IMG/VR virus record: IMGVR_UViG_3300032296_003307 | Span: 124,001-188,000 of that record | Length of the DNA: 64,000 nt | Strand: one strand, 5' to 3' | Source: a virus | Shown: one piece after another, positions 1 through 64,000 of the stretch | Position numbering within the stretch: position 1 is the stretch's first letter | How the letters are laid out: each line of letters opens with the position of its first letter | Translations under genes and position numbers: made by a program | The notes under the pieces: model-generated | Databases searched by the model: none | What the model was told of the DNA's origin: nothing | What the model saw: only the letters and a program-made list of their open reading frames with translations

Positions 1-698
1 TGGCACTTAAAGCTCTAGGATTTAAGCCAGGAAAAATGTATAGATATTTGGGAAAAAACGGAAAAATGAATACAGTTTACATCAAAGAAATAAAACCTGA
101 TGGGACTGTGATAGGACTTTTTGGAAAAAAATCGGGAGATACTGTTCTTGGAACCCAAGCTGCGGTTCCCGCAGAAACATTTTTAGGAAGAGGAATAGGG
201 GGTCCATGGGGTAGAAGAGGTTCATCAGTCATGGTTCCTTTATTTGTTAAAAGAATGACTGATGCTATGAGAGATGATGGTACTATTGATGCGAATGTTT
301 TAGCCGCTGGTGGTGAATTAAACGCCGATGAAGTTTCCGCGGCATCTTTAGAGTTTGCACCTGAGGATGTGGTTGCTGATTACCAAGGGGATACCGGTCA
401 GTACGATGTTTCAAGTAACGTAACATCAATTCAAAATGCGTTAATGGAGTTAGACCCTAATTCATTACCCAAATTTGGCGCTGATGGTAAATTCGGACCT
501 GAAACATTATCCGCAATTGAAAAATTCCAAAAAGATAATGGACTTACACCAAACAAAAAGGCTGATAAAGCTTTTGTCAAAAAATTAATAGAAAAATTAC
601 CGGCTAATAGTCCAAACAAAGAAGAATTAAATTCATTATTAACTAAACCATCTGAGGTTAAATCAACTGAAACAGATGCTGAAATTGAAACAACATAA
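1..698 (+). CDS. Peptidoglycan-binding-domain protein, 5' end outside window
   Basis: The frame is open from base 3 with no stop, so the first in-window ATG (36) is probably internal and the gene starts upstream. The C-terminal part (about residues 130-185 from that ATG) reads as a PG_binding_1 repeat: FGADGKFGPETLSAIEKFQ, followed by NGLTPN. The same fold opens the endolysin at 51125-51949. The middle is Gly/Ala-rich and the tail is Lys/Glu-rich. A virion or cell-wall-binding role is plausible; no catalytic domain is visible in the part seen here. Confidence 0.7.
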   Translation, partial: ALKALGFKPGKMYRYLGKNGKMNTVYIKEIKPDGTVIGLFGKKSGDTVLGTQAAVPAETFLGRGIGGPWGRRGSSVMVPLFVKRMTDAMRDDGTIDANVLAAGGELNADEVSAASLEFAPEDVVADYQGDTGQYDVSSNVTSIQNALMELDPNSLPKFGADGKFGPETLSAIEKFQKDNGLTPNKKADKAFVKKLIEKLPANSPNKEELNSLLTKPSEVKSTETDAEIETT

Positions 699-702
699 AA
701 AA

Positions 703-1101
703 ATGGGAAAAAGATTTATTATAACAGAAGAAGAGAAAAAAAGAATTCTCGGACTTTATGAACAGGACGAACCAACACCTGAAACAACTGATGAAAAACC
801 ATCATTAATTGACACCTTAAAACAAATGGGATTTGAAGAAAGTTCTGACCGTATTGGTTTGTGGCAAATAAAAAAAGACGACAATACATATGCTGCGGTT
901 TTAACGTTGAATCCAACAAAAGACCAAATTAGCAAAGCGGAAATTGTAGGAACTCCAGATATCCTTTCCACAATACAAAAGGCATTCAACGAGGTCAACA
1001 TTCCAAATATTATTTCAGGTGAAAAACTAATTACTCGAGCACCATTTAAAGAAGAAAATTTAATTAAGAAATTATCAGAACCGGCAAAAAGTGAGTTTTA
1101 A
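703..1101 (+). CDS. Small tagged protein, class C leader
   Basis: I chose ATG 703 because it begins the leader MGKRFIITEEEKKRILGLYE, which recurs in at least five other proteins here and ends in L-Y-E, a T4-type prohead-protease site. The 132-residue protein then has an acidic Thr/Pro/Glu linker and a small alpha/beta domain of unknown function (about residues 35-130). It starts 4 nt after the upstream stop and overlaps the next start (TAATG), so it is translated as part of one operon. Confidence 0.75.
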   Translation: MGKRFIITEEEKKRILGLYEQDEPTPETTDEKPSLIDTLKQMGFEESSDRIGLWQIKKDDNTYAAVLTLNPTKDQISKAEIVGTPDILSTIQKAFNEVNIPNIISGEKLITRAPFKEENLIKKLSEPAKSEF

Positions 1102-2015
1102 TGAAATTCAAAATAACCCATACACAATATAAAAAATTAACAGAATCATTGGACCCTGATGTTCAAGATTTTTTTAGTGCTGAAAAGGGTAAGTTTCATT
1201 TGTTGGCACCAATTCCAATTAGTAGAACAACCGCTTCTGAGGTTATAAAAAGAATTTTGAAATCAGAAAACAAAAAGTATTTTTTTGGTGATGATATTGA
1301 CCTTAATGAATTATCTTTAGTTAACAGATTAAGATTTGGTGTTTATTTAGAAGAGGTCTTAAGCGAGGTTGGTACAAGAGGTCATAACTATGAAGGATTT
1401 ATGGCAGGTCTTTTTGATGGATATCTACCTAAAGACACTAATTATTGGTTTGATTATAGGATTAGAGAGGGTTCGGTAGAACAAAAGTTTATAAAAAGTA
1501 GTGGAGAATCACCACAACTTAAAACATATGCTAATTTCATAAAAAACAATCCTCAATACGAAGGTTTATTAGATAAACAAAATACTCCTGAAATCATCAA
1601 ACAGAAAATACAAATGTTAAACAGTCCTGAGTTTTTAACAGACATTTACATTTTTTCAACTAAAACACCTGAACCAGGAAAAGGTTATAGAATCGATAAT
1701 TATGTTGTTTACAAAGATGAGATGATTAAGATTTTAATGAATCCTAATAATCTTAGAGAGCCTAAACAAAAAGGACAAACCGCTTTGAGAATACCGGCAA
1801 GTGTCTTGGGGGGAATTGATTTTACCATAATAACTCCAAGATATAAATCGTCCGAACTACAGGAACTTGTAAAATTGGACGAAAAAGAACGTGCGGTGTT
1901 AAGTGCGTTTGGTAAACATAGTGAACACATAAGACCAGATGTAATTAAAGATTTGAGTAAAAACTTAGATGAGTTTATCGAATCACTTATTGAAATACAA
2001 GAAGAATATGAATAA
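1101..2015 (+). CDS. Tagged protein, possible nuclease-like fold
   Basis: The protein has 304 residues. The start MKFKITHTQYKKLTE is a variant of the class B leader and ends in L-T-E. A central segment has a Glu-rich helix (FGVYLEEVLSEVG), then NYEGFMAGLFDG, an acidic strand and an EQK strand. This spacing is reminiscent of PD-(D/E)xK nucleases, but I cannot establish it by eye. It overlaps its neighbours (TAATG with the upstream gene; the next ATG lies inside its 3' end). Confidence 0.65.
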   Translation: MKFKITHTQYKKLTESLDPDVQDFFSAEKGKFHLLAPIPISRTTASEVIKRILKSENKKYFFGDDIDLNELSLVNRLRFGVYLEEVLSEVGTRGHNYEGFMAGLFDGYLPKDTNYWFDYRIREGSVEQKFIKSSGESPQLKTYANFIKNNPQYEGLLDKQNTPEIIKQKIQMLNSPEFLTDIYIFSTKTPEPGKGYRIDNYVVYKDEMIKILMNPNNLREPKQKGQTALRIPASVLGGIDFTIITPRYKSSELQELVKLDEKERAVLSAFGKHSEHIRPDVIKDLSKNLDEFIESLIEIQEEYE

Positions 2016-2292
2016 AAAATCAATAGACGAACAAGCTATCAAGGCGTATATGAATTTAGAATCGGTACATAACCATTTAGACGAAATTTTTATTATATTT
2101 GATACTGAAAAAAGAATTGCAATTGCAAAAGACGATAGAGAATTGGCTGATTTTATTTCAGAACAAATGAGAACATTAAGTAATGTTGAAAATGGATTAA
2201 GATTCGGTAAAGATTACCTAAAAAACTTAGTCGGTTTAAGTTGGGACCTATATGGTGGTGACATAACCACAAGAACTGATGGTGACGATTAA
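2008..2292 (+). CDS. Small helical hypothetical protein
   Basis: The protein has 94 residues. ATG 2008 lies inside the end of the upstream frame and gives MNKKSIDEQAIKAYMNLESV. The product is predicted helical and acidic, with no leader. It is translationally coupled to the gene ending at 2015, and its 3' end abuts a convergent minus-strand gene. Function not recognised. Confidence 0.65.
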   Translation: MNKKSIDEQAIKAYMNLESVHNHLDEIFIIFDTEKRIAIAKDDRELADFISEQMRTLSNVENGLRFGKDYLKNLVGLSWDLYGGDITTRTDGDD

Positions 2293-2609
2293 TGTATTAT
2301 AAAAGATTCGTCCGAATTGTTGTTTTTAAATAATAGAAAAAAAGAAACTTGATTACCGAAGAATTTATTGAAAGTCAGGTAAACATCGTCAACAAATACT
2401 TTCTTATAGTTATTTTTATCTAAATACTCTAACTTTGTTTTATAGTTTTCGCTATGTATTTTATTATTTCGATTCAAATAAAAAAAATAAAAATATTCAC
2501 CTAAAACAACATCATCAATTTTTTCTATCTTTTCAATCAAACCTGAATAATACCTATTACTTATTAAATTCAGAGATTTCAACAAAACATCTTCGTTTAA
2601 TTTCGACAT
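2289..2609 (-). CDS. Hypothetical protein
   Basis: The protein has 106 residues and is rich in Lys, Asn and aromatic residues (MSKLNEDVLLKSLNLISNRY at the start). It has no leader and no recognisable domain. It converges on the preceding plus-strand gene with a 4-nt overlap. The C-terminal FFLLFKNNNSDESF segment may be a strand. Confidence 0.5.
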   Translation of the reverse strand: MSKLNEDVLLKSLNLISNRYYSGLIEKIEKIDDVVLGEYFYFFYLNRNNKIHSENYKTKLEYLDKNNYKKVFVDDVYLTFNKFFGNQVSFFLLFKNNNSDESFIIH

Positions 2610-2685
2610 ATCATAATTATAAACGATTGTTGTCGGATTGGAAATATAATTTTGTTCTTTAACTATAATTCACTATCTTCGTGGT

Positions 2686-2949
2686 ATGAAAAAGTTTTTG
2701 GCTTATTACTTCATCTATCGCACCACAAAAAACCCAATGATTGCCGCTCAAATATATCAAATACTTTATGGAAACAACAACAGTGTTTCTTTGACACCTA
2801 CAATCGCTGGTACAACTTCTACGGTTCATAACACCTCAAAAAAACAAGAGTTGGAAGAATCTTTGAAATATCTAAAGGAAAAAACAATTAAAACAAAAAA
2901 AGATAAGGAGTCAATTAACGTTTTAGAGGCAGTGATTCAAAACATGTAA
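2686..2949 (+). CDS. Small basic hypothetical protein
   Basis: The protein has 87 residues. Its N-terminal half (MKKFLAYYFIYRTTKNPMIA) is hydrophobic-aromatic and its C-terminal half is a Lys/Glu helix that may form a coiled coil. TATCTTCG, one mismatch from the host TAnnTTTG box, ends 5 nt before the ATG, consistent with a host-type leaderless promoter. No leader tag. Confidence 0.6.
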   Translation: MKKFLAYYFIYRTTKNPMIAAQIYQILYGNNNSVSLTPTIAGTTSTVHNTSKKQELEESLKYLKEKTIKTKKDKESINVLEAVIQNM

Positions 2950-2988
2950 TAGTTTGACTTTGTATTTTATTGTTTATATAATTGTCAT

Positions 2989-3123
2989 ATGAAAAAATTT
3001 ATTCAAGCGGTTATTATAGGATATGCTGTTTTATGGGTTTTCGCAGAACTTAAGAAGTTCATGGGTGATAAAGAAGTTACCACACTTGAGGATATTAAAA
3101 ATCTGATTAAAGAAAAACTATAA
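2989..3123 (+). CDS. Tiny single-pass membrane protein
   Basis: The 44-residue ORF starts at ATG 2989 and runs MKKFIQAVIIGYAVLWVFAE, a single hydrophobic helix of about 16 residues, then a charged tail ending NLIKEKL. TATAATTG, one mismatch from TAnnTTTG, lies just upstream. It resembles the other tiny membrane proteins of the window (34466, 35203, 52472). Confidence 0.55.
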   Translation: MKKFIQAVIIGYAVLWVFAELKKFMGDKEVTTLEDIKNLIKEKL

Positions 3124-3124
3124 T

Positions 3125-3601
3125 TTAAGGTCTGAAATAAGATATATCTGCATCAGTGAATCCGTCATTGATTGGAGAAGAATTATCGAATTTATATCTC
3201 ACAAAAAAATCTTTGTAACCTAATTTGTTTTCGGGGTCCACAAAACTACCAACATAATAAAAGGTGGTTAATACGTTATTTTCTATTTCTTCCATTAGTT
3301 TTTCATATTCTTTATCATAGAAAATGCTACTCAAATATCTTAAAGTGCCGTAATTACCACTCATGATTAAATTAATATATGGTGCTTTTCCCTCGGGTGT
3401 AAAAAGACCAAAAAAAATCTGAGGGTCAATCGATATAAGAGTTCTATAACCTATTTCAGGTTCCAAACCAAACTTATTACCGGAAGTCCTACTCGGCTCA
3501 AAACTACCTCTATATTCACCGCTAACAATAAATGGGTATTTTCTTTTGAGTTTTTTTACCGCCATATCGGAAATTTTTTTACCTATACTGTCCCTGTCCA
3601 T
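3125..3601 (-). CDS. Hypothetical late protein
   Basis: The protein has 158 residues. I chose the start at 3601 (MDRDSIGKKISDMAVKKLKR) because a TATTTAT element (ATAAATA at 3611-3617 on the + strand) sits 9 nt upstream. A longer in-frame extension to 3769 would overlap the divergent gene and its promoter. The body has a strand-rich segment (EIGYRTLISIDPQIFFGLF). No known domain recognised. Confidence 0.6.
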   Translation of the reverse strand: MDRDSIGKKISDMAVKKLKRKYPFIVSGEYRGSFEPSRTSGNKFGLEPEIGYRTLISIDPQIFFGLFTPEGKAPYINLIMSGNYGTLRYLSSIFYDKEYEKLMEEIENNVLTTFYYVGSFVDPENKLGYKDFFVRYKFDNSSPINDGFTDADISYFRP

Positions 3602-3610
3602 AACTAAACA

Positions 3611-3654
3611 ATAAATACAACGCAAGGTACAAATATACCTCTTAAAGTATTTAT
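3611..3654. promoter_or_regulatory. Divergent pair of TATTTAT promoters
   Basis: TATTTAT at 3648-3654 lies 5 nt before the ATG at 3660. Its minus-strand copy (3611-3617) lies 9 nt before the start at 3601. This is the first of several divergent intergenic regions carrying one copy per direction. The promoter function is inferred from recurrence and fixed spacing. Confidence 0.6.
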
Positions 3655-3659
3655 AACAT

Positions 3660-4001
3660 ATGAACTTTAGAGAAGAAACAAATAGAATAAAAGAATTAAT
3701 TTGTGAAACCTCGGATTTGAAATTCAAACGAAGAAACGCAGACGTTGAAAGATTCTTAAGGCAAGTCATGGAATATCTTTCAGTTTGTGATTACGAAGAT
3801 AAAGTACAATTTTTTATTGCTGTTTTATTGTCGGTAAGAGAAGACGAACTGATAAGTAGCAATGAATCTTTTGACGGAAAAGAAGTCTCAGACTTTATTG
3901 AAGACCACTACAAAGAAGAAATATATTACTATTATGAATATTACTATGATTTGGAGTGTGGAAAAAAAGAAATAACCGAATATCCCAATTTTGTTTACTA
4001 A
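3660..4001 (+). CDS. Tagged RR-family small helical protein
   Basis: The protein has 113 residues. Its class D-like leader MNFREETNRIKELICE ends in I-C-E. It is followed by a body (LKFKRRNADVERFLRQ...SVCDYEDKVQFF) of a paralogous family defined here by a basic [KR]RR near the start, a spacer helix and a C-[DE]-[YFH] motif. The start follows TATTTAT by 5 nt. The tail is Tyr/Glu-rich. Confidence 0.7.
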   Translation: MNFREETNRIKELICETSDLKFKRRNADVERFLRQVMEYLSVCDYEDKVQFFIAVLLSVREDELISSNESFDGKEVSDFIEDHYKEEIYYYYEYYYDLECGKKEITEYPNFVY

Positions 4002-4020
4002 TTTATTTTAGTTATATTTG
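3990..4020 (+). promoter_or_regulatory. Host-type -33/-7 promoter (TTTG-N19-TATATTTG)
   Basis: TTTG at 3990-3993 and TATATTTG at 4013-4020 are separated by 19 nt, matching the Bacteroidota sigma-A promoter. The expected start site falls at about the ATG at 4026, so the transcript would be leaderless. Confidence 0.65.
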
Positions 4021-4025
4021 TGAAC

Positions 4026-4244
4026 ATGAATACTAATGTAATAACTAATCATATGGATACTTATTTTTGGGTTGACAAAGTAATTAACTCATGTACTACA
4101 AAAAAACAAGCCAAAACAGGTATAAAGTTGGTTGGGTTATGGCAAAACATGTTTATAAATCAGTTAGATAGGGAAGAACTAATATACCTTTCAACAAAGT
4201 TAAACAAACGTGCTCTTGAAAAGTATTATTCATTGAATATCTAA
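4026..4244 (+). CDS. Small untagged hypothetical protein
   Basis: The protein has 72 residues from ATG 4026; a GTG at 4020 in the same frame overlaps the promoter box and is less likely. It is predicted all-helical (YFWVDKVINSCTTKKQAKTG). It has no leader and a host-type promoter, which fits the promoter/leader split seen throughout the window. Function unknown. Confidence 0.6.
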   Translation: MNTNVITNHMDTYFWVDKVINSCTTKKQAKTGIKLVGLWQNMFINQLDREELIYLSTKLNKRALEKYYSLNI

Positions 4245-4270
4245 TTGTGTTTTTGGACTATTTATTTATA

Positions 4271-4600
4271 ATGTCCAAAAAAGAACTCAAAAAAACCATA
4301 TTAAGAATATTGTCAGAAGAAACTTCTGAGGACTTGCCTTTAAAATTAAAAAGAAGGTACTCTAATTTAGTGGATGAATATGAACATACTCTTTCTTTCC
4401 ACAGAATGTGCGAATATGAGGATATTTCGGGTTTTATATCAAATTTGGTATCAGAAATTCAATTTTTAAGCACAAAGAATATACATGAAATTTCTAAACT
4501 TATTTTTTCATATTATACTCAAAATCCATCAAAAACCAAAAAAATGTTGAAACAAGCATTTATAGAAACATGGAATCAACGATGTAAAAAATCAAACTAA
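4271..4600 (+). CDS. Tagged RR-family small helical protein
   Basis: The protein has 109 residues. ATG 4271 gives the class E-type leader MSKKELKKTILRILSEE, with an L-S-E cleavage motif, directly after two overlapping TATTTAT copies (4259-4269). The body carries LKLKRRYSNLVDEYEH and MCEYEDISGF, the RR-family signature. A start at 4247 would overlap the promoter. Confidence 0.7.
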   Translation: MSKKELKKTILRILSEETSEDLPLKLKRRYSNLVDEYEHTLSFHRMCEYEDISGFISNLVSEIQFLSTKNIHEISKLIFSYYTQNPSKTKKMLKQAFIETWNQRCKKSN

Positions 4601-4601
4601 C

Positions 4602-5546
4602 ATGGAGGACTACTCAGTAAAATTTATAAGAAGGGTAAAAGATTTTGAAGAGTTTATTATGGATACTTGGCCTGTAAGAAATCCATGCGACTATGATGAT
4701 ATTGGTCAATACATAAGGGCGATTTACCAAGAGATTGCTGAAATAATTGATGAAGGTGAATTGGATGGAATTTATGTCAGTGAGTGGTTGGATTATGAAG
4801 AAGGAAAAAAATATGTGGATGAAGTTTTAAAGTCAAAAATAGTTGAAAATTATTATTGGAATTGTGGGGATGACGACATGATTACAGAAAACGTAAATTC
4901 AGAAGATGTGATAAATAAATTAGTTGATAAACTGTATGACTATACAATTGGAACCAAACAAGTAAAAAATAATCCAAGAATGTTTACCACATCGATTTAT
5001 TTCACAAACAAAAATGATAAACACCCTGAGATTGAACCAATATATTTCACATGGGAACTTGATAGTGTATGGTCTCCAAAAAAGCTTTCTTTTAGTGAAT
5101 CTAATAATGGTAAAGTTGGTATGTTTAAAAAATTAGGGGCTGAAAACCAATTTTATGAGTGGGCTCGTGAAAAGGCAAAAAAACACGCCGAAAAACACTT
5201 ATTGAATATAGGGGTTTACTTATCAGAGTCAAAGAACCTCAGAAGAAGAGTATATTTTAAAGACTTAGAAGATAGGTTTGAATATAACCTTCAAAGAGCG
5301 GTAACTTTATACAATAAAAAAGTGGATTGGAAAAGTTTTACACGTGAAAAATTTGAACTTATAGTCCTTACTACATTGATAGATGCAATCCATGAAAAAA
5401 TAGATTGGGTCACCGACCCATCGGGAAAATTGTATGACGAAATATACGATTTTTTAAAAGAAACTTTTGGTGGACAGATTGATAAAAAATTTGATGAAAT
5501 AAGGTTGAATAGAATAACCCAAGACATAAAAAACAAAATATATTAA
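4602..5546 (+). CDS. RR-family domain fused to a second domain, untagged
   Basis: The protein has 314 residues. It begins directly with the RR-family module (VKFIRRVKDFEEFIMDTWP then NPCDYDDIGQY) without a leader. It continues into a second domain (about residues 95-205, strand-rich, YFTWELDSVWSPKKLSF) and a helical C-terminus. It starts 1 nt after the stop of the preceding tagged paralogue, suggesting tandem duplication. Function unknown. Confidence 0.65.
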   Translation: MEDYSVKFIRRVKDFEEFIMDTWPVRNPCDYDDIGQYIRAIYQEIAEIIDEGELDGIYVSEWLDYEEGKKYVDEVLKSKIVENYYWNCGDDDMITENVNSEDVINKLVDKLYDYTIGTKQVKNNPRMFTTSIYFTNKNDKHPEIEPIYFTWELDSVWSPKKLSFSESNNGKVGMFKKLGAENQFYEWAREKAKKHAEKHLLNIGVYLSESKNLRRRVYFKDLEDRFEYNLQRAVTLYNKKVDWKSFTREKFELIVLTTLIDAIHEKIDWVTDPSGKLYDEIYDFLKETFGGQIDKKFDEIRLNRITQDIKNKIY

Positions 5547-6223
5547 AAATTACCTAAAAACCTGTTAACGAATGACGGTTTAGTGTTTGGTGTAGTGTTT
5601 TTGTCTTTAATCCAATTGTATAGTATTTCTCCCAAATTTTCCGTATTCATTTCTCTATCACCTAAATTATCTTTGATTTGTTTTTTGAAGTTCTGTACCA
5701 TTTTTGTAATACTCGCTGGTGACATGTTTTTATAAACACTAGGAGGAACAAAACCCGATTTAACATAACCTTTGTTTTGAAACTCTCTTAACTTCCTTGA
5801 ACCAAATTCATCCGCGACTATTTCCACACCATACAAAAACTTGGCAGCGTCTTCATCAGAAATTTCATCTTTTAAGTATTCATACATTTTTTCAGCACCA
5901 TATTTTTGATATTGGTATTGGTGGGCAATTTCGTGAAATATTACAAATAATAATAGAGGTAGTGGTTGGCGCAAAACTTGTGTGTTAATCAAAACACCCG
6001 AATGAAGAGCGGCTCCCCAAGCGGGAAAATTAAATCCTGAAAATTCTATTTTTTTACAACCTGATTTTTTAATCGCATCTTCTAATTTATCGGCATGTTC
6101 CTTAAAATTAGGATGCCTTTCCACAATTTCACCAACAAAGTCGTCAATACCCTCAACCGACTCGCACAATACTTTTAATACTAAGTCATTTATTTGTTCT
6201 TTATATAGGAAAGTTTTTTTCAC
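5543..6223 (-). CDS. Tagged HExxH zinc metallopeptidase-like protein
   Basis: GTG 6223 gives a leader of about 20 residues (KKTFLYKEQINDLVLKVLCE) ending in L-C-E. TATTTAT lies 13 nt upstream on the minus strand. The ATG-initiated extension would run through that promoter, so I reject it. The 226-residue protein holds HEIAH at about residues 97-101 inside a hydrophobic helix, with a downstream VEIVADEFG segment that could supply the third zinc ligand, as in gluzincins. A packaged or injected protease is an inference from the leader. Confidence 0.7.
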   Translation of the reverse strand: MKKTFLYKEQINDLVLKVLCESVEGIDDFVGEIVERHPNFKEHADKLEDAIKKSGCKKIEFSGFNFPAWGAALHSGVLINTQVLRQPLPLLLFVIFHEIAHQYQYQKYGAEKMYEYLKDEISDEDAAKFLYGVEIVADEFGSRKLREFQNKGYVKSGFVPPSVYKNMSPASITKMVQNFKKQIKDNLGDREMNTENLGEILYNWIKDKNTTPNTKPSFVNRFLGNF

Positions 6224-6236
6224 GATGAATATTATT

Positions 6237-6259
6237 ATAAATACCTCTTGGGTATTTAT
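6237..6259. promoter_or_regulatory. Divergent pair of TATTTAT promoters
   Basis: The minus-strand copy (6237-6243) serves the metallopeptidase. The plus-strand copy (6253-6259) is 1 nt before an ATG (6261) that opens only a very short frame, and 35 nt before ATG 6295 of the next gene. Confidence 0.5.
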
Positions 6260-6294
6260 TATGTATACAAATATAGTCAATCTAATTGAATAAA

Positions 6295-6642
6295 ATGAAT
6301 CTAAGGGATAAAATAAAAATGATACTGTCAGAGGAAGAACATTTTACTCCTGAATTTTCCGTACCACCATGGTTAAAAAGAAGGTTTAGAATGTTAGAAA
6401 TGATTGTGTTTAGAGAAACACAGTATGCTGAAAGACAAGACACATATCCTTTTTGTAAAAATTTGTTTAAGAAAAAAGAAGATTATTTTAATTACGTTGT
6501 TGATTGGGCTGAACAACATTTTGACGATATTGAACTACCAAAACAAAAAAAATTGGATATACTGAATCAATTTATGTCAGAAAACTACAAAAAAGAGTTG
6601 TATGACCTATATGAAAAAAAATGTAAGGACTTTATGCGATGA
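6295..6642 (+). CDS. Tagged RR-family small helical protein
   Basis: The protein has 115 residues from ATG 6295: leader MNLRDKIKMILSEEE (class E, L-S-E), then PPWLKRRFRMLEMIVFRETQ and a Cys-containing PFCKNLF segment typical of the RR family. The body is Lys/Glu-rich and ends in YEKKCKDFM. The next gene overlaps its stop by 4 nt. Confidence 0.7.
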   Translation: MNLRDKIKMILSEEEHFTPEFSVPPWLKRRFRMLEMIVFRETQYAERQDTYPFCKNLFKKKEDYFNYVVDWAEQHFDDIELPKQKKLDILNQFMSENYKKELYDLYEKKCKDFMR

Positions 6643-6890
6643 GAAAAGAATTAGAAACATTAGAAAAAATTCTTAACACAATGGTAAAAAGGAAATATCC
6701 TGATGACGTTTTAAAAATAGAAATTATTGACGAGTTGATATTTGACCAAGTATATGATGTTAGAGTTTATGTTATTTTAGAAAAATATGAGTCAATATAT
6801 AAATGGGAAGAAATGGAGCAAATGGTAAAAAACATTGCAAGATTTTCAGGTGTTAAAATAAACCGAGTTATTTCCGCTCAAGAACAATAG
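6639..6890 (+). CDS. Small alpha/beta hypothetical protein
   Basis: The protein has 83 residues, translationally coupled (ATGA) to the upstream RR-family gene. An N-terminal helix ends in a VKRKYPDD turn and is followed by alternating strands (VRVYVILEKY). No leader. The 'helix-KYP-strand' layout recurs in 28070-28717 and may be a second small paralogous fold. Confidence 0.6.
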   Translation: MRKELETLEKILNTMVKRKYPDDVLKIEIIDELIFDQVYDVRVYVILEKYESIYKWEEMEQMVKNIARFSGVKINRVISAQEQ

Positions 6891-6916
6891 TGGTATCAAA
6901 GGTTATTTAATATACC

Positions 6917-7240
6917 TTATTTACCGCAATTAGAAATTTCTATTTCTTTTTCCCTTCTAAAATTCTCAAACTCACTTACAAATATCATGTGATTAAGTAA
7001 CTCTTGCCAATCAAAAAAATCAGAATCGTCATCGTCATATCGTACATTGAATAAATTACCCAAAACATAGTCTACAGTAGAATGCAACGCATCATTAAAC
7101 ATATCGTAAACTCCATTTTCATATTGGTAATCACAAGGACTTAATCTCTCAACATATTCATTAAACTCACTTATAATATAATCAAAGTGTCTTCTTAATT
7201 TTACTATTTTGGACTGTGATTCAGTAATGAGTATTTTCAT
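6917..7240 (-). CDS. Tagged RR-family small helical protein
   Basis: The protein has 107 residues. The class B leader MKILITESQSKIVKLRRHFD runs directly into the RR module. SPCDYQYENGVYDMF is the Cys motif, and I-S-E at about residue 23-25 is a possible cleavage site. TATTTAT (minus strand, 7246-7252) is 5 nt from the ATG. Confidence 0.7.
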   Translation of the reverse strand: MKILITESQSKIVKLRRHFDYIISEFNEYVERLSPCDYQYENGVYDMFNDALHSTVDYVLGNLFNVRYDDDDSDFFDWQELLNHMIFVSEFENFRREKEIEISNCGK

Positions 7241-7245
7241 ATAGA

Positions 7246-7282
7246 ATAAATATAATAGGTTTTTATTTTACAAAGTATTTAT
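7246..7282. promoter_or_regulatory. Divergent pair of TATTTAT promoters
   Basis: The minus copy at 7246-7252 is 5 nt from ATG 7240. The plus copy at 7276-7282 is 4 nt from ATG 7287. The region between the two starts is only 46 bp, so it holds little else. Confidence 0.6.
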
Positions 7283-7286
7283 TAGT

Positions 7287-8021
7287 ATGAATCTCCAAGA
7301 GAACATTGATAGAATTAAGGAAATGATGGGACTTATTGTCGAATCAGATGACAAAGAGGTTGTTTGTAGTAAATGCGGTTGGTCTTGGGATTTATCTGAG
7401 GGTGGTAATGACCCATATACCTGTCATGAATGTGGTCACACAAATGAAATAAAAGAAAATGATTTAGACGAATATTCAAGGACTCTAAAGAACGCAAGAA
7501 AACAAGGGAGTGGTTTAAGGTTTTCTAAAAGTGCGGTCAAGAACGCACCTTTGAGGTTTAGACCATATAACAGAGAAAATATTGAAGAAGGGGACCCTAA
7601 AGTTGGGACAGGAAAAAAACCTAAAGGTTCTGACAGAAGACTCTACACTGATGAGAATCCAAATGACACGGTTTCAGTTAAGTTTAGAACCAAAGAAGAC
7701 ATAATAGATACCCTTAACAAAGAAAGTTTTAAATCTAAACCACACAAAAGACAGTCACAGATAATTAATCTTATTCATCAACGAGTTAGAGCCGCATATC
7801 AAAACGCAAAAGACTCTGAAACCAAAGATAGGTTAAAAAGAGCATACGACTATATAGAATCTGTAAAAGAAAAATCAAAAGAAAAGACAATCCGACTACA
7901 AAAACAAGAACAAACTGAAAGCGAACTAACAGAAAAATGTTGGAAGGGATATACACAAAAAGGCATGAAAACTATGTTTGGTAAACGATACCCAAACTGT
8001 GTTAAAAAGACAAAGAAATAA
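7287..8021 (+). CDS. Tagged zinc-ribbon protein, first gene of effector operon
   Basis: The protein has 244 residues. Leader MNLQENIDRIKEMMGLIVE (class D) ends in I-V-E. It is followed by a CxxC...CxxC zinc ribbon (Cys 27, 30, 46, 49). A basic helical middle (SKPHKRQSQIINLIHQRVRA) leads to a C-terminal CWKGYTQKGMKTMFGKRYPN motif that I associate with structural proteins of large marine phages. The likely role is a processed, DNA-contacting internal head protein. Confidence 0.75.
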   Translation: MNLQENIDRIKEMMGLIVESDDKEVVCSKCGWSWDLSEGGNDPYTCHECGHTNEIKENDLDEYSRTLKNARKQGSGLRFSKSAVKNAPLRFRPYNRENIEEGDPKVGTGKKPKGSDRRLYTDENPNDTVSVKFRTKEDIIDTLNKESFKSKPHKRQSQIINLIHQRVRAAYQNAKDSETKDRLKRAYDYIESVKEKSKEKTIRLQKQEQTESELTEKCWKGYTQKGMKTMFGKRYPNCVKKTKK

Positions 8022-8033
8022 ATATAAAATTTC

Positions 8034-8606
8034 ATGAAAATAATAATCACAGAATCACAATACAAATCATTATTGTCTGAACAAACATCAACAAGTGATG
8101 GATGTAAAGTTTGGGTAGAATCAAAAAACGACCCAAAATACATAAAATATATAAACGCACTAAATTTGTACATGAGAGGAAAATCTATTGTTGACTTCTT
8201 TAGGTCAAATCCTGATGCCACAAATGATATTTTAAATAAAAAAGAAGATGAGTTGGTAAAAAAATACCCTGTAAATAATAGATACTTGGGTTTTGGCTCA
8301 GATAGGATATTATCAATAAATTCAATTATGGTTGGTAAGGGTCGTGCCGCACGATATGCACAACAATATCCAAAACCTGATAAAGTTTGCGTAAGACCAA
8401 CTCCTACGACAACTACAACCACTACCATCGCACCACCACCAAACACAAATGCGTCAATTCAAAAGGCAAACAGTTTATTCCAAAGGTACAATTACATGTC
8501 AACTGAAGACAAAAAAAGAGCGGTGGCGAAATACGGTGACCCAAGCAAAGTGCCATTCCAAGGGGTTGATGTTTTATTATTAAGAAAAGAATATCCAAAT
8601 ATATAA
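8034..8606 (+). CDS. Tagged hypothetical protein with Pro/Thr linker
   Basis: The protein has 190 residues. Class B leader MKIIITESQYKSLLSE ends in L-S-E. The domain at about residues 25-115 (KVWVESKNDPKYIKYIN) ends at a PTPTTTTTTTIAPPPNT linker. A C-terminal helix bundle follows (QKANSLFQRYNYMSTEDKKR). It starts 12 nt after the zinc-ribbon gene, in one operon. Confidence 0.7.
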   Translation: MKIIITESQYKSLLSEQTSTSDGCKVWVESKNDPKYIKYINALNLYMRGKSIVDFFRSNPDATNDILNKKEDELVKKYPVNNRYLGFGSDRILSINSIMVGKGRAARYAQQYPKPDKVCVRPTPTTTTTTTIAPPPNTNASIQKANSLFQRYNYMSTEDKKRAVAKYGDPSKVPFQGVDVLLLRKEYPNI

Positions 8607-8615
8607 AAACATGTG

Positions 8616-9134
8616 ATGAATTTACAAGAAAACATATCAAGGATTAAAGAAATGATGGGACTTCTCATAGAAAAAAGAGAAGGATGGTATAATCTTTTAA
8701 GAAAAAAACTACCAAACATGCCCGAATATGTTTTGAAAGATTGGATTTACAGAAAGGTTGATTACTATAAGGATTATGAATCTTTTAATAATTGGTTGGA
8801 TGAATGGATTGTTGGTTTAGATTGGGAATATCAAAAAGATTTTCCAATGACTATGGATATTTTTAGTGACAAAAGTAGAAAGGAATTAGAAGAAAGGATT
8901 AAGGGTTCGGTTAGGTCCGATGTTGACAGAGACGAAGAAAGACACAAAAATCAAAAAGAATTATTAAAGTTACGTGGAATATCAAAAGAACCAATTATTT
9001 TATTTAGGCATGAGGATGGTAAATACGACTTGGGTGAAGGTTGGCACAGAACGGTTCAAGCATTCATTCAATATCCTGACGGATTTATTCAACCAAATGT
9101 ATACATTGGACTTAATGCAAAATGGTTAGATTAA
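8616..9134 (+). CDS. Tagged protein with ParB/Srx-like GWHR motif
   Basis: The protein has 172 residues. ATG 8616 gives leader MNLQENISRIKEMMGLLIE (class D, L-I-E). The C-terminus has a strand, YDLGEGWHRTVQAF and a terminal strand, recalling the ParB/sulfiredoxin-like 'G(D/E)GxHR' nucleotide-binding turn. The same motif occurs in 11289-11744 (LIIDGWHRFHSY). Nucleotide binding is only suggested. Confidence 0.7.
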   Translation: MNLQENISRIKEMMGLLIEKREGWYNLLRKKLPNMPEYVLKDWIYRKVDYYKDYESFNNWLDEWIVGLDWEYQKDFPMTMDIFSDKSRKELEERIKGSVRSDVDRDEERHKNQKELLKLRGISKEPIILFRHEDGKYDLGEGWHRTVQAFIQYPDGFIQPNVYIGLNAKWLD

Positions 9135-9135
9135 A

Positions 9136-9891
9136 ATGAACCTACAAGAAAACATATTAAGAATCAAAGAAGTAATGGGATTACTGTCTGAGGGAAAATC
9201 TGATAAACAGTTTTCAGGTAAAAATAGAATTATAATCATTGGACCACCAACAGTCGGAAAATCTACAGTTGCTGAAGAATTATCAAAACAACTCGGAATC
9301 GAATATGTTAAGTTAGACAAGTTACAAGAAAAAATAGGTCACGGTGATGGAAAAGAGTTGGAGTTAGTTAAAGAGGTACTATCAAACAAATTTGAAAAAT
9401 ACAACACACCATCCATATTAGATTTTGGTGGAGGACACGTCTATAATAAAGGAGTTAAAGGATTACTCAAAGATTATCCGAATGTAATATTGTTAATGCC
9501 GTCCAAGAACCAATCAAAGTCAGAAGAACTTTTAATGAAAGGAAACACCGAAAGATGGACAGGATTCATAGACCAAATAATTAAAGGGTTAAAAAGTGGA
9601 AAACACAATCATACAAAGGAAAAGGAATCTGAACTAATAGACAAACTGAAAAAGATGAAAAAGGGTGAAGGAGGAAAGTTCCACAAGAAAGATTTACCGA
9701 ACATACCTGAAATGAAAGGATGGGGAGGATTAAACTTGGATAAGGATTGGAACAAACATGTCCCTTTAACCAAAGAGGAGGATAGCATAAACAAAGAGAT
9801 TGCCAAACACACAGTTATTGTGTATGATAAGAATGGGGATAGAAAAACGCCATCAGAGATTGTAAAAGACATTAAAAAAATATTGAAATGA
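9136..9891 (+). CDS. Tagged P-loop kinase-like protein
   Basis: The protein has 251 residues. Leader MNLQENILRIKEVMGLLSE (class D, L-S-E) precedes RIIIIGPPTVGKSTVAEELS, a clear Walker A (residues 36-44). YVKLDKLQEKIG and VILLMPSKNQS resemble shikimate- or adenylate-kinase folds. The C-terminal half is Lys-rich with no family match. One nt separates it from the upstream stop and it overlaps the next start (ATGA). The substrate is unknown; I infer packaging in the head. Confidence 0.75.
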   Translation: MNLQENILRIKEVMGLLSEGKSDKQFSGKNRIIIIGPPTVGKSTVAEELSKQLGIEYVKLDKLQEKIGHGDGKELELVKEVLSNKFEKYNTPSILDFGGGHVYNKGVKGLLKDYPNVILLMPSKNQSKSEELLMKGNTERWTGFIDQIIKGLKSGKHNHTKEKESELIDKLKKMKKGEGGKFHKKDLPNIPEMKGWGGLNLDKDWNKHVPLTKEEDSINKEIAKHTVIVYDKNGDRKTPSEIVKDIKKILK

Positions 9892-10739
9892 GATTAAGAG
9901 AATCCATAAAAAGAATATTAGAGGAATACACAAAACAACTGAAAGATATGTTGGTTCCCGCAAATCCTAAAGGTAAATTACACCATTATTCAAGTTATCA
10001 AAACAGGGAAAGCATTCAAAAAAACGGTTTGATACCAAAAGTGGGGAGACAAACCACAAATTATATGTCAAAACAGTTTCCTGATGTTGAACCAATGCCA
10101 TTAATATTCACTCAAGACCCAAAACACGGTAATTTCTTCGGTGTTTATGGTAATGATATATGGGAAATAGATTTGAGCAAAGTAAATGCGAAGTGGTATC
10201 ATGACCCAATACATAAAGATGACGGAAACAATTGGGCGTTTTACGTCACGACAGACCCAATCCCACCATCGGCAATCAAACTAATTGGTTCAAATGAACA
10301 AAGAGATGATGACATGGAAGTTTATCGTCAGACAGGAAAGTTCCCAAACAGAAATGTGGAACCTGAAGAACCTAAAAAACCCGAAGAACCTGACATATGG
10401 GATGAAATATTGAGTCAAATCGGTGATGATGACTACATAACAATTCCTGCAGAGTATTTAAAAGAATCCACAAGAAGAACACTAAAGGAAATTACAAATC
10501 CAAATACCAAAAGAAGACATAATCAAATAAGACGACTTTTGATTATTATTTTGGAGAATTCAATAACTTGCGGTCCTGATTATGAACAGTATGAGAAATC
10601 TGTGCTTGATGACGTGGAAACGTTTATGAATGTTTTAGAAATAAAAGGACTAAGCGGACGTGAGGTAAAAGACCATATTGAAGAATATTTGATGTATTTT
10701 ATAAAGAGATATTACACCGAAGCCCAAGAAGATTGTTAA
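9888..10739 (+). CDS. Tagged ADP-ribosyltransferase-like protein
   Basis: The protein has 283 residues. Leader MRLRESIKRILEE (class E). Residues 30-135 look like an ADP-ribosyltransferase-type fold: LHHYSSYQNRESIQKNGLIP (the 'HxS...IL..GL.P' NAD-binding entry), LIFTQDP, DIWEIDLSKVN, a conserved KWYHDP and WAFYVTTDPIPPSAIKLI. The same order of motifs recurs in 11746-12174. The C-terminal domain after a PEEPKKPEEP linker is unknown. T4 Alt is the packaged precedent. Catalysis is inferred, not shown. Confidence 0.6.
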   Translation: MRLRESIKRILEEYTKQLKDMLVPANPKGKLHHYSSYQNRESIQKNGLIPKVGRQTTNYMSKQFPDVEPMPLIFTQDPKHGNFFGVYGNDIWEIDLSKVNAKWYHDPIHKDDGNNWAFYVTTDPIPPSAIKLIGSNEQRDDDMEVYRQTGKFPNRNVEPEEPKKPEEPDIWDEILSQIGDDDYITIPAEYLKESTRRTLKEITNPNTKRRHNQIRRLLIIILENSITCGPDYEQYEKSVLDDVETFMNVLEIKGLSGREVKDHIEEYLMYFIKRYYTEAQEDC

Positions 10740-10740
10740 T

Positions 10741-11289
10741 ATGAACCTACAAGAATCCATAAGAAGAATATTAAGGGAAGAATTAGAACATACTACATTT
10801 GAATCTTTTTTTTCAAAATACGGAGAAGATGTTTTGGAAATTATGAATAATCATTTTGATGAAGAAGTTACGATTAAAGAACTTGAAAAATATTATAATG
10901 ATGAAATTAAATATTTAAATAAAATAATAAACCAAAAACTACCAATATTTAGGTTAATAAAAGTTAATGATAATGTTTTAGAGAGTTTTATAAAATCAAA
11001 AAAAATTAAATCTGGTATATTTTGGACTTTAAATAAACAAGTAACAAAATATTGGGTATCTAGTGATTTATATGATGATAGATTTGAACTTGGTGGTGAC
11101 AATACTATTATTTTTGAGTCTGAATTATCTAATGAATTAGATATTGACATAGAAGGTACAATATTTGCTAGATTTACTTCATCATATGAAGATGAAATAA
11201 GGTTATTGGCAAATAACCCTATTAATATTAAAAATGTATTTGTTAATGGTAAAAAAATTAACATAGAAAATAAAATATTCATATCATAA
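10741..11289 (+). CDS. Tagged putative arginine-type ADP-ribosyltransferase
   Basis: The protein has 182 residues. Leader MNLQESIRRILREE (L-R-E). An R-S-E arrangement is visible: FRLIKV (Arg 71), GIFWTLNKQVTKYW (residues 92-105, the place of the STS strand) and YEDEIRLL with an E-x-E at 150/152. This order is characteristic of arginine mono-ADP-ribosyltransferases, including the phage enzymes Alt/ModA, although Thr replaces the canonical first Ser. The last strand, INIKNVFVNGKKI, also fits. Its DNA is more AT-rich than its neighbours. Confidence 0.65.
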   Translation: MNLQESIRRILREELEHTTFESFFSKYGEDVLEIMNNHFDEEVTIKELEKYYNDEIKYLNKIINQKLPIFRLIKVNDNVLESFIKSKKIKSGIFWTLNKQVTKYWVSSDLYDDRFELGGDNTIIFESELSNELDIDIEGTIFARFTSSYEDEIRLLANNPINIKNVFVNGKKINIENKIFIS

Positions 11290-11744
11290 TGAACCTACAA
11301 GAATCCATAAGAAGAATATTAAAAGAAGAAATTGATTCAAAAGATATTAGTTCTTATTTGGATGTATCACCATTTTATAAATTACCATACCCATATCAAA
11401 AATCATTAATGATATTTAAAAATGAGGGAACTACAAATGATATGGAGATTAAAGATTTAATTGATGATGAGTTACAAACTTCTTTTAAAAGAAAAATGTA
11501 TTACTATGGAGTTGTCCCAATTAAATTAATAGAAGATGAGGTTACAGAACGATTAGGATGGGATAGTTTTGAGAATTACCATAAATGGTATGGTGATGAA
11601 GAAACGGACCACGGAGATTCGGTATTACCAATCATAATAGATTTTGATGATGAAGAATTAATTATAGATGGTTGGCACAGATTCCACTCCTATGTTAGAA
11701 AAGGATTAACTAAAATCCCAGTATTGGGTGTATACGTTGATTAA
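11289..11744 (+). CDS. Tagged protein with GWHR motif
   Basis: The protein has 151 residues. Leader MNLQESIRRILKEE is almost identical at the DNA level to those of 10741 and 11746. The body ends SVLPIIIDFDDEELIIDGWH followed by RFHSY and a final strand, a ParB/Srx-like turn shared with 8616-9134. It overlaps the upstream stop (TAATG). Function unknown; an acidic, likely folded nucleotide-binding domain. Confidence 0.7.
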   Translation: MNLQESIRRILKEEIDSKDISSYLDVSPFYKLPYPYQKSLMIFKNEGTTNDMEIKDLIDDELQTSFKRKMYYYGVVPIKLIEDEVTERLGWDSFENYHKWYGDEETDHGDSVLPIIIDFDDEELIIDGWHRFHSYVRKGLTKIPVLGVYVD

Positions 11745-11745
11745 T

Positions 11746-12174
11746 ATGAACCTACAAGAAACCATAAGAAGAATATTAAGGGAAGAAACTTATTCACCTG
11801 CGGGGAAAGAATACACACCAGCAAGAGTTGTTGTTCATACATCAAATCCCGTTGTGAGAGATAATATAAAACTTACAGGGTTACAAGTTTCAGTTGGGGA
11901 ATGTTATCAAGTATACGTAAACAGAAACGAAACTAATCCCGATAAAATTAAATGTAAAAAAGCGATATTTGCCACGGATTCATTGAAAAATAGGGACATG
12001 TTTAATTCAACATATGACGATGATATTTGGTTGATTAATACTGAGTGTGCGAATGTTAAGTGGTATAAGGACAAACATTTTGATTACCCTGACTCAAAAC
12101 ACATAGTAACATTTGAAAACATATCACCTGAGTGTATCAAATTGATTCATAAAGGTACTGGTAAAAGTCGTTAA
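11746..12174 (+). CDS. Tagged ADP-ribosyltransferase-like protein (short paralogue of 9888)
   Basis: The protein has 142 residues. ATG 11746 gives MNLQETIRRILREE (L-R-E). The motif series VVHTSNPVVRDNIKLTGLQV, IFATDS, DIWLINTECANVKWYKD and HIVTFENISPECIKLI aligns in order with the middle of 9888-10739. It is therefore a compact version of the same domain without the C-terminal extension. It converges on 12171-12557. Confidence 0.6.
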   Translation: MNLQETIRRILREETYSPAGKEYTPARVVVHTSNPVVRDNIKLTGLQVSVGECYQVYVNRNETNPDKIKCKKAIFATDSLKNRDMFNSTYDDDIWLINTECANVKWYKDKHFDYPDSKHIVTFENISPECIKLIHKGTGKSR

Positions 12175-12557
12175 TAAACAGGTGGTGTAGCTCTTTCAGG
12201 ATATATTGTTACCTCATCAACTTCATCTTCGACTTGTTCGTCAACCCATTCAGAAATAATATCAAGAATTTTGCTCACCCTTATTTTGATTATCTTTCTA
12301 AAGAAATCCACAAGATTCGGATGAACTTGTAAACTACCTATGCCATTGTGTACGGTATCGTCATCATCATCATAAGCACCACCTGGACCATACCAAATAT
12401 AATATAACATTTTATTGTCGTTTCTATCATACATTTTGATGGTGTAACTATTTTCACTATATAAACTTTGTTCTTTGGATTGATTAACGATGTTCTTATC
12501 CAGGTACTTATGAATAACATCTTTAGATTGCGTGTCGGTTATAATGTAACGAGCCAT
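12171..12557 (-). CDS. Late protein with partial class B leader
   Basis: The protein has 128 residues. MARYIITDTQSKDVIHKYLD resembles the class B leader but lacks a clear (L/I)-x-E end. The acidic GGAYDDDDDTVHNGIGSLQV segment and an amphipathic helix (FFRKIIKIRVSKILDII) follow. TATTTAT (minus, 12565-12571) is 7 nt from the ATG. It may be a tagged protein that is packaged but not processed. Confidence 0.6.
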   Translation of the reverse strand: MARYIITDTQSKDVIHKYLDKNIVNQSKEQSLYSENSYTIKMYDRNDNKMLYYIWYGPGGAYDDDDDTVHNGIGSLQVHPNLVDFFRKIIKIRVSKILDIISEWVDEQVEDEVDEVTIYPERATPPVY

Positions 12558-12656
12558 ATTAGATATAAATATAAGGGGTAGGGGGTTTGGGGATGGTAAT
12601 TAGTTAGATTAGTAGGTAATTTAAAAAATTAATTTTTATTTTTGATTTAAAAATTA

Positions 12657-12664
12657 TATCTTTG
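12657..12664 (+). promoter_or_regulatory. Host-type -7 box TATCTTTG
   Basis: TATCTTTG ends 4 nt before ATG 12669, matching TAnnTTTG. I see no TTTG at the expected 19-20 nt upstream. The roughly 110 bp between 12557 and 12669 hold this box, the divergent TATTTAT at 12565-12571 and an AT-rich stretch. Confidence 0.55.
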
Positions 12665-12668
12665 TATT

Positions 12669-13262
12669 ATGGATAATGTTACTTATTTAAAAGAACAGGT
12701 GGAAAGAAAAATTACACTAAACGATTATGTTAAGGCATATTATGATTGTGATATTTTACCATTTCCTCCCGAAAAAAATAACTTAGTTAATCAAATTGCA
12801 ATTTTAGCAATTGAATATAAAAATAAACATTTAAATACCTATAAAAGAAGAATCAACGAACAAGGGAATGACCAAGAAGAACATTTGAAAAATTCTATGA
12901 ATAATATTTTAAATGGTATTTTTAAATTATTGGGGACTGGATATCCTGACGTTGGTGGTAAAGCTGAAGAACTTGAATTTCCGTTATACTGTGATTCAAA
13001 GATTCGTAAAAATTTAATTGATAAAGAAAGTATTCGCAGTTTTTATACATCTACGCCGGCAAAAAAAACTAAAAACAAAAAGGACCTTAAAACAGGATAT
13101 CACTTGTTATTCATTTTTGAACATGATGGAAACGGTAAACTAACCGGCAAATACCGAGTTTCTGATTTAAACGGTTTTATTTACACTTCATTTGGTAATA
13201 AACAAGAAGGTTCTTATAGCGACATTTTATCCCATAACAAGTTTATTGCGGAGAATCTATAA
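12669..13262 (+). CDS. Untagged hypothetical protein
   Basis: The protein has 197 residues, without leader, driven by a host-type promoter. The N-terminal half is helical (MDNVTYLKEQVERKITLNDY). The C-terminal half has strands (TGYHLLFIFEHDGNGKLTG, FIYTSFGNKQEGS) suggesting a small beta domain. No family recognised. It lies upstream of the methyltransferase in the same direction, so an early co-expressed role is possible. Confidence 0.65.
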   Translation: MDNVTYLKEQVERKITLNDYVKAYYDCDILPFPPEKNNLVNQIAILAIEYKNKHLNTYKRRINEQGNDQEEHLKNSMNNILNGIFKLLGTGYPDVGGKAEELEFPLYCDSKIRKNLIDKESIRSFYTSTPAKKTKNKKDLKTGYHLLFIFEHDGNGKLTGKYRVSDLNGFIYTSFGNKQEGSYSDILSHNKFIAENL

Positions 13263-13298
13263 TCTTGTATTTCTTCAATTATTTCTTATAATTAACAC

Positions 13299-14123
13299 AT
13301 GGACATTAATAGAATATATCATGAGGATTGTTTGAATACTATGAAGAATATGCCAAATAATTTTGTATCACTAACAGTTACCTCACCACCATATGATGAT
13401 TTAAGAACATATAATAATAAAGTTAAGGGTTTATCAACCGAATTCAACGGATACTCATTTGATTTTGAAAATATTGCACGAGAGTTATATCGTGTTACAA
13501 AATCTGGAGGTGTTGTGGTATGGGTAGTTGGGGATGCAACACACAATGGTTCAGAAACAGGAACATCTTTTAGACAGGCATTATTTTTTAAAGAGGTTGG
13601 ATTTAATATCCACGATACAATGATATACATGAAGAACAATTTTTCAAATCCTTCTTCTAATAGATATCATCAGATATTTGAGTATATGTTTGTTTTATCT
13701 AAAGGTAAACCAACAACATTTAATTCAATCAAAGACAGGAAGAATGTCTATGGAGGTCAAGTCGGTTCATGGGGTAAAAATACTGTTAGACAAAAGGACG
13801 GAACCATGAAGGAAAACACTAAAAAAGTAATAGAAGAATATGGTCAAAGATACAATGTTTGGCAATATAAAACATCTAAAAATGGACAAGAAGACGAGGT
13901 TGCTTACGAACATCCGGCAATATTCCCTATTGATTTGGTTAAAGACCACATTATTTCATGGACAAACCCTGGCGAAATAGTATATGACTGTTTTATGGGT
14001 AGCGGAACTACAGCAAAAGCAGCAACGGCATTAAATAGATTGTGGATTGGTTCTGAAATAAATGAAGAATATGTTGATATTTGCAACAGAAGACTCAATA
14101 GTATACAAACAGAAATAATTTAA
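13299..14123 (+). CDS. DNA N4-cytosine/N6-adenine methyltransferase
   Basis: The protein has 274 residues. SPPY (residues 29-32, in TVTSPPYDDLRTY) is catalytic motif IV. Near the C-terminus, YDCFMGSGTTAKAATAL is the SAM-binding motif I (FxGSGT), followed by WIGSEINEEYVDI. Motif IV before motif I gives the beta-class order. It probably methylates phage DNA against host restriction or marks the genome; no cognate nuclease is adjacent. It has no leader, so it is presumably made in the infected cell rather than packaged. Confidence 0.9.
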   Translation: MDINRIYHEDCLNTMKNMPNNFVSLTVTSPPYDDLRTYNNKVKGLSTEFNGYSFDFENIARELYRVTKSGGVVVWVVGDATHNGSETGTSFRQALFFKEVGFNIHDTMIYMKNNFSNPSSNRYHQIFEYMFVLSKGKPTTFNSIKDRKNVYGGQVGSWGKNTVRQKDGTMKENTKKVIEEYGQRYNVWQYKTSKNGQEDEVAYEHPAIFPIDLVKDHIISWTNPGEIVYDCFMGSGTTAKAATALNRLWIGSEINEEYVDICNRRLNSIQTEII

Positions 14124-14184
14124 AAAGGGGTAGGGGATAATCAGTTCCCGGCTTCACACAGATTATACTAAAAGGTATTATACC

Positions 14185-14252
14185 ATAAAGTATAACCATT
14201 CACTCATGGTGTTTCACTCCGTTCCACACATTCGTTCATAGTTATACTTTAT
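14185..14252. repeat. Perfect 12-bp inverted repeat
   Basis: ATAAAGTATAAC (14185-14196) pairs exactly with GTTATACTTTAT (14241-14252) across a 44-nt loop. The loop itself contains a short ACCAT/ATGGT hairpin. Confidence 0.75.
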
Positions 14253-14315
14253 TCCCCACTTAGTTAATCTATAGGTTTACTTCCGTACCTGTAATGTCAA
14301 GTTATATATTGACTT

Positions 14316-14342
14316 GTTTACAGTAACCTGTTTACTGTAAAC
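14316..14342. repeat. Perfect 11-bp hairpin
   Basis: GTTTACAGTAA (14316-14326) and TTACTGTAAAC (14332-14342) are perfect arms around a 5-nt loop. There is no following T-run, so it is unlikely to be an intrinsic terminator. A protein operator or origin element is more likely. Confidence 0.75.
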
Positions 14343-14450
14343 TAATCGTATCGGTTATCGTATATTTACGTATCATTACGTATCAGATTCCCCCATCCTC
14401 ACGAGCCCCCATCATAAGAATGGTCCACAGGTGAGGGGTTCACCGATAAT

Positions 14451-14525
14451 GTGGCTCAGTGGTTTATCATTTACGGCTCACAAAACCCTATGGGGTGAGC
14501 CAATTAGTAAACCACAGTGAGCCAC
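14451..14525. repeat. Long nested inverted repeat (cruciform-like)
   Basis: Outer arms GTGGCTCAGTGGTTTA (14451-14466) and TAAACCAC-AG-TGAGCCAC (14508-14525) match except for a 2-nt bulge. Inside, GGCTCAC (14475-14481) pairs with GTGAGCC (14495-14501), and CCC/GGG can pair at the tip. The arms share the GGCTCA/TGAGCC word, so alternative pairings are possible. Confidence 0.7.
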
Positions 14526-14998
14526 AACACCGACATAGGTCATAATGGGACTTCATAGATAAGGTTGTCCCACATTCTACCACATCACTATTATACCCTA
14601 CTGAATGGACCAATTGAGGTCTTCATGATTGGGGTAAATGAGGGGGTCACATAACAAGGGACACGGTTGAAGAAGGGGTTTCTATCATAGGACTTCGTCT
14701 CCCCCACCTATGTTCCATTACTTACATTATTCTCTGGGAAACACATATAGTAAAAAAAGTGGTTCTAGTGATATCAGGAGAGGGGATTTTTTAGGTAGTT
14801 TCCCTTGTGGTGCTATCGTAAGGGGTAATTTATGGATGGGGTCTTAGTGGTGGTGGGAAAAAGTGGGGGAACCAAAACCCCGTAAAGGGATTGTGTAGTG
14901 TCGAGCGAGCAACTGACATTTTGACAAAATCAAGTTTTTCCCCCTATACTTATCCACATTCTCACATATATTTATGTGTATAAATTCCCCCTGACAAT

Positions 14999-15370
14999 AT
15001 GACAGAAGAAGTTATCCACATTTCAGGTTCCACAAATAATCCACATAAAGTGGGGGACCATAACTATGATTTATTGTTCCACACTTTTTTCACCCCTATC
15101 ATAGAACATAAGGATGGGGGAATAACCATTACATGGAAACTAAAGAAAGGACCATCCCATGTTCAGGGGTGGGTATATTTGGAACAACCAAAGAAGGGGT
15201 GGAAAAGAAAACCTATTATGACAAACCATTATACAATGACCAATACCAATCTCAACCGTATTCACGAGTTCATGGATAAGTATATTATCTACAAGAGTGA
15301 TTCACATGAAAGGGTTAAACGTTTCTTTCTAAATGAATCCATTAGATTGGTTAAGGAAGAAAAGGTTTAA
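14999..15370 (+). CDS. Hypothetical protein in origin-like island
   Basis: The protein has 123 residues (MTEEVIHISGSTNNPHKVGD, then a beta-rich middle GGITITWKLKKG and QGWVYLEQPKKGWKRK). One DnaA box lies inside its first codons. Codon use favours CCC/GGG-containing triplets, unlike the rest of the window. TATTTAT at 14969-14975 is 23 nt upstream. Its 3' end overlaps the convergent gene by 20 nt. Function unknown. Confidence 0.6.
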   Translation: MTEEVIHISGSTNNPHKVGDHNYDLLFHTFFTPIIEHKDGGITITWKLKKGPSHVQGWVYLEQPKKGWKRKPIMTNHYTMTNTNLNRIHEFMDKYIIYKSDSHERVKRFFLNESIRLVKEEKV

Positions 15371-15767
15371 TGTCCCTGTAACAGAGATTCCATACTTTCT
15401 CATATTCCCTTGCTTCAATCTCCATAGGGTGATTCCAATAACCATACTTCTGATACATCTTGTTGTATGTCTTCTCCCCCTTCTGTAGAGTGTGAGCGTA
15501 TTCATGAATAACAATGGCAATTAACTTACGTACACAGTTCCCCAACTCTGAAAAGGTATGGGGGTAAATTGTAATCCTATGGTTAGCATCCACGTAGTCA
15601 CCATAGAAGGGGTCAGTCTTAAACTTCTTCTTTGACACCTTAAGTTCAGGGAGACCCTTCTTCTTTTTAAACCCCATATTTTTGACACACCAATTAAAGG
15701 CAAGTTCCACAACAAGGGACGACTCCTTATGAGTTAAAGATGAGATGGGGGTATTACAATTAATCAT
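15351..15767 (-). CDS. SprT/WLM-like HExxH metallopeptidase
   Basis: The protein has 138 residues. HEYAH at about residues 88-92 (LIAIVIHEYAHTLQKGEKTY) sits in a hydrophobic helix after GNCVRK, and a downstream HPMEIEAREYEKV segment could carry the third ligand or a Glu. Size and layout fit the short SprT-like/WLM peptidase group. The start at 15767 is fixed by a full host-type promoter. Codon use matches the GC-richer island. No leader. Confidence 0.7.
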   Translation of the reverse strand: MINCNTPISSLTHKESSLVVELAFNWCVKNMGFKKKKGLPELKVSKKKFKTDPFYGDYVDANHRITIYPHTFSELGNCVRKLIAIVIHEYAHTLQKGEKTYNKMYQKYGYWNHPMEIEAREYEKVWNLCYRDIKPFLP

Positions 15768-15771
15768 ACCA

Positions 15772-15803
15772 CAAAGGTACTGAATAACTTTGACACTACC
15801 AAA
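15772..15803 (-). promoter_or_regulatory. Host-type -33/-7 promoter (TTTG-N20-TACCTTTG)
   Basis: On the minus strand, TTTG (15800-15803) and TACCTTTG (15772-15779) are 20 nt apart, and TTTG ends 4 nt before the ATG at 15767. This is one of the best matches to the Bacteroidota sigma-A promoter in the window. Confidence 0.7.
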
Positions 15804-16215
15804 TTATTTTCTTCCCCCTATTATTGGGGCGAGCCGCCTCTGATTAAGCTTCAGTGAACGAGTCGTCCCCAGCCCTTGGTCCTCTATCCGATTTCCCACA
15901 ATACAAAGATAGTGAATAGGTATGGAATAAACTAATCCCCCATCCTAAGAGTTATCCACATCGACATGTTTATAAGTGGGGGGTCCATAAGTTATCCACA
16001 AAGGGGTGGGGGTAAAATGTGGATAAGTCCCCCCATACACCCCCCCCGTTATATGGGGGTGGGGGTCCCCCCTGTGACACCCTGTCAGGTATCCCCCCCC
16101 TCTCCCCCCGTCATTTTGTCAGTTTAGGGGGGTCAATACCTTCGATGAAATTTCTGGAAAAATTTTTGGGAAATTCGGTTTATATTTTAATTTAAATTTA
16201 TTAACATAAGGTGAC
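15804..16215. other. Non-coding stretch with DnaA boxes and poly-C/poly-G runs
   Basis: It holds three of the five DnaA boxes (15952-16026), then a dense series of 5-8 nt C and G runs (about 16028-16136) that includes GGGGGTGGGGG and a TGACA/TGTCA hairpin (16075-16087). The last 70 bp turn AT-rich before the GIY-YIG gene. No ORF is supported. Confidence 0.6.
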
Positions 16216-16890
16216 ATGGAAAAAAAAACTTACATTAGTCAGGAAGAATTGGACAGAATAATGTCATATATAAAATTGTGTGAGGATTGGAATTACTATA
16301 TAATACTTCATAATTTGGTTGTACACCAACGACATTTTAACGAACTTAAAGATACAAAACCTATTATACCTGAGGGGATTCCTATCCCTGAAAAAAACCC
16401 TTTTGAGATTACAATAAGAGCGGTTAATAAAAGATTAAAATTTTATCAATACAAACTTGGTTTAAAAGACATTAATTTATCCACCAAAATATTTTCAAAA
16501 AGGTTTGCTGTTAGTGGGAAAATATTTTACGGTATATTAAATACCGATAAAAATAGTTATAAAAAAACTGAAGAAGGTTATGTGTATATTGTAAAACACA
16601 GTCATAGAAATCCTGAAATATCCAAGCGATTAACCGATAAAAAAGTGGGTATTTCATTTGACTATACTCGAAGAATAAATGGTTTAACATTGGGGACCAT
16701 TGGTATTGAAGTGATAAGGGCGTGGAAAATGTCTTCACATATGGCAAGGTTTATGGAAAAAACAATACACAACGAATTAAAGGAATGCAGATTGGTTGGG
16801 GAGTGGTTTTCAGATGATGATGGGAAATTGGTTGGAGAAGTTGAGAAACTAATCGAGTTATATACCCCATCCTCGGTTGAAAACAAGTAA
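16216..16890 (+). CDS. GIY-YIG-superfamily nuclease, T5orf172/MUG113-like
   Basis: The protein has 224 residues. The C-terminal half (about 120-215) shows EGYVYIVKHSHRNPEISKRL, KVGISFDYTRRINGLTLGT, ARFMEKTIHNELKECRLVGE and WF, the motif series of the T5orf172/MUG113 branch of GIY-YIG nucleases: YVYIV for GIY-YIG, the Arg after KVGIS, and a Glu in the ExxxH helix. The N-terminal 115 residues are helical and unassigned. A free-standing homing-type or DNA-repair nuclease is likely. Confidence 0.8.
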   Translation: MEKKTYISQEELDRIMSYIKLCEDWNYYIILHNLVVHQRHFNELKDTKPIIPEGIPIPEKNPFEITIRAVNKRLKFYQYKLGLKDINLSTKIFSKRFAVSGKIFYGILNTDKNSYKKTEEGYVYIVKHSHRNPEISKRLTDKKVGISFDYTRRINGLTLGTIGIEVIRAWKMSSHMARFMEKTIHNELKECRLVGEWFSDDDGKLVGEVEKLIELYTPSSVENK

Positions 16891-16893
16891 TCT

Positions 16894-17325
16894 ATGGATA
16901 AGATGAGTCATGTTTGGAAAACAGATAAACTTATATGTAAAGATATTTGTTTTGAGTGCGGTTCTGACTATGCAATTCATTTTCATCATGTTGTACCTAA
17001 ATCAAAAGGAGGGAAAAATGCAATACCATTATGTGAAAAATGTCATGGATTAGTTCATAACAGGAAATTCAATGAACACAGAAAGTTACAGATGGAAGGA
17101 ATTGAAAGGGCTAAATTAAATGGTACGTATAAGGGAAGAAAATGTGATACACCTGAGACACCTGAAAAATTTATGGGAAAAGAAAAAATACAAAAGGTAA
17201 TGATTGAATTATTGGCAGGTAAAAAAGGTACTGTTATATCTAAAGAAATAAATGTACATATAAATACCATCTCAAAGGTGAGAAAATATATGGTAAATTA
17301 CCCTGATTTGGTTCCCCATCCCTAA
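16894..17325 (+). CDS. HNH endonuclease with resolvase-like tail
   Basis: The protein has 143 residues. CFEC (Cys 19, 22), IHFHHVVPKSKGG (catalytic HH at 31-32), NAIPLCEKCHGLVH: a complete zinc-bound HNH core. The C-terminal GIERAKLNGTYKGRK and ISKEINVHINTISKVRKYM resemble the helix-turn-helix end of serine recombinases, a combination seen in phage homing-type HNH proteins. It starts 3 nt after the GIY-YIG gene, so the two may form one mobile unit. Confidence 0.85.
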   Translation: MDKMSHVWKTDKLICKDICFECGSDYAIHFHHVVPKSKGGKNAIPLCEKCHGLVHNRKFNEHRKLQMEGIERAKLNGTYKGRKCDTPETPEKFMGKEKIQKVMIELLAGKKGTVISKEINVHINTISKVRKYMVNYPDLVPHP

Positions 17326-17425
17326 TTCCTAATTCCCCTTCGGTAATATATTCTCTTATATGGTGGGGGTTCGGTATAATTATTCCTGAACGGTAAATTC
17401 CCAATGGTCGGGGTATTTATATATT

Positions 17426-17920
17426 ATGAAAAAGGTTGTAAGATTAACCGAGTCTGATTTACTTAGGGTTGTTAAAAGGGTTCTTAAAGAAGAATATACT
17501 CCTGAGAAAGAAAGTGAGTATTACAAATTAACCCTTCAAAGAGATTTCATTAAATCCCAATTAGATTCTTTAAGTAAGAGATATGAAGAAATATCTGAAA
17601 GATTAAATAAAATAGAATTACTTTACCATCCAAAATTAATAATAAGTTTTGTAAAGGGTAAACGAGGAGAAAAAGGGGATAGATACTCGGGTAGAATTAT
17701 GATTCCAAACAAATACAGGATGAATCCTAAAAGTGAAAACGAAAGATTCTACTCTATAGTTTCATCACCAAAAAACGCTTCTGAATATACAGGCAAGGAT
17801 GACCCCAAATTAATTAAAGATTTAACAAATGAATTTAGAAAAAAATTCTCAAACCCCAAGTGGTTAGATTTGTTAAACTTCAACCCTGATGATATATTGT
17901 TTGATAAAAATATAAATTAA
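17426..17920 (+). CDS. Tagged protein, class A leader with coiled coil
   Basis: The protein has 164 residues. MKKVVRLTESDLLRVVKRVL then KEE, with L-K-E as the predicted cleavage site. A coiled-coil stretch follows (SQLDSLSKRYEEISERLNKI) and then a basic domain (SFVKGKRGEKGDRYSGRIMI). TATTTAT (17414-17420) is 5 nt from the ATG. First of a run of class A genes, ended by a terminator. Confidence 0.75.
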   Translation: MKKVVRLTESDLLRVVKRVLKEEYTPEKESEYYKLTLQRDFIKSQLDSLSKRYEEISERLNKIELLYHPKLIISFVKGKRGEKGDRYSGRIMIPNKYRMNPKSENERFYSIVSSPKNASEYTGKDDPKLIKDLTNEFRKKFSNPKWLDLLNFNPDDILFDKNIN

Positions 17921-17927
17921 ATAATTT

Positions 17928-17958
17928 AAACCCCATCCTTCAACAGGTGGGGTTTTTT
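17928..17958 (+). terminator. Rho-independent terminator
   Basis: AACCCCA (17929-17935) pairs with TGGGGTT (17948-17954), followed by a T-run, directly after the stop at 17920. Confidence 0.8.
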
Positions 17959-18104
17959 GTTTTTCCCAAAAAAACTTTTCAATCTGAAATATACCCCATT
18001 TTCAAAAAAAAATTTCCGGAAAAATTTTCAGAAAATTGACTATCTTTGTTCCTTGGGAAAATAAATTTAATCCTTCTTAATGGTTGGGGGAGTATTTATT
18101 GTTT

Positions 18105-18491
18105 ATGAAAAAGGTTGTTATTCTCACAGAATCCGAATTGGTAAATTTAATTGAAAAAATTATTGAAGATAAAAACACTTCCGTAATTGAGGAAGGTTGG
18201 TTTGGTGACATGATTGAGGATATACAATATAATCTTAAATTTTATCTTGGAATTGGTCTTTTATTGTCCTATGGTGTTTTTTCGGGAATTAAGATTTATG
18301 AAAAATCACAGGAACTATCAGGTGAGGAATATTATATGAAGATTTTAAAACCCGCACTTAAACTTCAGGGAAAGAAAAAACTATCTGAATTATCTGATGA
18401 GGTTGGGGAAAAAGATATTTTAATGTATATTCAGCAAAACCCCGATGAGTTTGCCATTGGTGAGAATGGGGAGATTTTCTACAAGGACTAA
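18105..18491 (+). CDS. Tagged single-pass membrane protein
   Basis: The protein has 128 residues. ATG 18105 gives MKKVVILTESELVNLIEKII then ED, class A with I-I-E. A membrane helix follows at about residues 48-66 (FYLGIGLLLSYGVFSGIKIY), then an acidic helical domain. TATTTAT (18093-18099) is 5 nt from the start. A packaged protein with a membrane helix could insert into the envelope on entry (inference). Confidence 0.7.
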   Translation: MKKVVILTESELVNLIEKIIEDKNTSVIEEGWFGDMIEDIQYNLKFYLGIGLLLSYGVFSGIKIYEKSQELSGEEYYMKILKPALKLQGKKKLSELSDEVGEKDILMYIQQNPDEFAIGENGEIFYKD

Positions 18492-18508
18492 TCTTTTTGT
18501 TTCTGATG

Positions 18509-18548
18509 CCGGAAACGGTTCCCGAATCCCCCGACCCCCTTTTTTTAT
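18509..18548 (+). repeat. Intergenic CCGGAAA...CCCCC element, copy 1
   Basis: A block running CCGGAAACGG, then AATCCCCC-GA-CCCCC and a T-run lies between a stop and the next TATTTAT. A close copy is at 20145-20187. It may be a degenerate terminator: CCG-GAAA-CGG makes a small tetraloop hairpin. Confidence 0.45.
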
Positions 18549-18569
18549 TTTGGTTGATATTTATAATTT

Positions 18570-18833
18570 ATGAAAAGTATAAGTAAAATAAGACATATCC
18601 AAGAATCAAATTTTAAATTGGAAAAAAGAATTTTATCTGAAGAAGACGAAACCCAATCTATGATGGATGTTTCCTCTGATTCAGATTGGTATCAAAAAAG
18701 AAAACAAGATGTGTCAATCGCTCAAAACGACCTATCAACAATTTTATCCATTGCTTACAGATGGTGCAAAGGTAAGGAAAATTTGCCTGACTGTCAGAAT
18801 GTTAATTCATTGTATATGAAACATTATCTATAA
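18570..18833 (+). CDS. Small tagged protein
   Basis: The protein has 87 residues. An unusual leader MKSISKIRHIQESNFKLEKR continues to ILSEED (L-S-E). The remainder is acidic and helical, with WCKGKENLPDCQ containing two Cys. TATTTAT (18558-18564) is exactly 5 nt before the ATG. Function unknown. Confidence 0.65.
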   Translation: MKSISKIRHIQESNFKLEKRILSEEDETQSMMDVSSDSDWYQKRKQDVSIAQNDLSTILSIAYRWCKGKENLPDCQNVNSLYMKHYL

Positions 18834-18849
18834 TAAATTTTTATATCGT

Positions 18850-19374
18850 ATGAAAAAGATTGTAAGATTAAATGAATCCGATTTGATTCGTATTGTTAAA
18901 AGGGTTCTTAAAGAAAATTTGGAATCAAGACCAAATATGATTAGAGTTAGATTAACCCCCGAATTGGAAGAAACAATGATGGAAAGAAATAAGATGGGGG
19001 GAATAGATTTTAATACTGAAATGGATTTAATTTCTGGTATGTGGTACAAAATCGGTCAGGGTCGAGGTAATTTTCACTCTCAAAATTATGAACCCCAATC
19101 GTTTTTCTTTTCAAAATATAAACCAAATCAAAATGAAATTTATACCATGGAAGTTAGATGTCAAGGTAGAGTTCATACCGACATGGCTAAACAGTTAACT
19201 CTTATGTTTGATGAAAGGTTTAATAATTTTCTTAGTAGTGAAAATCCGTACGATAGGTGCTATGATGCGGGTGGATTTTACTCAAAGTTTGAAACTAGAG
19301 ATGGAAAACCAAATTTTGATGTTGGTGAACAAGACCATAGAGGCTATTTTGAAATAACCAAAACTAGCGATTAA
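18850..19374 (+). CDS. Tagged protein, class A leader
   Basis: The protein has 174 residues. MKKIVRLNESDLIRIVKRVL then KEN (L-K-E). The body has a charged helix and a beta-rich half (YTMEVRCQGRVHTDMAKQLT) ending DVGEQDHRGYFEITK. The upstream element is the degenerate TTTTTATA only, so it may depend on the promoter at 18558. Confidence 0.7.
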   Translation: MKKIVRLNESDLIRIVKRVLKENLESRPNMIRVRLTPELEETMMERNKMGGIDFNTEMDLISGMWYKIGQGRGNFHSQNYEPQSFFFSKYKPNQNEIYTMEVRCQGRVHTDMAKQLTLMFDERFNNFLSSENPYDRCYDAGGFYSKFETRDGKPNFDVGEQDHRGYFEITKTSD

Positions 19375-19390
19375 TTGATATTTATATTAT

Positions 19391-19729
19391 ATGAAAAAGA
19401 TTGTTAAACTTAAAGAAGCTGACTTATATAACATTGTTCGTAAAACAATAAACGAAATGGATGGTAATAAGGGTGACTCAATGGATGATTTTTTTAAACA
19501 ATTGAATGATGTTTTGGAGATATACCAAAAAATTGATGATTTGAAAGTAAATCATCTCGATGGTTCTGATTCCGCTGAAAATTATTTAAAATTAAACATA
19601 ATGTATTCCGATATTTTATATAAACTACAAGAAAAAATTTTTCCTAATCGTTTAAAAGTTTTTAATGAGTTGGGTGATAAAGTTAATTATTACGGCAACT
19701 TGTACAATAAGAAAAAAGACGAAATGTAA
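19391..19729 (+). CDS. Tagged small helical protein, class A leader
   Basis: The protein has 112 residues. MKKIVKLKEADLYNIVRKTI then NEM (I-N-E). The rest is acidic and helical (DDFFKQLNDVLEIYQKIDDL). TATTTAT (19379-19385) at 5 nt. A rho-independent terminator follows. Confidence 0.7.
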   Translation: MKKIVKLKEADLYNIVRKTINEMDGNKGDSMDDFFKQLNDVLEIYQKIDDLKVNHLDGSDSAENYLKLNIMYSDILYKLQEKIFPNRLKVFNELGDKVNYYGNLYNKKKDEM

Positions 19730-19738
19730 TACACTTGA

Positions 19739-19768
19739 TAACCCCCTTCTTTAAGTTGGGGGTTTTTT
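19739..19768 (+). terminator. Rho-independent terminator
   Basis: AACCCCC (19740-19746) and GGGGGTT (19758-19764) with an 11-nt loop and T-run, ending the 18570-19729 group. Confidence 0.8.
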
Positions 19769-19789
19769 ATTTCCGCATATTTATTCTAT

Positions 19790-20143
19790 ATGAAAATTAT
19801 TATTGCTGAGAGTCAATTAAAAAAATTTATTGAAGATAAATTGGGTCTTGACCTTGGTGATAAAATTCACATGATAACAAGTAAGTATGACTTGCCAAGA
19901 GAATTTCATTATGCCTTTGCTGGAGATGCCAGATTTTTTAATCAATCTCTAAATTACTTTGGACCAATGTATATGATTGAAACTCCTGACGGAAAATTTT
20001 TATATCACAATAGAAACGGAAAAATAAGAATTTATGATGAAAACGATACTCAAAATTTATCACCAAGAGATGTTTTTCGGTCACTTGGGATTAGTCCGTA
20101 TTGGGGTTTTGATATTGATGATTTGATTAACATTTATTTTTGA
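19790..20143 (+). CDS. Tagged protein, class B leader
   Basis: The protein has 117 residues. MKIIIAESQLKKFIEDKLGL; the leader lacks a clean (L/I)-x-E at its end (F-I-E instead). The body has a strand pair, MYMIETPDGKFLYHNRNGKI. TATTTAT (19778-19784) at 5 nt. Function unknown. Confidence 0.65.
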   Translation: MKIIIAESQLKKFIEDKLGLDLGDKIHMITSKYDLPREFHYAFAGDARFFNQSLNYFGPMYMIETPDGKFLYHNRNGKIRIYDENDTQNLSPRDVFRSLGISPYWGFDIDDLINIYF

Positions 20144-20144
20144 C

Positions 20145-20187
20145 ACCGGAAACCGTTTTAAATTCCCCCAACCCCCTTTTTTATTTG
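20145..20187 (+). repeat. Intergenic CCGGAAA...CCCCC element, copy 2
   Basis: CCGGAAACCG, then AATTCCCCC-AA-CCCCC and a T-run, in the same order and spacing as the block at 18509-18548 and again directly upstream of a TATTTAT promoter. Confidence 0.45.
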
Positions 20188-20203
20188 ATTATATTTATTG
20201 ATA

Positions 20204-20563
20204 ATGTACTTAAGGGGTCTAATTAAAAAAGTTATTAACGAGGAACTAAAAATACCTACCGATTTTGGACCTGTTTATTGGAAGGTACCAAAACATATTC
20301 GGGATGATATTGGTGTAAGACTTGCCAAAGAAGAAGATGTCTTATATTTGCAGGAAATTCATTTTGATACATCTGTGGTTTTATTGATGCCTTATGCCAA
20401 AGATGAAACCGGTGAAGAATATGCTTATTCGGATTTGAATCCGCATTGGCATTTGTATCCAACAGAGTATCGTATTCCATTTAAAAAAATCCCACCAAGT
20501 TTGATGAATTTTATTAGACGTAGACTACCATCCGAATATTTTGAATATATGAACTTTTCTTGA
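20204..20563 (+). CDS. Tagged protein, class E-like leader
   Basis: The protein has 119 residues. ATG 20204 gives MYLRGLIKKVINEE (I-N-E), close to the leader at 27118. The body is rich in Pro and aromatic residues, with a strand VVLLMPYAKDETGEEYAYSD and a C-terminal basic helix. TATTTAT (20192-20198) at 5 nt. Confidence 0.65.
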   Translation: MYLRGLIKKVINEELKIPTDFGPVYWKVPKHIRDDIGVRLAKEEDVLYLQEIHFDTSVVLLMPYAKDETGEEYAYSDLNPHWHLYPTEYRIPFKKIPPSLMNFIRRRLPSEYFEYMNFS

Positions 20564-20577
20564 GATATTTATTATGT

Positions 20578-21006
20578 ATGAAAAAGATTGTTAAATTAAC
20601 CGAATCTGATTTGCTTAGAATTGTTAAACGAGTTATAAAAGAAGAATATGGAAAATCGTATTCAATTGAATCCTTATACGACGTTATAAAAGATGAATTA
20701 ATAAATGACCAAGCCGTACAAGATTGGATTAAATTCACGGAGTCTATGGGAGCCTTGAATGATTTTATGGTCGATGATGATGGTGTTGGAATTGCTGACC
20801 GTGCTGAATTGGAAGGAGATACTTTGGGTGTTACAGGAAACGTTAGCATTTTGTCCGCAACCATTCTACCCATCTTGGTTAGATTGGGAATCACAAACAA
20901 ATCAAAATTAAAATCAAACCCTGAGGAAATGGATATGGTAAATCATATTGCCAAATTATTATATTCGGACATAAAACCTGACTATAATCCTCATGGTGAT
21001 TTATAA
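20578..21006 (+). CDS. Tagged protein, class A leader
   Basis: The protein has 142 residues. ATG 20578 (not 20560, which would run through the promoter) gives MKKIVKLTESDLLRIVKRVI then KEE (I-K-E). The body is acidic and helical with a Gly-rich turn (DDDGVGIADRAELEGDTLGV). TATTTAT (20566-20572) at 5 nt. Confidence 0.7.
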   Translation: MKKIVKLTESDLLRIVKRVIKEEYGKSYSIESLYDVIKDELINDQAVQDWIKFTESMGALNDFMVDDDGVGIADRAELEGDTLGVTGNVSILSATILPILVRLGITNKSKLKSNPEEMDMVNHIAKLLYSDIKPDYNPHGDL

Positions 21007-21028
21007 TTTAAAGTAATATTTATATCAT

Positions 21029-21400
21029 ATGAAAAAGGTTGTTAGATTAACTGAATCAGATTTAATTAGATTGGTTAAAAAAATTATAAAAGAAGAGGAG
21101 GGTGAATCATCAGTTGAATCGATTAAAGATGAAATTGACGGAAAATTTAATACTCACCGTCGTATATTTCTTATGGATTTACAAAATGGTAAAGTAAAAT
21201 CTGATGAAGGTTTAAAAAATTACCATAATAAATTTGATGATAGCATGGCAAATTTTTTCCAAAATTTAAGGAATGAGGGAATATTAACACCTGATAGTAA
21301 TGAATTCCAAGAAGTTTTCCAACATTTTTTTTCAAAAAGCAATCAATTTTATGATTTAATTCAAGATGCTCATAAAAAACATAAAATGCGTAATAATTAA
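21029..21400 (+). CDS. Tagged helical protein, class A leader
   Basis: The protein has 123 residues. MKKVVRLTESDLIRLVKKII then KEEE (I-K-E). The mature part is fully helical (NKFDDSMANFFQNLRNEGIL). It resembles the next gene in size and layout, suggesting duplication. TATTTAT (21017-21023) at 5 nt. Confidence 0.7.
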   Translation: MKKVVRLTESDLIRLVKKIIKEEEGESSVESIKDEIDGKFNTHRRIFLMDLQNGKVKSDEGLKNYHNKFDDSMANFFQNLRNEGILTPDSNEFQEVFQHFFSKSNQFYDLIQDAHKKHKMRNN

Positions 21401-21411
21401 TTTTTAAAAAA

Positions 21412-21750
21412 ATGAAAAAGGTAGTTAGATTAACAGAAAGCCAATTAGTAAAATTTGTTAAAAGAGTTTTGGCAGAACAAGGTATGGAACCTGAATTGGA
21501 AAATAAACCCAAAAATAGACCTATTAATTTTGATAAAATCAAAAACAAGTTTGATAAATTCTTGGACGACTTGAGTTCACAAGGTAATGTGGATAAAGGT
21601 AGATTTTTAAAAGATGTTGATAAAGAAATAAGAGCATATTATCATAGCCGTTTAAACGATGATAATTCAAACGTAGGTAATTTTGCGGAAAAACATGCTG
21701 AAGTAATCCAACACTTCAGAGACAGGTTCAACAGCGAAAAAATAAGTTGA
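21412..21750 (+). CDS. Tagged helical protein, class A leader
   Basis: The protein has 112 residues. MKKVVRLTESQLVKFVKRVL then AEQ (L-A-E). It is helical and basic, ending FAEKHAEVIQHFRDRFNSEK. No TATTTAT precedes it; it starts 11 nt after the upstream stop and is probably co-transcribed. Confidence 0.7.
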   Translation: MKKVVRLTESQLVKFVKRVLAEQGMEPELENKPKNRPINFDKIKNKFDKFLDDLSSQGNVDKGRFLKDVDKEIRAYYHSRLNDDNSNVGNFAEKHAEVIQHFRDRFNSEKIS

Positions 21751-21762
21751 TATTTATATACT

Positions 21763-22494
21763 ATGAAAAAAATTATCAAATTAACCGAATCAGATTTATT
21801 TAAAATTGTTAAAAAAGTTATTTTAGAATCTACCGATACAATTGGCGGTGAATTAACTTATATAAAGGATATTGAAAACGGGATAAAGGTTTATGGTAAA
21901 AACTATGGTGACTATACAATTTATGTTATGGTCTTCAAAGTTAAAGATAAAGATGGTACTCCACGTATGATAGCTAAAGTACAGGGAACACCTACTGATG
22001 GAAAAGAAAATTATTTTCCTACTGTTGGTTCACCTGAAGATAAAAAAGGTGGTTTTATTTATATTAATGACTTGAATGACCCAATATTAACACAAAAATA
22101 TATTCCGATGGTTCATAATAAGTTTGGTAATCCTCAAACACCAACACCACCAACGCAAGATTCAATTGCCGGAGAATTAAAATTTAAAGAAGAAAAAAAC
22201 GGAATTAAACTTTACTCAAACAAATATAGAGATTATGCAATTAAAGTTCTTGTTAGAAATGTAACAAAAAAAGATGGAACACTAATAACCATAGCCAAGG
22301 TTATGTCAATAATAAACAGACCAATGGTGTCTAATGCCGAAGAGTATAACCCGACTGAAGGGTCATCAGACGATATAGGAAATGGTTATATTGTAATAAA
22401 CGATTTAAATGACCCAAAATTAATGAAATATATTTCAATGGTTCGCAAACAAGTGGAACTTTATAGAAAATGGGATGATTTACCAAAACTATAA
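21763..22494 (+). CDS. Tagged protein with a tandem-duplicated beta domain
   Basis: The protein has 243 residues. MKKIIKLTESDLFKIVKKVI then LES (I-L-E). The body is a domain repeated twice: I(G/A)GEL...NGIK(V/L)Y...Y.DY.I.V.V...KDGT...IAKV...(I)INDLNDP...(Y)I.MV. The first copy spans about 30-125 and the second about 138-235, joined by a TPTPPTQ linker. TATTTAT (21751-21757) at 5 nt. Function unknown. Confidence 0.75.
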   Translation: MKKIIKLTESDLFKIVKKVILESTDTIGGELTYIKDIENGIKVYGKNYGDYTIYVMVFKVKDKDGTPRMIAKVQGTPTDGKENYFPTVGSPEDKKGGFIYINDLNDPILTQKYIPMVHNKFGNPQTPTPPTQDSIAGELKFKEEKNGIKLYSNKYRDYAIKVLVRNVTKKDGTLITIAKVMSIINRPMVSNAEEYNPTEGSSDDIGNGYIVINDLNDPKLMKYISMVRKQVELYRKWDDLPKL

Positions 22495-22516
22495 TCAAAA
22501 ACCAATGTTAGTTTAT

Positions 22517-22547
22517 AACCCCCTACTTTAAGTTGGGGGTTTTTTAT
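22517..22547 (+). terminator. Rho-independent terminator
   Basis: AACCCCC (22517-22523) and GGGGGTT (22535-22541) plus T-run, directly before the promoter of the next gene. Confidence 0.8.
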
Positions 22548-22568
22548 TTTTATGGGTATTTATTTTAT

Positions 22569-23171
22569 ATGAGAAAGTTTGTAATTACCGAAACAGAAAA
22601 AAAACATATAAGAAGTTTATATGAAGAACCCACCAGATTTACACTTCCTTTTGCGGGTTATCGAATCTATAATAATCAAGGTGTTGATGTTTTTGAAGTC
22701 ACAAATATGAAAGATGCCTGTTATTATGGTAAAGAAATGAAATCATTTGAAATGAGTAACACTTTTTGCGATAAATCAAAATACGATTCATATGTTAAGG
22801 AAGGTGAACGTCTTTTTTTTATTATCGAAGATAATTATGGAAGTCTTCTTAAATCAGAACATAGACCTGTTATTTCAGTTAAATTACCTAATATAATTGA
22901 TGATAATTATGGATACACTAACCCACTTAAAGATTCTCATGTAATGATAGGCGCTTCAAGAGATAAAAGTTTTAGTAGTATTGAGGGTGATATGACTGAT
23001 TTATTTTTAGAATACCCTGAAGTAAAAGGTTTTTTTGATAAAATAAATAAAGACAAATATGATGTTGATACCGCATATCCGGAAAATTACAAAGAACCTA
23101 AAAAAGAAATCCCTGATGATGATGTAGATATGAGTAGTCTAATGAAAGATTTGGGTATTGATGATATGTAA
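22569..23171 (+). CDS. Tagged protein, class C leader
   Basis: The protein has 200 residues. ATG 22569 gives MRKFVITETEKKHIRSLYEE (L-Y-E). The body at about 25-180 is a mixed alpha/beta domain (FAGYRIYNNQGVDVFEVTNM, ERLFFIIEDNYGSLLKSEHR). The C-terminus is acidic (DDDVDMSSLMKDLGIDD). TATTTAT (22557-22563) at 5 nt. Confidence 0.7.
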   Translation: MRKFVITETEKKHIRSLYEEPTRFTLPFAGYRIYNNQGVDVFEVTNMKDACYYGKEMKSFEMSNTFCDKSKYDSYVKEGERLFFIIEDNYGSLLKSEHRPVISVKLPNIIDDNYGYTNPLKDSHVMIGASRDKSFSSIEGDMTDLFLEYPEVKGFFDKINKDKYDVDTAYPENYKEPKKEIPDDDVDMSSLMKDLGIDDM

Positions 23172-23182
23172 TAATTTTTAGT

Positions 23183-23190
23183 TATATTTG
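23183..23190 (+). promoter_or_regulatory. Host-type -7 box TATATTTG
   Basis: TATATTTG ends 6 nt before the GTG at 23197, the geometry expected for a leaderless transcript. A -33 TTTG at 19-20 nt is not evident. Confidence 0.5.
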
Positions 23191-23196
23191 TAGAAC

Positions 23197-23502
23197 GTGA
23201 AAATTATGCCAACCGAATCAAAATATAACGAATATAAAATAATTAGGAGATACGATTCCTTTTTTGATTATTTAAAAGAATTTTTAGAAGGTAAGGAAAA
23301 TAACATCAAGGGAGGTTTTTATACCAGTGTAGGTCATTTTATAAATCACACAGTAAAATATATGACCATGGATTTAATTGATTTTGCGATAGAAAATAAA
23401 ATAGATTCATTATTTTTCATGGAAACCTTGGAAAAAATGTTTGGCAATTACTTGAAAAGTTATTGGGAAAAGAACGGAAAGTTAAATACTAATATTTATT
23501 GA
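23197..23502 (+). CDS. RR-family protein without a functional leader
   Basis: The protein has 101 residues from GTG 23197. MKIMPTESKYNEYKIIRRYD looks like a decayed class B leader feeding into an RR-family body (IIRRYDSFFDYLKEFLE). It is driven by a host-type box, not TATTTAT. It may be a tagged gene that lost its tag and switched promoter class. Confidence 0.6.
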   Translation: MKIMPTESKYNEYKIIRRYDSFFDYLKEFLEGKENNIKGGFYTSVGHFINHTVKYMTMDLIDFAIENKIDSLFFMETLEKMFGNYLKSYWEKNGKLNTNIY

Positions 23503-23511
23503 TTATATTTT

Positions 23512-23895
23512 ATGAAATATAATATCACAAAAGAACAGTTTAATAATTTATTCCCGAAATATCTTAAGTTTCGTAATATTAATTATAAACTTTTTGGAGG
23601 TGGTAACTTTATAAACGAATATACTAAGAAGGCGCATTTCTTTCCACACATTTGGTTTACACAACACAATGAAAAATCTTGGAATAATAATGTTACTTTT
23701 CAGTTTATAGGGGACAAAGATAATTTAGAATTTGTCGACCACGATAAAAAACTACACAATATTATGGATTTTTATATGTTCCCCCCTGAAATGGTAACTG
23801 AATATTTTGTTCCAATAGTAAAGGAATATCTAAAAAATGCTATAGAGAAAGGACATGTTGTTCCAGGTGAAAAGGCTAAAATTATAAGTAAATAA
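23512..23895 (+). CDS. Small hypothetical protein with leader-like start
   Basis: The protein has 127 residues. MKYNITKEQFNNLFPKYLKF resembles the class B leader in pattern but lacks (L/I)-x-E. The body has aromatic strands (HFFPHIWFTQHNEKSWNNNV). TATTTAT (23493-23499) overlaps the upstream stop, 12 nt before the ATG. Confidence 0.6.
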   Translation: MKYNITKEQFNNLFPKYLKFRNINYKLFGGGNFINEYTKKAHFFPHIWFTQHNEKSWNNNVTFQFIGDKDNLEFVDHDKKLHNIMDFYMFPPEMVTEYFVPIVKEYLKNAIEKGHVVPGEKAKIISK

Positions 23896-23897
23896 TT

Positions 23898-24761
23898 ATG
23901 AAACGATTTGTAATAACTGAAGATGAAAAAAAGTCAATAAAAGGTCTTTATGGGTTAATGGAACAGTCAAATGTTGTTGTCTCAATAAAAGGAGAGCAAC
24001 CATACCCAAATAATACAGATTGGGACCTTGTTCACGGAATCTTAGGTTCTAAGAGAATTGACGATGATTTAGAAAAAAGAGTTGGTGATAAATTGAAAGA
24101 GGGTAATTATAGAGTTGTTGGTGTAAATATCAACTCATATGTACAGGGAAACAAAGTTGTTACTGACGGTAAAGTGACTTTAGTTCCTGACGAAACAAAT
24201 CCCGATGTTGCCTTTACCACTAGAGGGTCTATTGGTGATGGATTTGACACTAGACATGACGGTCAAGTAAATGGACTTGGCGACAGATTATCGCAATATT
24301 ATGGAGGACAAGCGAGACAATTTGGTCCTTTCACCATTGATATTAAGGGTGTCAAATACAAACAATCCTTTTTTGCCATTTCTAAAAATAGAGGAACCCA
24401 ACAATCAAACCAAACCACAACAAATAAACTAATTCCCATCACCATATTCACCGCATCTAATTTGGATGAATTGTACTCAAGTTTTAAAGAAAAAGTTTCA
24501 AGGTATATTCAATCTTATCCTGGAAAATACAACGCTAAAGATATACGAATAAATGTTAGTGACGGTTCATTAAGTGCCACAGTGTATTTATTTGCGGACC
24601 CAAACGGGTTCCAAGGGTTTTCGTTATTGTTTAACCCTAAAGGTCAACAACAACTTTCAAAAAACAATGCTTTGGCTAAAAACCCAACCGCTAAAGTTAT
24701 CAAATCCGGAGAAGTATCCTTCAACAACAAAGTTTACGAATATCACTTAGTAGGATTCTAA
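23898..24761 (+). CDS. Tagged protein, class C leader
   Basis: The protein has 287 residues. MKRFVITEDEKKSIKGLYGL then ME (L-M-E). The body has an OmpA-like layout: LEKRVGDKLKEGNYRVVGVN, strands, then RLSQYYGGQARQFGPFTIDI. A C-terminal domain (SLSATVYLFADPNGFQGFSL) is strand-rich. It starts 2 nt after the previous stop. Function unknown. Confidence 0.7.
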   Translation: MKRFVITEDEKKSIKGLYGLMEQSNVVVSIKGEQPYPNNTDWDLVHGILGSKRIDDDLEKRVGDKLKEGNYRVVGVNINSYVQGNKVVTDGKVTLVPDETNPDVAFTTRGSIGDGFDTRHDGQVNGLGDRLSQYYGGQARQFGPFTIDIKGVKYKQSFFAISKNRGTQQSNQTTTNKLIPITIFTASNLDELYSSFKEKVSRYIQSYPGKYNAKDIRINVSDGSLSATVYLFADPNGFQGFSLLFNPKGQQQLSKNNALAKNPTAKVIKSGEVSFNNKVYEYHLVGF

Positions 24762-24782
24762 AAACAAATATATTTATTAATT

Positions 24783-25250
24783 ATGAAAAACATTAACGAC
24801 TATAAGAAAAGATTTTACAACCTTATGGAATCAACCATGGGCGATGTTAGACCTTTGATATTTGAAAATGAACCTATATCACCAATTAGACCAATGACTG
24901 CAGATGAACCAATTAGCGATGAAGCGTTGAATGGTTTTACAGATGTTGGACCAACAACATACAGAAATGGTACTTGGAAAACATACGTAAAAGAAGATTC
25001 CGACGGCGGTTTTTATATTGTCGTTATGATTGATGGTGATAACGCCAGAGTTGTAGTTGAGTATGGGTCTGACAATATAATTGTTGTTGAACCTTACGAA
25101 AGGTACGATGGCGAATTTGATATGGAAGTTGAAGATGATGGTATATTTAAAATTTCAGGAATGGAAGATGAAAACTTACTTAAGACAATTGAATTAGCTG
25201 AGCGTAAAGGTAGATGGTACCAAGCGTATCAGGAATACCAAAATTTGTAA
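24783..25250 (+). CDS. Tagged acidic protein, class F leader
   Basis: The protein has 155 residues. MKNINDYKKRFYNLMESTMG then DVRP; L-M-E is the predicted site, and the M-G-D-V continuation is shared with 29997-30977. The mature part is strongly acidic, with a beta-rich domain (FYIVVMIDGDNARVVVEYGS). TATTTAT (24771-24777) at 5 nt, terminator downstream. Confidence 0.7.
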   Translation: MKNINDYKKRFYNLMESTMGDVRPLIFENEPISPIRPMTADEPISDEALNGFTDVGPTTYRNGTWKTYVKEDSDGGFYIVVMIDGDNARVVVEYGSDNIIVVEPYERYDGEFDMEVEDDGIFKISGMEDENLLKTIELAERKGRWYQAYQEYQNL

Positions 25251-25272
25251 TCTATAAAAAGTTTTTCATAAT

Positions 25273-25304
25273 AAACCCCATCCCTTGAAAGGTGGGGTTT
25301 TTTG
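25273..25304 (+). terminator. Rho-independent terminator
   Basis: AACCCCA (25274-25280) and TGGGGTT (25293-25299) with T-run. Confidence 0.8.
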
Positions 25305-25319
25305 TTTTATTATTCACAA

Positions 25320-25568
25320 ATGGAAAATGACACATATTCTGCGACCGTGCAAATACAATACGTAGACGGTAGAACACACGTAAATCTATTACAACCCAAC
25401 GGACAAAATCTTCCAACTGATTTGTTAGGTAAAATATTAGCCGGTGGTTTGGCACTGGCAATTCGTGGTTCTGAAAATGAAGCGGAATACATGAAAGAAA
25501 TTATTGACTATCTTCATTCTGAATTTATCAATCCTGATTCTTTTTCTGACATGGAAAAAAGAATTTAA
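25320..25568 (+). CDS. Small untagged hypothetical protein
   Basis: The protein has 82 residues from ATG 25320, 15 nt after the terminator T-run. An N-terminal strand (YSATVQIQYVDGRTHVNLLQ) is followed by a Gly/Ala-rich helix and an acidic helix. No promoter element of either class is clear. Confidence 0.55.
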   Translation: MENDTYSATVQIQYVDGRTHVNLLQPNGQNLPTDLLGKILAGGLALAIRGSENEAEYMKEIIDYLHSEFINPDSFSDMEKRI

Positions 25569-25586
25569 TTTTATATTTATTGGGAT

Positions 25587-25892
25587 ATGAAGTTGATACT
25601 ATCAGAATCCCAACTTGACATGATAATACCTAATCAAATAAAACGTAGGTATTCTGAGTTTGATGAAATTCTTCACGAAATGTTACACAATACGGACTAC
25701 GGTAGTCAGGCGGTTGATTTCTCAAAAAGCGGATATATTAATTATATTGTGGAGGAATTGTTGTATAACACATATCTTCCCGATGGTGATACACTTCTAG
25801 GTGATTTTGAAGATATTTATATACCAATAATAAAATTTTTATTTGGACCAAAAATTGGTATTTTTTGGAGAGAGATGAATAATAGAAAATAA
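25587..25892 (+). CDS. Tagged RR-family small helical protein
   Basis: The protein has 101 residues. Class B leader MKLILSESQLDMIIPNQIKR runs straight into the RR module (IKRRYSEFDEILHEMLH). No clean cleavage site sits at the junction. TATTTAT (25574-25580) at 6 nt. Confidence 0.65.
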   Translation: MKLILSESQLDMIIPNQIKRRYSEFDEILHEMLHNTDYGSQAVDFSKSGYINYIVEELLYNTYLPDGDTLLGDFEDIYIPIIKFLFGPKIGIFWREMNNRK

Positions 25893-25894
25893 TA

Positions 25895-26257
25895 ATGAAA
25901 ATCATTGTCACGGAATCCCAACTAAAATTCTTGTTAGAAGATGAAAACAAGTATGAATCACTTGAAAAGATTGTGTACAAGTTTTTGAAATTGATAAAAC
26001 CAAAAGGTGTTGTTGGTGTTATTTTTCATAATGATGAAGGATACGATGTGCCTTTTGAGGTTTATTTAGTTTTTGACTCTGATTTTGAAATGGGTAATGG
26101 TTCTCAGTATATTAAAATGTTAAACATTAGAGATATGGTTCATGATAAATTAAAAAAAATGTTTGGTATAGATTCATACGTTGGTGGGTTTGTTAACCAC
26201 AAAAATATTGATAATGTTGTAAACAGTAAAGTTTTGTATTTTAATGAACAAACTTAA
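25895..26257 (+). CDS. Tagged small alpha/beta protein, class B leader
   Basis: The protein has 120 residues. MKIIVTESQLKFLLEDENKY (L-L-E). The body is a helix, then strands (GVVGVIFHNDEG, FEVYLVFDSDFEMG), a helix (IRDMVHDKLKKMFG) and a strand. It begins 2 nt after the previous stop and overlaps the next start by 14 nt. Confidence 0.65.
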   Translation: MKIIVTESQLKFLLEDENKYESLEKIVYKFLKLIKPKGVVGVIFHNDEGYDVPFEVYLVFDSDFEMGNGSQYIKMLNIRDMVHDKLKKMFGIDSYVGGFVNHKNIDNVVNSKVLYFNEQT

Positions 26258-26573
26258 AGAAATATCTTTGGCGTTGGAAAAAATTTACAACACAATGGGT
26301 AATAAGTACCTCACTAGTAACTTTATTACAGAACCATTTGAGTTTAAGGTTGACGTTGTAAGAACACCAGGAGATGACTCAATGTGGGATTATGTTATAA
26401 GGGTAAAATCAACACCAAAAATGCCTGAAAGTTTAGAATACAGGGAAAAAACACCGGCATCTGTAGATGGTGTTCACAAATCCGTAGTACAATACAATTT
26501 TAAAAAATACATTAATTATATTGACCCAACTTTTGGTTCCTTCAGGAAAACCGTAGGTCTTGTTTTTGTGTGA
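26244..26573 (+). CDS. Small alpha/beta hypothetical protein
   Basis: The protein has 109 residues, embedded at its 5' end in the previous gene. An N-terminal helix (LALEKIYNTMGNKY) is followed by strands (FEFKVDVVRTPGDDSMWDYV). No leader tag. The layout resembles 25895-26257 and 37341-38186. Confidence 0.6.
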   Translation: MNKLKEISLALEKIYNTMGNKYLTSNFITEPFEFKVDVVRTPGDDSMWDYVIRVKSTPKMPESLEYREKTPASVDGVHKSVVQYNFKKYINYIDPTFGSFRKTVGLVFV

Positions 26574-26589
26574 ACGATATTTATTGTTT

Positions 26590-26853
26590 GTGAAGATTAT
26601 CATAACAGAAGAACAATCTCTTTATTTAAGACGTAGAGATTCAGAAATATACGACTTGGTTAAATATGCAATTGAGTATGTTGACGCAACTGAATATAAC
26701 TACCCTGACTATCTTGAAGAAATTGCGTGGCAAGTTTTCGGACGTATGGCAAGTGACGATAGAAGAGAACAAAACATTAAAGATATCCTTGAGTATGTTA
26801 GAGAAAATTATGGGGAAGATATTAAATCCCACCACACCTATGCCAATGGGTAA
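26590..26853 (+). CDS. Tagged RR-family small helical protein
   Basis: The protein has 87 residues from GTG 26590, 5 nt after TATTTAT (26578-26584). Leader MKIIITEEQSLYLRRRDSEI merges into the RR module (LRRRDSEIYDLVKYAIEYV). The spacing rule selects the GTG over the upstream in-frame ATG at 26560. Confidence 0.65.
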   Translation: MKIIITEEQSLYLRRRDSEIYDLVKYAIEYVDATEYNYPDYLEEIAWQVFGRMASDDRREQNIKDILEYVRENYGEDIKSHHTYANG

Positions 26854-26860
26854 TCCTCAA

Positions 26861-27052
26861 TCAAGGAAGGTACAGGATAAAAATGGCAAATATTAATATA
26901 AGAGTTACTACTCCGCCAACCAAAAATCCAAGGTAATATAAAAAATTATCTACATCAAATGGATTAAATTTACTCCAACCGCCTGAGGCTTTGTATATTT
27001 TGTAAACACTCAGACCAAATAACAACTCAATTAAAATTAATAGTGTACACAT
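26861..27052 (-). CDS. Small two-helix membrane protein
   Basis: The protein has 63 residues. Two hydrophobic helices (CTLLILIELLFGLSVYKIY and YYLGFLVGGVVTLILIFAIF) are linked by a short loop, WSKFNPFDVDNF. The size could fit a holin or an envelope protein, but there is no lysis gene beside it. It lies antisense between two plus-strand genes and no promoter class is clear, so support is moderate. Confidence 0.5.
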   Translation of the reverse strand: MCTLLILIELLFGLSVYKIYKASGGWSKFNPFDVDNFLYYLGFLVGGVVTLILIFAIFILYLP

Positions 27053-27117
27053 ATCGTTTTTTATTTAATGATATTACATATTTTTTGAATTGTCACGTTA
27101 TTGGATATTTATAGTTT

Positions 27118-27705
27118 GTGTATCTTAAACATTTAATAAAAAAGATTATCAAAGAGGAAACCGATTTACCTCCATTTATTCGCAGAAGGTTAAAAACCAC
27201 TGACGAACAAATGTGGAATGAAGTAAAAGCGTTTGCTATGAAAGGGTTTAAACCTGGAAACATTGAGGATACCGTGAGTCGTGCAATGAGAAATACGGCA
27301 TATGAAATACTTGACCCTATAACATCAAGTTTGAGTGATAAAGAGTATTATGAATTAGAAAAAAAAATGATTAGATTCCTGAAGGATAAATATTCAGATA
27401 AACTTATTGAATTTATTAGCGATTTTATCACTCCTGAAGATGACCAATATGATGGGTACAGATACGTATTTGAAAAACACTCAAATTATAGTGGTGGTGG
27501 TGCGGGATTTACTCAAGGGTTTGCCATGTGGGGTGATTTACTCACGGCATATGCGTATTGGTTTCCTGATTTGGATTGGAAAAAAATAAAATCAGACTTA
27601 GACAAAAATCCGACAAATAAAAGAATTAGATTGAAAAACGTCGGTGATAATTATAACATATATAATTATTATTTTTCGGTTATTAAAGTACCGGGTAATT
27701 CATGA
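27118..27705 (+). CDS. Tagged RR-family protein with C-terminal extension
   Basis: The protein has 195 residues from GTG 27118, 5 nt after TATTTAT (27106-27112). Leader MYLKHLIKKIIKEE (I-K-E), then LPPFIRRRLKTTDEQMWNEV (RR module) and a C-terminal domain with a Gly-rich turn (SGGGAGFTQGFAMWGDLLTA). It overlaps the next start (ATGA). Confidence 0.7.
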   Translation: MYLKHLIKKIIKEETDLPPFIRRRLKTTDEQMWNEVKAFAMKGFKPGNIEDTVSRAMRNTAYEILDPITSSLSDKEYYELEKKMIRFLKDKYSDKLIEFISDFITPEDDQYDGYRYVFEKHSNYSGGGAGFTQGFAMWGDLLTAYAYWFPDLDWKKIKSDLDKNPTNKRIRLKNVGDNYNIYNYYFSVIKVPGNS

Positions 27706-28067
27706 ATATTAGAGAACAAATATCAAGAAGTAAGTCGCTTATGGGTATAACCGAATCAAGAGCCCTGAATATTTTCAGACGTAGATTTGACATGTCAAGT
27801 GAAGAGGCAAACAATTATTTTAGGGAGATTGTAGATGAAGGGTATGAGTTTTTTTCTTCACCATGTGAACATGAATCAGGTATGGAATATACAAAACTTT
27901 TCCTTCAAAATTGTGCTTACACATTTGTTTTAAGAACAGTGTACCAACACGAATTTAGTGATATTATACATGAATTGGTTGATGTTGTTTATGAAATGTA
28001 CGCACCTGATTTTTTTGATGATGTATACCGACATTATTTATATGTTAGAAAGGAGGAAGGTTGTTAA
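27702..28067 (+). CDS. Tagged RR-family small helical protein
   Basis: The protein has 121 residues. Class D-like leader MNIREQISRSKSLMGITE (I-T-E). Body LNIFRRRFDMSSEEANNYFR and SSPCEHESGMEY carry both RR-family motifs. Translationally coupled to the upstream RR paralogue. Confidence 0.7.
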   Translation: MNIREQISRSKSLMGITESRALNIFRRRFDMSSEEANNYFREIVDEGYEFFSSPCEHESGMEYTKLFLQNCAYTFVLRTVYQHEFSDIIHELVDVVYEMYAPDFFDDVYRHYLYVRKEEGC

Positions 28068-28069
28068 TT

Positions 28070-28717
28070 ATGAGATTGGACGAACAATTAAATAGAATAA
28101 CAGAAATGATGGAGGACGATAATACCCCATACGCAGTTATTGAAATAACCAAGCCATTATCTTATATGAGTCAAGATTATTATTATCAAGAAGTCCCATA
28201 TTGGAAAACAAAAAAAGATAAGATATACATTAAAAAAGGTCCATCAGGATACAAAACAATATCAACAGACAATATAAAGGTCCTAAAGGTTTTTAAAGAC
28301 GGAGACACTGAAGAATTACAGGATTATTTAAAATCACTCAGAAAGAAAAATAAGTTAAACGAAGTTAATGATGATTGGGGTACAGAAGTCGATGATAAAC
28401 GAAGAAAATCGTACATTAAGATTATTGATAAGTTTATGAAATTAAAATATCCTGGTTTTAATAAAGAGAATGTTGGTGTTTATGAAAATAATGTTGGCAA
28501 TGTTTTATATACCAAATGGTTTGAAGATAAAGGAAGAGCGTTTCTTGAGGATGATAAAAAATTTTATGCTAGATTAGATATGATTAGCCGTGAATTGATA
28601 TTAGAAAGAACAATTTTTGAAGATTTAGAAAAATACTTTGGTGATTTTGTTATGACGTTCGTTATTGATTGGTTTAATCAAGAATTCGGTGAAAATGCCG
28701 AAGGACTAACATTTTAG
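28070..28717 (+). CDS. Tagged two-domain protein
   Basis: The protein has 215 residues. ATG 28070 gives MRLDEQLNRITEMMEDD (I-T-E). The first domain (about 20-95) has short strands (AVIEITKPLSYMSQDYYYQE). The second (105-215) is helical with the KLKYPGF turn also seen in 6639-6890. It is 2 nt after the previous stop. Confidence 0.65.
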   Translation: MRLDEQLNRITEMMEDDNTPYAVIEITKPLSYMSQDYYYQEVPYWKTKKDKIYIKKGPSGYKTISTDNIKVLKVFKDGDTEELQDYLKSLRKKNKLNEVNDDWGTEVDDKRRKSYIKIIDKFMKLKYPGFNKENVGVYENNVGNVLYTKWFEDKGRAFLEDDKKFYARLDMISRELILERTIFEDLEKYFGDFVMTFVIDWFNQEFGENAEGLTF

Positions 28718-28723
28718 AACAAT

Positions 28724-29191
28724 ATGAAATTAATAGAGTCCATAAAAGAAATATTAAAAGAGGAATCTGAACTGAAGACCAAAGTTGAAAATATGGTTAA
28801 AAGCAGAGGAATTGAATTCGCATCAAAAATGCTTGGAGATTTAGATAACGTCATTAAAATTTTGGGTTTAGACATTAATAATGTTGATGTCCAAGAAGAA
28901 CTTGTTAAGAATTTCATTATGTTTTCAAAAGATGTGGACCCTGATATAGATGTTAGTTTTATTAAGGTTTCAAGAATATCAAGAGGAACGGTAATTGCAC
29001 CATTTATTGTTAACGCAAGAGAATATGCTCTTTTTTCAAACGCCGCTAGTCTTTTTGACAGAACAGTTTGTGAACTTATGAATGATTTTTTTCCTTTTAA
29101 AACAGAACCTATATGGGAATTTGATAGAAATAAAAGTAACGATACCAAAATATTTATTAATTCAGTAGAACTAAACGAAGACGATGACTAA
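28724..29191 (+). CDS. Tagged protein, class E leader
   Basis: The protein has 155 residues. MKLIESIKEILKEE (L-K-E). The body has a long acidic helical part and a beta segment (DIDVSFIKVSRISRGTVIAP). It lies 6 nt after the upstream stop in the 27118-29497 operon. Function unknown. Confidence 0.7.
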   Translation: MKLIESIKEILKEESELKTKVENMVKSRGIEFASKMLGDLDNVIKILGLDINNVDVQEELVKNFIMFSKDVDPDIDVSFIKVSRISRGTVIAPFIVNAREYALFSNAASLFDRTVCELMNDFFPFKTEPIWEFDRNKSNDTKIFINSVELNEDDD

Positions 29192-29209
29192 GACCAATAA
29201 AAATTTAAA

Positions 29210-29497
29210 ATGAAAATAATAATAACTGAGTCACAATTAAAATATTTTATTAGACGAAGAGCTAAGTGCATCGAAAATTGGATTGAGAGATTAGAGAATG
29301 GCGATATTATTATGCCATTACTACCAGCCACGTTAAATTGGTCTTCATATAAAATTATATTAATTGCATACGCCCTGACCCATTGTGGTACAAATGTTAC
29401 CAAATATGATGAAGAAAAATTTAATTCGGTTGAAGAAGAATTTGGTGACAGATTATTTAATTGGTACGTAAACGAAAAAAATAGAACAACAAAATAG
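29210..29497 (+). CDS. Tagged RR-family small helical protein
   Basis: The protein has 95 residues. Class B leader MKIIITESQLKYFIRRRAKC merges directly into the RR module, as at 25587 and 26590. Body ENWIERLENGDIIMPLLPAT is helical. Last gene of the operon. Confidence 0.65.
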   Translation: MKIIITESQLKYFIRRRAKCIENWIERLENGDIIMPLLPATLNWSSYKIILIAYALTHCGTNVTKYDEEKFNSVEEEFGDRLFNWYVNEKNRTTK

Positions 29498-29547
29498 TTT
29501 TTTATTTTGGTAATTTTTAATATATTTGCATAATAAATTTAATTATT

Positions 29548-29787
29548 ATGTCAAAACCAATATTTGTCGTTAGATTCCCATATTCAGAAGAAAAAAGAGA
29601 TGTTTATTTGAATTTTGTTAAGCGAATATCCAATCAATTAACCGACTATCACGTTTTAGCTCCTATGGATAACAGTGTCGAGCGTGTTGAATTCGAATGT
29701 TTTAATGTGAAAGATGTGCCCGAAACGGAAATTAATGAAATCAAAGACATGATTTCCAATATGTTGGAAGAAACAAAAAACAAATAA
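29548..29787 (+). CDS. Small untagged conserved-type phage protein
   Basis: The protein has 79 residues. MSKPIFVVRFPYSEEKRDVY, a strand-helix-strand layout ending in an acidic helix; I associate this type with small early proteins of large phages. A host-type TATATTTG (29521-29528) lies 19 nt upstream, one of the few with a leader. No tag. Function unknown. Confidence 0.65.
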   Translation: MSKPIFVVRFPYSEEKRDVYLNFVKRISNQLTDYHVLAPMDNSVERVEFECFNVKDVPETEINEIKDMISNMLEETKNK

Positions 29788-29788
29788 T

Positions 29789-29965
29789 ATGTTTTCTATT
29801 TGGTTAAAGGGTACAATTGTGTTTATTTTTGGACTTTGTGTTCATGACACAATAAAAACACGAAAGGAAATTCGAAAAGGTAACGTTCAATGGGTTGCGT
29901 GGAAAGGAAAATATGATTCTGTTTATTTAAAAAAACAAGAACAGTTAAAAACCTCACAAAAGTGA
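29789..29965 (+). CDS. Tiny membrane protein
   Basis: 58 residues, ATG 29789: MFSIWLKGTIVFIFGLCVHD, one hydrophobic helix, then a basic tail (TRKEIRKGNVQWVAWKGKYD). It starts 1 nt after the upstream stop and its own stop lies inside the terminator stem. Confidence 0.6.
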   Translation: MFSIWLKGTIVFIFGLCVHDTIKTRKEIRKGNVQWVAWKGKYDSVYLKKQEQLKTSQK

Positions 29966-29973
29966 GGTTTTTT
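29947..29973 (+). terminator. Rho-independent terminator overlapping a stop codon
   Basis: AAACCTCA and TGAGGTTT arms (29948-29955, 29963-29970) and a T-run. The stop codon of the tiny membrane gene is the first three bases of the second arm. Confidence 0.8.
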
Positions 29974-29996
29974 TTTACCGTATATTTATATTGTGT

Positions 29997-30977
29997 ATGA
30001 GAATTATTGATGAATATAAAAAAAGGTTCTTTATATTGTTAGAGTCTGAAATGGGTGATGTAAAACCCATTACCAATGACACTGAAGAATCCGACGCCGA
30101 ATCTGTTGTATCAAAAATTGAGGGTGGTGATTTTGAATCTTTGAATAATATGCCGGTTGACATGGACTTAGCAAAAGAAGTCCTACAAATTCTTTCAACA
30201 GAGGACCCGCAACTTAAAGAAAAACTTAAAAATTACATTCAAAGTCAAACCTCAGAACTATCTGAGGGTATAAATAAAAGGTCACTTTTATATGCTCTTG
30301 GATTTTTATTGTTTAGTTCTGGAGTTGCCGTTGGATACAATATAAAAGGAGATTCATCAAACAAAGAAACGGTAAAAACAGAAGTTAAACCTGAAGGTTC
30401 TGTTTCATTTGAAAACGCCCAAAAAATTGTTAAAATTAAAGAGGGTGGTTATCAAAAAAATCGTACTGATGCGGGTAACTATATAAAAACAAAAAGAGGT
30501 AAAAAATTAATTGGAACCAAATATGGTATTGCCGCACCAACATTACAAAATTGGTTCAGAAAAACTGGTAAAATTTCTAAAAAAGAAACAATAACTAGTG
30601 AAGATATGAAAAATTTGGACTACCAAACCGCAACAGAAATTTTTAAAAATGAGTATTGGGATAAAAATAATTTGGATGTTTTAAACAATCAGTCTTTTGC
30701 AAACTTAATATATGATGGAGTTGTTATTCATGGACCAAATGGAATGGCGGAGGCATTAAATCAGGCTTTGGAAAATCAAGGTCTTGAATCTCCGAGCGGA
30801 TTCTCTAATAAATTTAACGTTATAAATGATTTGGATACGGAAGAGCAAGAAAAACTATTCAATCAGATAAAAAAAGAACGAAACGATATATTATTATCAC
30901 AAAGTAGAGCAGAAAGAAGAGAGTTTGGTGATGGTTGGGATAATAGATTAAACTCTTTTGTGTATTCACCAAATTAA
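29997..30977 (+). CDS. Tagged, membrane-anchored GH108-type muramidase
   Basis: The protein has 326 residues. ATG 29997 gives class F leader MRIIDEYKKRFFILLESEMG, then DVKP (L-L-E). A Ser/Glu-rich segment, a membrane helix (about 97-115, LLYALGFLLFSSGVAVGY) and a lysozyme-like domain from about 135 follow: KIKEGGYQKNRTDAGNYI with E149 in the EGGY motif of GH108, GTKYGIAAPTLQ, and a C-terminal domain of the PG_binding_3 kind. It may be an injected cell-wall enzyme rather than the lysis enzyme, since a GH19 endolysin is separate. TATTTAT (29983-29989) is 7 nt upstream. Confidence 0.75.
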   Translation: MRIIDEYKKRFFILLESEMGDVKPITNDTEESDAESVVSKIEGGDFESLNNMPVDMDLAKEVLQILSTEDPQLKEKLKNYIQSQTSELSEGINKRSLLYALGFLLFSSGVAVGYNIKGDSSNKETVKTEVKPEGSVSFENAQKIVKIKEGGYQKNRTDAGNYIKTKRGKKLIGTKYGIAAPTLQNWFRKTGKISKKETITSEDMKNLDYQTATEIFKNEYWDKNNLDVLNNQSFANLIYDGVVIHGPNGMAEALNQALENQGLESPSGFSNKFNVINDLDTEEQEKLFNQIKKERNDILLSQSRAERREFGDGWDNRLNSFVYSPN

Positions 30978-30979
30978 AT

Positions 30980-31010
30980 TTTGATAATAAAAAAATTATT
31001 ATTACCTTTG
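30980..31010 (+). promoter_or_regulatory. Host-type -33/-7 promoter (TTTG-N19-TACCTTTG)
   Basis: TTTG 30980-30983 and TACCTTTG 31003-31010 are 19 nt apart; the -7 box ends 4 nt before ATG 31015. Confidence 0.7.
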
Positions 31011-31014
31011 TGAC

Positions 31015-31401
31015 ATGGGTTCAGTTATTAGTTATGTAGATTGTCCTAATTGCGGACAAGAGTGTTATGATGATTATTATTATAAGACAAATGAAAGTTA
31101 CGTAAATTGTGGTAATTGTGGATATCATCATTCAGTAACATTATCGGATGTTGAAAAAAATTGGGAGGATATTACTCAGGACGATTATATCATCACTGAA
31201 ATAAAAAACCCTTATGGTTCTTACAAATACAAATATATTGGTGATGTTGCAACCATTTTTGGTAGTTTGGAAAACGAAGAACAGGCTGAAGAATTTAAAA
31301 AAGAGATGATTTCCGAACAAGAAACTATAGAATTTGCTCAAATAAGTAGATATGTTAATGGCGAATTTTCAATAATATCATTAGTTGAATCTACAAAATG
31401 A
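31015..31401 (+). CDS. Untagged zinc-ribbon protein
   Basis: The protein has 128 residues. CPNC (Cys 10, 13) and CGNC (Cys 32, 35) form a treble-clef or ribbon. An acidic alpha/beta part follows, with YKYIGDVATIFGSLENEEQA. It has a host-type promoter and overlaps the next gene (ATGA). Possibly an early transcription or DNA-binding factor; unproven. Confidence 0.65.
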   Translation: MGSVISYVDCPNCGQECYDDYYYKTNESYVNCGNCGYHHSVTLSDVEKNWEDITQDDYIITEIKNPYGSYKYKYIGDVATIFGSLENEEQAEEFKKEMISEQETIEFAQISRYVNGEFSIISLVESTK

Positions 31402-31664
31402 GTACCGAAGGTGAATTAAAATTCAGAAGAAGAGTTGAGACGGTTTTTTCCGATATGGTAGATACTTTTTTTGCCGATGGAGAACCGTGTAAATTAAGTC
31501 CTGAAATGTTTACAAGAAAATTAGTGTTTATGGTATTACACGAATATAATCACCATTACCCAGATAATAATTACGATTTTTTTGAATTTAAGGATATGTT
31601 AATGGAGTATTTAGAACCAAAAGCAATTGCGGTTTGGAACAAATACTGTAAGAACAAAAGGTAA
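31398..31664 (+). CDS. RR-family protein without leader
   Basis: The protein has 88 residues. MSTEGELKFRRRVETVFSDM begins directly with the RR module; EPCKLSPEMFTRKLVFMVLH is the Cys motif. It is co-transcribed with the host-promoter gene at 31015, in line with the rule that untagged genes use host promoters. Confidence 0.65.
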   Translation: MSTEGELKFRRRVETVFSDMVDTFFADGEPCKLSPEMFTRKLVFMVLHEYNHHYPDNNYDFFEFKDMLMEYLEPKAIAVWNKYCKNKR

Positions 31665-31685
31665 TCAACATACTATTTATAGTTT

Positions 31686-31940
31686 ATGGGAAAAACTATA
31701 AGATTAACAGAGTCTAAATTGGTTGAGTTAATTGAATCTATAATAAAAGAAGACTATTACGATTCAAACAAATTATATAACCGTGAATATATTGTTTTTA
31801 AATTAAAAAACGGACCTAGAGAATTAAGAAAATATATTAAAACTTTACCTGAAATTGAATGTAGAGATAGTCAGGGTAATAAGGCGATATGTACTAAAAT
31901 ACCACAAGTTATTCATGTTTTTTTAACAGGTAACTATTAA
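31686..31940 (+). CDS. Small tagged protein, class A leader
   Basis: The protein has 84 residues. MGKTIRLTESKLVELIESII then KED (I-K-E). A short basic domain follows (YIVFKLKNGPRELRKYIKTL). TATTTAT (31674-31680) at 5 nt. Confidence 0.65.
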   Translation: MGKTIRLTESKLVELIESIIKEDYYDSNKLYNREYIVFKLKNGPRELRKYIKTLPEIECRDSQGNKAICTKIPQVIHVFLTGNY

Positions 31941-31952
31941 CAAAGTTTTATT

Positions 31953-32402
31953 ATGGAATATTCACCACAACAAAAAGATGCGGTTTTTAAATATTGGAAC
32001 AAATTGGGTCCTAATGTTAATGCTGGAAAATATTTTGGTTTGGACGAAAGTACCACAATAGAACTATTACATGAATTTTGGAATTCTGACGGTAAAAATT
32101 TAATGGTTGAATTGATAACGTTTGTAAGAAAAGCGGTTTCAGACTTCAAAGAATGTAATGGTGATGAATTCTCTTTAACCTTTGATTATGTGGTACCATA
32201 TGGTGCCGGTAATTATTATGAAGTTGGTTTTAGATTAAATCTGAATTCACCTGTTTTAGATACTCAAGATTGGGATGATTGGGAAGACCTAAGAACCTTA
32301 TATGGTCAAATAGAAACCTGTGTTGAAGACATGTTAACCCCTCTTACATGGAAAAAACACGGTTTAATCTGTGGTCAGGCAAACATGTTAGAATTTATTT
32401 AA
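31953..32402 (+). CDS. Untagged hypothetical protein
   Basis: The protein has 149 residues. An N-terminal helix-turn-helix-like part (SPQQKDAVFKYWNKLGPNVN, GKYFGLDESTTIELLHEFWN) is followed by an acidic domain (YYEVGFRLNLNSPVLDTQDW). It lies 12 nt after a tagged gene, without its own recognisable promoter. Confidence 0.6.
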   Translation: MEYSPQQKDAVFKYWNKLGPNVNAGKYFGLDESTTIELLHEFWNSDGKNLMVELITFVRKAVSDFKECNGDEFSLTFDYVVPYGAGNYYEVGFRLNLNSPVLDTQDWDDWEDLRTLYGQIETCVEDMLTPLTWKKHGLICGQANMLEFI

Positions 32403-32403
32403 T

Positions 32404-32682
32404 CTACTTACCCATCCCACTCAAAATAACTTCGTAATAATTTTGGTTTGAACAATAAGCATATGCCTGTTCGGACACTTTATTATACATAAAATCTTCC
32501 AAAGTAACCTCGTCACAGTTTGGTCTACCGTTCTTTATTACATATTCTATAACTGAAGTGTGTAGGTCATCTTTGATTCCACTCTCCACAGACTCATCTT
32601 CTAAATTATTTAGGTCCATTTCATTCAAAAGTCCCATTCTTTTCTTTATCTTTGTAATCTCTTCAAAAACATTGTTTCTCAT
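32404..32682 (-). CDS. Tagged small protein, class D leader
   Basis: The protein has 92 residues. MRNNVFEEITKIKKRMGLLN then E (L-N-E). The acidic spacer and NGRPNCDEVTLEDFMYNKVS segment resemble the second half of the RR family. TATTTAT on the minus strand (32688-32694) at 5 nt. Confidence 0.65.
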   Translation of the reverse strand: MRNNVFEEITKIKKRMGLLNEMDLNNLEDESVESGIKDDLHTSVIEYVIKNGRPNCDEVTLEDFMYNKVSEQAYAYCSNQNYYEVILSGMGK

Positions 32683-32687
32683 AAGAT

Positions 32688-32713
32688 ATAAATATCAAAA
32701 TAAAACTATTTAT
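32688..32713. promoter_or_regulatory. Divergent pair of TATTTAT promoters
   Basis: The minus copy (32688-32694) is 5 nt from ATG 32682. The plus copy (32707-32713) is 9 nt from ATG 32723. Confidence 0.55.
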
Positions 32714-32722
32714 CAATAAATC

Positions 32723-33550
32723 ATGGAAGACCCAATTAAATATCAAACAATACGTGAATCAATCAACTTGAATGATTACGACGCAGAAGATTTTGTTGAA
32801 GTGTTCATTTATGTTTTTAGAGATTGGGTTAAAAAAAATGTACCACAAAAAGAATCTGAATACCCAATATCGTACCTATTCAAAAAATATAAGGACAAAT
32901 TTTGTGAAGATATGGGTATTGAAAAGTATATTACATACAGCCAAAGAGCTTTTCAAACTTTGGGTAGACGATTGGTTGAAAAATCATTATACAAACTTCC
33001 TGATTTTACCCCACAAGAAAAATGGACTTCAAAACCTGTAAATCAAAAAATATTAAATTCTTTGATTGGTAAAATGAATTTACCACCTTACATTACTCTT
33101 AAAATTGATGAAGAAAAAAACTACAATGTTACGATATTACCGACCATAGATTTGTCTGAAAGTCTTAAATCACCCATTAAAAACGAATTTTGGGGTCAAT
33201 CAATACCAACAAAACTAATGGGATTGATTAAAAAATATGGTGCGGTAAAATTAGGTAAATCAACACTAGGTGAATTGGACTTAGAAATATATACACCATC
33301 AATTAACGACAAGGGTTGGGATAAGGAATTTAAAAAATTAAGAAAGGAAACTATAGAACATATTGAATCATTAAAAACCGAATACAGAGGTAAAATTAGA
33401 CAGTTCTTTTTTGGTTTCGAATGGGGTAGACCATGTGTTTATTTGAGATTTAATACTTGGAGATTTCACACCGAAATTATTAGAGAAGTTGAGGGATTTT
33501 TACAAAAAAAGGGTTACAATACCGAAAACTTAATAGTTAGGGAAAAATAA
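32723..33550 (+). CDS. Late hypothetical protein
   Basis: The protein has 275 residues without a clear cleavable leader (MEDPIKYQTIRESINLNDYD). It is helical at the N-terminus (VEVFIYVFRDWVKKNVPQKE). The C-terminal domain is basic with strands (FFFGFEWGRPCVYLRFNTWR). TATTTAT-driven, so likely a late or virion protein. Confidence 0.6.
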   Translation: MEDPIKYQTIRESINLNDYDAEDFVEVFIYVFRDWVKKNVPQKESEYPISYLFKKYKDKFCEDMGIEKYITYSQRAFQTLGRRLVEKSLYKLPDFTPQEKWTSKPVNQKILNSLIGKMNLPPYITLKIDEEKNYNVTILPTIDLSESLKSPIKNEFWGQSIPTKLMGLIKKYGAVKLGKSTLGELDLEIYTPSINDKGWDKEFKKLRKETIEHIESLKTEYRGKIRQFFFGFEWGRPCVYLRFNTWRFHTEIIREVEGFLQKKGYNTENLIVREK

Positions 33551-33577
33551 TAGATTTACTTGGTATATTTATAACAT

Positions 33578-34423
33578 ATGTCAAGGACAATCATTTTATC
33601 ACAAAAAAATTTATCATCTATTGTCAGTAGATTAATGTCTGAACAATTAAATGAGATTAAAAAAGACGTTAACCAAAAACTTTGGAACGTTTATAGAATT
33701 CCGTCAAATATAGGCGCCAATGGGTACACAATATCCTCTAATTTTGATGAGACAAATGTTCTTAATTCTATCATAGCATTTTCTAAAAATAAGTGGAAAG
33801 AAGGAAATACCGTTGTTTCTACTGAAGATGAAGATGGTTCAGGGTACCTATTCAAATATATAATATACCTAATCAATAAAACCGTTAAAGACAATCCAAG
33901 AATTGCTAGTACAAAAATGAGATTCACTCAAGAAATTGCTAATAATTTTGGACCTGTTGAAAAAGTAAATGATGAACCTCTTACAAAAGCCGACGCCGAA
34001 ATGTTAAAAAGGAATGAGGCTAAAAGAGATATAAATTCATTCAAAAGAAAAGGTGCTGCAATATTTAGGGAATTTGAAAAGGCGGGTATCGACAAAAAGT
34101 CTTTATCAAAACTAACAAAAAACTTCCAAGAAACAATTTTTGATTTGTTTAAGTGGGATGAGTTACAATATTATGCAGAAGACGATGGGTTATTGTTATA
34201 CCACAAAGGAGCGTTTGAAAAACTTATGGACACAAATCTTCCCGATTCATTAAAGGCGGATTTAGAGTCAGTAGAAAATAATCCCGAAAACGCCATAGAC
34301 CCAGAGACAGGTAAAAAGTTCCCTTATAAATTAAAAATGATTCCAAAGGACTCTAAAATTTATAGAACCATTACCGGTATTTCAGGTTTTGCTCCCAAAA
34401 AAATTATTAAACAAAAGTTTTGA
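33578..34423 (+). CDS. Tagged protein, class A leader
   Basis: The protein has 281 residues. MSRTIILSQKNLSSIVSRLM then SEQ. The middle is helical (RDINSFKRKGAAIFREFEKA) and the C-terminus is Pro/Lys-rich with no known domain. TATTTAT (33566-33572) at 5 nt. Probably a processed internal virion protein. Confidence 0.7.
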   Translation: MSRTIILSQKNLSSIVSRLMSEQLNEIKKDVNQKLWNVYRIPSNIGANGYTISSNFDETNVLNSIIAFSKNKWKEGNTVVSTEDEDGSGYLFKYIIYLINKTVKDNPRIASTKMRFTQEIANNFGPVEKVNDEPLTKADAEMLKRNEAKRDINSFKRKGAAIFREFEKAGIDKKSLSKLTKNFQETIFDLFKWDELQYYAEDDGLLLYHKGAFEKLMDTNLPDSLKADLESVENNPENAIDPETGKKFPYKLKMIPKDSKIYRTITGISGFAPKKIIKQKF

Positions 34424-34465
34424 TTTTGGGTCTAATTACATTATTTTTGAATAAAATTAAAAATC

Positions 34466-34606
34466 ATGTTGGGGTCCTTAATTACAATATTTTTATTTAT
34501 TCTGATTTACAGTTATGTAAGTTGGACACTTCCTTTACAAAATTTTAAAAACAAGAGTTTTTCAGAAAAAAAAGAAGTCGTTAAAAAACTAAAAGATATG
34601 GATTAA
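34466..34606 (+). CDS. Tiny single-pass membrane protein
   Basis: 46 residues from ATG 34466: MLGSLITIFLFILIYSYVSW, then a basic helix (EKKEVVKKLKDMD). Host-type TATTTTTG (34442-34449) lies 16 nt upstream. No tag. Confidence 0.55.
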   Translation: MLGSLITIFLFILIYSYVSWTLPLQNFKNKSFSEKKEVVKKLKDMD

Positions 34607-34639
34607 AATTTAATCTATAACTTAGGTATTTATAGATAT

Positions 34640-35206
34640 ATGAAGATTATAATCAAAGAATCTCAATTACCACTTTTATTAGAAAACCTTCAATTTGAAG
34701 AGGTGTATAAAAAAACATACCCGAAGATTTTTAATGCGGTATGTATGAGATATGCTAAAGGTGATTATGATTTGGCGTCAGAATATTGTCAATTAGGGTT
34801 TATTCAAGTTTATAAAAATTTAGATAAGTACGATAATTTAGGTAGTTTAGAAGGTTGGGTTAGAAGAGTTGTTACAAATATTATAATTAACGAATTGAGG
34901 TCACAAAAAAGAAAATTGGACACTGTTCCTGATTTTGAAGTGGATTTAGAAAAATTAGACCTTTCGCAAGAACCAGAAAGTTTTGAAGAAATTTCTTACA
35001 TGGGTAAATACCCCGAAAGTTTAATTAGAGCGGCGGTTAATTCTTTACCTGACGGATACAAATATGTTTTCTACAATTATTATTTTGGTGATAAAAGTCA
35101 TAAAGAAATTGCGGATGATTTGGGTATTAAAGAAATTACGTCACGCACCCAATTACACAAAGCCAAAAATTTAATTAAAAACTACTTGGAAAAACATTCA
35201 AAATGA
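34640..35206 (+). CDS. Tagged ECF-type sigma factor
   Basis: The protein has 188 residues. Class B leader MKIIIKESQLPLLLEN (L-L-E) is fused to a sigma-70-like protein. Region 2 lies at about 20-92 (ASEYCQLGFIQVYKNLDKYD, SLEGWVRRVVTNIIINELRS). Region 4 lies at about 132-182 (NSLPDGYKYVFYNYYFGDKS then HKEIADDLGIKEITSRTQLH). No region 1 or 3, as in ECF factors. TATTTAT (34627-34633) is 6 nt upstream. The leader suggests it travels in the head and could redirect host RNA polymerase on entry, or supply late transcription. Both are inferences; the sigma fold is well supported. Confidence 0.85.
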   Translation: MKIIIKESQLPLLLENLQFEEVYKKTYPKIFNAVCMRYAKGDYDLASEYCQLGFIQVYKNLDKYDNLGSLEGWVRRVVTNIIINELRSQKRKLDTVPDFEVDLEKLDLSQEPESFEEISYMGKYPESLIRAAVNSLPDGYKYVFYNYYFGDKSHKEIADDLGIKEITSRTQLHKAKNLIKNYLEKHSK

Positions 35207-35298
35207 ACAAAATAATAATATTCATATTGTCTTTAATACCTGGTAGAATTATATGGTTATTTATCCCAAAGGATAAAAACGACAGTTGGTTAATGTAA
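35203..35298 (+). CDS. Tiny hydrophobic peptide gene
   Basis: 31 residues from ATG 35203, overlapping the sigma-factor stop (ATGA): MNKIIIFILSLIPGRIIWLF then a short charged tail. Its coupling to the sigma gene suggests co-expression. It could be a membrane anchor or partner; too short to judge. Confidence 0.45.
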   Translation: MNKIIIFILSLIPGRIIWLFIPKDKNDSWLM

Positions 35299-36276
35299 TT
35301 ACAAACCAAACCTTCCTTTTTGGGCTTTGTAGTTTTGAAGTACTTCAACAGAAGAGAGAGCTCGGTTATAAATTAAACCTATAGCTATATTACCATTTAA
35401 CAATTGACTAGAACCTCCAAAAAACCCTCCACAACCTAATTGTGCCTCTACATTATTATTTAAAAATTTTGTAGTTGTTGTTAAAACTGCTGAACCGTTT
35501 AAATAAACTATAGTATTATTTGAAGGAGTACCTGTGTTTGTGGTAAAAGTCATAGCTACATTTTTCCAAGTTCCGTCGGCAATATTAATTCCTGTACTTC
35601 TAGTTCCCCCACCACCCCAATCATAAGTAACTAATACACTATTTTCTGTAAACAATGCGTAGTTATTCTGTTTTGTTATAATTCCCCTAAAGCTAGAACC
35701 AGGAGACGATGTTTTGACCCATGCTGATATTGTTCCTTGATTTATTTGTAAACTAGAATTATTACCGCAACTAACATAATCATCGGCACCATCAAATACA
35801 ATTGAACCACCATTAGATGAGTTAAATGTTGGTCCATTCACTAATCCCCCATTATTGTTATTTCCGCTCAAATCATACCAAGCGGTTGCAGTGGTTGGAT
35901 ATGACGGAGTAAAACCGGCGTCCAAATTTAGAACCAAACCATTCGTTACTATTCCTTCATATTCTCTGTTTACACAAAACTTATCTGTTTGAGTTACATA
36001 ATAAGTTAAACATTGTGCCGATGTAGTATATGAAGTTCCTGCAATCTTATTTGTAATTGAAACCAATTCACTTTGATTGGATGCCCTATAAATCGCGGGT
36101 CCGTTTGACTCCTTATTTAAATATATTGTAAACCCTCCAGATACAGGGTTATATGATGTGTAATATCCTGTGGTTGAAGTTGGTCCTTTACCATCATTTA
36201 TTGGACCCAACCAAAAATTACCAATTTTAAGTGCGTTCGTTTGAGCGTTGGTACTGTATTTTATATAATTTGCCAT
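35299..36276 (-). CDS. LamG/concanavalin-like appendage protein
   Basis: The protein has 325 residues from ATG 36276 (MANYIKYSTNAQTNALKIGN). The C-terminal about 190 residues form a LamG-type jelly roll: AWYDLSGNNNNGGLVNGPTF, SIVFDGADDYVSCGNNSSLQ, GTISAWVKTSSPGSSFRGII, WKNVAMTFTT, YLNGSAVLTTT, GNIAIGLIYNRALSSVEVLQ. Such domains decorate phage heads or tails and bind glycans. TATTTAT on the minus strand (36283-36289) at 6 nt supports this box as the late promoter. Confidence 0.85.
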   Translation of the reverse strand: MANYIKYSTNAQTNALKIGNFWLGPINDGKGPTSTTGYYTSYNPVSGGFTIYLNKESNGPAIYRASNQSELVSITNKIAGTSYTTSAQCLTYYVTQTDKFCVNREYEGIVTNGLVLNLDAGFTPSYPTTATAWYDLSGNNNNGGLVNGPTFNSSNGGSIVFDGADDYVSCGNNSSLQINQGTISAWVKTSSPGSSFRGIITKQNNYALFTENSVLVTYDWGGGGTRSTGINIADGTWKNVAMTFTTNTGTPSNNTIVYLNGSAVLTTTTKFLNNNVEAQLGCGGFFGGSSQLLNGNIAIGLIYNRALSSVEVLQNYKAQKGRFGL

Positions 36277-36328
36277 TTGATTATAAATAGTAGTGTGGTA
36301 ATTTACATGTAATGTATATTTATAAACA

Positions 36329-36730
36329 ATGAAGATAATATTATCAGAAACCCAACTTTCAAAACTTATTAAGTTATTAAAGGAGGAAATTGACCTTCCA
36401 GAATCTCCTGCAAGAAGGGTGTATAATATCCTTATGGAAAAAGGATATTTAAATGAAAATTCAGAAGTAAATGTTGGAACAGACACATTAGAAATTTATT
36501 CTTTACCGTATCCCGCACCTGAAGAATACTTTACCGATTATGACGGATATCTTATAATAGTTGTACCTTATCTTTTTGAAGACGAAGGTGGAACTGAAAT
36601 ACAATTTGAAGATGAAAATACTAAAGAATCTAGTCAAGCACGTTTTGAAGTTAAGGACTATATTGCTTCTACATGGGACTTGGATTTTCCAATTGATTTT
36701 GACGATGATTATCTATCTTTTTCTATTTAA
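36329..36730 (+). CDS. Tagged acidic protein, class B leader
   Basis: The protein has 133 residues. MKIILSETQLSKLIKLLKEE (L-K-E). LPESPARRVYNILMEKGYL precedes an acidic beta domain (EEYFTDYDGYLIIVVPYLFE). TATTTAT (36317-36323) at 5 nt. Function unknown. Confidence 0.65.
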   Translation: MKIILSETQLSKLIKLLKEEIDLPESPARRVYNILMEKGYLNENSEVNVGTDTLEIYSLPYPAPEEYFTDYDGYLIIVVPYLFEDEGGTEIQFEDENTKESSQARFEVKDYIASTWDLDFPIDFDDDYLSFSI

Positions 36731-36795
36731 AATTTTCTTCTAAAATAATATCATTAGAACAATTTTTTTATTGTTTTTCCTATATTTATCAGGGT

Positions 36796-37344
36796 ATGAA
36801 ACCCTTTATAATAACCGAAGAAGAAAAAAACAAAATTTTACATCAACACATCGAAGCCACAAGTAGGCAATACCTACCTGAATCAAAGCATGAAACCGAA
36901 GAAATCTATACAATGAGGGATAAAAAAACTCCCTCAACAGGATATAGTGATATGGACATGAAAGACTTTGATGAGTTTGAACATGATTTGGGTTTCGACG
37001 CACCATCAATAGTAGATATTAAAAGGTTAAAAAAACTTGACAAAAGTGCCGTTAAAAACATGTTCAAGAAAAGACCAAAATTCACAGGTAGTGAGGTTGA
37101 ATTGGACGAGGAAATGGATAGTTATTCCATTCCACAAATGAAACGAGACCTAATAGATGCCACTGGCATATCCCAAGAAGAATTGGACTTAATATTAGCC
37201 GGTGATGAAGATGCTTTAGAAGAGGCGAAAGTAACTTATGGTTATACAGACGAAGGTAGAGTTAGATTTGGTATTTTGGACAAGTTGGACGCTTTGTTTG
37301 ATGCTTACAACCCACCAAGTTATATTGAAGACGACGATTATTAA
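36796..37344 (+). CDS. Tagged acidic protein, class C leader
   Basis: The protein has 182 residues. MKPFIITEEEKNKILHQHIE; the cleavage motif is weak (H-I-E). The mature part is highly acidic, disordered-looking and Met/Asp/Glu-rich (GYSDMDMKDFDEFEHDLGFD), like a scaffold or core protein. TATTTAT (36783-36789) at 6 nt. Confidence 0.65.
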   Translation: MKPFIITEEEKNKILHQHIEATSRQYLPESKHETEEIYTMRDKKTPSTGYSDMDMKDFDEFEHDLGFDAPSIVDIKRLKKLDKSAVKNMFKKRPKFTGSEVELDEEMDSYSIPQMKRDLIDATGISQEELDLILAGDEDALEEAKVTYGYTDEGRVRFGILDKLDALFDAYNPPSYIEDDDY

Positions 37345-38186
37345 TCTAAACGGTCTCTAAAGTAGGATATGAAATTATTTTTTACACTGTACTCAAAACT
37401 GCCGGCATCCCAATCCCAACCATGACCCTCAAGAGGACGACATCCAACTAGATATCTCCAACCAATATTTTCTCGTGTTTTTAATGATAGGTATTTACCC
37501 AAATCTATCTTATCGGCAAATTCATCGGCAAATGGTGTTCCATTATTTATGGACCTTTCATTAAAATAACATATTATGGCATCAAAAAATTCTCTCTTTT
37601 CATACCCAAACTCATTGCAAAAATCATCAACCATTTCATCATCAATTAGAACTTTATCTCCATTACCTTTTATGTAATTTAAACTTTCAAATGTTATCGG
37701 AAAGAAAAATTCAATGTCTTCGTTATCAACATATTCCTCAGATTCCATGTTTGAGTAATTTATAGAATATGGTACTCCATAGGACCTCATTTCTCCTTTT
37801 TTGTTTTTACCAACATATTTTTTCAAATACTTTTTGGTTTCTTCACTCATAATTATAGAACGAGCGGTCAAATCAATTTTTCCGTACTTAAATTTAAAAT
37901 CAATCCTAAATTCTTTTCCTTGTAAAGGATGGTAGTCAGGAAACATAAAACGAAACATTTTATTGAGGGTGTCATAAATCTCATACTGCAATATTTTTTT
38001 TGTAAAATAAGGTATTTGTGGAGTTCCTGTAATTTCTACATAACAATCATATAGTTTAGAATACGCGCCAGCATTTTCATTTTTAGGTAAATATTCTAAT
38101 TTGTAAGATAGATTTAATCCGAAAACTTTGCTTTTCAGATTATTTAACATTTTCTCTATAAGATTGGTTTGAACATTTATATCCAT
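37341..38186 (-). CDS. Late hypothetical protein
   Basis: The protein has 281 residues. MDINVQTNLIEKMLNNLKSK, then a strand-rich domain (YDCYVEITGTPQIPYFTKKI) and FRIDFKFKYGKIDLTARSII. The C-terminus has WRYLVGCRPLEGHGWDWDAG. No clear leader. TATTTAT from the palindrome at 38192-38205 lies 12 nt upstream. Confidence 0.6.
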   Translation of the reverse strand: MDINVQTNLIEKMLNNLKSKVFGLNLSYKLEYLPKNENAGAYSKLYDCYVEITGTPQIPYFTKKILQYEIYDTLNKMFRFMFPDYHPLQGKEFRIDFKFKYGKIDLTARSIIMSEETKKYLKKYVGKNKKGEMRSYGVPYSINYSNMESEEYVDNEDIEFFFPITFESLNYIKGNGDKVLIDDEMVDDFCNEFGYEKREFFDAIICYFNERSINNGTPFADEFADKIDLGKYLSLKTRENIGWRYLVGCRPLEGHGWDWDAGSFEYSVKNNFISYFRDRLD

Positions 38187-38191
38187 GACAG

Positions 38192-38205
38192 TATTTATAT
38201 AAATA
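38192..38205. promoter_or_regulatory. Palindromic bidirectional promoter TATTTATATAAATA
   Basis: A perfect 14-bp palindrome contains the TATTTAT element on both strands. The plus copy is 6 nt before ATG 38205 (the last A of the palindrome is the A of ATG). The minus copy is 12 nt before ATG 38186. Confidence 0.6.
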
Positions 38206-38534
38206 TGAAAAACAGGACAATTATTCTCAGAGAATCCGAACTTGTCAATGTTATTGAAAGGTTAGTTAAGGAAGAAGACATGATGGAATTCATGGACTAT
38301 GACGACGCCGACCCAATTGAGGTTATGAGAATTAACAAGGAAAATTTGAAAAGTAAGAAGTTGACATTTTATGAATATGAAATCAACGATGCCGGTTATT
38401 TAATTTTATTTGATGAGATTAGAAATGTGTCGATAGAAGTTTATGATGGTGAATTTGTTGATAGTGATAATTTCGAAATTATCTATAAACCAATGAATCA
38501 ATATGCTAAAGAAGTATTTTCAGAGATAATATGA
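38205..38534 (+). CDS. Tagged acidic protein, class A leader
   Basis: The protein has 109 residues. ATG 38205 gives MKNRTIILRESELVNVIERL then VKEE (L-V-K-E). The mature part is acidic and alpha/beta (LTFYEYEINDAGYLILFDEI). First gene of a three-gene operon with 4-nt overlaps. Confidence 0.65.
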   Translation: MKNRTIILRESELVNVIERLVKEEDMMEFMDYDDADPIEVMRINKENLKSKKLTFYEYEINDAGYLILFDEIRNVSIEVYDGEFVDSDNFEIIYKPMNQYAKEVFSEII

Positions 38535-38869
38535 GAAAAGTAATAAAATTAACCGAGTCGGATTTAAGAAGAATCGTTAGACGTGTAATCGCCGAGCAAG
38601 GAAGGTCAGGAACAAATCCTGAGGTGTTAGACGCAATTAAATCTATGAATTTTGCCAAAGAATATTGTGTTAGAGCAAGTGATAAGGGTGATATTGAATT
38701 GTCATATGACTATTGTAATAAGACTTATCCGCATATCATGATTTCATACCCAACAGAAGGGTTGGAATTATTGGATATAAAAACACCTAAAATAATTAAA
38801 ACATGGGAATTCTTCTCAGAAGAAGACATACCTGATTTAGAACAAACCGTAAAAAATGTAGTAAAATGA
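38531..38869 (+). CDS. Tagged protein, class A leader
   Basis: The protein has 112 residues. MRKVIKLTESDLRRIVRRVI then AEQ (I-A-E). The body has ELSYDYCNKTYPHIMISYPT and a C-terminal helix. Translationally coupled on both sides. Confidence 0.65.
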   Translation: MRKVIKLTESDLRRIVRRVIAEQGRSGTNPEVLDAIKSMNFAKEYCVRASDKGDIELSYDYCNKTYPHIMISYPTEGLELLDIKTPKIIKTWEFFSEEDIPDLEQTVKNVVK

Positions 38870-39273
38870 ACAGAAGAATAATTTTAAACGAAGATGAAAG
38901 GTCAAAAATTCTTTCAATGCACAGAAATGAAATAAAGAAAATGTTTATTCGTGAAGACGATGACATAAGTGATGATGACTTCATGGATGATGATACACCT
39001 GAAGAAATGGTTACAGATTTAACCGTAGAAAAATTTGGACCATTAGTTTCTGTGGAAGGTAATGGTGAAAAATTCATGGGTAGTGAAATGGATGGAGGAT
39101 GGGAATTCTACAATAATGAAGACGTTATTGTTACAATGGACGAAATGTGTTCGGCTCTTGGTTGTAGCATGGAACAACTTAAAGACACCCTAGGAATTGA
39201 TGACGAATCTGAAGAGATTGATGATGTTGTTATGTCCAAATCGGATGATGATGAGATTGACTTAGGATTTTAA
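38866..39273 (+). CDS. Tagged acidic protein, class C leader
   Basis: The protein has 135 residues. MNRRIILNEDERSKILSMHR continues to IREDDD (I-R-E). The mature part is very acidic (DDDISDDDFMDDDTPEEM), with a small middle domain (KFMGSEMDGGWEFYNNEDVI). Scaffold- or core-like. A terminator follows. Confidence 0.65.
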   Translation: MNRRIILNEDERSKILSMHRNEIKKMFIREDDDISDDDFMDDDTPEEMVTDLTVEKFGPLVSVEGNGEKFMGSEMDGGWEFYNNEDVIVTMDEMCSALGCSMEQLKDTLGIDDESEEIDDVVMSKSDDDEIDLGF

Positions 39274-39295
39274 AGTACATATACAAAAAATTTAG

Positions 39296-39325
39296 AACCC
39301 CAATTTAAACGTTGGGGTTTTTTAT
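39296..39325 (+). terminator. Rho-independent terminator
   Basis: AACCCCAA (39296-39303) and TTGGGGTT (39312-39319) with T-run, isolating the tagged operon from the adhesin cassette. Confidence 0.8.
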
Positions 39326-39352
39326 TTCTATTTGCTTGTATTTATTATCAGT

Positions 39353-42300
39353 ATGGCATGTTGTAAATATCAATTTTTATCAAATAGACTGTTTCCGGTT
39401 ACGGTTAATTGGACCGCTTGTGACGGACAAAAAAAATCTACAATTTTAAGAAGAAATCGTCCAATAACCGTTTGGGCAATTTGTGGAACCGCACAACCTA
39501 GCAGATTTGCCACATTAATTTTAGAGTGTAAATGTGTTGGACTTAAAATTGAAAAGCAACCAATAGTAACATCAGGTAGGACCACTTTTGTTCAATTTAC
39601 AGATTGTTATGGAAACCTACAAAAAAAGGAATTGACCGATAGTTCTCCTGTAATAAACGAGTGTGGTTGTAGAGGAACCACAGCTAGTGCAGATATATAT
39701 AGTGTTAGTGAATTTGGTGATTGTTCTAAAGGAGGATTGATTATACCAACCCCTACACCAACAAAAACTTCAACATTAACACCCACATTAACCAAAACAC
39801 CAACCTCAACACCAACTCCAACAAAAACAAAAACCCCAACTCCAACTCCAACAAACACAAGTACAACAACACCATCAAATAGTCCACAAAGTACACCATG
39901 TTTAAGTTTTAGTTTGACACCAAGTAATAGTGCAACACCTAGCACAACACCATCAACAACACCGACAACAACTCCTACGGTAACAACAACAACTTCACCA
40001 ACACCGACTAAGACTGCAACACCATCACCAACTGCGTGTGAGTGTAAGATTTACCAATTCAGAGTCAGACAAACTGATTTAAACAGTGCCACAGGGAATA
40101 CACAATCGTGGATTAATAAAACAGTATTCGGGTTCATGGGTAACTGTGCACCAACTTGCAATCCTGACCATTGGCAATCAACAGGGTTTGTCGTTCCTGA
40201 TGGTTATATTGGTTCAACCGCAACATCAGATATTATCTATGAATGGTGTCAACCATTAACAAAATTACAACAAGACGATAATAACGGATTTGTTACACCA
40301 CCTTACATTTATTTTTACTACTATCAAAATGGTGTTAAAATAACAGGTATATCTACAACTTATACTGCAACCACAGAATGTTGTACCGAACCTGTAGTTT
40401 ATGGTGGTAATAGACAAGGAATTTATTCTTTGACTGAAGAGGGAGGGGCTCCTTCTACACCATCGACAGGACAAATAGAATTTTTTAACTCCGGTGTAAC
40501 ATATAACATTGGTGAAATTACAGGATTTTCATTTACATTGGTAGATGCGTTGGACCAAAATGTTGGTCAACCAAATGACGGTACAGGAAATTGTTATTCA
40601 GTAACCAACCTATCAAACGGAGGTGGGTCAATTTATTTTACACAGAGCGGTGTAACTTTTGGGTTTAGCGGAACCTCCTCAAGTTTTGTGAGTAACGCAA
40701 CAGGGTTTAGTGGTTCTAATTTGACATTAATTCAATCAGGAGGAACATCTTTCTTTTCAGGATTATCCGTAAATATGACATTTAACGTTAATCCTTACCC
40801 AACAGTAACACCAACAAGTAACCCAACTGTAACACCAACCAAAACACCGACCAAAACACCAACACCAACAGTTACACCAACTTATACCGTTACAAGTACA
40901 CCTACTGAAACCGCAACCAACACACCAACACCATCTGTAACACCAAGTCCAACAGAAACTTATTATTGTAGACAATGTCCATCGGGCACAACATGGAATG
41001 GTACTTATTGTGTTGGTAACATATTTTCATCAACATCTGCAACTACTGCATATTCGGCCTTTACCTTTACCTCAGGTTCCACATTAGCGGCGTTTGGTCG
41101 TTGGGGCACCATTTTTTACGAAGATATAAGTGGATATACCTTACCATTAACTTTTTATAACGGTGATTACCCGACAGGGGGTATTATTGCGTATTCAGGT
41201 TCAAATACAACAATATTTAACGGATTACGAGACTCATCAACATTTATAAATTCTTTCACATCCATCGCTTCGGGTAATTTTGATTCTAATTCTGGCGGTA
41301 CTGAAGTACAACGACAAATAGTCGTTAATAATGGTAATGCTCCGACATCACAATTATGGTCAAGTCTTAATAATTCCGATTACGGAAGAATTAATCAGGC
41401 CGGTGTACAAAACGCCGCAGGATTTTTGACAAATGAATGGTGGGGTTATTATGTTTGTGTTGAATTGACCGCAACAACACAATTACATCTATTAATTGGT
41501 GGTGATGACCTTTATAGATTAAGAATGAATGAAAATTTTATAATCTATAAAAATGGTGCAAATCCGCCATCGGTAACTCTTAATGGTGTGACTTATGCAA
41601 ATGCTGGTAGATATGCCATCACAAATGCTGCGGGTCAAAACATTAGCTTTTTTAATCAAATTTGTTTACCTATAACGTTGACCGCAGGAACTTATATATT
41701 CCAACCCGAGTTTATGGATACAGGAGTTCAATATACTACAGGAGTATTTGAAATATACTCAGGAGTATCAACATCAACATTAACAGGTCTTACAACAAAT
41801 ACACAACTATCACCATATATTTTACATTCTTCAGAAAATTTAAGAGGTCAAACAGTTAGCATGATTAAATATTCAGGAAATACTTTTGGTATTTTCTGTC
41901 CACCTAACTATACACTTGGTTTTAGTTCTTGTACACCATATTGTGTTTATGGAAATACAATACAACAACCCTGTCCTACTGTTACACCATCAACCACACC
42001 TTCAAATACACCTACTACGACTCAAACACAAACACCAACACCAACTGAAACTCCAACCTTAACACCAACACCAACGGAAACTTTAGGTATAGAAGGATAT
42101 GTTGCACAACCATGTTGTGGTGGTGGACAAATAGAAATAAATATTCAAGGTAACGGCACATTTTTAGGGCAGTCTTTTTCGTTGGCTAATCAATGTTGGA
42201 CTATTATTTTACCGCTGGGTACATCGGTAGTTGGTCCAACTATAAATGCAACATATTTGTTTGAGTCTGGTTGTACACAATGTTTTGATAGTACTTATGA

Positions 42301-43198
42301 CTATTGTCCATCTCAGACACCAACGGCATCAATAACTGCAACACCTACCGAAACTCCGACTATGACACCAACAACAACGGTAACAAAAACACAAACTAAG
42401 ACACCAACACCTACAAAAACTGCTACTAAAACACCAACACCTACAAAAACACCTACAATGACACCAACACAAAGTAAGTCGGCGTGTTATTGCACAACAT
42501 TTAATATAAGTAAACACGATATTGAATTCGCTTCAGGGAATACAGATAACACTAATGGTAAAGTATTTGCGGTTGTGTATTTGTGTGGTGAAAGTCTACC
42601 ATCAACGTTAGAATTTAATTTTGGAGACACCTATAGAAGGTGTATTGGTCAGTTCTTCTACTTTTATTTAAATAACAACAATTCTGTTTATCAATCTTAC
42701 GTAAATCCTGAATATTTTAGTTCAACAACAATAACATCTCAAACCGCATGTGATAGTGATGAATTCTGTTGTGGTTTTGTACCATCTCAAACTAGAACGC
42801 CAACAAACACTCCAACACCAACAAGTTGTTTGGGTTCATGGAATAGCGTGGCGTTACTTTCAGAATTTTCTGACACCATTTGTAATGGTAACACTATTAG
42901 GTCAGGAAAATTAGAACGAAGAAATTTGGTTCAGTATACAAATAATTGTAGAAATTTGAGTTCAATACCTGCTAACTGCAAGTGGTACCAAGATTATTAC
43001 ATATATTCATGGGATAATAATTGTAATAAAATTACAACTGTGGTTACTGAACAATACCAACCAAACACGGCAAATACTGTTATAAATTTAGGATATATAG
43101 AAGAAACGGTTGGGTGTGAAAATTGTAATAGAGTTGTGGTAAAAAAACCTGTACCTGGCACATTAAGAAATAATTGTGGTATTCCTTTTAAACCGTAA
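39353..43198 (+). CDS. Giant Pro/Thr-linked adhesin or tail-fibre protein
   Basis: The protein has 1281 residues from ATG 39353 (MACCKYQFLSNRLFPVTVNW). The start follows TATTTAT (39339-39345) by 7 nt. An N-terminal Cys-rich module (TVNWTACDGQKK, ITVWAICG) is shared with 43209 and 46408. At least five globular blocks are joined by long (T-P)n linkers (TPTPTKTKTPTPTPTNTS type). One block (YYVCVELTATTQLHLLIGGD onwards) resembles PA14-type carbohydrate-binding folds. Many Cys pairs suggest disulphides. A surface receptor-binding or adhesive appendage is likely. Confidence 0.8.
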   Translation: MACCKYQFLSNRLFPVTVNWTACDGQKKSTILRRNRPITVWAICGTAQPSRFATLILECKCVGLKIEKQPIVTSGRTTFVQFTDCYGNLQKKELTDSSPVINECGCRGTTASADIYSVSEFGDCSKGGLIIPTPTPTKTSTLTPTLTKTPTSTPTPTKTKTPTPTPTNTSTTTPSNSPQSTPCLSFSLTPSNSATPSTTPSTTPTTTPTVTTTTSPTPTKTATPSPTACECKIYQFRVRQTDLNSATGNTQSWINKTVFGFMGNCAPTCNPDHWQSTGFVVPDGYIGSTATSDIIYEWCQPLTKLQQDDNNGFVTPPYIYFYYYQNGVKITGISTTYTATTECCTEPVVYGGNRQGIYSLTEEGGAPSTPSTGQIEFFNSGVTYNIGEITGFSFTLVDALDQNVGQPNDGTGNCYSVTNLSNGGGSIYFTQSGVTFGFSGTSSSFVSNATGFSGSNLTLIQSGGTSFFSGLSVNMTFNVNPYPTVTPTSNPTVTPTKTPTKTPTPTVTPTYTVTSTPTETATNTPTPSVTPSPTETYYCRQCPSGTTWNGTYCVGNIFSSTSATTAYSAFTFTSGSTLAAFGRWGTIFYEDISGYTLPLTFYNGDYPTGGIIAYSGSNTTIFNGLRDSSTFINSFTSIASGNFDSNSGGTEVQRQIVVNNGNAPTSQLWSSLNNSDYGRINQAGVQNAAGFLTNEWWGYYVCVELTATTQLHLLIGGDDLYRLRMNENFIIYKNGANPPSVTLNGVTYANAGRYAITNAAGQNISFFNQICLPITLTAGTYIFQPEFMDTGVQYTTGVFEIYSGVSTSTLTGLTTNTQLSPYILHSSENLRGQTVSMIKYSGNTFGIFCPPNYTLGFSSCTPYCVYGNTIQQPCPTVTPSTTPSNTPTTTQTQTPTPTETPTLTPTPTETLGIEGYVAQPCCGGGQIEINIQGNGTFLGQSFSLANQCWTIILPLGTSVVGPTINATYLFESGCTQCFDSTYDYCPSQTPTASITATPTETPTMTPTTTVTKTQTKTPTPTKTATKTPTPTKTPTMTPTQSKSACYCTTFNISKHDIEFASGNTDNTNGKVFAVVYLCGESLPSTLEFNFGDTYRRCIGQFFYFYLNNNNSVYQSYVNPEYFSSTTITSQTACDSDEFCCGFVPSQTRTPTNTPTPTSCLGSWNSVALLSEFSDTICNGNTIRSGKLERRNLVQYTNNCRNLSSIPANCKWYQDYYIYSWDNNCNKITTVVTEQYQPNTANTVINLGYIEETVGCENCNRVVVKKPVPGTLRNNCGIPFKP

Positions 43199-43208
43199 AA
43201 AATATTAA

Positions 43209-44150
43209 ATGTCTTATACGTGTATTAAATATACCGTTCAAAATATAAGTCCAATTATACCTGTCACAATAACATGGCGTGGTTGTAATGGATTAACTAG
43301 AACTCAAACACTTAGAAAAAAAAGTTCAATAAGTATATGTGCGTTAAATAATTCTGTTAAATCCAGTATCATTAGGTTAACAAATATAACAAGAAATTGT
43401 AAACCAACTAATGAATGTGTAAATTATTTGGTAACAAATAATAGTAGTTTTTATCAAACATTTGAGTATGTTGACTGTCAAACACCTATGCCGGGTTTGG
43501 GATTTGTTAATAATAAAACAAGAGGCGTAGAACCAGGTCAAACAATTTCAGTTTGTATGTGTGTACCATGTTTAAGTGCATCGGAAAATTTTAATTTTAC
43601 TTTAGAAAAAAAACAACCATGTGTTAATGGTTTACCTGTAACCCCAACACCGTCACCATATAATTGTTTTAGTGTTATAAGTTATGAACCACCAAATCAA
43701 GACACGTTGGTTTTATTTACAGACTGTTGCGGAAACACTAGACAGTTTGTTGCTGATGTTAATTCAAGCGGATACGGTACGCCACCTGAATTTTGTATAC
43801 GAAAAAATTCGGCAATTAGTAGTTTGAAAAGTGTTCTTTATCAAGACCCGTGTGTACAAACTTGTGGAACGCCAACCCCAACACCGTCAGTGACATCAAC
43901 ACCCGCAACAACGCCAACCAATACACTTACACCAACACCGACACCAACAAAAAGTTTGACACCAACACCAACAAAAACACAAACCAATACACCGTCAGTA
44001 ACATTAACGCCCACAAAAACACCAACCAATACTCCTTCAGATACACCAACCCCAACCCCTACTCCAACACCAATAATATTGAATAATCCAATATTAGTTG
44101 GTGAGGATGAATATTTAAATGTTGGGGATAATCAATTTTTACAATATTAA
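43209..44150 (+). CDS. Adhesin paralogue with Pro/Thr linker
   Basis: The protein has 313 residues. The N-terminal module [20 protein letters not shown] is followed by [20 protein letters not shown]; Cys-rich modules follow, then a [20 protein letters not shown] stalk. The short C-terminus [19 protein letters not shown] may be a tip or attachment peptide. It is 10 nt downstream of the giant adhesin in the same operon. Confidence 0.75.
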
Positions 44151-44172
44151 AATTAAAAAACTATAAAATAAA

Positions 44173-46236
44173 ATGGCACTAACAGGAAAAACAATCGGAC
44201 AATTAACATATCTACAGTATCCCACAAATGATACTTTGATTCCTGTGGAATTAAGTGGTGATACATACCACATATCATTTTCTGCAGTAAACTATACTGA
44301 AACAACATATACGGATTTAGTTGTAGGTGCAACAGCAGCTGAACTAACTCCAGGTCAATACTACTTGATGACCGATTTCCAAACTTGTTATGACCAACCA
44401 AATTATGATAGTCTTGGTAATCCAATAACAACAGGTAACTATAAAACAGGTACAACTGAACCGATATTATTGTTGGCAACATCAACAACAGGATTCTCAC
44501 CAACAGTATATTCAACATTGTATCCACAAGATAAAATATCTTACGACTTTACTTGGAATACAACTGAGGTAACAGGTAGTCCTGCTAAAGGTAGAATCAC
44601 AGAACGTATTGACGAAAAAGATAATAGAGCCGACTACGATTTCAGAGCAGTTCAATTTATCAGATATGTTGGATTCTTTTCAGAACAATATTTGCCAGGT
44701 AAAATTGATATAAATGCAACAACAGGATTAGTGTCAGAAACTACAACAGGAACAACATTTTTATCTTCCTTTAATGTTGGTGATATTTTGGGTGTTTTTT
44801 ATTCAGCGGGTAATGACGCTCCTATAGGATGTTTTCAGTATTACGAAATTACATCAATTGTTAGCGATACTCAAATGTATGTGACAGGTAGGACTTTGAC
44901 CGCATCCAATAACGTGTATTATAGTCATGGGATAAGATTACCTGATTACATGAGTCCATTCCAATGTAATGTTACTGGAGGAACTTATGATGAATCTGCA
45001 GAGTATTATACATTCCATAATGGAAGTAGTAATAATGTTTATCTTGGTAATAACAGTGAGTATAGTGATTTTATTTTATCAAACAACGTGTTTCAAGGTG
45101 GTTCACATTATGATATGACTTTTGGTGGAAATGTTGTAGGAAATACCCTTAATAACGTTTTGAGAGCAAGTACCTGTGGTCCTTACTTCCAATATAATAT
45201 CATAACAAATAATTTTGATAGAAATGTAGTAGGTCCAAATTTCCAACGAAATGTTATTGATTGTGATATGAACAATAATCAAATTGCAGGTAATTTCCAT
45301 CATAACACTTTGGGTGATGCAGACGGACAAGATTTTGTTTATAATACAATTGGTCCATTTTTCTATAACAATTTCTTGACTTTCAATAATAGTGATTTCC
45401 AAAACAACACCATTGGGTATAGGTTCTATAATAACCTTATAGATAGTGGATTCATAAACAACGAAATCAATGGTACTTTTTATAATAATATAATTAGGAA
45501 TTCAGATTTTGATAATAATAACATTGGGGACACATTTTATTCAAACAACATACCAGTTAGTTTTAGTAGAAATACTATAGGTCAACAATTTTATGAGAAT
45601 AACATTTATAGTCAATTCACTGAAAATACTTTTGGTGAAAACGTATATGTAAACACTTTTGGTGACCCGACTAACATTGGAATTTATTCATTCACAAATA
45701 ACAACGTAGGTGGAGATTTCGCTGCTAACTATTTTTCAGGAACTACTCAATATAATAAAATTGGGAACGGGTGTGGTAGTAATAATGTTGACACAAATTT
45801 TTCATATAATCAAATTGGAACTAATTTTACAAGTAATATTATTGCAAATGATTTTGGATTTGGTGGTGGGGTATATAGAGGAAACATTATAGGTAACGGA
45901 TTTAATGCTAATACCGTGGGTGAATATTGTTACAACAATACTTTTGGTGACGAGTGTTATAATAATAACTTATCTGATTATTTTACAAATAATAATATAA
46001 GTTATGGTATGAATAATACAACCACACTTGATTTAGATGGTGTGGGAAATTTCCAAAATAATAACATAACCTATGGTTATTTCCAATTTGATTTAACTTT
46101 AACAGGTGGGACAGGAGGGAACCCAATATTATATAGTCAATATACCACCAATATCATGAAAGATTCTATGGATAATGTCACATATGTGACTTTCTTGAGT
46201 GGTGGAACAATAATCGCACAAACAATAACAATTTAA
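44173..46236 (+). CDS. Right-handed beta-helix fibre/appendage protein
   Basis: The protein has 687 residues. The N-terminal domain (MALTGKTIGQLTYLQYPTND) is of a kind I associate with phage baseplate- or fibre-attachment proteins. From about residue 275 a long Asn ladder runs to about 630, with repeated 'NNxI...F..N.I/IG..F..N' units such as NTIGYRFYNNLIDSGFINNE, which predict a right-handed parallel beta-helix. Likely a receptor-binding or glycan-binding fibre. Confidence 0.8.
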   Translation: MALTGKTIGQLTYLQYPTNDTLIPVELSGDTYHISFSAVNYTETTYTDLVVGATAAELTPGQYYLMTDFQTCYDQPNYDSLGNPITTGNYKTGTTEPILLLATSTTGFSPTVYSTLYPQDKISYDFTWNTTEVTGSPAKGRITERIDEKDNRADYDFRAVQFIRYVGFFSEQYLPGKIDINATTGLVSETTTGTTFLSSFNVGDILGVFYSAGNDAPIGCFQYYEITSIVSDTQMYVTGRTLTASNNVYYSHGIRLPDYMSPFQCNVTGGTYDESAEYYTFHNGSSNNVYLGNNSEYSDFILSNNVFQGGSHYDMTFGGNVVGNTLNNVLRASTCGPYFQYNIITNNFDRNVVGPNFQRNVIDCDMNNNQIAGNFHHNTLGDADGQDFVYNTIGPFFYNNFLTFNNSDFQNNTIGYRFYNNLIDSGFINNEINGTFYNNIIRNSDFDNNNIGDTFYSNNIPVSFSRNTIGQQFYENNIYSQFTENTFGENVYVNTFGDPTNIGIYSFTNNNVGGDFAANYFSGTTQYNKIGNGCGSNNVDTNFSYNQIGTNFTSNIIANDFGFGGGVYRGNIIGNGFNANTVGEYCYNNTFGDECYNNNLSDYFTNNNISYGMNNTTTLDLDGVGNFQNNNITYGYFQFDLTLTGGTGGNPILYSQYTTNIMKDSMDNVTYVTFLSGGTIIAQTITI

Positions 46237-46242
46237 TAAAAT

Positions 46243-46359
46243 GCCCAAACACCAACACCGACACCAACAGACCCTTATACAGGAGTAACCCAAAAACAAA
46301 CAATAACACCAACTAACACTCAAACTCTAGCGGTACCTAAAATTAAATCAAACAAATAA
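46243..46359 (+). pseudogene. 3' remnant of a Pro/Thr-linked adhesin gene
   Basis: Between two adhesin genes, an open frame without a start reads AQTPTPTPTDPYTG, then VTQKQTITPTNTQTLAVPKI and a stop. DPYTG inside a PT linker is also present twice in 46408-47853, so this is the stranded end of a duplicated or recombined adhesin. The following 48 bp to the next ATG are AT-rich and hold its TATTTAT (46395-46401). Confidence 0.65.
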
Positions 46360-46407
46360 TCTAAAATTGATAATTGATTTACATATTATGATGATATTTA
46401 TTGAGGT

Positions 46408-47853
46408 ATGTATACATGTTTAAATTTTACGATAACAAACAGAAATGTTCTTAGACCAATTGTAGTCACTTGGAGAGGGTGTGACGGGGCAACAAGAAGC
46501 CAAAGCTTAAGAAGAAGAGGGTCTATGACCGTTTGTGCATTAAATGGTAGTGTAACCTCAACTTTCAGAAACTTCGCCACAATAACAAGAAACTGTCAAT
46601 GTTTTAATTATCAAGTAACGAATACAAGTATATTCTATCAAACATTTGAACATGTAAACTGCAATGGATTTACAACCACGACAGGCATAGGACCAAACGA
46701 AACTGTTTCTTTGTGTATGTGTCGTCCGTGTTTTTTACCAAACCAAACAAATGTTAATTTTACATTAGTGCAAGGTCAACCATGTGTTAACGGACTACCA
46801 GCAACTCCTACACCATCAACAACACCAACTGTTACCCCAACCCCACTTCCATGTTCTTCAGGGATTACTGCAGATGCGGGTTTTTGGTTCTATTATGATT
46901 GTTGTGGAAATTATGTTTCAGGTATTAGCGCAAATACTGTGATATGTATGAACCCAAATTTTGCGAATTCAGGGGTTATTCCAATATATTCTGCTTGTTC
47001 ACAAACATGTGTAACACCAACACCAACTAAAACTAAAACATCAACTCCGACACCAACACAAACGCCCACAGACCCATACACAGGAACAACTCAAACTCCA
47101 ACTACAAGTCCAACACCAACTACAACTCCTTCGGCAACTACAACATCAACTCCGACAGTAACGTCCACACCAACAAATACGCTTACTCCTTCAGCAACAA
47201 CAACATCAACTCCGACAGTAACGTCCACACCAACAAATACACTTACTCCTTCAGCAACAACAACACCAACAGAAACCGTAACTCCTACACCAACAAATAC
47301 ACCTAGTCAATCGGCAACCACAACTCCTACACCAACAAATACACTTACTCCTTCAGCAACAACAACACCAACAGAAACCGTAACTCCTACACCAACAAAT
47401 ACACTTACTCCTTCAGCAACAACAACACCAACAGAAACCGTAACTCCTACACCAACACCAACGGTTACTGACCCGTACACAGGAACAACTGAAACACCTA
47501 CACCAACACCAACAAATACACCTAGTCAATCGGCAACCACAACTCCTACACCAACTGTGACATCAACACCAACAAATACAGGCACAATGGCGAGCACAGG
47601 GGTTACCGTTAATTTTGGTACAACAGAAGCAACAACATGTACTCCTGACGCTGGAACGGCCTTAGTTTACTTACCACCAGGTGGAACAATATCTGAGACA
47701 ACTACAATTTATTTTGATGCTGGATTGACAACACCATACACTATTAACCCTACCGCTAACTTTATTGTAGACGCAACTGCGGGAAGTACAGTTCATAACT
47801 TTAACAGACTTACAGGTGTAGTTGGTTCCGCAACAATAACAACTTGTCCGTAA
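46408..47853 (+). CDS. Adhesin paralogue with repetitive Pro/Thr stalk
   Basis: The protein has 481 residues. N-terminal module FTITNRNVLRPIVVTWRGCD and SQSLRRRGSMTVCALNGS is clearly paralogous to 43209. About 170 residues of PT stalk with near-identical DNA repeats (47041-47600) follow, then a C-terminal globular domain (TGVTVNFGTTEATTCTPDAG) that may be the tip. TATTTAT (46395-46401) at 6 nt. Confidence 0.8.
   Translation: MYTCLNFTITNRNVLRPIVVTWRGCDGATRSQSLRRRGSMTVCALNGSVTSTFRNFATITRNCQCFNYQVTNTSIFYQTFEHVNCNGFTTTTGIGPNETVSLCMCRPCFLPNQTNVNFTLVQGQPCVNGLPATPTPSTTPTVTPTPLPCSSGITADAGFWFYYDCCGNYVSGISANTVICMNPNFANSGVIPIYSACSQTCVTPTPTKTKTSTPTPTQTPTDPYTGTTQTPTTSPTPTTTPSATTTSTPTVTSTPTNTLTPSATTTSTPTVTSTPTNTLTPSATTTPTETVTPTPTNTPSQSATTTPTPTNTLTPSATTTPTETVTPTPTNTLTPSATTTPTETVTPTPTPTVTDPYTGTTETPTPTPTNTPSQSATTTPTPTVTSTPTNTGTMASTGVTVNFGTTEATTCTPDAGTALVYLPPGGTISETTTIYFDAGLTTPYTINPTANFIVDATAGSTVHNFNRLTGVVGSATITTCP
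47041..47600 (+). repeat. In-frame tandem DNA repeats encoding the PT stalk
   Basis: Units such as ACACTTACTCCTTCAGCAAC, and the PTETVTPTPTNT and DPYTG blocks they belong to, recur almost unchanged several times. Copy-number change by slippage or recombination would vary stalk length without changing the frame. Confidence 0.75.
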
Positions 47854-47864
47854 AATACTAATAT

Positions 47865-48239
47865 ATGTCAAGAAAAATAATATTATCTGAAAAACAATTT
47901 GAACAATTGGTTAATAAAATAACTGAAGACGTTAATGAAAACATTTTTTCAGATGCTTATTATGGTTTAAAGGGTGTTTGGAGAGGTTATGGTTATAACT
48001 TTTACAAATACACCAATCAAGTTGACAATATTGCACGTACTATGTTAAGAAAAACGGCAGGTTTGGATGCTCAAGCCAATAATTTGGTAGAAATAAATAG
48101 AACTGTGGGGCAACTAAACATACCACAACAGTCAAAGGACGAATTGAGAAATGAAGTTAATAACTTGTTAACCTCGTTCCAACAATATCAACAATCTCTA
48201 CAGAACTTAAGGGCTTGGAGTCAAAGAACCATCTCTTAA
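47865..48239 (+). CDS. Tagged protein, class A leader
   Basis: The protein has 124 residues. MSRKIILSEKQFEQLVNKIT then ED (I-T-E). A Gly/Tyr-rich patch (YYGLKGVWRGYGYNFYKYTN) is followed by a long helix (DELRNEVNNLLTSFQQYQQS). It starts 11 nt after the adhesin, the only tagged gene directly attached to that cassette. Confidence 0.65.
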   Translation: MSRKIILSEKQFEQLVNKITEDVNENIFSDAYYGLKGVWRGYGYNFYKYTNQVDNIARTMLRKTAGLDAQANNLVEINRTVGQLNIPQQSKDELRNEVNNLLTSFQQYQQSLQNLRAWSQRTIS

Positions 48240-48251
48240 ATTTACTCCTAT

Positions 48252-48566
48252 ATGGGTAAAAGATTTATTATATCAGAATCTGAAAAAGAAGATATCAAGT
48301 CAAAACATGAAATTGATATTGACCAAAAATTATTTACATATTTAAGGAGAAACCTTAAATTCAAAAAAAGAAAATATCCTGGATTTGATTGGGAGCCGAA
48401 TATTATCACATACGTTTACGATAATGAAGAAAAAGTATTAAATTCTAAAAAAGATGCATTAAATTGGATTTTTGCTAACTTACCTGAAAAATACACAGAA
48501 GAAGATTCTAAAACAAGGAGAACAATTCGTAAGTATATGAATGACTCTATTGATTCCTTAAAATAA
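48252..48566 (+). CDS. Tagged basic protein, class C leader
   Basis: The protein has 104 residues. MGKRFIISESEKEDIKSKHE lacks a clear (L/I)-x-E end. The mature part is basic (YLRRNLKFKKRKYPGFDWEP) and could bind DNA. It is in the same operon as the preceding gene. Confidence 0.6.
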   Translation: MGKRFIISESEKEDIKSKHEIDIDQKLFTYLRRNLKFKKRKYPGFDWEPNIITYVYDNEEKVLNSKKDALNWIFANLPEKYTEEDSKTRRTIRKYMNDSIDSLK

Positions 48567-48585
48567 CTTTTTTATTTTTTTATTT

Positions 48586-48858
48586 ATGACTAAAAAAGTA
48601 AATTCTTTCAAAAGGTTATATCTACTAGGATTTATTGTTGTATTGGTTTTTGGTTCTTTAATATTTTTAATTGGTAATCAAATTTATTTGAAGATTAAAC
48701 CTAAGAATAATGAACCTATATCAGAAAAAAATACGGTAGATACAGTAATTAAAGAAAAAATTGTAGAAAAAATAAAAATAGACACAGTTTATTTTGAAAG
48801 AAAACCAAAAATGGTGGAAAAACCAAAAATACCTGACACTACAATCTTGAATCCTTAG
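48586..48858 (+). CDS. Single-pass membrane protein with Pro-rich tail
   Basis: The protein has 90 residues. A membrane helix at about 12-32 (LYLLGFIVVLVFGSLIFLIG) is followed by a Lys/Glu/Pro periplasmic-type tail (KPKMVEKPKIPDTTILNP). The layout recalls an inner-membrane spanin or envelope tether, but no outer partner is visible. Untagged. Confidence 0.6.
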   Translation: MTKKVNSFKRLYLLGFIVVLVFGSLIFLIGNQIYLKIKPKNNEPISEKNTVDTVIKEKIVEKIKIDTVYFERKPKMVEKPKIPDTTILNP

Positions 48859-49048
48859 TGGAACGTAAATCAATTTCAAAATTGATTCGTTTTAACCAAT
48901 CGTGAACAGTTACCTTCTCATTTTTATTTTTATTGTGTAAAAATGTCGCATAATTTAATATAGGTAAGGTTGTGTCATACCCTTCTACAATATTTTCATA
49001 AATGTCGTCAATTATTTGTTCGTGTGTTTTTTCTTCAAAGTAGCTCAT
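48839..49048 (-). CDS. Small acidic hypothetical protein
   Basis: The protein has 69 residues (MSYFEEKTHEQIIDDIYENI). It overlaps the convergent membrane-protein gene by 20 nt and its own upstream neighbour by 4 nt. Helical. Function unknown. Confidence 0.55.
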   Translation of the reverse strand: MSYFEEKTHEQIIDDIYENIVEGYDTTLPILNYATFLHNKNKNEKVTVHDWLKRINFEIDLRSTKDSRL

Positions 49049-49323
49049 AGTAATTCACATTTTTTTACAACTATTAATTTTTCAGAAATACCTAACAATC
49101 TCCATGCTCTGTGTATGTAGTCTTCATAAACAGTATTATAACTATCTTCTAATAATTCAGGTTCGTCTGTATATAATGTAACGTCAACAATAAATGCCTT
49201 CTTTTGACCTGAATAGTGTAATGAATTTATTTGCGAATATGAATTTTCGCCAAAAACCGCCTTTTTTTGTTTCATTTCCATTAGATTTACGGCGGCTTCC
49301 AAGGAATTCAATAAACCTTTCAT
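49045..49323 (-). CDS. Small alpha/beta protein with leader-like start
   Basis: The protein has 92 residues. MKGLLNSLEAAVNLMEMKQK contains L-M-E at about residues 14-16. It is followed by strands (AFIVDVTLYTDEPELLEDSY) and a helix. TATTTAT on the minus strand (49342-49348) is 18 nt upstream. Confidence 0.55.
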   Translation of the reverse strand: MKGLLNSLEAAVNLMEMKQKKAVFGENSYSQINSLHYSGQKKAFIVDVTLYTDEPELLEDSYNTVYEDYIHRAWRLLGISEKLIVVKKCELL

Positions 49324-49370
49324 TTTAGTAAAATGATAATAATAAATACATTAAAAATAAAATGTTGTTC

Positions 49371-49655
49371 TTAATTTTGGGAACTTGATACAAGTTTTTC
49401 TTTACATTCCCAGTGGATTCTCCAACCACCTCTTAGGACTGGCATTAACTTAGTTTCTTCTGCAATTACATGATATATTTCGTTTTTCATGTCGTAATAT
49501 TCGTTCGGAACCATCTGTGTTGTTACCGTTACCTCTGGGTCAAAGTACACTCGATTTAAACCTTGATTTTTAGATATTTTTATATCTACGTCAGAAAGGA
49601 AAAAGTTATATTTGTTTAAAATTTTTTCAAAAAGACACTTTTCCATTTTTTCCAT
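49371..49655 (-). CDS. Small alpha/beta late protein
   Basis: The protein has 94 residues. MEKMEKCLFEKILNKYNFFL contains L-F-E. The body DVDIKISKNQGLNRVYFDPE resembles the small alpha/beta proteins at 25895 and 26244. TATTTAT on the minus strand (49661-49667) at 5 nt. Confidence 0.6.
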   Translation of the reverse strand: MEKMEKCLFEKILNKYNFFLSDVDIKISKNQGLNRVYFDPEVTVTTQMVPNEYYDMKNEIYHVIAEETKLMPVLRGGWRIHWECKEKLVSSSQN

Positions 49656-49710
49656 AACAGATAAATATCACCAAATCACATAAAAAGTTTTTTAGATAAT
49701 ATTTATGGGT

Positions 49711-50004
49711 ATGATAGGTAACATTAAAAAGTTCTCATTTGCTGAGATGACATCAAATAACAACGGAAAAACATCCGTTACATCAACCTCAGGTGCTTAT
49801 ATAATTTTTATAGGTGGTTTAGGTTTTATTGCTGGTTGTGTGGATAAAATGTTTTTGGGAAACACAGTTGATATTATAAATCAATCTATAATGTTGGTTA
49901 CAATTGGTGCCGGTTTACTTGGTGTTAAAAATATCACTGGTAGTAGAAATCAAATGGCTGAAGCCAAAGCTGAACAAATTAAATCTGAAATTGAGCAAAA
50001 TTAA
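49711..50004 (+). CDS. Two-helix membrane protein, possible holin
   Basis: The protein has 97 residues from ATG 49711; the ATG at 49705 overlaps the TATTTAT (49700-49706). Two hydrophobic segments (GAYIIFIGGLGFIAGCVDKM and INQSIMLVTIGAGLLGV) are followed by a charged C-terminus (MAEAKAEQIKSEIEQN). Class II holin-like topology, and the endolysin lies 1.1 kb away. Holin role is inferred. Confidence 0.55.
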   Translation: MIGNIKKFSFAEMTSNNNGKTSVTSTSGAYIIFIGGLGFIAGCVDKMFLGNTVDIINQSIMLVTIGAGLLGVKNITGSRNQMAEAKAEQIKSEIEQN

Positions 50005-50027
50005 AATTTTTGCCGTATATTTGTAGT

Positions 50028-50213
50028 ATGTCTGATAAAATACAAAGAATATACGAAACTGAAAACTGTGTGTCTATTTGGACCTACGACCCAAAGGTAT
50101 CAAAGGTAAATCCAATCTCTGTAGAACATAAGTGGCGAAACATCAAAGAACTACTACCACCAAAAAAGAAGACCATGAAAGACATGGTACCGACAAAAAA
50201 GAAGAAAAAATAA
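50028..50213 (+). CDS. Small basic untagged protein
   Basis: The protein has 61 residues from ATG 50028, 4 nt after host-type TATATTTG (50016-50023). Ends in a Lys-rich tail (PPKKKTMKDMVPTKKKKK). Possibly nucleic-acid binding. Followed by a shared terminator. Confidence 0.6.
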   Translation: MSDKIQRIYETENCVSIWTYDPKVSKVNPISVEHKWRNIKELLPPKKKTMKDMVPTKKKKK

Positions 50214-50234
50214 AACCCCTTATTTAGGGGTTTT
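50212..50234. terminator. Bidirectional rho-independent terminator
   Basis: AAAACCCCT and AGGGGTTTT (50212-50220, 50226-50234) form a symmetric stem between convergent genes, with T-runs on both strands. It overlaps the stop codons. Confidence 0.8.
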
Positions 50235-50975
50235 ATTATTTAGGACATTTACCTCTTTGAAATCTACGTCAAGATTAATTCTCCAAGGTTCGTTTGTGAC
50301 ATTATATTCACCATCCAAAACGCTTCCATTAAAGAACTCAGTGTCTGCGTTATACGCCCAACCATAACCTTCGTGAATGTGACCTGAAAGGTGTAACATT
50401 GGTTTTACTTCCGCAATTCTTTTATACAAATCTTCACAACCTGCAAAATGTCTTTGATGAGGAATGTAATCACATTTGTACATCACGGGACCATGTGTAA
50501 TAACCACGTGTGTACCCATAGGAATCTTATTCCACTCTTCCATAATTTCATTACCTCTGTGTTTGTTGAAAACCCAATGTTCACCGTAAAACCATGGAGT
50601 TATTGGAGAACCCCAAAACTTAACTCCTTCGATTTCACAACCACTGTTTTCCAAATAAAACACATTGTCAGGTAAGTCACTCAAAAGGTCCATTAACCAA
50701 CCTTTTTTGATTGGAAAATAGTTCACACCCATTAGCGCTTTTTCTAATTTGTTCTCATTCAAAGGATGTTTCTCATCAAAACAAATATCGTGATTACCGG
50801 CAATAAAAATTTTGTATCTGTGTGGTTGACCCACAAACCATTTTACGAAATCTTCAACCCCACTCCGTTCACCCACGTTACTGATATCACCGCTGTGAAC
50901 CAAAACGTCACCATCAGGCACAATTATATTCCTGTGTAGCCCGTGTGTATCTGATATGTGTACAATATTCAACAT
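50220..50975 (-). CDS. Calcineurin-like metallophosphoesterase
   Basis: The protein has 251 residues. The metallophosphoesterase motifs are in order: DTHG (residues 9-12), GDVLVHSGDISN, IAGNHD, VVITHGP and LSGHIHEGYG, which supply the two-metal site. It is a close relative in layout of cytoplasmic MPPED/YfcE-type enzymes. Substrate unknown (phosphodiester, cyclic nucleotide or RNA end). Host-type TATCTTTG (minus, 50980-50987) is 4 nt from the ATG; untagged, so an early enzyme. Confidence 0.85.
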   Translation of the reverse strand: MLNIVHISDTHGLHRNIIVPDGDVLVHSGDISNVGERSGVEDFVKWFVGQPHRYKIFIAGNHDICFDEKHPLNENKLEKALMGVNYFPIKKGWLMDLLSDLPDNVFYLENSGCEIEGVKFWGSPITPWFYGEHWVFNKHRGNEIMEEWNKIPMGTHVVITHGPVMYKCDYIPHQRHFAGCEDLYKRIAEVKPMLHLSGHIHEGYGWAYNADTEFFNGSVLDGEYNVTNEPWRINLDVDFKEVNVLNNKTPK

Positions 50976-51011
50976 AATACAAAGATAATAAAATAAACTC
51001 TCATAAAAAAG

Positions 51012-51039
51012 AAAAGGTCGGAAAAAAATCCGACCTTCT
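51012..51039. terminator. Rho-independent terminator
   Basis: AAGGTCGGA (51014-51022) and TCCGACCTT (51029-51037). It lies 3' to the minus-strand endolysin gene. The stem repeats the GGTCGG core of the terminator at 61704-61727. Confidence 0.65.
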
Positions 51040-51124
51040 CAAAACAATATATATAAACACACCTCAATTAGGCGATGAATTATAAATATATCGAAAATTT
51101 AATTTTTTATGTCTCATAGGTATA

Positions 51125-51949
51125 TCAGCACAATAAACTATAATATTCCTTGAAATGTTTTTTTCTATCTTCTAATCCTATGGTTCCACCGTTAACACAT
51201 CTAGTTACAGAGATTACTGTATTATCATCAGCTCCCGCATCACATTTTGTTAAACAGTTTTTAAAAAAGAACCAACCTGCAGACATCAACGGGTATTTTG
51301 TTGAAACCAAATCGGGATTTGCTAAAATATCATCATCAACAAATTTATCAAACGCTGTGTAATTGTCTTTTCCGGTCAATTGGATATATCCTCTGCCACG
51401 GAATTTCCATCCTTCCTTAGTGTTCTCAGCACCATTTCCCATTCTTGCACCATATACCTTAGATGCGATTTTTTCAGGTTGTCTTGCGTACTGTTCCGCA
51501 AGAGTTCTATTTGGGAAATACCTTGGAAATATCTTCATTAATCCGTCAACATTATAATTTAAGTTTTCCGAAACCGCTTTAAAACCCGCTGATTCATGAC
51601 CACATTGTGCCAAAAAATGAGCCAACCTTAAAGGCGTGTTAATTTTGAACTTTTCCATAACGTCAGGAATTTGTAATAATACCGCATCAGGTATGTGACC
51701 TTTTAATTTTGATAAATCAATTGGACCTGAAACTACAGGTATTACCACGTCTTCTTTTACTACAGATTTTACCCCCATTTTTTCCAAAGTTTTAGGACCA
51801 GCAATGCCGTCGTCAGTAAGCCCATTTTTTTTCTGCCATTCTTTAAGTGCTTTTTCTGTATTGGGACCAAAATCACCATCAGCGGTTAAACCTAACACTT
51901 TCTGAAGTTGTTTAACTTCTTCTCCTTTTGAACCTTTTTTTAATAACAT
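51125..51949 (-). CDS. GH19 endolysin with N-terminal PG-binding domain
   Basis: The protein has 274 residues. Residues 1-60 are PG_binding_1 (GEEVKQLQKVLGLTADGDFG, TEKALKEWQKKNGL). The GH19 chitinase/lysozyme domain lies at about 85-270, with LAHFLAQCGHESAGFKAVSE (catalytic Glu about 119), ASKVYGARMGN and WKFRGRGYIQLTGKDNYTAF. It cleaves host peptidoglycan at lysis. TATTTAT (minus, 51963-51969) lies 13 nt upstream. No leader tag, in contrast to the muramidase at 29997. Confidence 0.92.
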   Translation of the reverse strand: MLLKKGSKGEEVKQLQKVLGLTADGDFGPNTEKALKEWQKKNGLTDDGIAGPKTLEKMGVKSVVKEDVVIPVVSGPIDLSKLKGHIPDAVLLQIPDVMEKFKINTPLRLAHFLAQCGHESAGFKAVSENLNYNVDGLMKIFPRYFPNRTLAEQYARQPEKIASKVYGARMGNGAENTKEGWKFRGRGYIQLTGKDNYTAFDKFVDDDILANPDLVSTKYPLMSAGWFFFKNCLTKCDAGADDNTVISVTRCVNGGTIGLEDRKKHFKEYYSLLC

Positions 51950-51969
51950 AACTTTTTTTCTTATAAATA

Positions 51970-52001
51970 TTTGTTATAACTTGTAATTCTTATTATCTTT
52001 G
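51970..52001 (+). promoter_or_regulatory. Host-type -33/-7 promoter (TTTG-N20-TATCTTTG)
   Basis: TTTG 51970-51973 and TATCTTTG 51994-52001 are 20 nt apart; the -7 box ends 6 nt before ATG 52008. It overlaps the divergent TATTTAT of the endolysin (51963-51969), so the two promoters compete for the same 40 bp. Confidence 0.65.
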
Positions 52002-52007
52002 TAATTG

Positions 52008-52475
52008 ATGAATCACATGGTATTATTTCCCCCCGAAACAAGTTTGGCACACGAATATGGTCGCAAATGGTTACCTGTGGACTTTGTTGTATTTGAAGGT
52101 AATTTGTATTTTTATTTAAAAAATCAAGAATGTTCACTTGGTTCGGTTTGTTATTTCCCTCAAAACAAAACAATAAGACCAAAACGATACATAGACCCAA
52201 AATTTGTCAATAGAATTGTTGCGTTCCCCGACGAGATTGGGTTTGTATTCAATCAAGGACCTCCCCACGACCACAATTACAATTACACAAATGGTGATTA
52301 TTTGGAGATTTTACATCCTGACACCATTGTAAAAATAATGGAAGGTAAATACTTGGTTCACATCGAGGTAGACCACTACTTCGAAACAGGTTTTGAAGGT
52401 CCGTTACCATATTCACCAATTTATTTTGACAACAAAATAGTTTTAAACCTAAAAGAAATAAAATCGTTCATATGA
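52008..52475 (+). CDS. Untagged hypothetical protein
   Basis: The protein has 155 residues. MNHMVLFPPETSLAHEYGRK, a beta-rich domain (VVFEGNLYFYLKNQECSLGS, PDTIVKIMEGKYLVHIEVDH). His-rich loop PPHDHNYNYTN. No family recognised. It overlaps the next start by 4 nt. Confidence 0.6.
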   Translation: MNHMVLFPPETSLAHEYGRKWLPVDFVVFEGNLYFYLKNQECSLGSVCYFPQNKTIRPKRYIDPKFVNRIVAFPDEIGFVFNQGPPHDHNYNYTNGDYLEILHPDTIVKIMEGKYLVHIEVDHYFETGFEGPLPYSPIYFDNKIVLNLKEIKSFI

Positions 52476-52612
52476 AAAATATATCATTTAAAAATGGTTC
52501 TTGGCTCAGGTCTGTTGTTCAGATTGCTTTAATAATTGGAATTGTTGCTCTTGCTATGGAAGGTAAAGAGGGTTGGGGTTGGTTAACTTTAGCATTAATT
52601 TTGTCATTGTAA
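52472..52612 (+). CDS. Tiny two-helix membrane protein
   Basis: 46 residues: MKNISFKNGSWLRSVVQIAL, then IIGIVALAMEGKEGWGWLTL. Two short hydrophobic helices. Translationally coupled to the upstream gene. The -33 box of the RNA ligase promoter lies inside its 3' end. Confidence 0.5.
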   Translation: MKNISFKNGSWLRSVVQIALIIGIVALAMEGKEGWGWLTLALILSL

Positions 52613-52630
52613 AAAAAATCATTATCTTTG
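52600..52630 (+). promoter_or_regulatory. Host-type -33/-7 promoter (TTTG-N19-TATCTTTG)
   Basis: TTTG 52600-52603 and TATCTTTG 52623-52630 are 19 nt apart; 4 nt to ATG 52635. The best-formed host promoter in the window. Confidence 0.75.
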
Positions 52631-52634
52631 TAAC

Positions 52635-53726
52635 ATGGAAAGGAAATTAGCGTCCATAAGGAAAATTACAGAACTTCGCCCTATTGAAGGTGCGGACAAA
52701 ATTGAACTTGCCGTTGTTGGTGGTTGGAATGTTGTTGTAGCAAAAGACGTTGGTCACAAAGTTGGTGACATGGTAGTTTATTGCGAAATTGACTCATTCT
52801 TACCTATCAAAGAAGAATTTGAATTCTTGAGAAAGAGTTCATACAAAAAAATGAGTGACCAAGAAGGGTTCAGATTGAAAACTATTAAATTAAGGGGTCA
52901 AGTATCACAAGGTTTAATTTTACCCATTAGCGTTTTGAATCAAGGTGAAGAAATGGTTGTTGGAACAAGTCAACAACCCTGGGGAGACCAACTTCAACTT
53001 GGACCATACGACAACGCTTTGGTAATCGAAGAAGGTGTTGATGTGACTAACTTGTTAGGAATAGTTAAATACGAGCCCCCAATTCCCGCAGAACTCGCTG
53101 GTAAAGTAAAAGGACAATTTCCTTCATTCCTTCACAAGACAGATGAAGAACGTGTTCAGAATCTTGTGACAGAATACGAAGGTTGGAGGTACCAATCTAA
53201 CCATAAGTTCTACGTGACCGAAAAACTTGATGGTTCTTCAGCAACGTTTTACTTTAGAAACGGTGAATTTGGTGTATGTTCTCGTAATTTGGAACTCTTG
53301 GAAACGCCAGGTAACACTTTTTGGAAAGTCGCACGTGAACTTTACCTTGAAGAAAAACTTGGTACGTTAGATGAAAACATTTGCCTACAAGGTGAATTGA
53401 TTGGCGAAGGGATTCAAGGTAATCCGTACAAAATCAAAGGTCAAACAGTTAAGTTCTTCAACGCTTTTGATATTGACAAACAACAAAGATTGTCTTTACC
53501 TGAGTTTTTGGGACTGATGACAAGGTTGACACTTGAACACGTACCAATCTTGGACAACCCTGATGGGTTTTTGTTACCCTTCACAGTTGAGGAGATGTTG
53601 GAATTTGCCGATGGTAAGTCAGTTTTGAATCAAAACACAGACAGAGAAGGTGTTGTTGTACGGTCATTTGACAATACCATCTCTTTCAAGGCAATTTCAA
53701 ACAAATTTTTGTTACAAGAAAAGTGA
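52635..53726 (+). CDS. RNA ligase, DRB0094 (Rnl5-like) family
   Basis: The protein has 363 residues. The N-terminal domain (about 1-150, MERKLASIRKITELRPIEGA) is the OB-like module of the Deinococcus DRB0094-type ligases. Nucleotidyltransferase motif I is TEKLDGSSATFY with Lys 197 as the adenylated residue. FGVCSRNLEL (III), CLQGELIGEGIQG (IIIa/IV) and REGVVVRSFDN / FKAISNKFL (IV/V) follow. It seals nicked RNA, probably repairing tRNAs cut by host anti-phage nucleases. Untagged, host promoter. Confidence 0.9.
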   Translation: MERKLASIRKITELRPIEGADKIELAVVGGWNVVVAKDVGHKVGDMVVYCEIDSFLPIKEEFEFLRKSSYKKMSDQEGFRLKTIKLRGQVSQGLILPISVLNQGEEMVVGTSQQPWGDQLQLGPYDNALVIEEGVDVTNLLGIVKYEPPIPAELAGKVKGQFPSFLHKTDEERVQNLVTEYEGWRYQSNHKFYVTEKLDGSSATFYFRNGEFGVCSRNLELLETPGNTFWKVARELYLEEKLGTLDENICLQGELIGEGIQGNPYKIKGQTVKFFNAFDIDKQQRLSLPEFLGLMTRLTLEHVPILDNPDGFLLPFTVEEMLEFADGKSVLNQNTDREGVVVRSFDNTISFKAISNKFLLQEK

Positions 53727-53747
53727 TGTTTATTTAAATGGTTTAGA

Positions 53748-53775
53748 AATGGGGGTTTTGACCCCCATTTTTATT
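53748..53775 (+). terminator. Rho-independent terminator
   Basis: AATGGGGG and CCCCCATT (53748-53755, 53762-53769) with T-run after the RNA ligase gene. Confidence 0.75.
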
Positions 53776-53798
53776 TATAACCGAGTATTTATGTTTAT

Positions 53799-54923
53799 AT
53801 GTGGGAATTATTGTCAGAAGTAAAAAAAATGAAAGGTATGATGGGTCTTCTAAAGGAAGATGATTCAGAATTGCCAAAGGACAGGTATATTAAAGACATA
53901 ATTAATATTCTACAATTTAATGGAATATACCAAGGGGTGGTAAAAAAAGTGTTTGAGGAGATAATCAAGCTTGGTGATACCCAAATTATTGATTTTGAAC
54001 TATTAGACAAAGGTCTAAAGAGAAATTTGTTAAAAAAAGGTAACAAAAAGAAAGCCATTGAGGATTATTTTCTCAGAGTGTATAACTCATTAAAGTTCAG
54101 AGAACGTGGTGGATACGGTGTTGAACCCGAATCAGAGGATTTTTCGTTTGAACCTGAAGAACCATCACTAATTCCAAAGAAAGTTTACAAAAAAGAACTA
54201 TATTACCTTCAGGTTGAGTTGTTAAAACTTGAAGAATGGTTAAAAAAGACAGGAAAGACCGTAATTATCGTGTTTGAGGGTCGTGATTCTGCAGGAAAAG
54301 GCTCAACAATCAAGAAATTCACCGAAAATATGGACCCAAGAGGGTTTAAGGTAATTGCCATGGGTGTTCCAACACCTGATGAACGTAAAAATTGGTGGGA
54401 CAGGTACAGAAAACAGATAGAACCAGGTAAAGTTAACCTATTTGACCGTTCTTGGTACAACCGAGGTCTTGTGGAACCTGTTATGGGGTACGGAAGTGAT
54501 GAAGAATACGAAGATTTCATGGAAAATGTGGAAGATTTTGAAAATTCTTTGGTTGAAAACGGTGATTACCTGTTTAAACTATGGTTTTCAATAGAAAAAG
54601 ACACGCAAGCCAAAAGATTTCAGATGAGACAACAATCTCCACTGAAATATTGGAAATATTCACCAAATGACGCTAGAATGCAAGACCTTTGGGACCGTTT
54701 TACCGAGTTTAAGGAGAGATTATTTGATAAAACATCAACCCTGAACCATCCATGGGTTATTATTGACTCTAATGACAAAAGAATATCAGGGTTAAACGCA
54801 ATTCGTTACATTTTGAAACAAATTCCTTATGAAAATAGAAATGAGGACATTTTAAATAAAGAATATCCTGAAGTTTTAACCGTTTTAAAACCAATAGATA
54901 AGAAAAACGACACCGATAATTAA
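53799..54923 (+). CDS. Tagged PPK2-family polyphosphate kinase
   Basis: The protein has 374 residues. Class D-type leader MWELLSEVKKMKGMMGLLKE (L-K-E). An extra helical domain follows (about 25-110), then the PPK2 core: IIVFEGRDSAGKGSTIKKFT (Walker A 159-170), MDPRGFKVIAMGVPTPDERK, VNLFDRSWYNRGLVEPVMGY (Walker B and lid) and LNHPWVIIDSNDKRISGLNA. It phosphorylates nucleotides from polyphosphate. TATTTAT (53786-53792) is 6 nt upstream. A packaged NTP-regenerating enzyme is inferred from the leader. The core assignment is solid. Confidence 0.88.
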   Translation: MWELLSEVKKMKGMMGLLKEDDSELPKDRYIKDIINILQFNGIYQGVVKKVFEEIIKLGDTQIIDFELLDKGLKRNLLKKGNKKKAIEDYFLRVYNSLKFRERGGYGVEPESEDFSFEPEEPSLIPKKVYKKELYYLQVELLKLEEWLKKTGKTVIIVFEGRDSAGKGSTIKKFTENMDPRGFKVIAMGVPTPDERKNWWDRYRKQIEPGKVNLFDRSWYNRGLVEPVMGYGSDEEYEDFMENVEDFENSLVENGDYLFKLWFSIEKDTQAKRFQMRQQSPLKYWKYSPNDARMQDLWDRFTEFKERLFDKTSTLNHPWVIIDSNDKRISGLNAIRYILKQIPYENRNEDILNKEYPEVLTVLKPIDKKNDTDN

Positions 54924-54945
54924 AATATCCAAGTATTTATAAAAT

Positions 54946-55560
54946 ATGAGACATTTGATAAGAAAAGCATTGGTTACTGAAGCAAATTCAGAAAAAATGA
55001 TATTAAAAGAAAATGCAGGTGCTAGTGAACACCTACAATACCACCTAAAAAACGATTTAACACTATCTGAGAACGTTTTCAGGATATATTCGGACGAATT
55101 CTTTAATCTAATCAATGAAGTTAGAAATCTATATGAATTAGGTCTCATACATTTGAATGAGGAAGACAAATGGATTGTTAAATCCGATATTGGAAAAACT
55201 GATTTATATGAAGGCGAAACAGTTTGGTTAGATATGCCGTTTGAGATTGAGGATGAAGACGATAATCTTTTTGAGGCAGAATATAGAGGTAGAAAAGTAA
55301 ACTTAAATTCACCTTTCAGAACACCGGGTGGTCCAAAAAAGTTTGGTGTATATGTTAAAACCCCGAGCGGAAATGTAAAAATTGTTAGATTTGGTGACCC
55401 AAACCTAAGGGTTAGAAATAATAATCCCGGTGCAAGAAAAAGTTTCAGAGCTCGTCACAAATGTGACCAAAAAACCGATAAGACAAAAGCGGGGTATTGG
55501 GCATGTAACGTTGCAAGATACCGAAAAAAGTTAGGTATTAAATCTTCATCTCCTTGGTAA
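54946..55560 (+). CDS. Tagged protein with phage-type C-terminal RARH domain
   Basis: The protein has 204 residues. MRHLIRKALVTEANSEK (leader, V-T-E). The acidic middle (FEIEDEDDNLFEAEYRGR) is followed by KFGVYVKTPSGNVKIVRFGD, then NNPGARKSFRARHKCDQKTD and KAGYWACNVARYRKKLG. The RARHKCD...YWAC block is common in structural or core proteins of large myophages in my experience; exact role unknown. TATTTAT (54934-54940) at 5 nt. Confidence 0.7.
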   Translation: MRHLIRKALVTEANSEKMILKENAGASEHLQYHLKNDLTLSENVFRIYSDEFFNLINEVRNLYELGLIHLNEEDKWIVKSDIGKTDLYEGETVWLDMPFEIEDEDDNLFEAEYRGRKVNLNSPFRTPGGPKKFGVYVKTPSGNVKIVRFGDPNLRVRNNNPGARKSFRARHKCDQKTDKTKAGYWACNVARYRKKLGIKSSSPW

Positions 55561-55578
55561 TTTTAATATAATTCCATT

Positions 55579-55848
55579 ATGGAATTTCCTTTCACCCAAG
55601 AAAAATACGATGGGTATGTAATTCGTGTTTTTTCCAAAGACGTAGAATCCGAAGAATTAAAATGGCATTATGATTTGGAAAATAGAAAAGTTACAATATT
55701 AGAGGGAGACGATTGGGAGTTTCAAATGGATAATCAATTACCACAAACACTAAAATCAGGTCAAACTTATACAATACCAAAGGGTGTTTATCACAGGGTA
55801 AAAAGAGGAACGACCGACCTTAAAGTTAAAATAGAAATTTATGAGTAA
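55579..55848 (+). CDS. Cupin-fold small protein
   Basis: The protein has 89 residues. LENRKVTILEGDDWEFQMDN, LKSGQTYTIPKGVYHRVKRG is a single small beta-barrel: the second cupin motif has a Pro-Lys-Gly and one His. Metal ligands appear incomplete. Untagged. It overlaps the next gene by 8 nt. Confidence 0.65.
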   Translation: MEFPFTQEKYDGYVIRVFSKDVESEELKWHYDLENRKVTILEGDDWEFQMDNQLPQTLKSGQTYTIPKGVYHRVKRGTTDLKVKIEIYE

Positions 55849-56467
55849 TAAATTAAACGAAAATATACCACACTTCAAAGCAAAGATTAAAAAATCTTAT
55901 TTCACCAAAAACGAGGAAGACTCAAAAGAATATTATGATGTGATTTGTTTTGGAATACAATCAATTGCGGGAAAAATATTGACGTTTCACATCATGACCG
56001 ATAACGGAATGATGAGAAGTCGTGTACCATTATCTGAAATATACATTAAAGAACCTGAAAAAGATATTCCATTTCATTACAAACAATTATGGGATTGTTT
56101 TTCAGAAAATGTGTCAGTAATTGAATATAACTTTTTAGGTTATCACAGAGCTCAGATTGTTCTTAGGGATGGTTCTAAAGTTTGGGGTGAATATATGTTC
56201 ACTGTTGATTGGTTTGGTAATCCATATAGTGATGAACCAACAGATTACAAATGTGGTCACGTTTTTGCGTCAGACGACGGTTATTTACTCTGTATGCCAA
56301 ACAACAGAATATATTGGAAAGATTCTAATTGGGTTACAAAAAAATTACCTGAAGATTTAAAACAATTTAAAGTTGATTCTGAACTACCTTCGGTTGAAAA
56401 TATTAGTGACAGATGGGTAAGTGAGGATACCGATAGTTTTTATTACGATATTATTAAGGAACAATAA
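55841..56467 (+). CDS. Untagged hypothetical protein
   Basis: The protein has 208 residues. Beta-rich with aromatic loops (YEYDVICF-type strand, VWGEYMFTVDWFGNPYSDEP, FASDDGYLLCMPNNRIYWKD). Co-transcribed with the cupin gene, and converges on the secreted nuclease with a 14-nt overlap. No family recognised. Confidence 0.6.
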   Translation: MSNKLNENIPHFKAKIKKSYFTKNEEDSKEYYDVICFGIQSIAGKILTFHIMTDNGMMRSRVPLSEIYIKEPEKDIPFHYKQLWDCFSENVSVIEYNFLGYHRAQIVLRDGSKVWGEYMFTVDWFGNPYSDEPTDYKCGHVFASDDGYLLCMPNNRIYWKDSNWVTKKLPEDLKQFKVDSELPSVENISDRWVSEDTDSFYYDIIKEQ

Positions 56468-57032
56468 ACTTCTTGTAGTCAGGAGTTATTGGTCTTTCAT
56501 TTCTAAAGTAATATTTTGTGGTTGTCTTACCTGTTGTGATAATTTTATAGAACCCGACAGGTACTGTCGCTCCTGTTTGTAATTTCACACTTTTTTTATC
56601 AAATACCAAGATTATTTTAACCTTAACGGTACCTGTCTTAGCCAATTGCCTTTCTTGTTCTTCTAATAATCTCCAAACACCCCTATTTAAGTATTGATTC
56701 TGTAGACAACAGTTTAAATAACTAAATGTTGATAACAACATTGGTTTGTCACAATTAAAATCTGCGGCAGGTGCCAAGTGACCTTTATCGTAGACGTTAT
56801 TTTGGTAATCGGCGTGATTTGAAGTGTGAATTGAGTCGACTGTAAAAAAATCCATACCGTCTCTTTTTGCCGTCCCGTTAGGACAAAGAACGGTATACTC
56901 CAACCATAAAGGTTGTTCTAAGACTTCAGAGTACATTCCTCTGAATATGGGGGATTGGAAATAAACCGAATCTCTTTTTTGTGCAAAAATAATGGTTGGT
57001 AGTAAAAATAGTATAAAAATTATTTTTTTCAT
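56454..57032 (-). CDS. Secreted DNA/RNA non-specific endonuclease (NUC1-like)
   Basis: The protein has 192 residues. ATG 57032 gives a signal peptide (MKKIIFILFLLPTIIFAQ, cleavage after FAQ as is common in Bacteroidota). The beta-beta-alpha-metal nuclease motif is YDKGHLAPAADF (His 85 as general base; DKGH for DRGH), with a downstream NQYLNRGVW supplying the metal-binding Asn. Preceded by TATTTAT (minus, 57037-57043) at 4 nt, so probably late. An exported nuclease could degrade extracellular or periplasmic DNA. Confidence 0.88.
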   Translation of the reverse strand: MKKIIFILFLLPTIIFAQKRDSVYFQSPIFRGMYSEVLEQPLWLEYTVLCPNGTAKRDGMDFFTVDSIHTSNHADYQNNVYDKGHLAPAADFNCDKPMLLSTFSYLNCCLQNQYLNRGVWRLLEEQERQLAKTGTVKVKIILVFDKKSVKLQTGATVPVGFYKIITTGKTTTKYYFRNERPITPDYKKFIVP

Positions 57033-57061
57033 ACCGATAAATACTACCAACCATACTATAA

Positions 57062-58159
57062 TTAACCTCTATTTTCTATTTCCCTATATGGTCTATTGTC
57101 CATGTGGTTACTGTACACCATCTGACGAATTTCATGAGCAATTTCGGTGTTTAGTTCTTGTCTGATAGGTGCAAACATTTCGTATTCTGCGTCACTTTCA
57201 CTCTCAGTAATCATATCCTCAGCCAAATCATACATTTCTTCTTCGGTCTCCTCAATATCACGAAGTGGTCGTAACTCCGCAAAATCTAAAGACCTAAGAG
57301 CGTCTTGAATTTTTTCAATCGAACTAACACTTTCTGTTCTAGATTTATTCCACATTTTGGGATTCAATTGCTCATTGGTAGAACTGTTATCTTTAATTAA
57401 ATTTCTAAGCAAATCCAAAACAGATTGGTCAAGTGGTGTCATCATAGAGTCTATTCGGTCATCTCTTTCGTTCCAAAAAGAAATTTCATAATTATCGTTT
57501 TGTGGTGAGCGACCTTCAAACAATGCGGTTTTTTGACCGGTTTCCTTGTTCAAAATATAAACCAATTTACCGTTTTGAGTGTATCTGAAAAAATGATTTG
57601 GACTATCACTTGATGTTGTACACCATCTGGTTTGAGCGCCATATTTACATGATGCCTCATAAGTTATTGGACGAACAACCAACCAAGTGTCATTATTCAT
57701 CAATACGTCAACTTGTTTTTCCAATTCTTTGTTGAGTTCAGATATACTGGCTTTGGAATTTAACTTTCTAAGGGAGTCCATTGTTTCAATTTTGTTTACG
57801 TCAACATCATGAAATTTATTGTTCATATGTCGTTGTATAAAAGCATTAATTTCATTGTAATCGTCCCTTCCCATCGATATCATGTCAAAAAGCCTAATTA
57901 CCACCAGCTTAGTTTCAAAATCCATAGATTCAATAACGGTTTCATCTGAGATAAATCTATGCACATTTTCGGTTACATAACTTAACTCATTATTCATCTC
58001 GTATCTATGTTTTTCTTCATCCATTCTTTTTGAAATCAGATTAAGAATCATTTTTACATATTTTTTAGAACTTGATGGGTCCATAAGAACCACGGCGTCA
58101 AACAATGACATTTTAAACCATTCAGGTGAATTTTCTTTGATTGTCTTTAATCTTCCCAT
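57062..58159 (-). CDS. Phage protein with CKYGAQTRWCT motif
   Basis: The protein has 365 residues from ATG 58159 (MGRLKTIKENSPEWFKMSLF). The N-terminal half is helical. The central block (YEASCKYGAQTRWCTTSSDS, FFRYTQNGKLVYILNKETGQ) is a motif I recognise from uncharacterised proteins of T4-like and jumbo phages. An acidic C-terminus follows (EETEEEMYDLAEDMITESES). Function unknown. Confidence 0.7.
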   Translation of the reverse strand: MGRLKTIKENSPEWFKMSLFDAVVLMDPSSSKKYVKMILNLISKRMDEEKHRYEMNNELSYVTENVHRFISDETVIESMDFETKLVVIRLFDMISMGRDDYNEINAFIQRHMNNKFHDVDVNKIETMDSLRKLNSKASISELNKELEKQVDVLMNNDTWLVVRPITYEASCKYGAQTRWCTTSSDSPNHFFRYTQNGKLVYILNKETGQKTALFEGRSPQNDNYEISFWNERDDRIDSMMTPLDQSVLDLLRNLIKDNSSTNEQLNPKMWNKSRTESVSSIEKIQDALRSLDFAELRPLRDIEETEEEMYDLAEDMITESESDAEYEMFAPIRQELNTEIAHEIRQMVYSNHMDNRPYREIENRG

Positions 58160-58186
58160 AGTGATGAAAGTATAAAAAACAAAAAA

Positions 58187-58209
58187 GACAGATTCAAATA
58201 AAATCTGTC
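58187..58209 (-). terminator. Rho-independent terminator after tRNA-Ser(GCT)
   Basis: GACAGATT/AATCTGTC stem (58187-58194, 58202-58209). On the minus strand it follows the tRNA and is followed by a T-run. Confidence 0.7.
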
Positions 58210-58219
58210 TTTTTTTCTG

Positions 58220-58307
58220 TGGAAGGTGAGGGGCTCGAACCCTCGCGCCGGTCACCCGACCTAACAGTTTAGCAAACTGTCCCCTTCACCAACTTGGGTA
58301 ACCTTCC
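58220..58307 (-). tRNA. tRNA-Ser (anticodon GCT)
   Basis: On the minus strand a GGAAGGT/ACCTTCC acceptor stem, GGTTCGAGCC T-arm, anticodon stem-loop ACAGT-TTGCTAA-ACTGT and a long variable arm define a type II serine tRNA reading AGC/AGU. CCA is not encoded. Confidence 0.92.
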
Positions 58308-58314
58308 AAAAAAA

Positions 58315-58334
58315 ATCCCGACCTAGCTCGGGAT
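58315..58334 (-). terminator. Hairpin with T-run between the two tRNAs
   Basis: ATCCCGA/TCGGGAT (58315-58321, 58328-58334); on the minus strand it is followed by eight T residues, so it should terminate or separate the tRNA transcripts. Confidence 0.65.
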
Positions 58335-58349
58335 AACACATTGGATTTG

Positions 58350-58437
58350 CGGAAGCTGAGGGATTCGAACCCCCGGACCCCGTTAAGGGTCTTCAGTTTT
58401 CAAGACTGACGCGATAGACCAACTCTGCCAAACTTCC
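58350..58437 (-). tRNA. tRNA-Ser (anticodon TGA)
   Basis: On the minus strand the acceptor stem GGAAGTT pairs with AGCTTCC (one T-G). Anticodon arm TCAGT-CTTGAAA-ACTGA gives TGA, reading UCN. A long variable arm and GGTTCGAATCC T-loop confirm type II serine. Discriminator G, no encoded CCA. Confidence 0.92.
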
Positions 58438-58451
58438 GAAACTATTATAAT

Positions 58452-58877
58452 TTAAAGAACATTATCGTTTTTGTCAACAATACCTTCCATTATATTAAGT
58501 ATCCTGTTTTTTGCTCTTTCACTGATAGGTATAGAATTTCCTTCTTCATCTATTCTTACAAAAGTAATAAATGTACTTAAAAGAAGGTTTTGTTTTCCTG
58601 TGTAAACACTATGTGAACGGGCTTCAATGTACAAAGTTACTGAAGTTGTTCCAACTTTTTCAGGTTTTCCATAAATTTTCATTAATTGACCCTCTTTTCC
58701 TGGTCTGTGAAAAACACATTGGTCTAATCCTCTTGTTACAACCATCGGAGTATCACATAGTTGCATTGCCAATCCTGAAGCCGCTGAATCAACCCACGCG
58801 AGTATTTTTCCGCCAAATAAATTTTTATGAAAACCTAAGTCAGAAGTTTTAATAGGGTGAGTATTCAAATATTGCAT
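58452..58877 (-). CDS. Hotdog-fold acyl-CoA thioesterase
   Basis: The protein has 141 residues. HPIKTSDLGFHKNLFGGKIL then AWVDSAASGLAMQ is the N-terminal hotdog helix with the conserved Asn/Phe-Gly-Gly and Asp of the YciA/BACH acyl-CoA hydrolase group. TLYIEARSHSVYTGKQNLLL and STFITFVRIDEEGN complete the sheet. Untagged; TATAATTG (one mismatch to the host box) upstream. Host lipid metabolism gene carried by the phage. Confidence 0.85.
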   Translation of the reverse strand: MQYLNTHPIKTSDLGFHKNLFGGKILAWVDSAASGLAMQLCDTPMVVTRGLDQCVFHRPGKEGQLMKIYGKPEKVGTTSVTLYIEARSHSVYTGKQNLLLSTFITFVRIDEEGNSIPISERAKNRILNIMEGIVDKNDNVL

Positions 58878-58946
58878 AATACAATTATATAACCAATCAT
58901 GATTATATCAAACTAATTTTTAATAATTGCTGATATTTATTTTATT

Positions 58947-59726
58947 ATGAAAAATGTCGTTAAATTGTCAGAAAGAGATTTGAGAAAAATCGTCTCTAAG
59001 GTTTTAAGTGAACAGCCAAAAAAAGAAATGGACCCATATATTTCAACACCAGGTAGGGGTGATTATTTGAATAGAACCGCAGGGTCTGAGGGTGAAATGT
59101 TAGGGGTTGAAAAAATACTCCAAGGAAAAAAACTTGACGGGTCAATGTTTTTAAATGGTGTTGACAAAATTGATAAAAATAGTTCCGCTTACAAAGCAGG
59201 ATTGTCTGACCTAAAAAAACTATACAATATACTTAAATCAAAATCAATAAGTGGTTTTGATGTTACCGTTCAAGGTGGTGCGTCTGCGGTAGGGTCTTCT
59301 GGTGGATATGATAATGACGCTCTTGCTAAAAGAAGAGCCAACAATTTTATAAGAGCGGTAAGAGAAGATTTACCTGCCGATTTACCAATGAAATTCAATG
59401 TAACCTCAACAGTTGGTAAGGCAACTAAACAAAATTCTCCTGAAGCCAATGCGGAACAATTTGTAAAACTTTCATATCCTGATAAAACATCAATTAAAAG
59501 AGCACCGGTCCAATTGGGTAGAGATAATACAGCTGGTAGATATAGTGACCCAAACTTCCAACCAAAGAACAAACCTGTTGGGGGGGATAGACCTTACATG
59601 ATTTTGAAGATTCATTATAACGAAGGAACAAAACAAGGTGTTTTAAATAAGTTATATGGCGCGACTAGAGATGAAAGAACTGTAACAACAGATATTACCG
59701 ATAAGGCGAAAAAATTAGGACTCTAA
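58947..59726 (+). CDS. Tagged protein, class A leader, OmpA-like core possible
   Basis: The protein has 259 residues. MKNVVKLSERDLRKIVSKVL then SEQ (L-S-E). The middle (SGFDVTVQGGASAVGSSGGY, NDALAKRRANNFIRAVREDL) has the strand, loop and 'LAxxRAxxF' helix order of OmpA-like peptidoglycan-binding domains, though the binding Arg/Asp pair is uncertain. TATTTAT (58934-58940) at 6 nt. Confidence 0.7.
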   Translation: MKNVVKLSERDLRKIVSKVLSEQPKKEMDPYISTPGRGDYLNRTAGSEGEMLGVEKILQGKKLDGSMFLNGVDKIDKNSSAYKAGLSDLKKLYNILKSKSISGFDVTVQGGASAVGSSGGYDNDALAKRRANNFIRAVREDLPADLPMKFNVTSTVGKATKQNSPEANAEQFVKLSYPDKTSIKRAPVQLGRDNTAGRYSDPNFQPKNKPVGGDRPYMILKIHYNEGTKQGVLNKLYGATRDERTVTTDITDKAKKLGL

Positions 59727-60356
59727 TTCTGAATCTTTTTGAACACTATCAACAACTTTCATTAATATATCTTTAACCATATTTCCACCAACGATAAAAG
59801 CCCCCGAAACTAATAAACGGGATAATATATCATTAAATTCGTTGATTGTGAATGATTCGTCTTTGTACATATAATCTAAATAACCCACTAAAGGAATTAG
59901 ATAAGTATATGACATTATATCGGCAAATTGATGTCCCATAGTCGCAAGGTTTTTCATAAATTGTTTGAAAAGTCTCATCAAGATTTTACCTTTTGACACG
60001 ACCCTTTTCAATACGGGAAGAAGACCCTCAGTTTTTAAATCTTGATACAAATCCTGTATTTGTGTTTTATTATTATAATAAATCATTGCTAAGGCGGCAA
60101 TCATAATTTTGGTAATTTGAGTATCTGTAAGCTCAGGATTTTCACCTTTTAAAAACTCTTCTAAAGGTTTCCCAATACCACCAATTGCAGAACCCCAAGT
60201 AATTAAAAACCTGAAAGAAACACCAAAATCTTTCATGGCTCTTTTTTTCAAACCTTTAGCATATTCTATTGTTGATTTCGCCAATTCTTTTAAGTCTGAA
60301 CCAACGCTTTCAGTTAAAATTATTTTGTATTGTTCTTCTGTAATTACGATTTTCAT
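59715..60356 (-). CDS. Tagged membrane-associated protein, class B leader
   Basis: The protein has 213 residues from ATG 60356; the alternative ATG at 60359 would leave only 2 nt to TATTTAT. MKIVITEEQYKIILTE (L-T-E). Several moderately hydrophobic helices follow (ITKIMIAALAMIYYNNKTQI, IMSYTYLIPLVGYLDYMYKD, LLVSGAFIVGGNMVKDILMK), suggesting a membrane-interacting protein. It could act during genome entry. Confidence 0.65.
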   Translation of the reverse strand: MKIVITEEQYKIILTESVGSDLKELAKSTIEYAKGLKKRAMKDFGVSFRFLITWGSAIGGIGKPLEEFLKGENPELTDTQITKIMIAALAMIYYNNKTQIQDLYQDLKTEGLLPVLKRVVSKGKILMRLFKQFMKNLATMGHQFADIMSYTYLIPLVGYLDYMYKDESFTINEFNDILSRLLVSGAFIVGGNMVKDILMKVVDSVQKDSELES

Positions 60357-60361
60357 CATTT

Positions 60362-60381
60362 ATAAATATCATAGTATTTAT
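60362..60381. promoter_or_regulatory. Divergent pair of TATTTAT promoters
   Basis: The minus copy (60362-60368) and the plus copy (60375-60381) are each exactly 5 nt from their start codons (60356 and 60387). The whole divergent region is 30 bp. Confidence 0.65.
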
Positions 60382-60386
60382 TAAAT

Positions 60387-61010
60387 ATGGAAAACAAAAA
60401 CAATCCCGAATTAGTGGTTGGTGATGATGTGATTTTATTACACATGGAAGACGAATTTATGAGAATGGGTCTTAAAGGAGTCGTAAAAGCGATTAATAAC
60501 ACCCCTTGGGGTATACAATACTCTGTTGAATGGCAGAATGGAAGTAGATTGGATTTAATTCCTGATGTTGATAAATGGATGAAACCAAGTCAAATAAAAA
60601 AGAAAAAAGTTGATGAGGCTGAAGACCCAAGAGTTGGAAATATAAAAAAAAACTTGGACGTTTTAAAATATCTAAAAAAAGATAAAGATAAAGTTTTTGG
60701 TTTTTTATCTAAATTACAAGAATCAGGTCTTACAAATATGTTAGGTGCCGGTCCTGTTTTGAGTTATTCAGGTAAAGACATGGAAAAATGGATTGAGGGT
60801 ATGTTCAAGGATTCTGAAGATTATACAGAATTAATTGATGCCGCTGATGAATCAAGAGACGCACTAATAAGAGCGGTAATGAACATGTATGAAGACAAAG
60901 GTCTTGACATTGACGATATGGACAAAGTTAACAGAGATTTTAGAAATTTAACTAAAAAAGTTATGGAACTTTATACTATAAATTACAAAGATTTCATAAA
61001 GAAACGATAA
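60387..61010 (+). CDS. Late protein with small SH3-like N-domain
   Basis: The protein has 207 residues. ELVVGDDVILLHMEDEFMRM, VVKAINNTPWGIQYSVEWQN and GSRLDLIPDVDKWM suggest an SH3-like barrel of about 70 residues. A Lys linker and a helical C-terminal domain follow. No cleavable leader, though TATTTAT-driven. Convergent overlap of 28 nt with the next gene. Confidence 0.65.
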   Translation: MENKNNPELVVGDDVILLHMEDEFMRMGLKGVVKAINNTPWGIQYSVEWQNGSRLDLIPDVDKWMKPSQIKKKKVDEAEDPRVGNIKKNLDVLKYLKKDKDKVFGFLSKLQESGLTNMLGAGPVLSYSGKDMEKWIEGMFKDSEDYTELIDAADESRDALIRAVMNMYEDKGLDIDDMDKVNRDFRNLTKKVMELYTINYKDFIKKR

Positions 61011-61285
61011 TCTTCATTAATCACTTTAGGTTCCAAAGACAAATCTAAAAACACAGCATTTTGTTCACCAGCGTACAACCCTAATATATTAAAATCATAA
61101 TACTCTTCAGCTTCTTGTTGGGTCATTGGATTTACCTCCTGCAATTTTTGTAAAATTTTATTTTTGTCGTATAGAATTCTTTTCCCGTTTCCAAATTCTT
61201 CAACAATCCCAATAATACAATCTTCTAAACCTGTTAAAAGAATTGCACCTTCGGCATATTCGTGGATATCAACTTCAAAACTCAT
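60983..61285 (-). CDS. Small acidic hypothetical protein
   Basis: The protein has 100 residues. MSFEVDIHEYAEGAILLTGL and IGIVEEFGNGKRILYDKNKI. Alpha/beta, acidic, untagged. It overlaps the secreted-protein gene upstream by 4 nt. Confidence 0.6.
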   Translation of the reverse strand: MSFEVDIHEYAEGAILLTGLEDCIIGIVEEFGNGKRILYDKNKILQKLQEVNPMTQQEAEEYYDFNILGLYAGEQNAVFLDLSLEPKVINEDYRFFMKSL

Positions 61286-61683
61286 GGTGTAAAATAATAA
61301 GATATTCTACCAACTTCATCAAATACGGCAACTGTCATTCCATATTCTCCTTTAACCAAAACCATACCCATTTGTCTACCTAATCCAACGTGATTAACCT
61401 TTAGATAAGCGGTCGTGTCATCAACATACTTAAAATCTAAAATATCGTAATTTATTGTACCATTACTAACCAATCCTTTACTGTCTGAGTTCACTCTAAA
61501 CTCCCATTTACTGGCAAATGGTATTTTATCTTCATTACTTACAAAATCCCATTTTTTTTCATTGTAATTCCATATCATTTTGGAAGTTTGTTTGTAGTTT
61601 GTTTGTACTACAAAAGTTTCATAATCTTGTCCATATAAAGTAAGTGAAAATAGGGACAATAAGAGAATTAATATTTTTTTCAT
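61282..61683 (-). CDS. Secreted or periplasmic protein with signal peptide
   Basis: The protein has 133 residues. Signal peptide MKKILILLLSLFSLTLYGQ, then a beta-rich domain (WKFRVNSDSKG-like, TTAYLKVNHVGLGRQMGMVL). TTTTTTATACTTTCA lies before the ATG, as before 58159, and may be another promoter variant. It looks like a host-derived Bacteroidota periplasmic protein. Confidence 0.7.
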   Translation of the reverse strand: MKKILILLLSLFSLTLYGQDYETFVVQTNYKQTSKMIWNYNEKKWDFVSNEDKIPFASKWEFRVNSDSKGLVSNGTINYDILDFKYVDDTTAYLKVNHVGLGRQMGMVLVKGEYGMTVAVFDEVGRISYYFTP

Positions 61684-61703
61684 AGTGAAAGTATAAAAAA
61701 GAA

Positions 61704-61727
61704 AAAGGTCGGAATCAACCGACCTTT
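61704..61727. terminator. Rho-independent terminator
   Basis: AAAGGTCGG/CCGACCTTT stem between two minus-strand genes; it can terminate the DUF6011-like gene transcript. Confidence 0.65.
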
Positions 61728-61731
61728 CTTT

Positions 61732-62484
61732 CTAATTACCCCAAAGTTTTTCAACAACAAACTTAAATCTCTTTTGGTTCACATATTCTTTTACCTGAGA
61801 TTTAGGAAGCCAAAATTCAAATTCACCAACTTCTTCAATTCTTCTTTTAAGGTCTGCCTTAAATCGAGAAACTTCGTTGGCGTTCTTGATGTAAGTGATA
61901 CCCATGTTTTTAGCACAAATGGCTCCCATGCCTGTTAAAATTGAAAACTCATCTGTCAAAGTTGCTCCACAACAACGACAAACATCACCATTTTCTTCTG
62001 TCATTTTAACAGTTACTTTAACCGCCTTTTCAGTGATTTGGGTAGCTTTAATCATATCAACCAAGATTGGCATGAACTCCAAACCATACTCTTTTTTTAG
62101 TTTCAGAGCGACACCACGTTTTATTTTGATGGACTCATTGTTTAAGGGTATGTTGATTTTTTGTGCGGGTGCTTTGTTTTCTTTTGCGATTTGTTTAACC
62201 GCTGAGATTATTTGTTTATCAGACAAACGTCTCCAAGTTTTGTATTGTTCTTTAATTTTGAGAACAAATTCGTTGGGTCCTTGATAATTCACGATTGATT
62301 TCAGGTCGTCAGAAAGTTCGTCAACGTTAATATCGTTAACCTTTTCTTCTTGGATAAGAATTTTTTCTGCAATTTCAAACTGTTTTGAGGTCAAGCGACC
62401 GTATTTGTGTAATCCGGGTTGGATGTTACGAATGAAAGAATTGTTTCCGTTGTACTCTCTTACTTTTTGTTCTACTGTTTTCAT
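61732..62484 (-). CDS. DUF6011-type zinc-finger protein
   Basis: The protein has 250 residues from ATG 62484 (MKTVEQKVREYNGNNSFIRN). The C-terminal third holds CRCCGATLTDEFSILTGMGA then ICAKNMG, a treble-clef with the spacing of DUF6011 proteins of phages and actinobacteria. The N-terminal part is helical and Lys-rich. Host-type TATCTTTG (minus, 62505-62512) lies 20 nt upstream. Untagged. Possibly a DNA/RNA-binding regulator. Confidence 0.7.
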   Translation of the reverse strand: MKTVEQKVREYNGNNSFIRNIQPGLHKYGRLTSKQFEIAEKILIQEEKVNDINVDELSDDLKSIVNYQGPNEFVLKIKEQYKTWRRLSDKQIISAVKQIAKENKAPAQKINIPLNNESIKIKRGVALKLKKEYGLEFMPILVDMIKATQITEKAVKVTVKMTEENGDVCRCCGATLTDEFSILTGMGAICAKNMGITYIKNANEVSRFKADLKRRIEEVGEFEFWLPKSQVKEYVNQKRFKFVVEKLWGN

Positions 62485-62554
62485 GGTGGTTGTTTTTAAC
62501 AATACAAAGATACGCGCTTTTTTCGATTGCACAACTATTTATAAAGAAAAAATT

Positions 62555-63865
62555 ATGAACGCATATTTTTTCAATATGACTCCTGAAGAAAGAGAGTCAA
62601 TCTTAGACAAACATAAACATGTTTACAACGGTTATCAAACTTTGCAAGCAAATATCCCAAATCCCCAACCATTATATGTTCAGGATTATGCTAACGACAA
62701 AGAAGGGATAACAGTGTCCAACAAAGGTAAGGTAATGTCATACAGAAACCAAAACATAAATGAAAGTATTCAAGAAGGTAATATGTGTGAGCAGTGTGGT
62801 AGTATGATGAACGAAGGTGAAACGTGTGAACAATGTGAAAGCAGATATGAAAGTATAAAAGAAGGTGAAATGTGTGAACAATGTGGAGGCACAATGTCTG
62901 AAGGTAAATGTAAAGTGTGTAGTAAATACAAAAAATACGACGTTGATATATATGATGTTGAAGATTTAAATCCAAAAAACAAATTTGATTATGTTGAAGG
63001 TATGGAAACTTCAGAGTTAGATGAAATAAGAATTGGAGATTTAGAACTTGACAAACCATACAGTATGAAATTTACGAAATTTGACGAACCAGATTTTCCA
63101 AAATACGACAAAAAAATGAAGTACACAGGTAAAATACAATATAAAGACGGAAAACCTATGCATGGATTCTCATCAATTGAGGACGAACCAAGTTGGGCAA
63201 GTTTTACAGGAGATGATGACGAAGAATTAAGAGATGTATACCCTATTGATTTAGAAGAAATGGAATCAAATTATGACTATAAATTACCTGCATACCAATT
63301 CAAATCACATGGACCAATAGACGCTTACGATGAAAGCGATAAGAATTATTTTGAGGATTCTGTTGATGTGTTTGATGATGAAGATTTACAGGCGGGAAGA
63401 GCTTTTTCAGACATGGGAGACAAAAGTGATTGGTCGGATGAAAAAATATTAATGAGTTTAAGAAGTGATTCTGATAAATCTATGGGAACCGATACATCGA
63501 TAGATATGGATTTAAGTGACGTTAAAGAACCATATACTTTTGCATCAGGAGGTCCCGGTAGAAGTATTGGTGTATATGAAGAATTGGAAGAGGAATCTTC
63601 GGCAAAAATAGGTCCATACGCGAACAAATCTTTAAAAGAACTTCAAAATGAGTTGGCTAAATTAAACGCCAAAGCAGACGAACACAAAGAAAAAGATGAA
63701 AACTTACCTGTAGATATTAAAATGAAACTAAATCAAGTACGTAACGCAATTCAGGCTAAAAGAAAATCAAAAGTTGAAGAAGATGTTAATGAAGATTTAC
63801 GAGAGTCGTTCATCAAACAAAAAAATAAAATAACAGAAATGTTTAACAGAATACAAAAATACTAA
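62555..63865 (+). CDS. Acidic zinc-knuckle phage protein
   Basis: The protein has 436 residues from ATG 62555; the longer frame from 62405 crosses TATTTAT (62536-62542). MNAYFFNMTPEERESILDKH resembles the class C leader without a cleavage site. Three to four CxxC knuckles (MCEQCGSMMNEGETCEQCES, MCEQCGGTMSEGKCKVC) precede about 250 acidic, low-complexity residues and a C-terminal helix (LRESFIKQKNKITEMFNRIQ) that itself looks like a leader repeated at the end. Likely an abundant structural or core protein. Confidence 0.75.
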   Translation: MNAYFFNMTPEERESILDKHKHVYNGYQTLQANIPNPQPLYVQDYANDKEGITVSNKGKVMSYRNQNINESIQEGNMCEQCGSMMNEGETCEQCESRYESIKEGEMCEQCGGTMSEGKCKVCSKYKKYDVDIYDVEDLNPKNKFDYVEGMETSELDEIRIGDLELDKPYSMKFTKFDEPDFPKYDKKMKYTGKIQYKDGKPMHGFSSIEDEPSWASFTGDDDEELRDVYPIDLEEMESNYDYKLPAYQFKSHGPIDAYDESDKNYFEDSVDVFDDEDLQAGRAFSDMGDKSDWSDEKILMSLRSDSDKSMGTDTSIDMDLSDVKEPYTFASGGPGRSIGVYEELEEESSAKIGPYANKSLKELQNELAKLNAKADEHKEKDENLPVDIKMKLNQVRNAIQAKRKSKVEEDVNEDLRESFIKQKNKITEMFNRIQKY

Positions 63866-63867
63866 AA

Positions 63868-63894
63868 AATAGGTCCCATTTGGGACCTTTTTTA
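63868..63894 (+). terminator. Rho-independent terminator
   Basis: AGGTCCCA (63871-63878) and TGGGACCT (63881-63888) with T-run. Confidence 0.8.
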
Positions 63895-63950
63895 TTTCAT
63901 ATATTTCTTTTTGTAAATTTGTAGATATTTCTTATAAAAATAAAATTATT

Positions 63951-64000
63951 ATGGAAGTAAAAGAAATTGTGGACGTATTCGTTCACGAAAATGTTGTTGA
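63951..64000 (+). CDS. 5' end of an untagged gene, cut by window
   Basis: ATG 63951 opens MEVKEIVDVFVHENVVE and runs off the window. A host-type TAAATTTG (63914-63921) lies 29 nt upstream. Too short to assign. Confidence 0.5.
   Translation, partial: MEVKEIVDVFVHENVV

Follow-up and report, generated by a model that had tools for sequence, protein, structure and literature searches.

Packaged RNA polymerases are known from N4 and the phiKZ-like phages, which carry virion RNA polymerases. To our knowledge, a takeover of transcription in the first minute by phages without an RNA polymerase of their own is known mainly for T4, by means of Alt. This protein is packaged and acts on the host RNA polymerase upon entry (PMC9026906). 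The internal proteins of T4 enter the head via N-terminal propeptides of 10 to 19 residues, the capsid targeting sequences (CTSs), which are cut after L/I-X-E by the prohead protease gp21, and the propeptide of gp23 comprises 65 residues (PMC9026906). A literature search, with most subscription journals outside its scope, found no packaged sigma factor; such a protein, if it existed, would be a direct way of first-minute transcription takeover. Described here is an ECF sigma factor from a jumbo phage of bacteria of the Bacteroidota type. Its N terminus resembles a cleavable head-packaging tag and is conserved in related phages, which suggests that the virus may deliver a preformed transcription factor together with its DNA.

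The window, which is the whole stretch of DNA analyzed, has a length of 64,000 nt and represents positions 124,001 to 188,000 of the record IMGVR_UViG_3300032296_003307; coordinates are given in window numbering. The sigma factor gene on the plus strand, 34640 to 35206, is an intact ORF of 188 codons with an ATG start and abundant stop codons on the reverse strand. A sequence-only reading had noticed regions 2 and 4 of an ECF-type sigma-70 factor in the 188-aa product, and both were borne out by Pfam matches of about 5e-11 and above the curated cut-off. Sigma70_r2 (5.7e-11) covered residues 33 to 91 (34736 to 34912, plus strand), where a core-binding-type motif, Q51-x-x-F54, is retained, and Sigma70_r4_2 (4.2e-11) covered residues 128 to 176 (35021 to 35167, plus strand), with the helix-turn-helix HKEIADDLGI..TSRTQL of the Bacteroidota-ECF type. 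The best PHROG match was PHROG 1740, "RNA polymerase sigma factor" (1.2e-21). The top sequence matches in the PDB were the ECF sigma factors SigE (4e-11) and SigW (2e-9), and the sequence and fold matches taken together were ECF sigma factors including SigE, SigW, and SigH. With sigma regions 2 and 4 only, a length of about 190 aa, and structure matches to ECF proteins, the ORF is by its domain content a two-domain ECF sigma factor, and a protein of this kind would bind bacterial core RNA polymerase and direct it to specific promoters. The gene is flanked by two tiny ORFs, 34466 to 34606 and 35204 to 35299, each of which encodes a hydrophobic stretch; the second overlaps the sigma stop codon (ATGA).

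Region 4 (HKEIADDLGI..TSRTQL) and the segment SLEGWVRRV resemble those of ECF sigma factors of the Bacteroidota. The bacterial relatives found were from a Saprospiraceae bin and from Mangrovimonas, both Bacteroidota, and the closest annotated phage records were "sigma-W" genes of crAss-like phages with 25 to 30% identity. Most of the leaderless ECF sigma factors compared begin with the usual L-I...G-D...A-F segment, the place of which is occupied by the leader in the window sigma. The structure prediction that had been proposed as a check gave an ECF-like AlphaFold model of middling confidence (pLDDT 69) with a disordered start, a short helix at residues 7 to 13, a break at residues 14 to 16, and then the first sigma-2 helix, so that the break in the helix coincides with the predicted cut site.

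This leader, MKIIIKESQLPLLLE, comprises codons 1 to 15 (34640 to 34684, plus strand) and would be a head-targeting propeptide cleaved after Glu15 of the LLE motif. The N terminus of the sigma was compared with the N termini of 357 ORFs from pieces of the record, with shuffled sequences as controls. It resembles those of other ORFs (MKIIVTESQLKFLLE, MKIIIAESQLKKFIE, MKIIITESQLKYFI, and others) with a score of 51, compared to a maximum of 47 and a 99th percentile of 41 for the best of 357 shuffled N termini. The closest match was the leader MKIIVTESQLKFLLE of the same class on an unrelated ORF (25895 to 26257, plus strand), and a downstream ORF preceded by a TATTTAT motif (36329 to 36730, plus strand) also carries a leader of this class, MKIILSETQLSKLIKLLKE. 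A total of 61 of the 357 ORFs were above the 99% shuffle level, and 48 remained once signal peptides and true paralogs had been removed. These 48 leader ORFs represent several classes, among them MKKVVRLTESDLIRIVKRVIKE, MKIIITESQLKFLLE, MNLQENISRIKEMMGLLIE, MKRFVITEDEKKSIKGLYG, and MKNINDYKKRFYNLME, which differ in sequence, yet mostly end in [LI]xE. This motif was present within residues 10 to 25 in 79% of the leader ORFs, compared to 38% of their own shuffles (standard deviation, 6) and 20% of the other ORFs, while [LI]E, [LI]xD, and [LI]xQ were not enriched in the same 48 ORFs and [LI]xK, [LI]xR, and [LI]xxE only slightly. Four of about nine ORFs of the MKIII-ESQL type in the window have no [LI]xE near the end of the leader.

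A resemblance of this kind may also be a by-product of recombination, if a 5' cassette of promoter and first codons is copied between genes with no function of the peptide. The leaders indeed accompany the same promoter and start context, and fusions and swaps occur among the orthologs of the sigma described below. In the first 10 codons of the class B leader, however, the synonymous sites were near saturation (pS of 0.97) while the amino acids were kept (pN of 0.11), which indicates that the leader is conserved as a protein and not as DNA; in class A, pN/pS was 0.40 within the leader and 1.05 over the next 22 codons. The common [LI]xE end of leader classes with different sequences is also left unexplained by such copying, which is considered highly improbable and is the least likely of the explanations given here. 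The class B leader ending in L-L-E that had been reported from the sequence thus withstood the comparison with shuffled controls, is conserved at the protein level, is common to unrelated cargo proteins, and is kept in orthologs. It agrees with the T4-type format of an N-terminal propeptide of 10 to 19 residues with an L/I-x-E end, and one type of propeptide is found on several different cargo proteins, as expected for a T4-type CTS.

Other cargo proteins with recognizable domains were also present. A glycoside hydrolase 108 (muramidase) domain follows the leader MRIIDEYKKRFFILLE at 29997 to 30977, and a P-loop kinase/AAA-like protein with the leader MNLQENILRIKEVMGLLSE is encoded at 9136 to 9891. 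A polyphosphate kinase 2 (Pfam, 1.8e-71) at 53799 to 54923 has a leader-like N terminus, MWELLSEVKKMKGMMGLLKE, is preceded by TATTTAT, and is possibly a candidate for an injected metabolic enzyme. Three ORFs of 1,288, 313, and 481 aa at 39332 to 47853, adjoining the leader region, all match PHROG 15511, a group of unknown function, and these common matches point to a related family. Comparison of the leader cargo with a defense library yielded only weak P-loop matches. A tblastn search with the bare leader of 23 aa, a query too short for this purpose, found nothing, and simple patterns identified no leader-bearing ORF in the 150 kb of Flavobacterium phage immuto that were examined.

Cleavage of the leader would be the task of a T4-type prohead protease. 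The record encodes two S77-family proteases, which are of this type, and also two capsid proteins of the gp23 type. Among 69 sequences related to the first of these capsid proteins, [LI]xE was present at positions 9, 36, and 51 in 96, 96, and 80%, respectively. In 78 relatives of the second, LLE6, IKE23, LYE51, and INE60 were present in 99 to 100%, with INE60 in all 78, and the latter site is located at about the cut position of T4 gp23 when judged by the length of the gp23 propeptide. Given the proteases and the conserved [LI]xE sites of the capsid proteins, it is very likely that both the enzyme and the rule for its substrates are present.

The protease and the head proteins with conserved [LI]xE thus occur in the same record as the sigma, albeit in a record that may be a composite. 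It contains 268,739 bases, and bases 1 to about 120,000 are collinear with phage immuto, while bases 124,000 to 268,739 harbor most of the leader genes, the second head module, and a gp55-like gene. Two complete T4-like head modules of different types, each with terminase, portal, S77 protease, scaffold, and capsid genes, are located outside the window at record positions 25,000 to 35,000 and 228,000 to 238,000. The collinear first half and the two head modules mean that the record may be composed of two phages. Most other large leader-bearing records possess a protease with the size and match range of the second type, and the second type of capsid protein was also present in two of them (the records of L193 and L258), so that the second half is the part to which the leader belongs, whether the record is a composite or not. 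Leader and S77 protease co-occurred in modest excess in records of more than 100 kb, 23 of 31 compared to 4 of 10 in an AT-rich random set, and this was set aside as too weak to prove a link.

Further evidence came from orthologs. A search of IMG/VR with the single window sigma sequence found no relatives. A first relative with 41% identity was found in a leader-bearing record, and an alignment of both sequences, used as the query against IMG/VR, yielded nine loci. All nine orthologs found carry a leader; they are 40 to 43% identical and represent three or more distinct groups of sequences. Including the window sigma, four architectures were present: an LLE end at 15 residues in the window, LTE at 19 residues (L480 and L481), ILE at 16 residues (L482), and a fusion (L483 to L488 and also L477) composed of a leader, an "FDPTG" domain of about 120 residues, a second leader, MKLNESKLYKILTE, and then the sigma. 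In all of them, the residue after [LI]xE is N or D, and the same phenylalanine of the sigma helix is located 3 to 4 residues beyond the motif, with the junctions LLE-NLQF, LTE-NVNF, ILE-NKF, and LTE-DVDF. A cut site that stays in register despite the changing upstream peptide is the strongest evidence for processing. The contigs of the orthologs are fragments of at most 73 kb, and neither the protease nor gp23 was found on them. Fusion as a sequencing artifact was rejected because it was seen again in several differing contigs. At L483:2527-3537 and similar loci, a single ORF comprises two leaders, a "FDPTGLVDIGNAISYW" domain, and, downstream of this domain, the fused ortholog, and the product is possibly a polyprotein cut at [LI]xE. 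More distant ECF sigma factors in leader-bearing records, L478 (37% identity) and L479 (33%), are without the leader, so that the leader seems confined to one branch.

A −10-like element of a late-type promoter, TATTTAT, is located at 34627 to 34633 on the plus strand, 13 nt before the ATG of the sigma gene. This motif, preceded by A or G, was present 11 to 13 nt upstream of the ATG in 51 of the 357 ORFs, sigma gene included, and was commoner on leader genes (23 of 48) than on the others (29 of 309; P of 1e-9). Host-type promoters, TTG...TAnnTTTG, were present for genes that are likely early; their TAnnTTTG element preceded none of the 48 leader genes and 11 of the 309 others, a difference that was not significant. 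The TATTTAT motif (11 to 13 nt, 51 ORFs) and TAnnTTTG (12 to 13 nt, mostly 12, 11 ORFs) were both at a nearly fixed distance of 12 nt before the ATG, with examples in the window at 17414 to 17426, 34627 to 34640, 31015, and 52635, as expected for leaderless mRNAs.

The sequence-only reading had proposed TATTTAT as the promoter motif recognized by the packaged sigma, with such promoters active immediately after entry in addition to late in infection, and the motif indeed precedes both the sigma gene and roughly half of the leader-bearing genes. A motif read by this sigma should be tied to the presence of the ECF protein and should be accompanied by a −35 element for region 4. No −35 element was found upstream of TATTTAT in the ORFs of the record, despite region 4 in the sigma, and enrichment of the motif was seen close to capsid genes in relatives as well as in phage immuto, for which no Sigma70_r2 match was found. 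Moreover, the record contains a separate gp55-like sigma gene (L103, 247 aa) without a leader, and other genes have host-type promoters. The proposal found no support in these observations and was set aside as highly improbable. The enrichment in phage immuto and near capsid genes, together with the separate gp55-like sigma, indicates instead that phages of this group use TATTTAT as their late promoter, which is probably of the gp55 type. By analogy with T4, the gp55-like protein is a candidate for the use of such a −10-only late promoter, and the window sigma, which possesses an ECF-type region 4, does not belong to the gp55-like late sigma factors. In upstream regions lacking TATTTA, no ECF-type promoter motif stood out, and host-type TTG..TAnnTTTG was the only one visible.

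A late-type promoter on the sigma gene fits packaging, but the sigma may alternatively be produced late and function in that very cell as an additional late or alternative sigma factor, with a leader that serves recruitment to the site of replication or assembly, stability, or scaffold binding without ejection. The late-type promoter agrees with this possibility as well, and the literature on phage ECF sigma factors, such as those of phiEco32 and related phages, describes them as regulators within the cell (PMC7881722, PMC8948821). The leaderless ECF of L478 has TATTTAT about 9 nt ahead of its start, which indicates that a late, unpackaged ECF also exists. This explanation would nevertheless leave open why [LI]xE is fixed before the sigma fold in orthologs with different leaders and why leaders of the same kind are present on cargo resembling a muramidase, a polyphosphate kinase, and a P-loop kinase, and it is considered unlikely, albeit with some weight.

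The late promoter and the head tag on the sigma gene are best understood as features of a protein that is put into the head for use in the following infection. The sigma is therefore rather probably a late-made internal head protein of the T4-CTS kind that loses its leader by a cut after LLE and, once injected, acts on the host RNA polymerase. Its packaging, targeting, cleavage, and ejection, its binding to RNA polymerase, and its early action are what we infer, and the literature search yielded no virion proteomics for any carrier of the leader. A Bacteroidota-type ECF sigma would have been turned by the phage into an internal head protein, with a gene transcribed from the TATTTAT promoter late, during head building. 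The first 15 residues would act like a T4 CTS and bring the sigma to the core of the prohead, where the S77 prohead protease would cut after LLE to yield a mature sigma starting with NLQFEEVYKK. The mature sigma would be ejected together with the DNA into the next host, bind to the host core RNA polymerase, and guide the enzyme to certain promoters of the phage (or the host).

In comparison with known systems, the sigma would work like a CTS-bearing internal protein of T4 with an ECF sigma factor as cargo, judged by the features that both have in common. These are, with respect to the T4 internal head proteins IPI, IPII, IPIII, and Alt and to gp21, the short propeptide ending in L/I-x-E and, in the record, the S77 protease and the gp23-type capsid. 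The T4 cargo is an ADP-ribosyltransferase or an anti-restriction protein, whereas that of the window is a sigma factor; the leader differs in sequence from the T4 CTSs, and is present on dozens of ORFs compared to four in T4, and the packaging of its cargo is predicted. With the ECF sigma factors of Bacteroidota and of phages (crAss-like "sigma-W" and phiEco32/Privateer), the window sigma shares the architecture of regions 2 and 4, 25 to 45% identity, and a region 4 of the Bacteroidota type, but those that were checked have no leader, mostly start with L-I...G-D...A-F, and, where described from phages, are made in the cell. T4 gp55 is likewise a sigma-family protein of a T4-like phage; the window ECF differs by region 4 and the leader, and the gp55-like gene of the record is a separate one. 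The virion RNA polymerases of N4 and phiKZ-like phages embody the same idea of injecting ready-made transcription machinery, with the difference that a whole polymerase is injected there and, if the sigma is packaged, a specificity subunit for the host core enzyme here. The leader also serves as a sequence rule, by which dozens of proteins without known function are predicted to be ejected by uncultivated jumbo phages of a common group. There may be an even chance that a lineage of Bacteroidota jumbo phages packs a pre-made, proteolytically matured ECF sigma as part of a large, interchangeable set of CTS-tagged ejected proteins and captures the host RNA polymerase in the first minute, which would be a third route beside the packaged polymerases of N4 and phiKZ and packaged polymerase modifiers such as Alt of T4.
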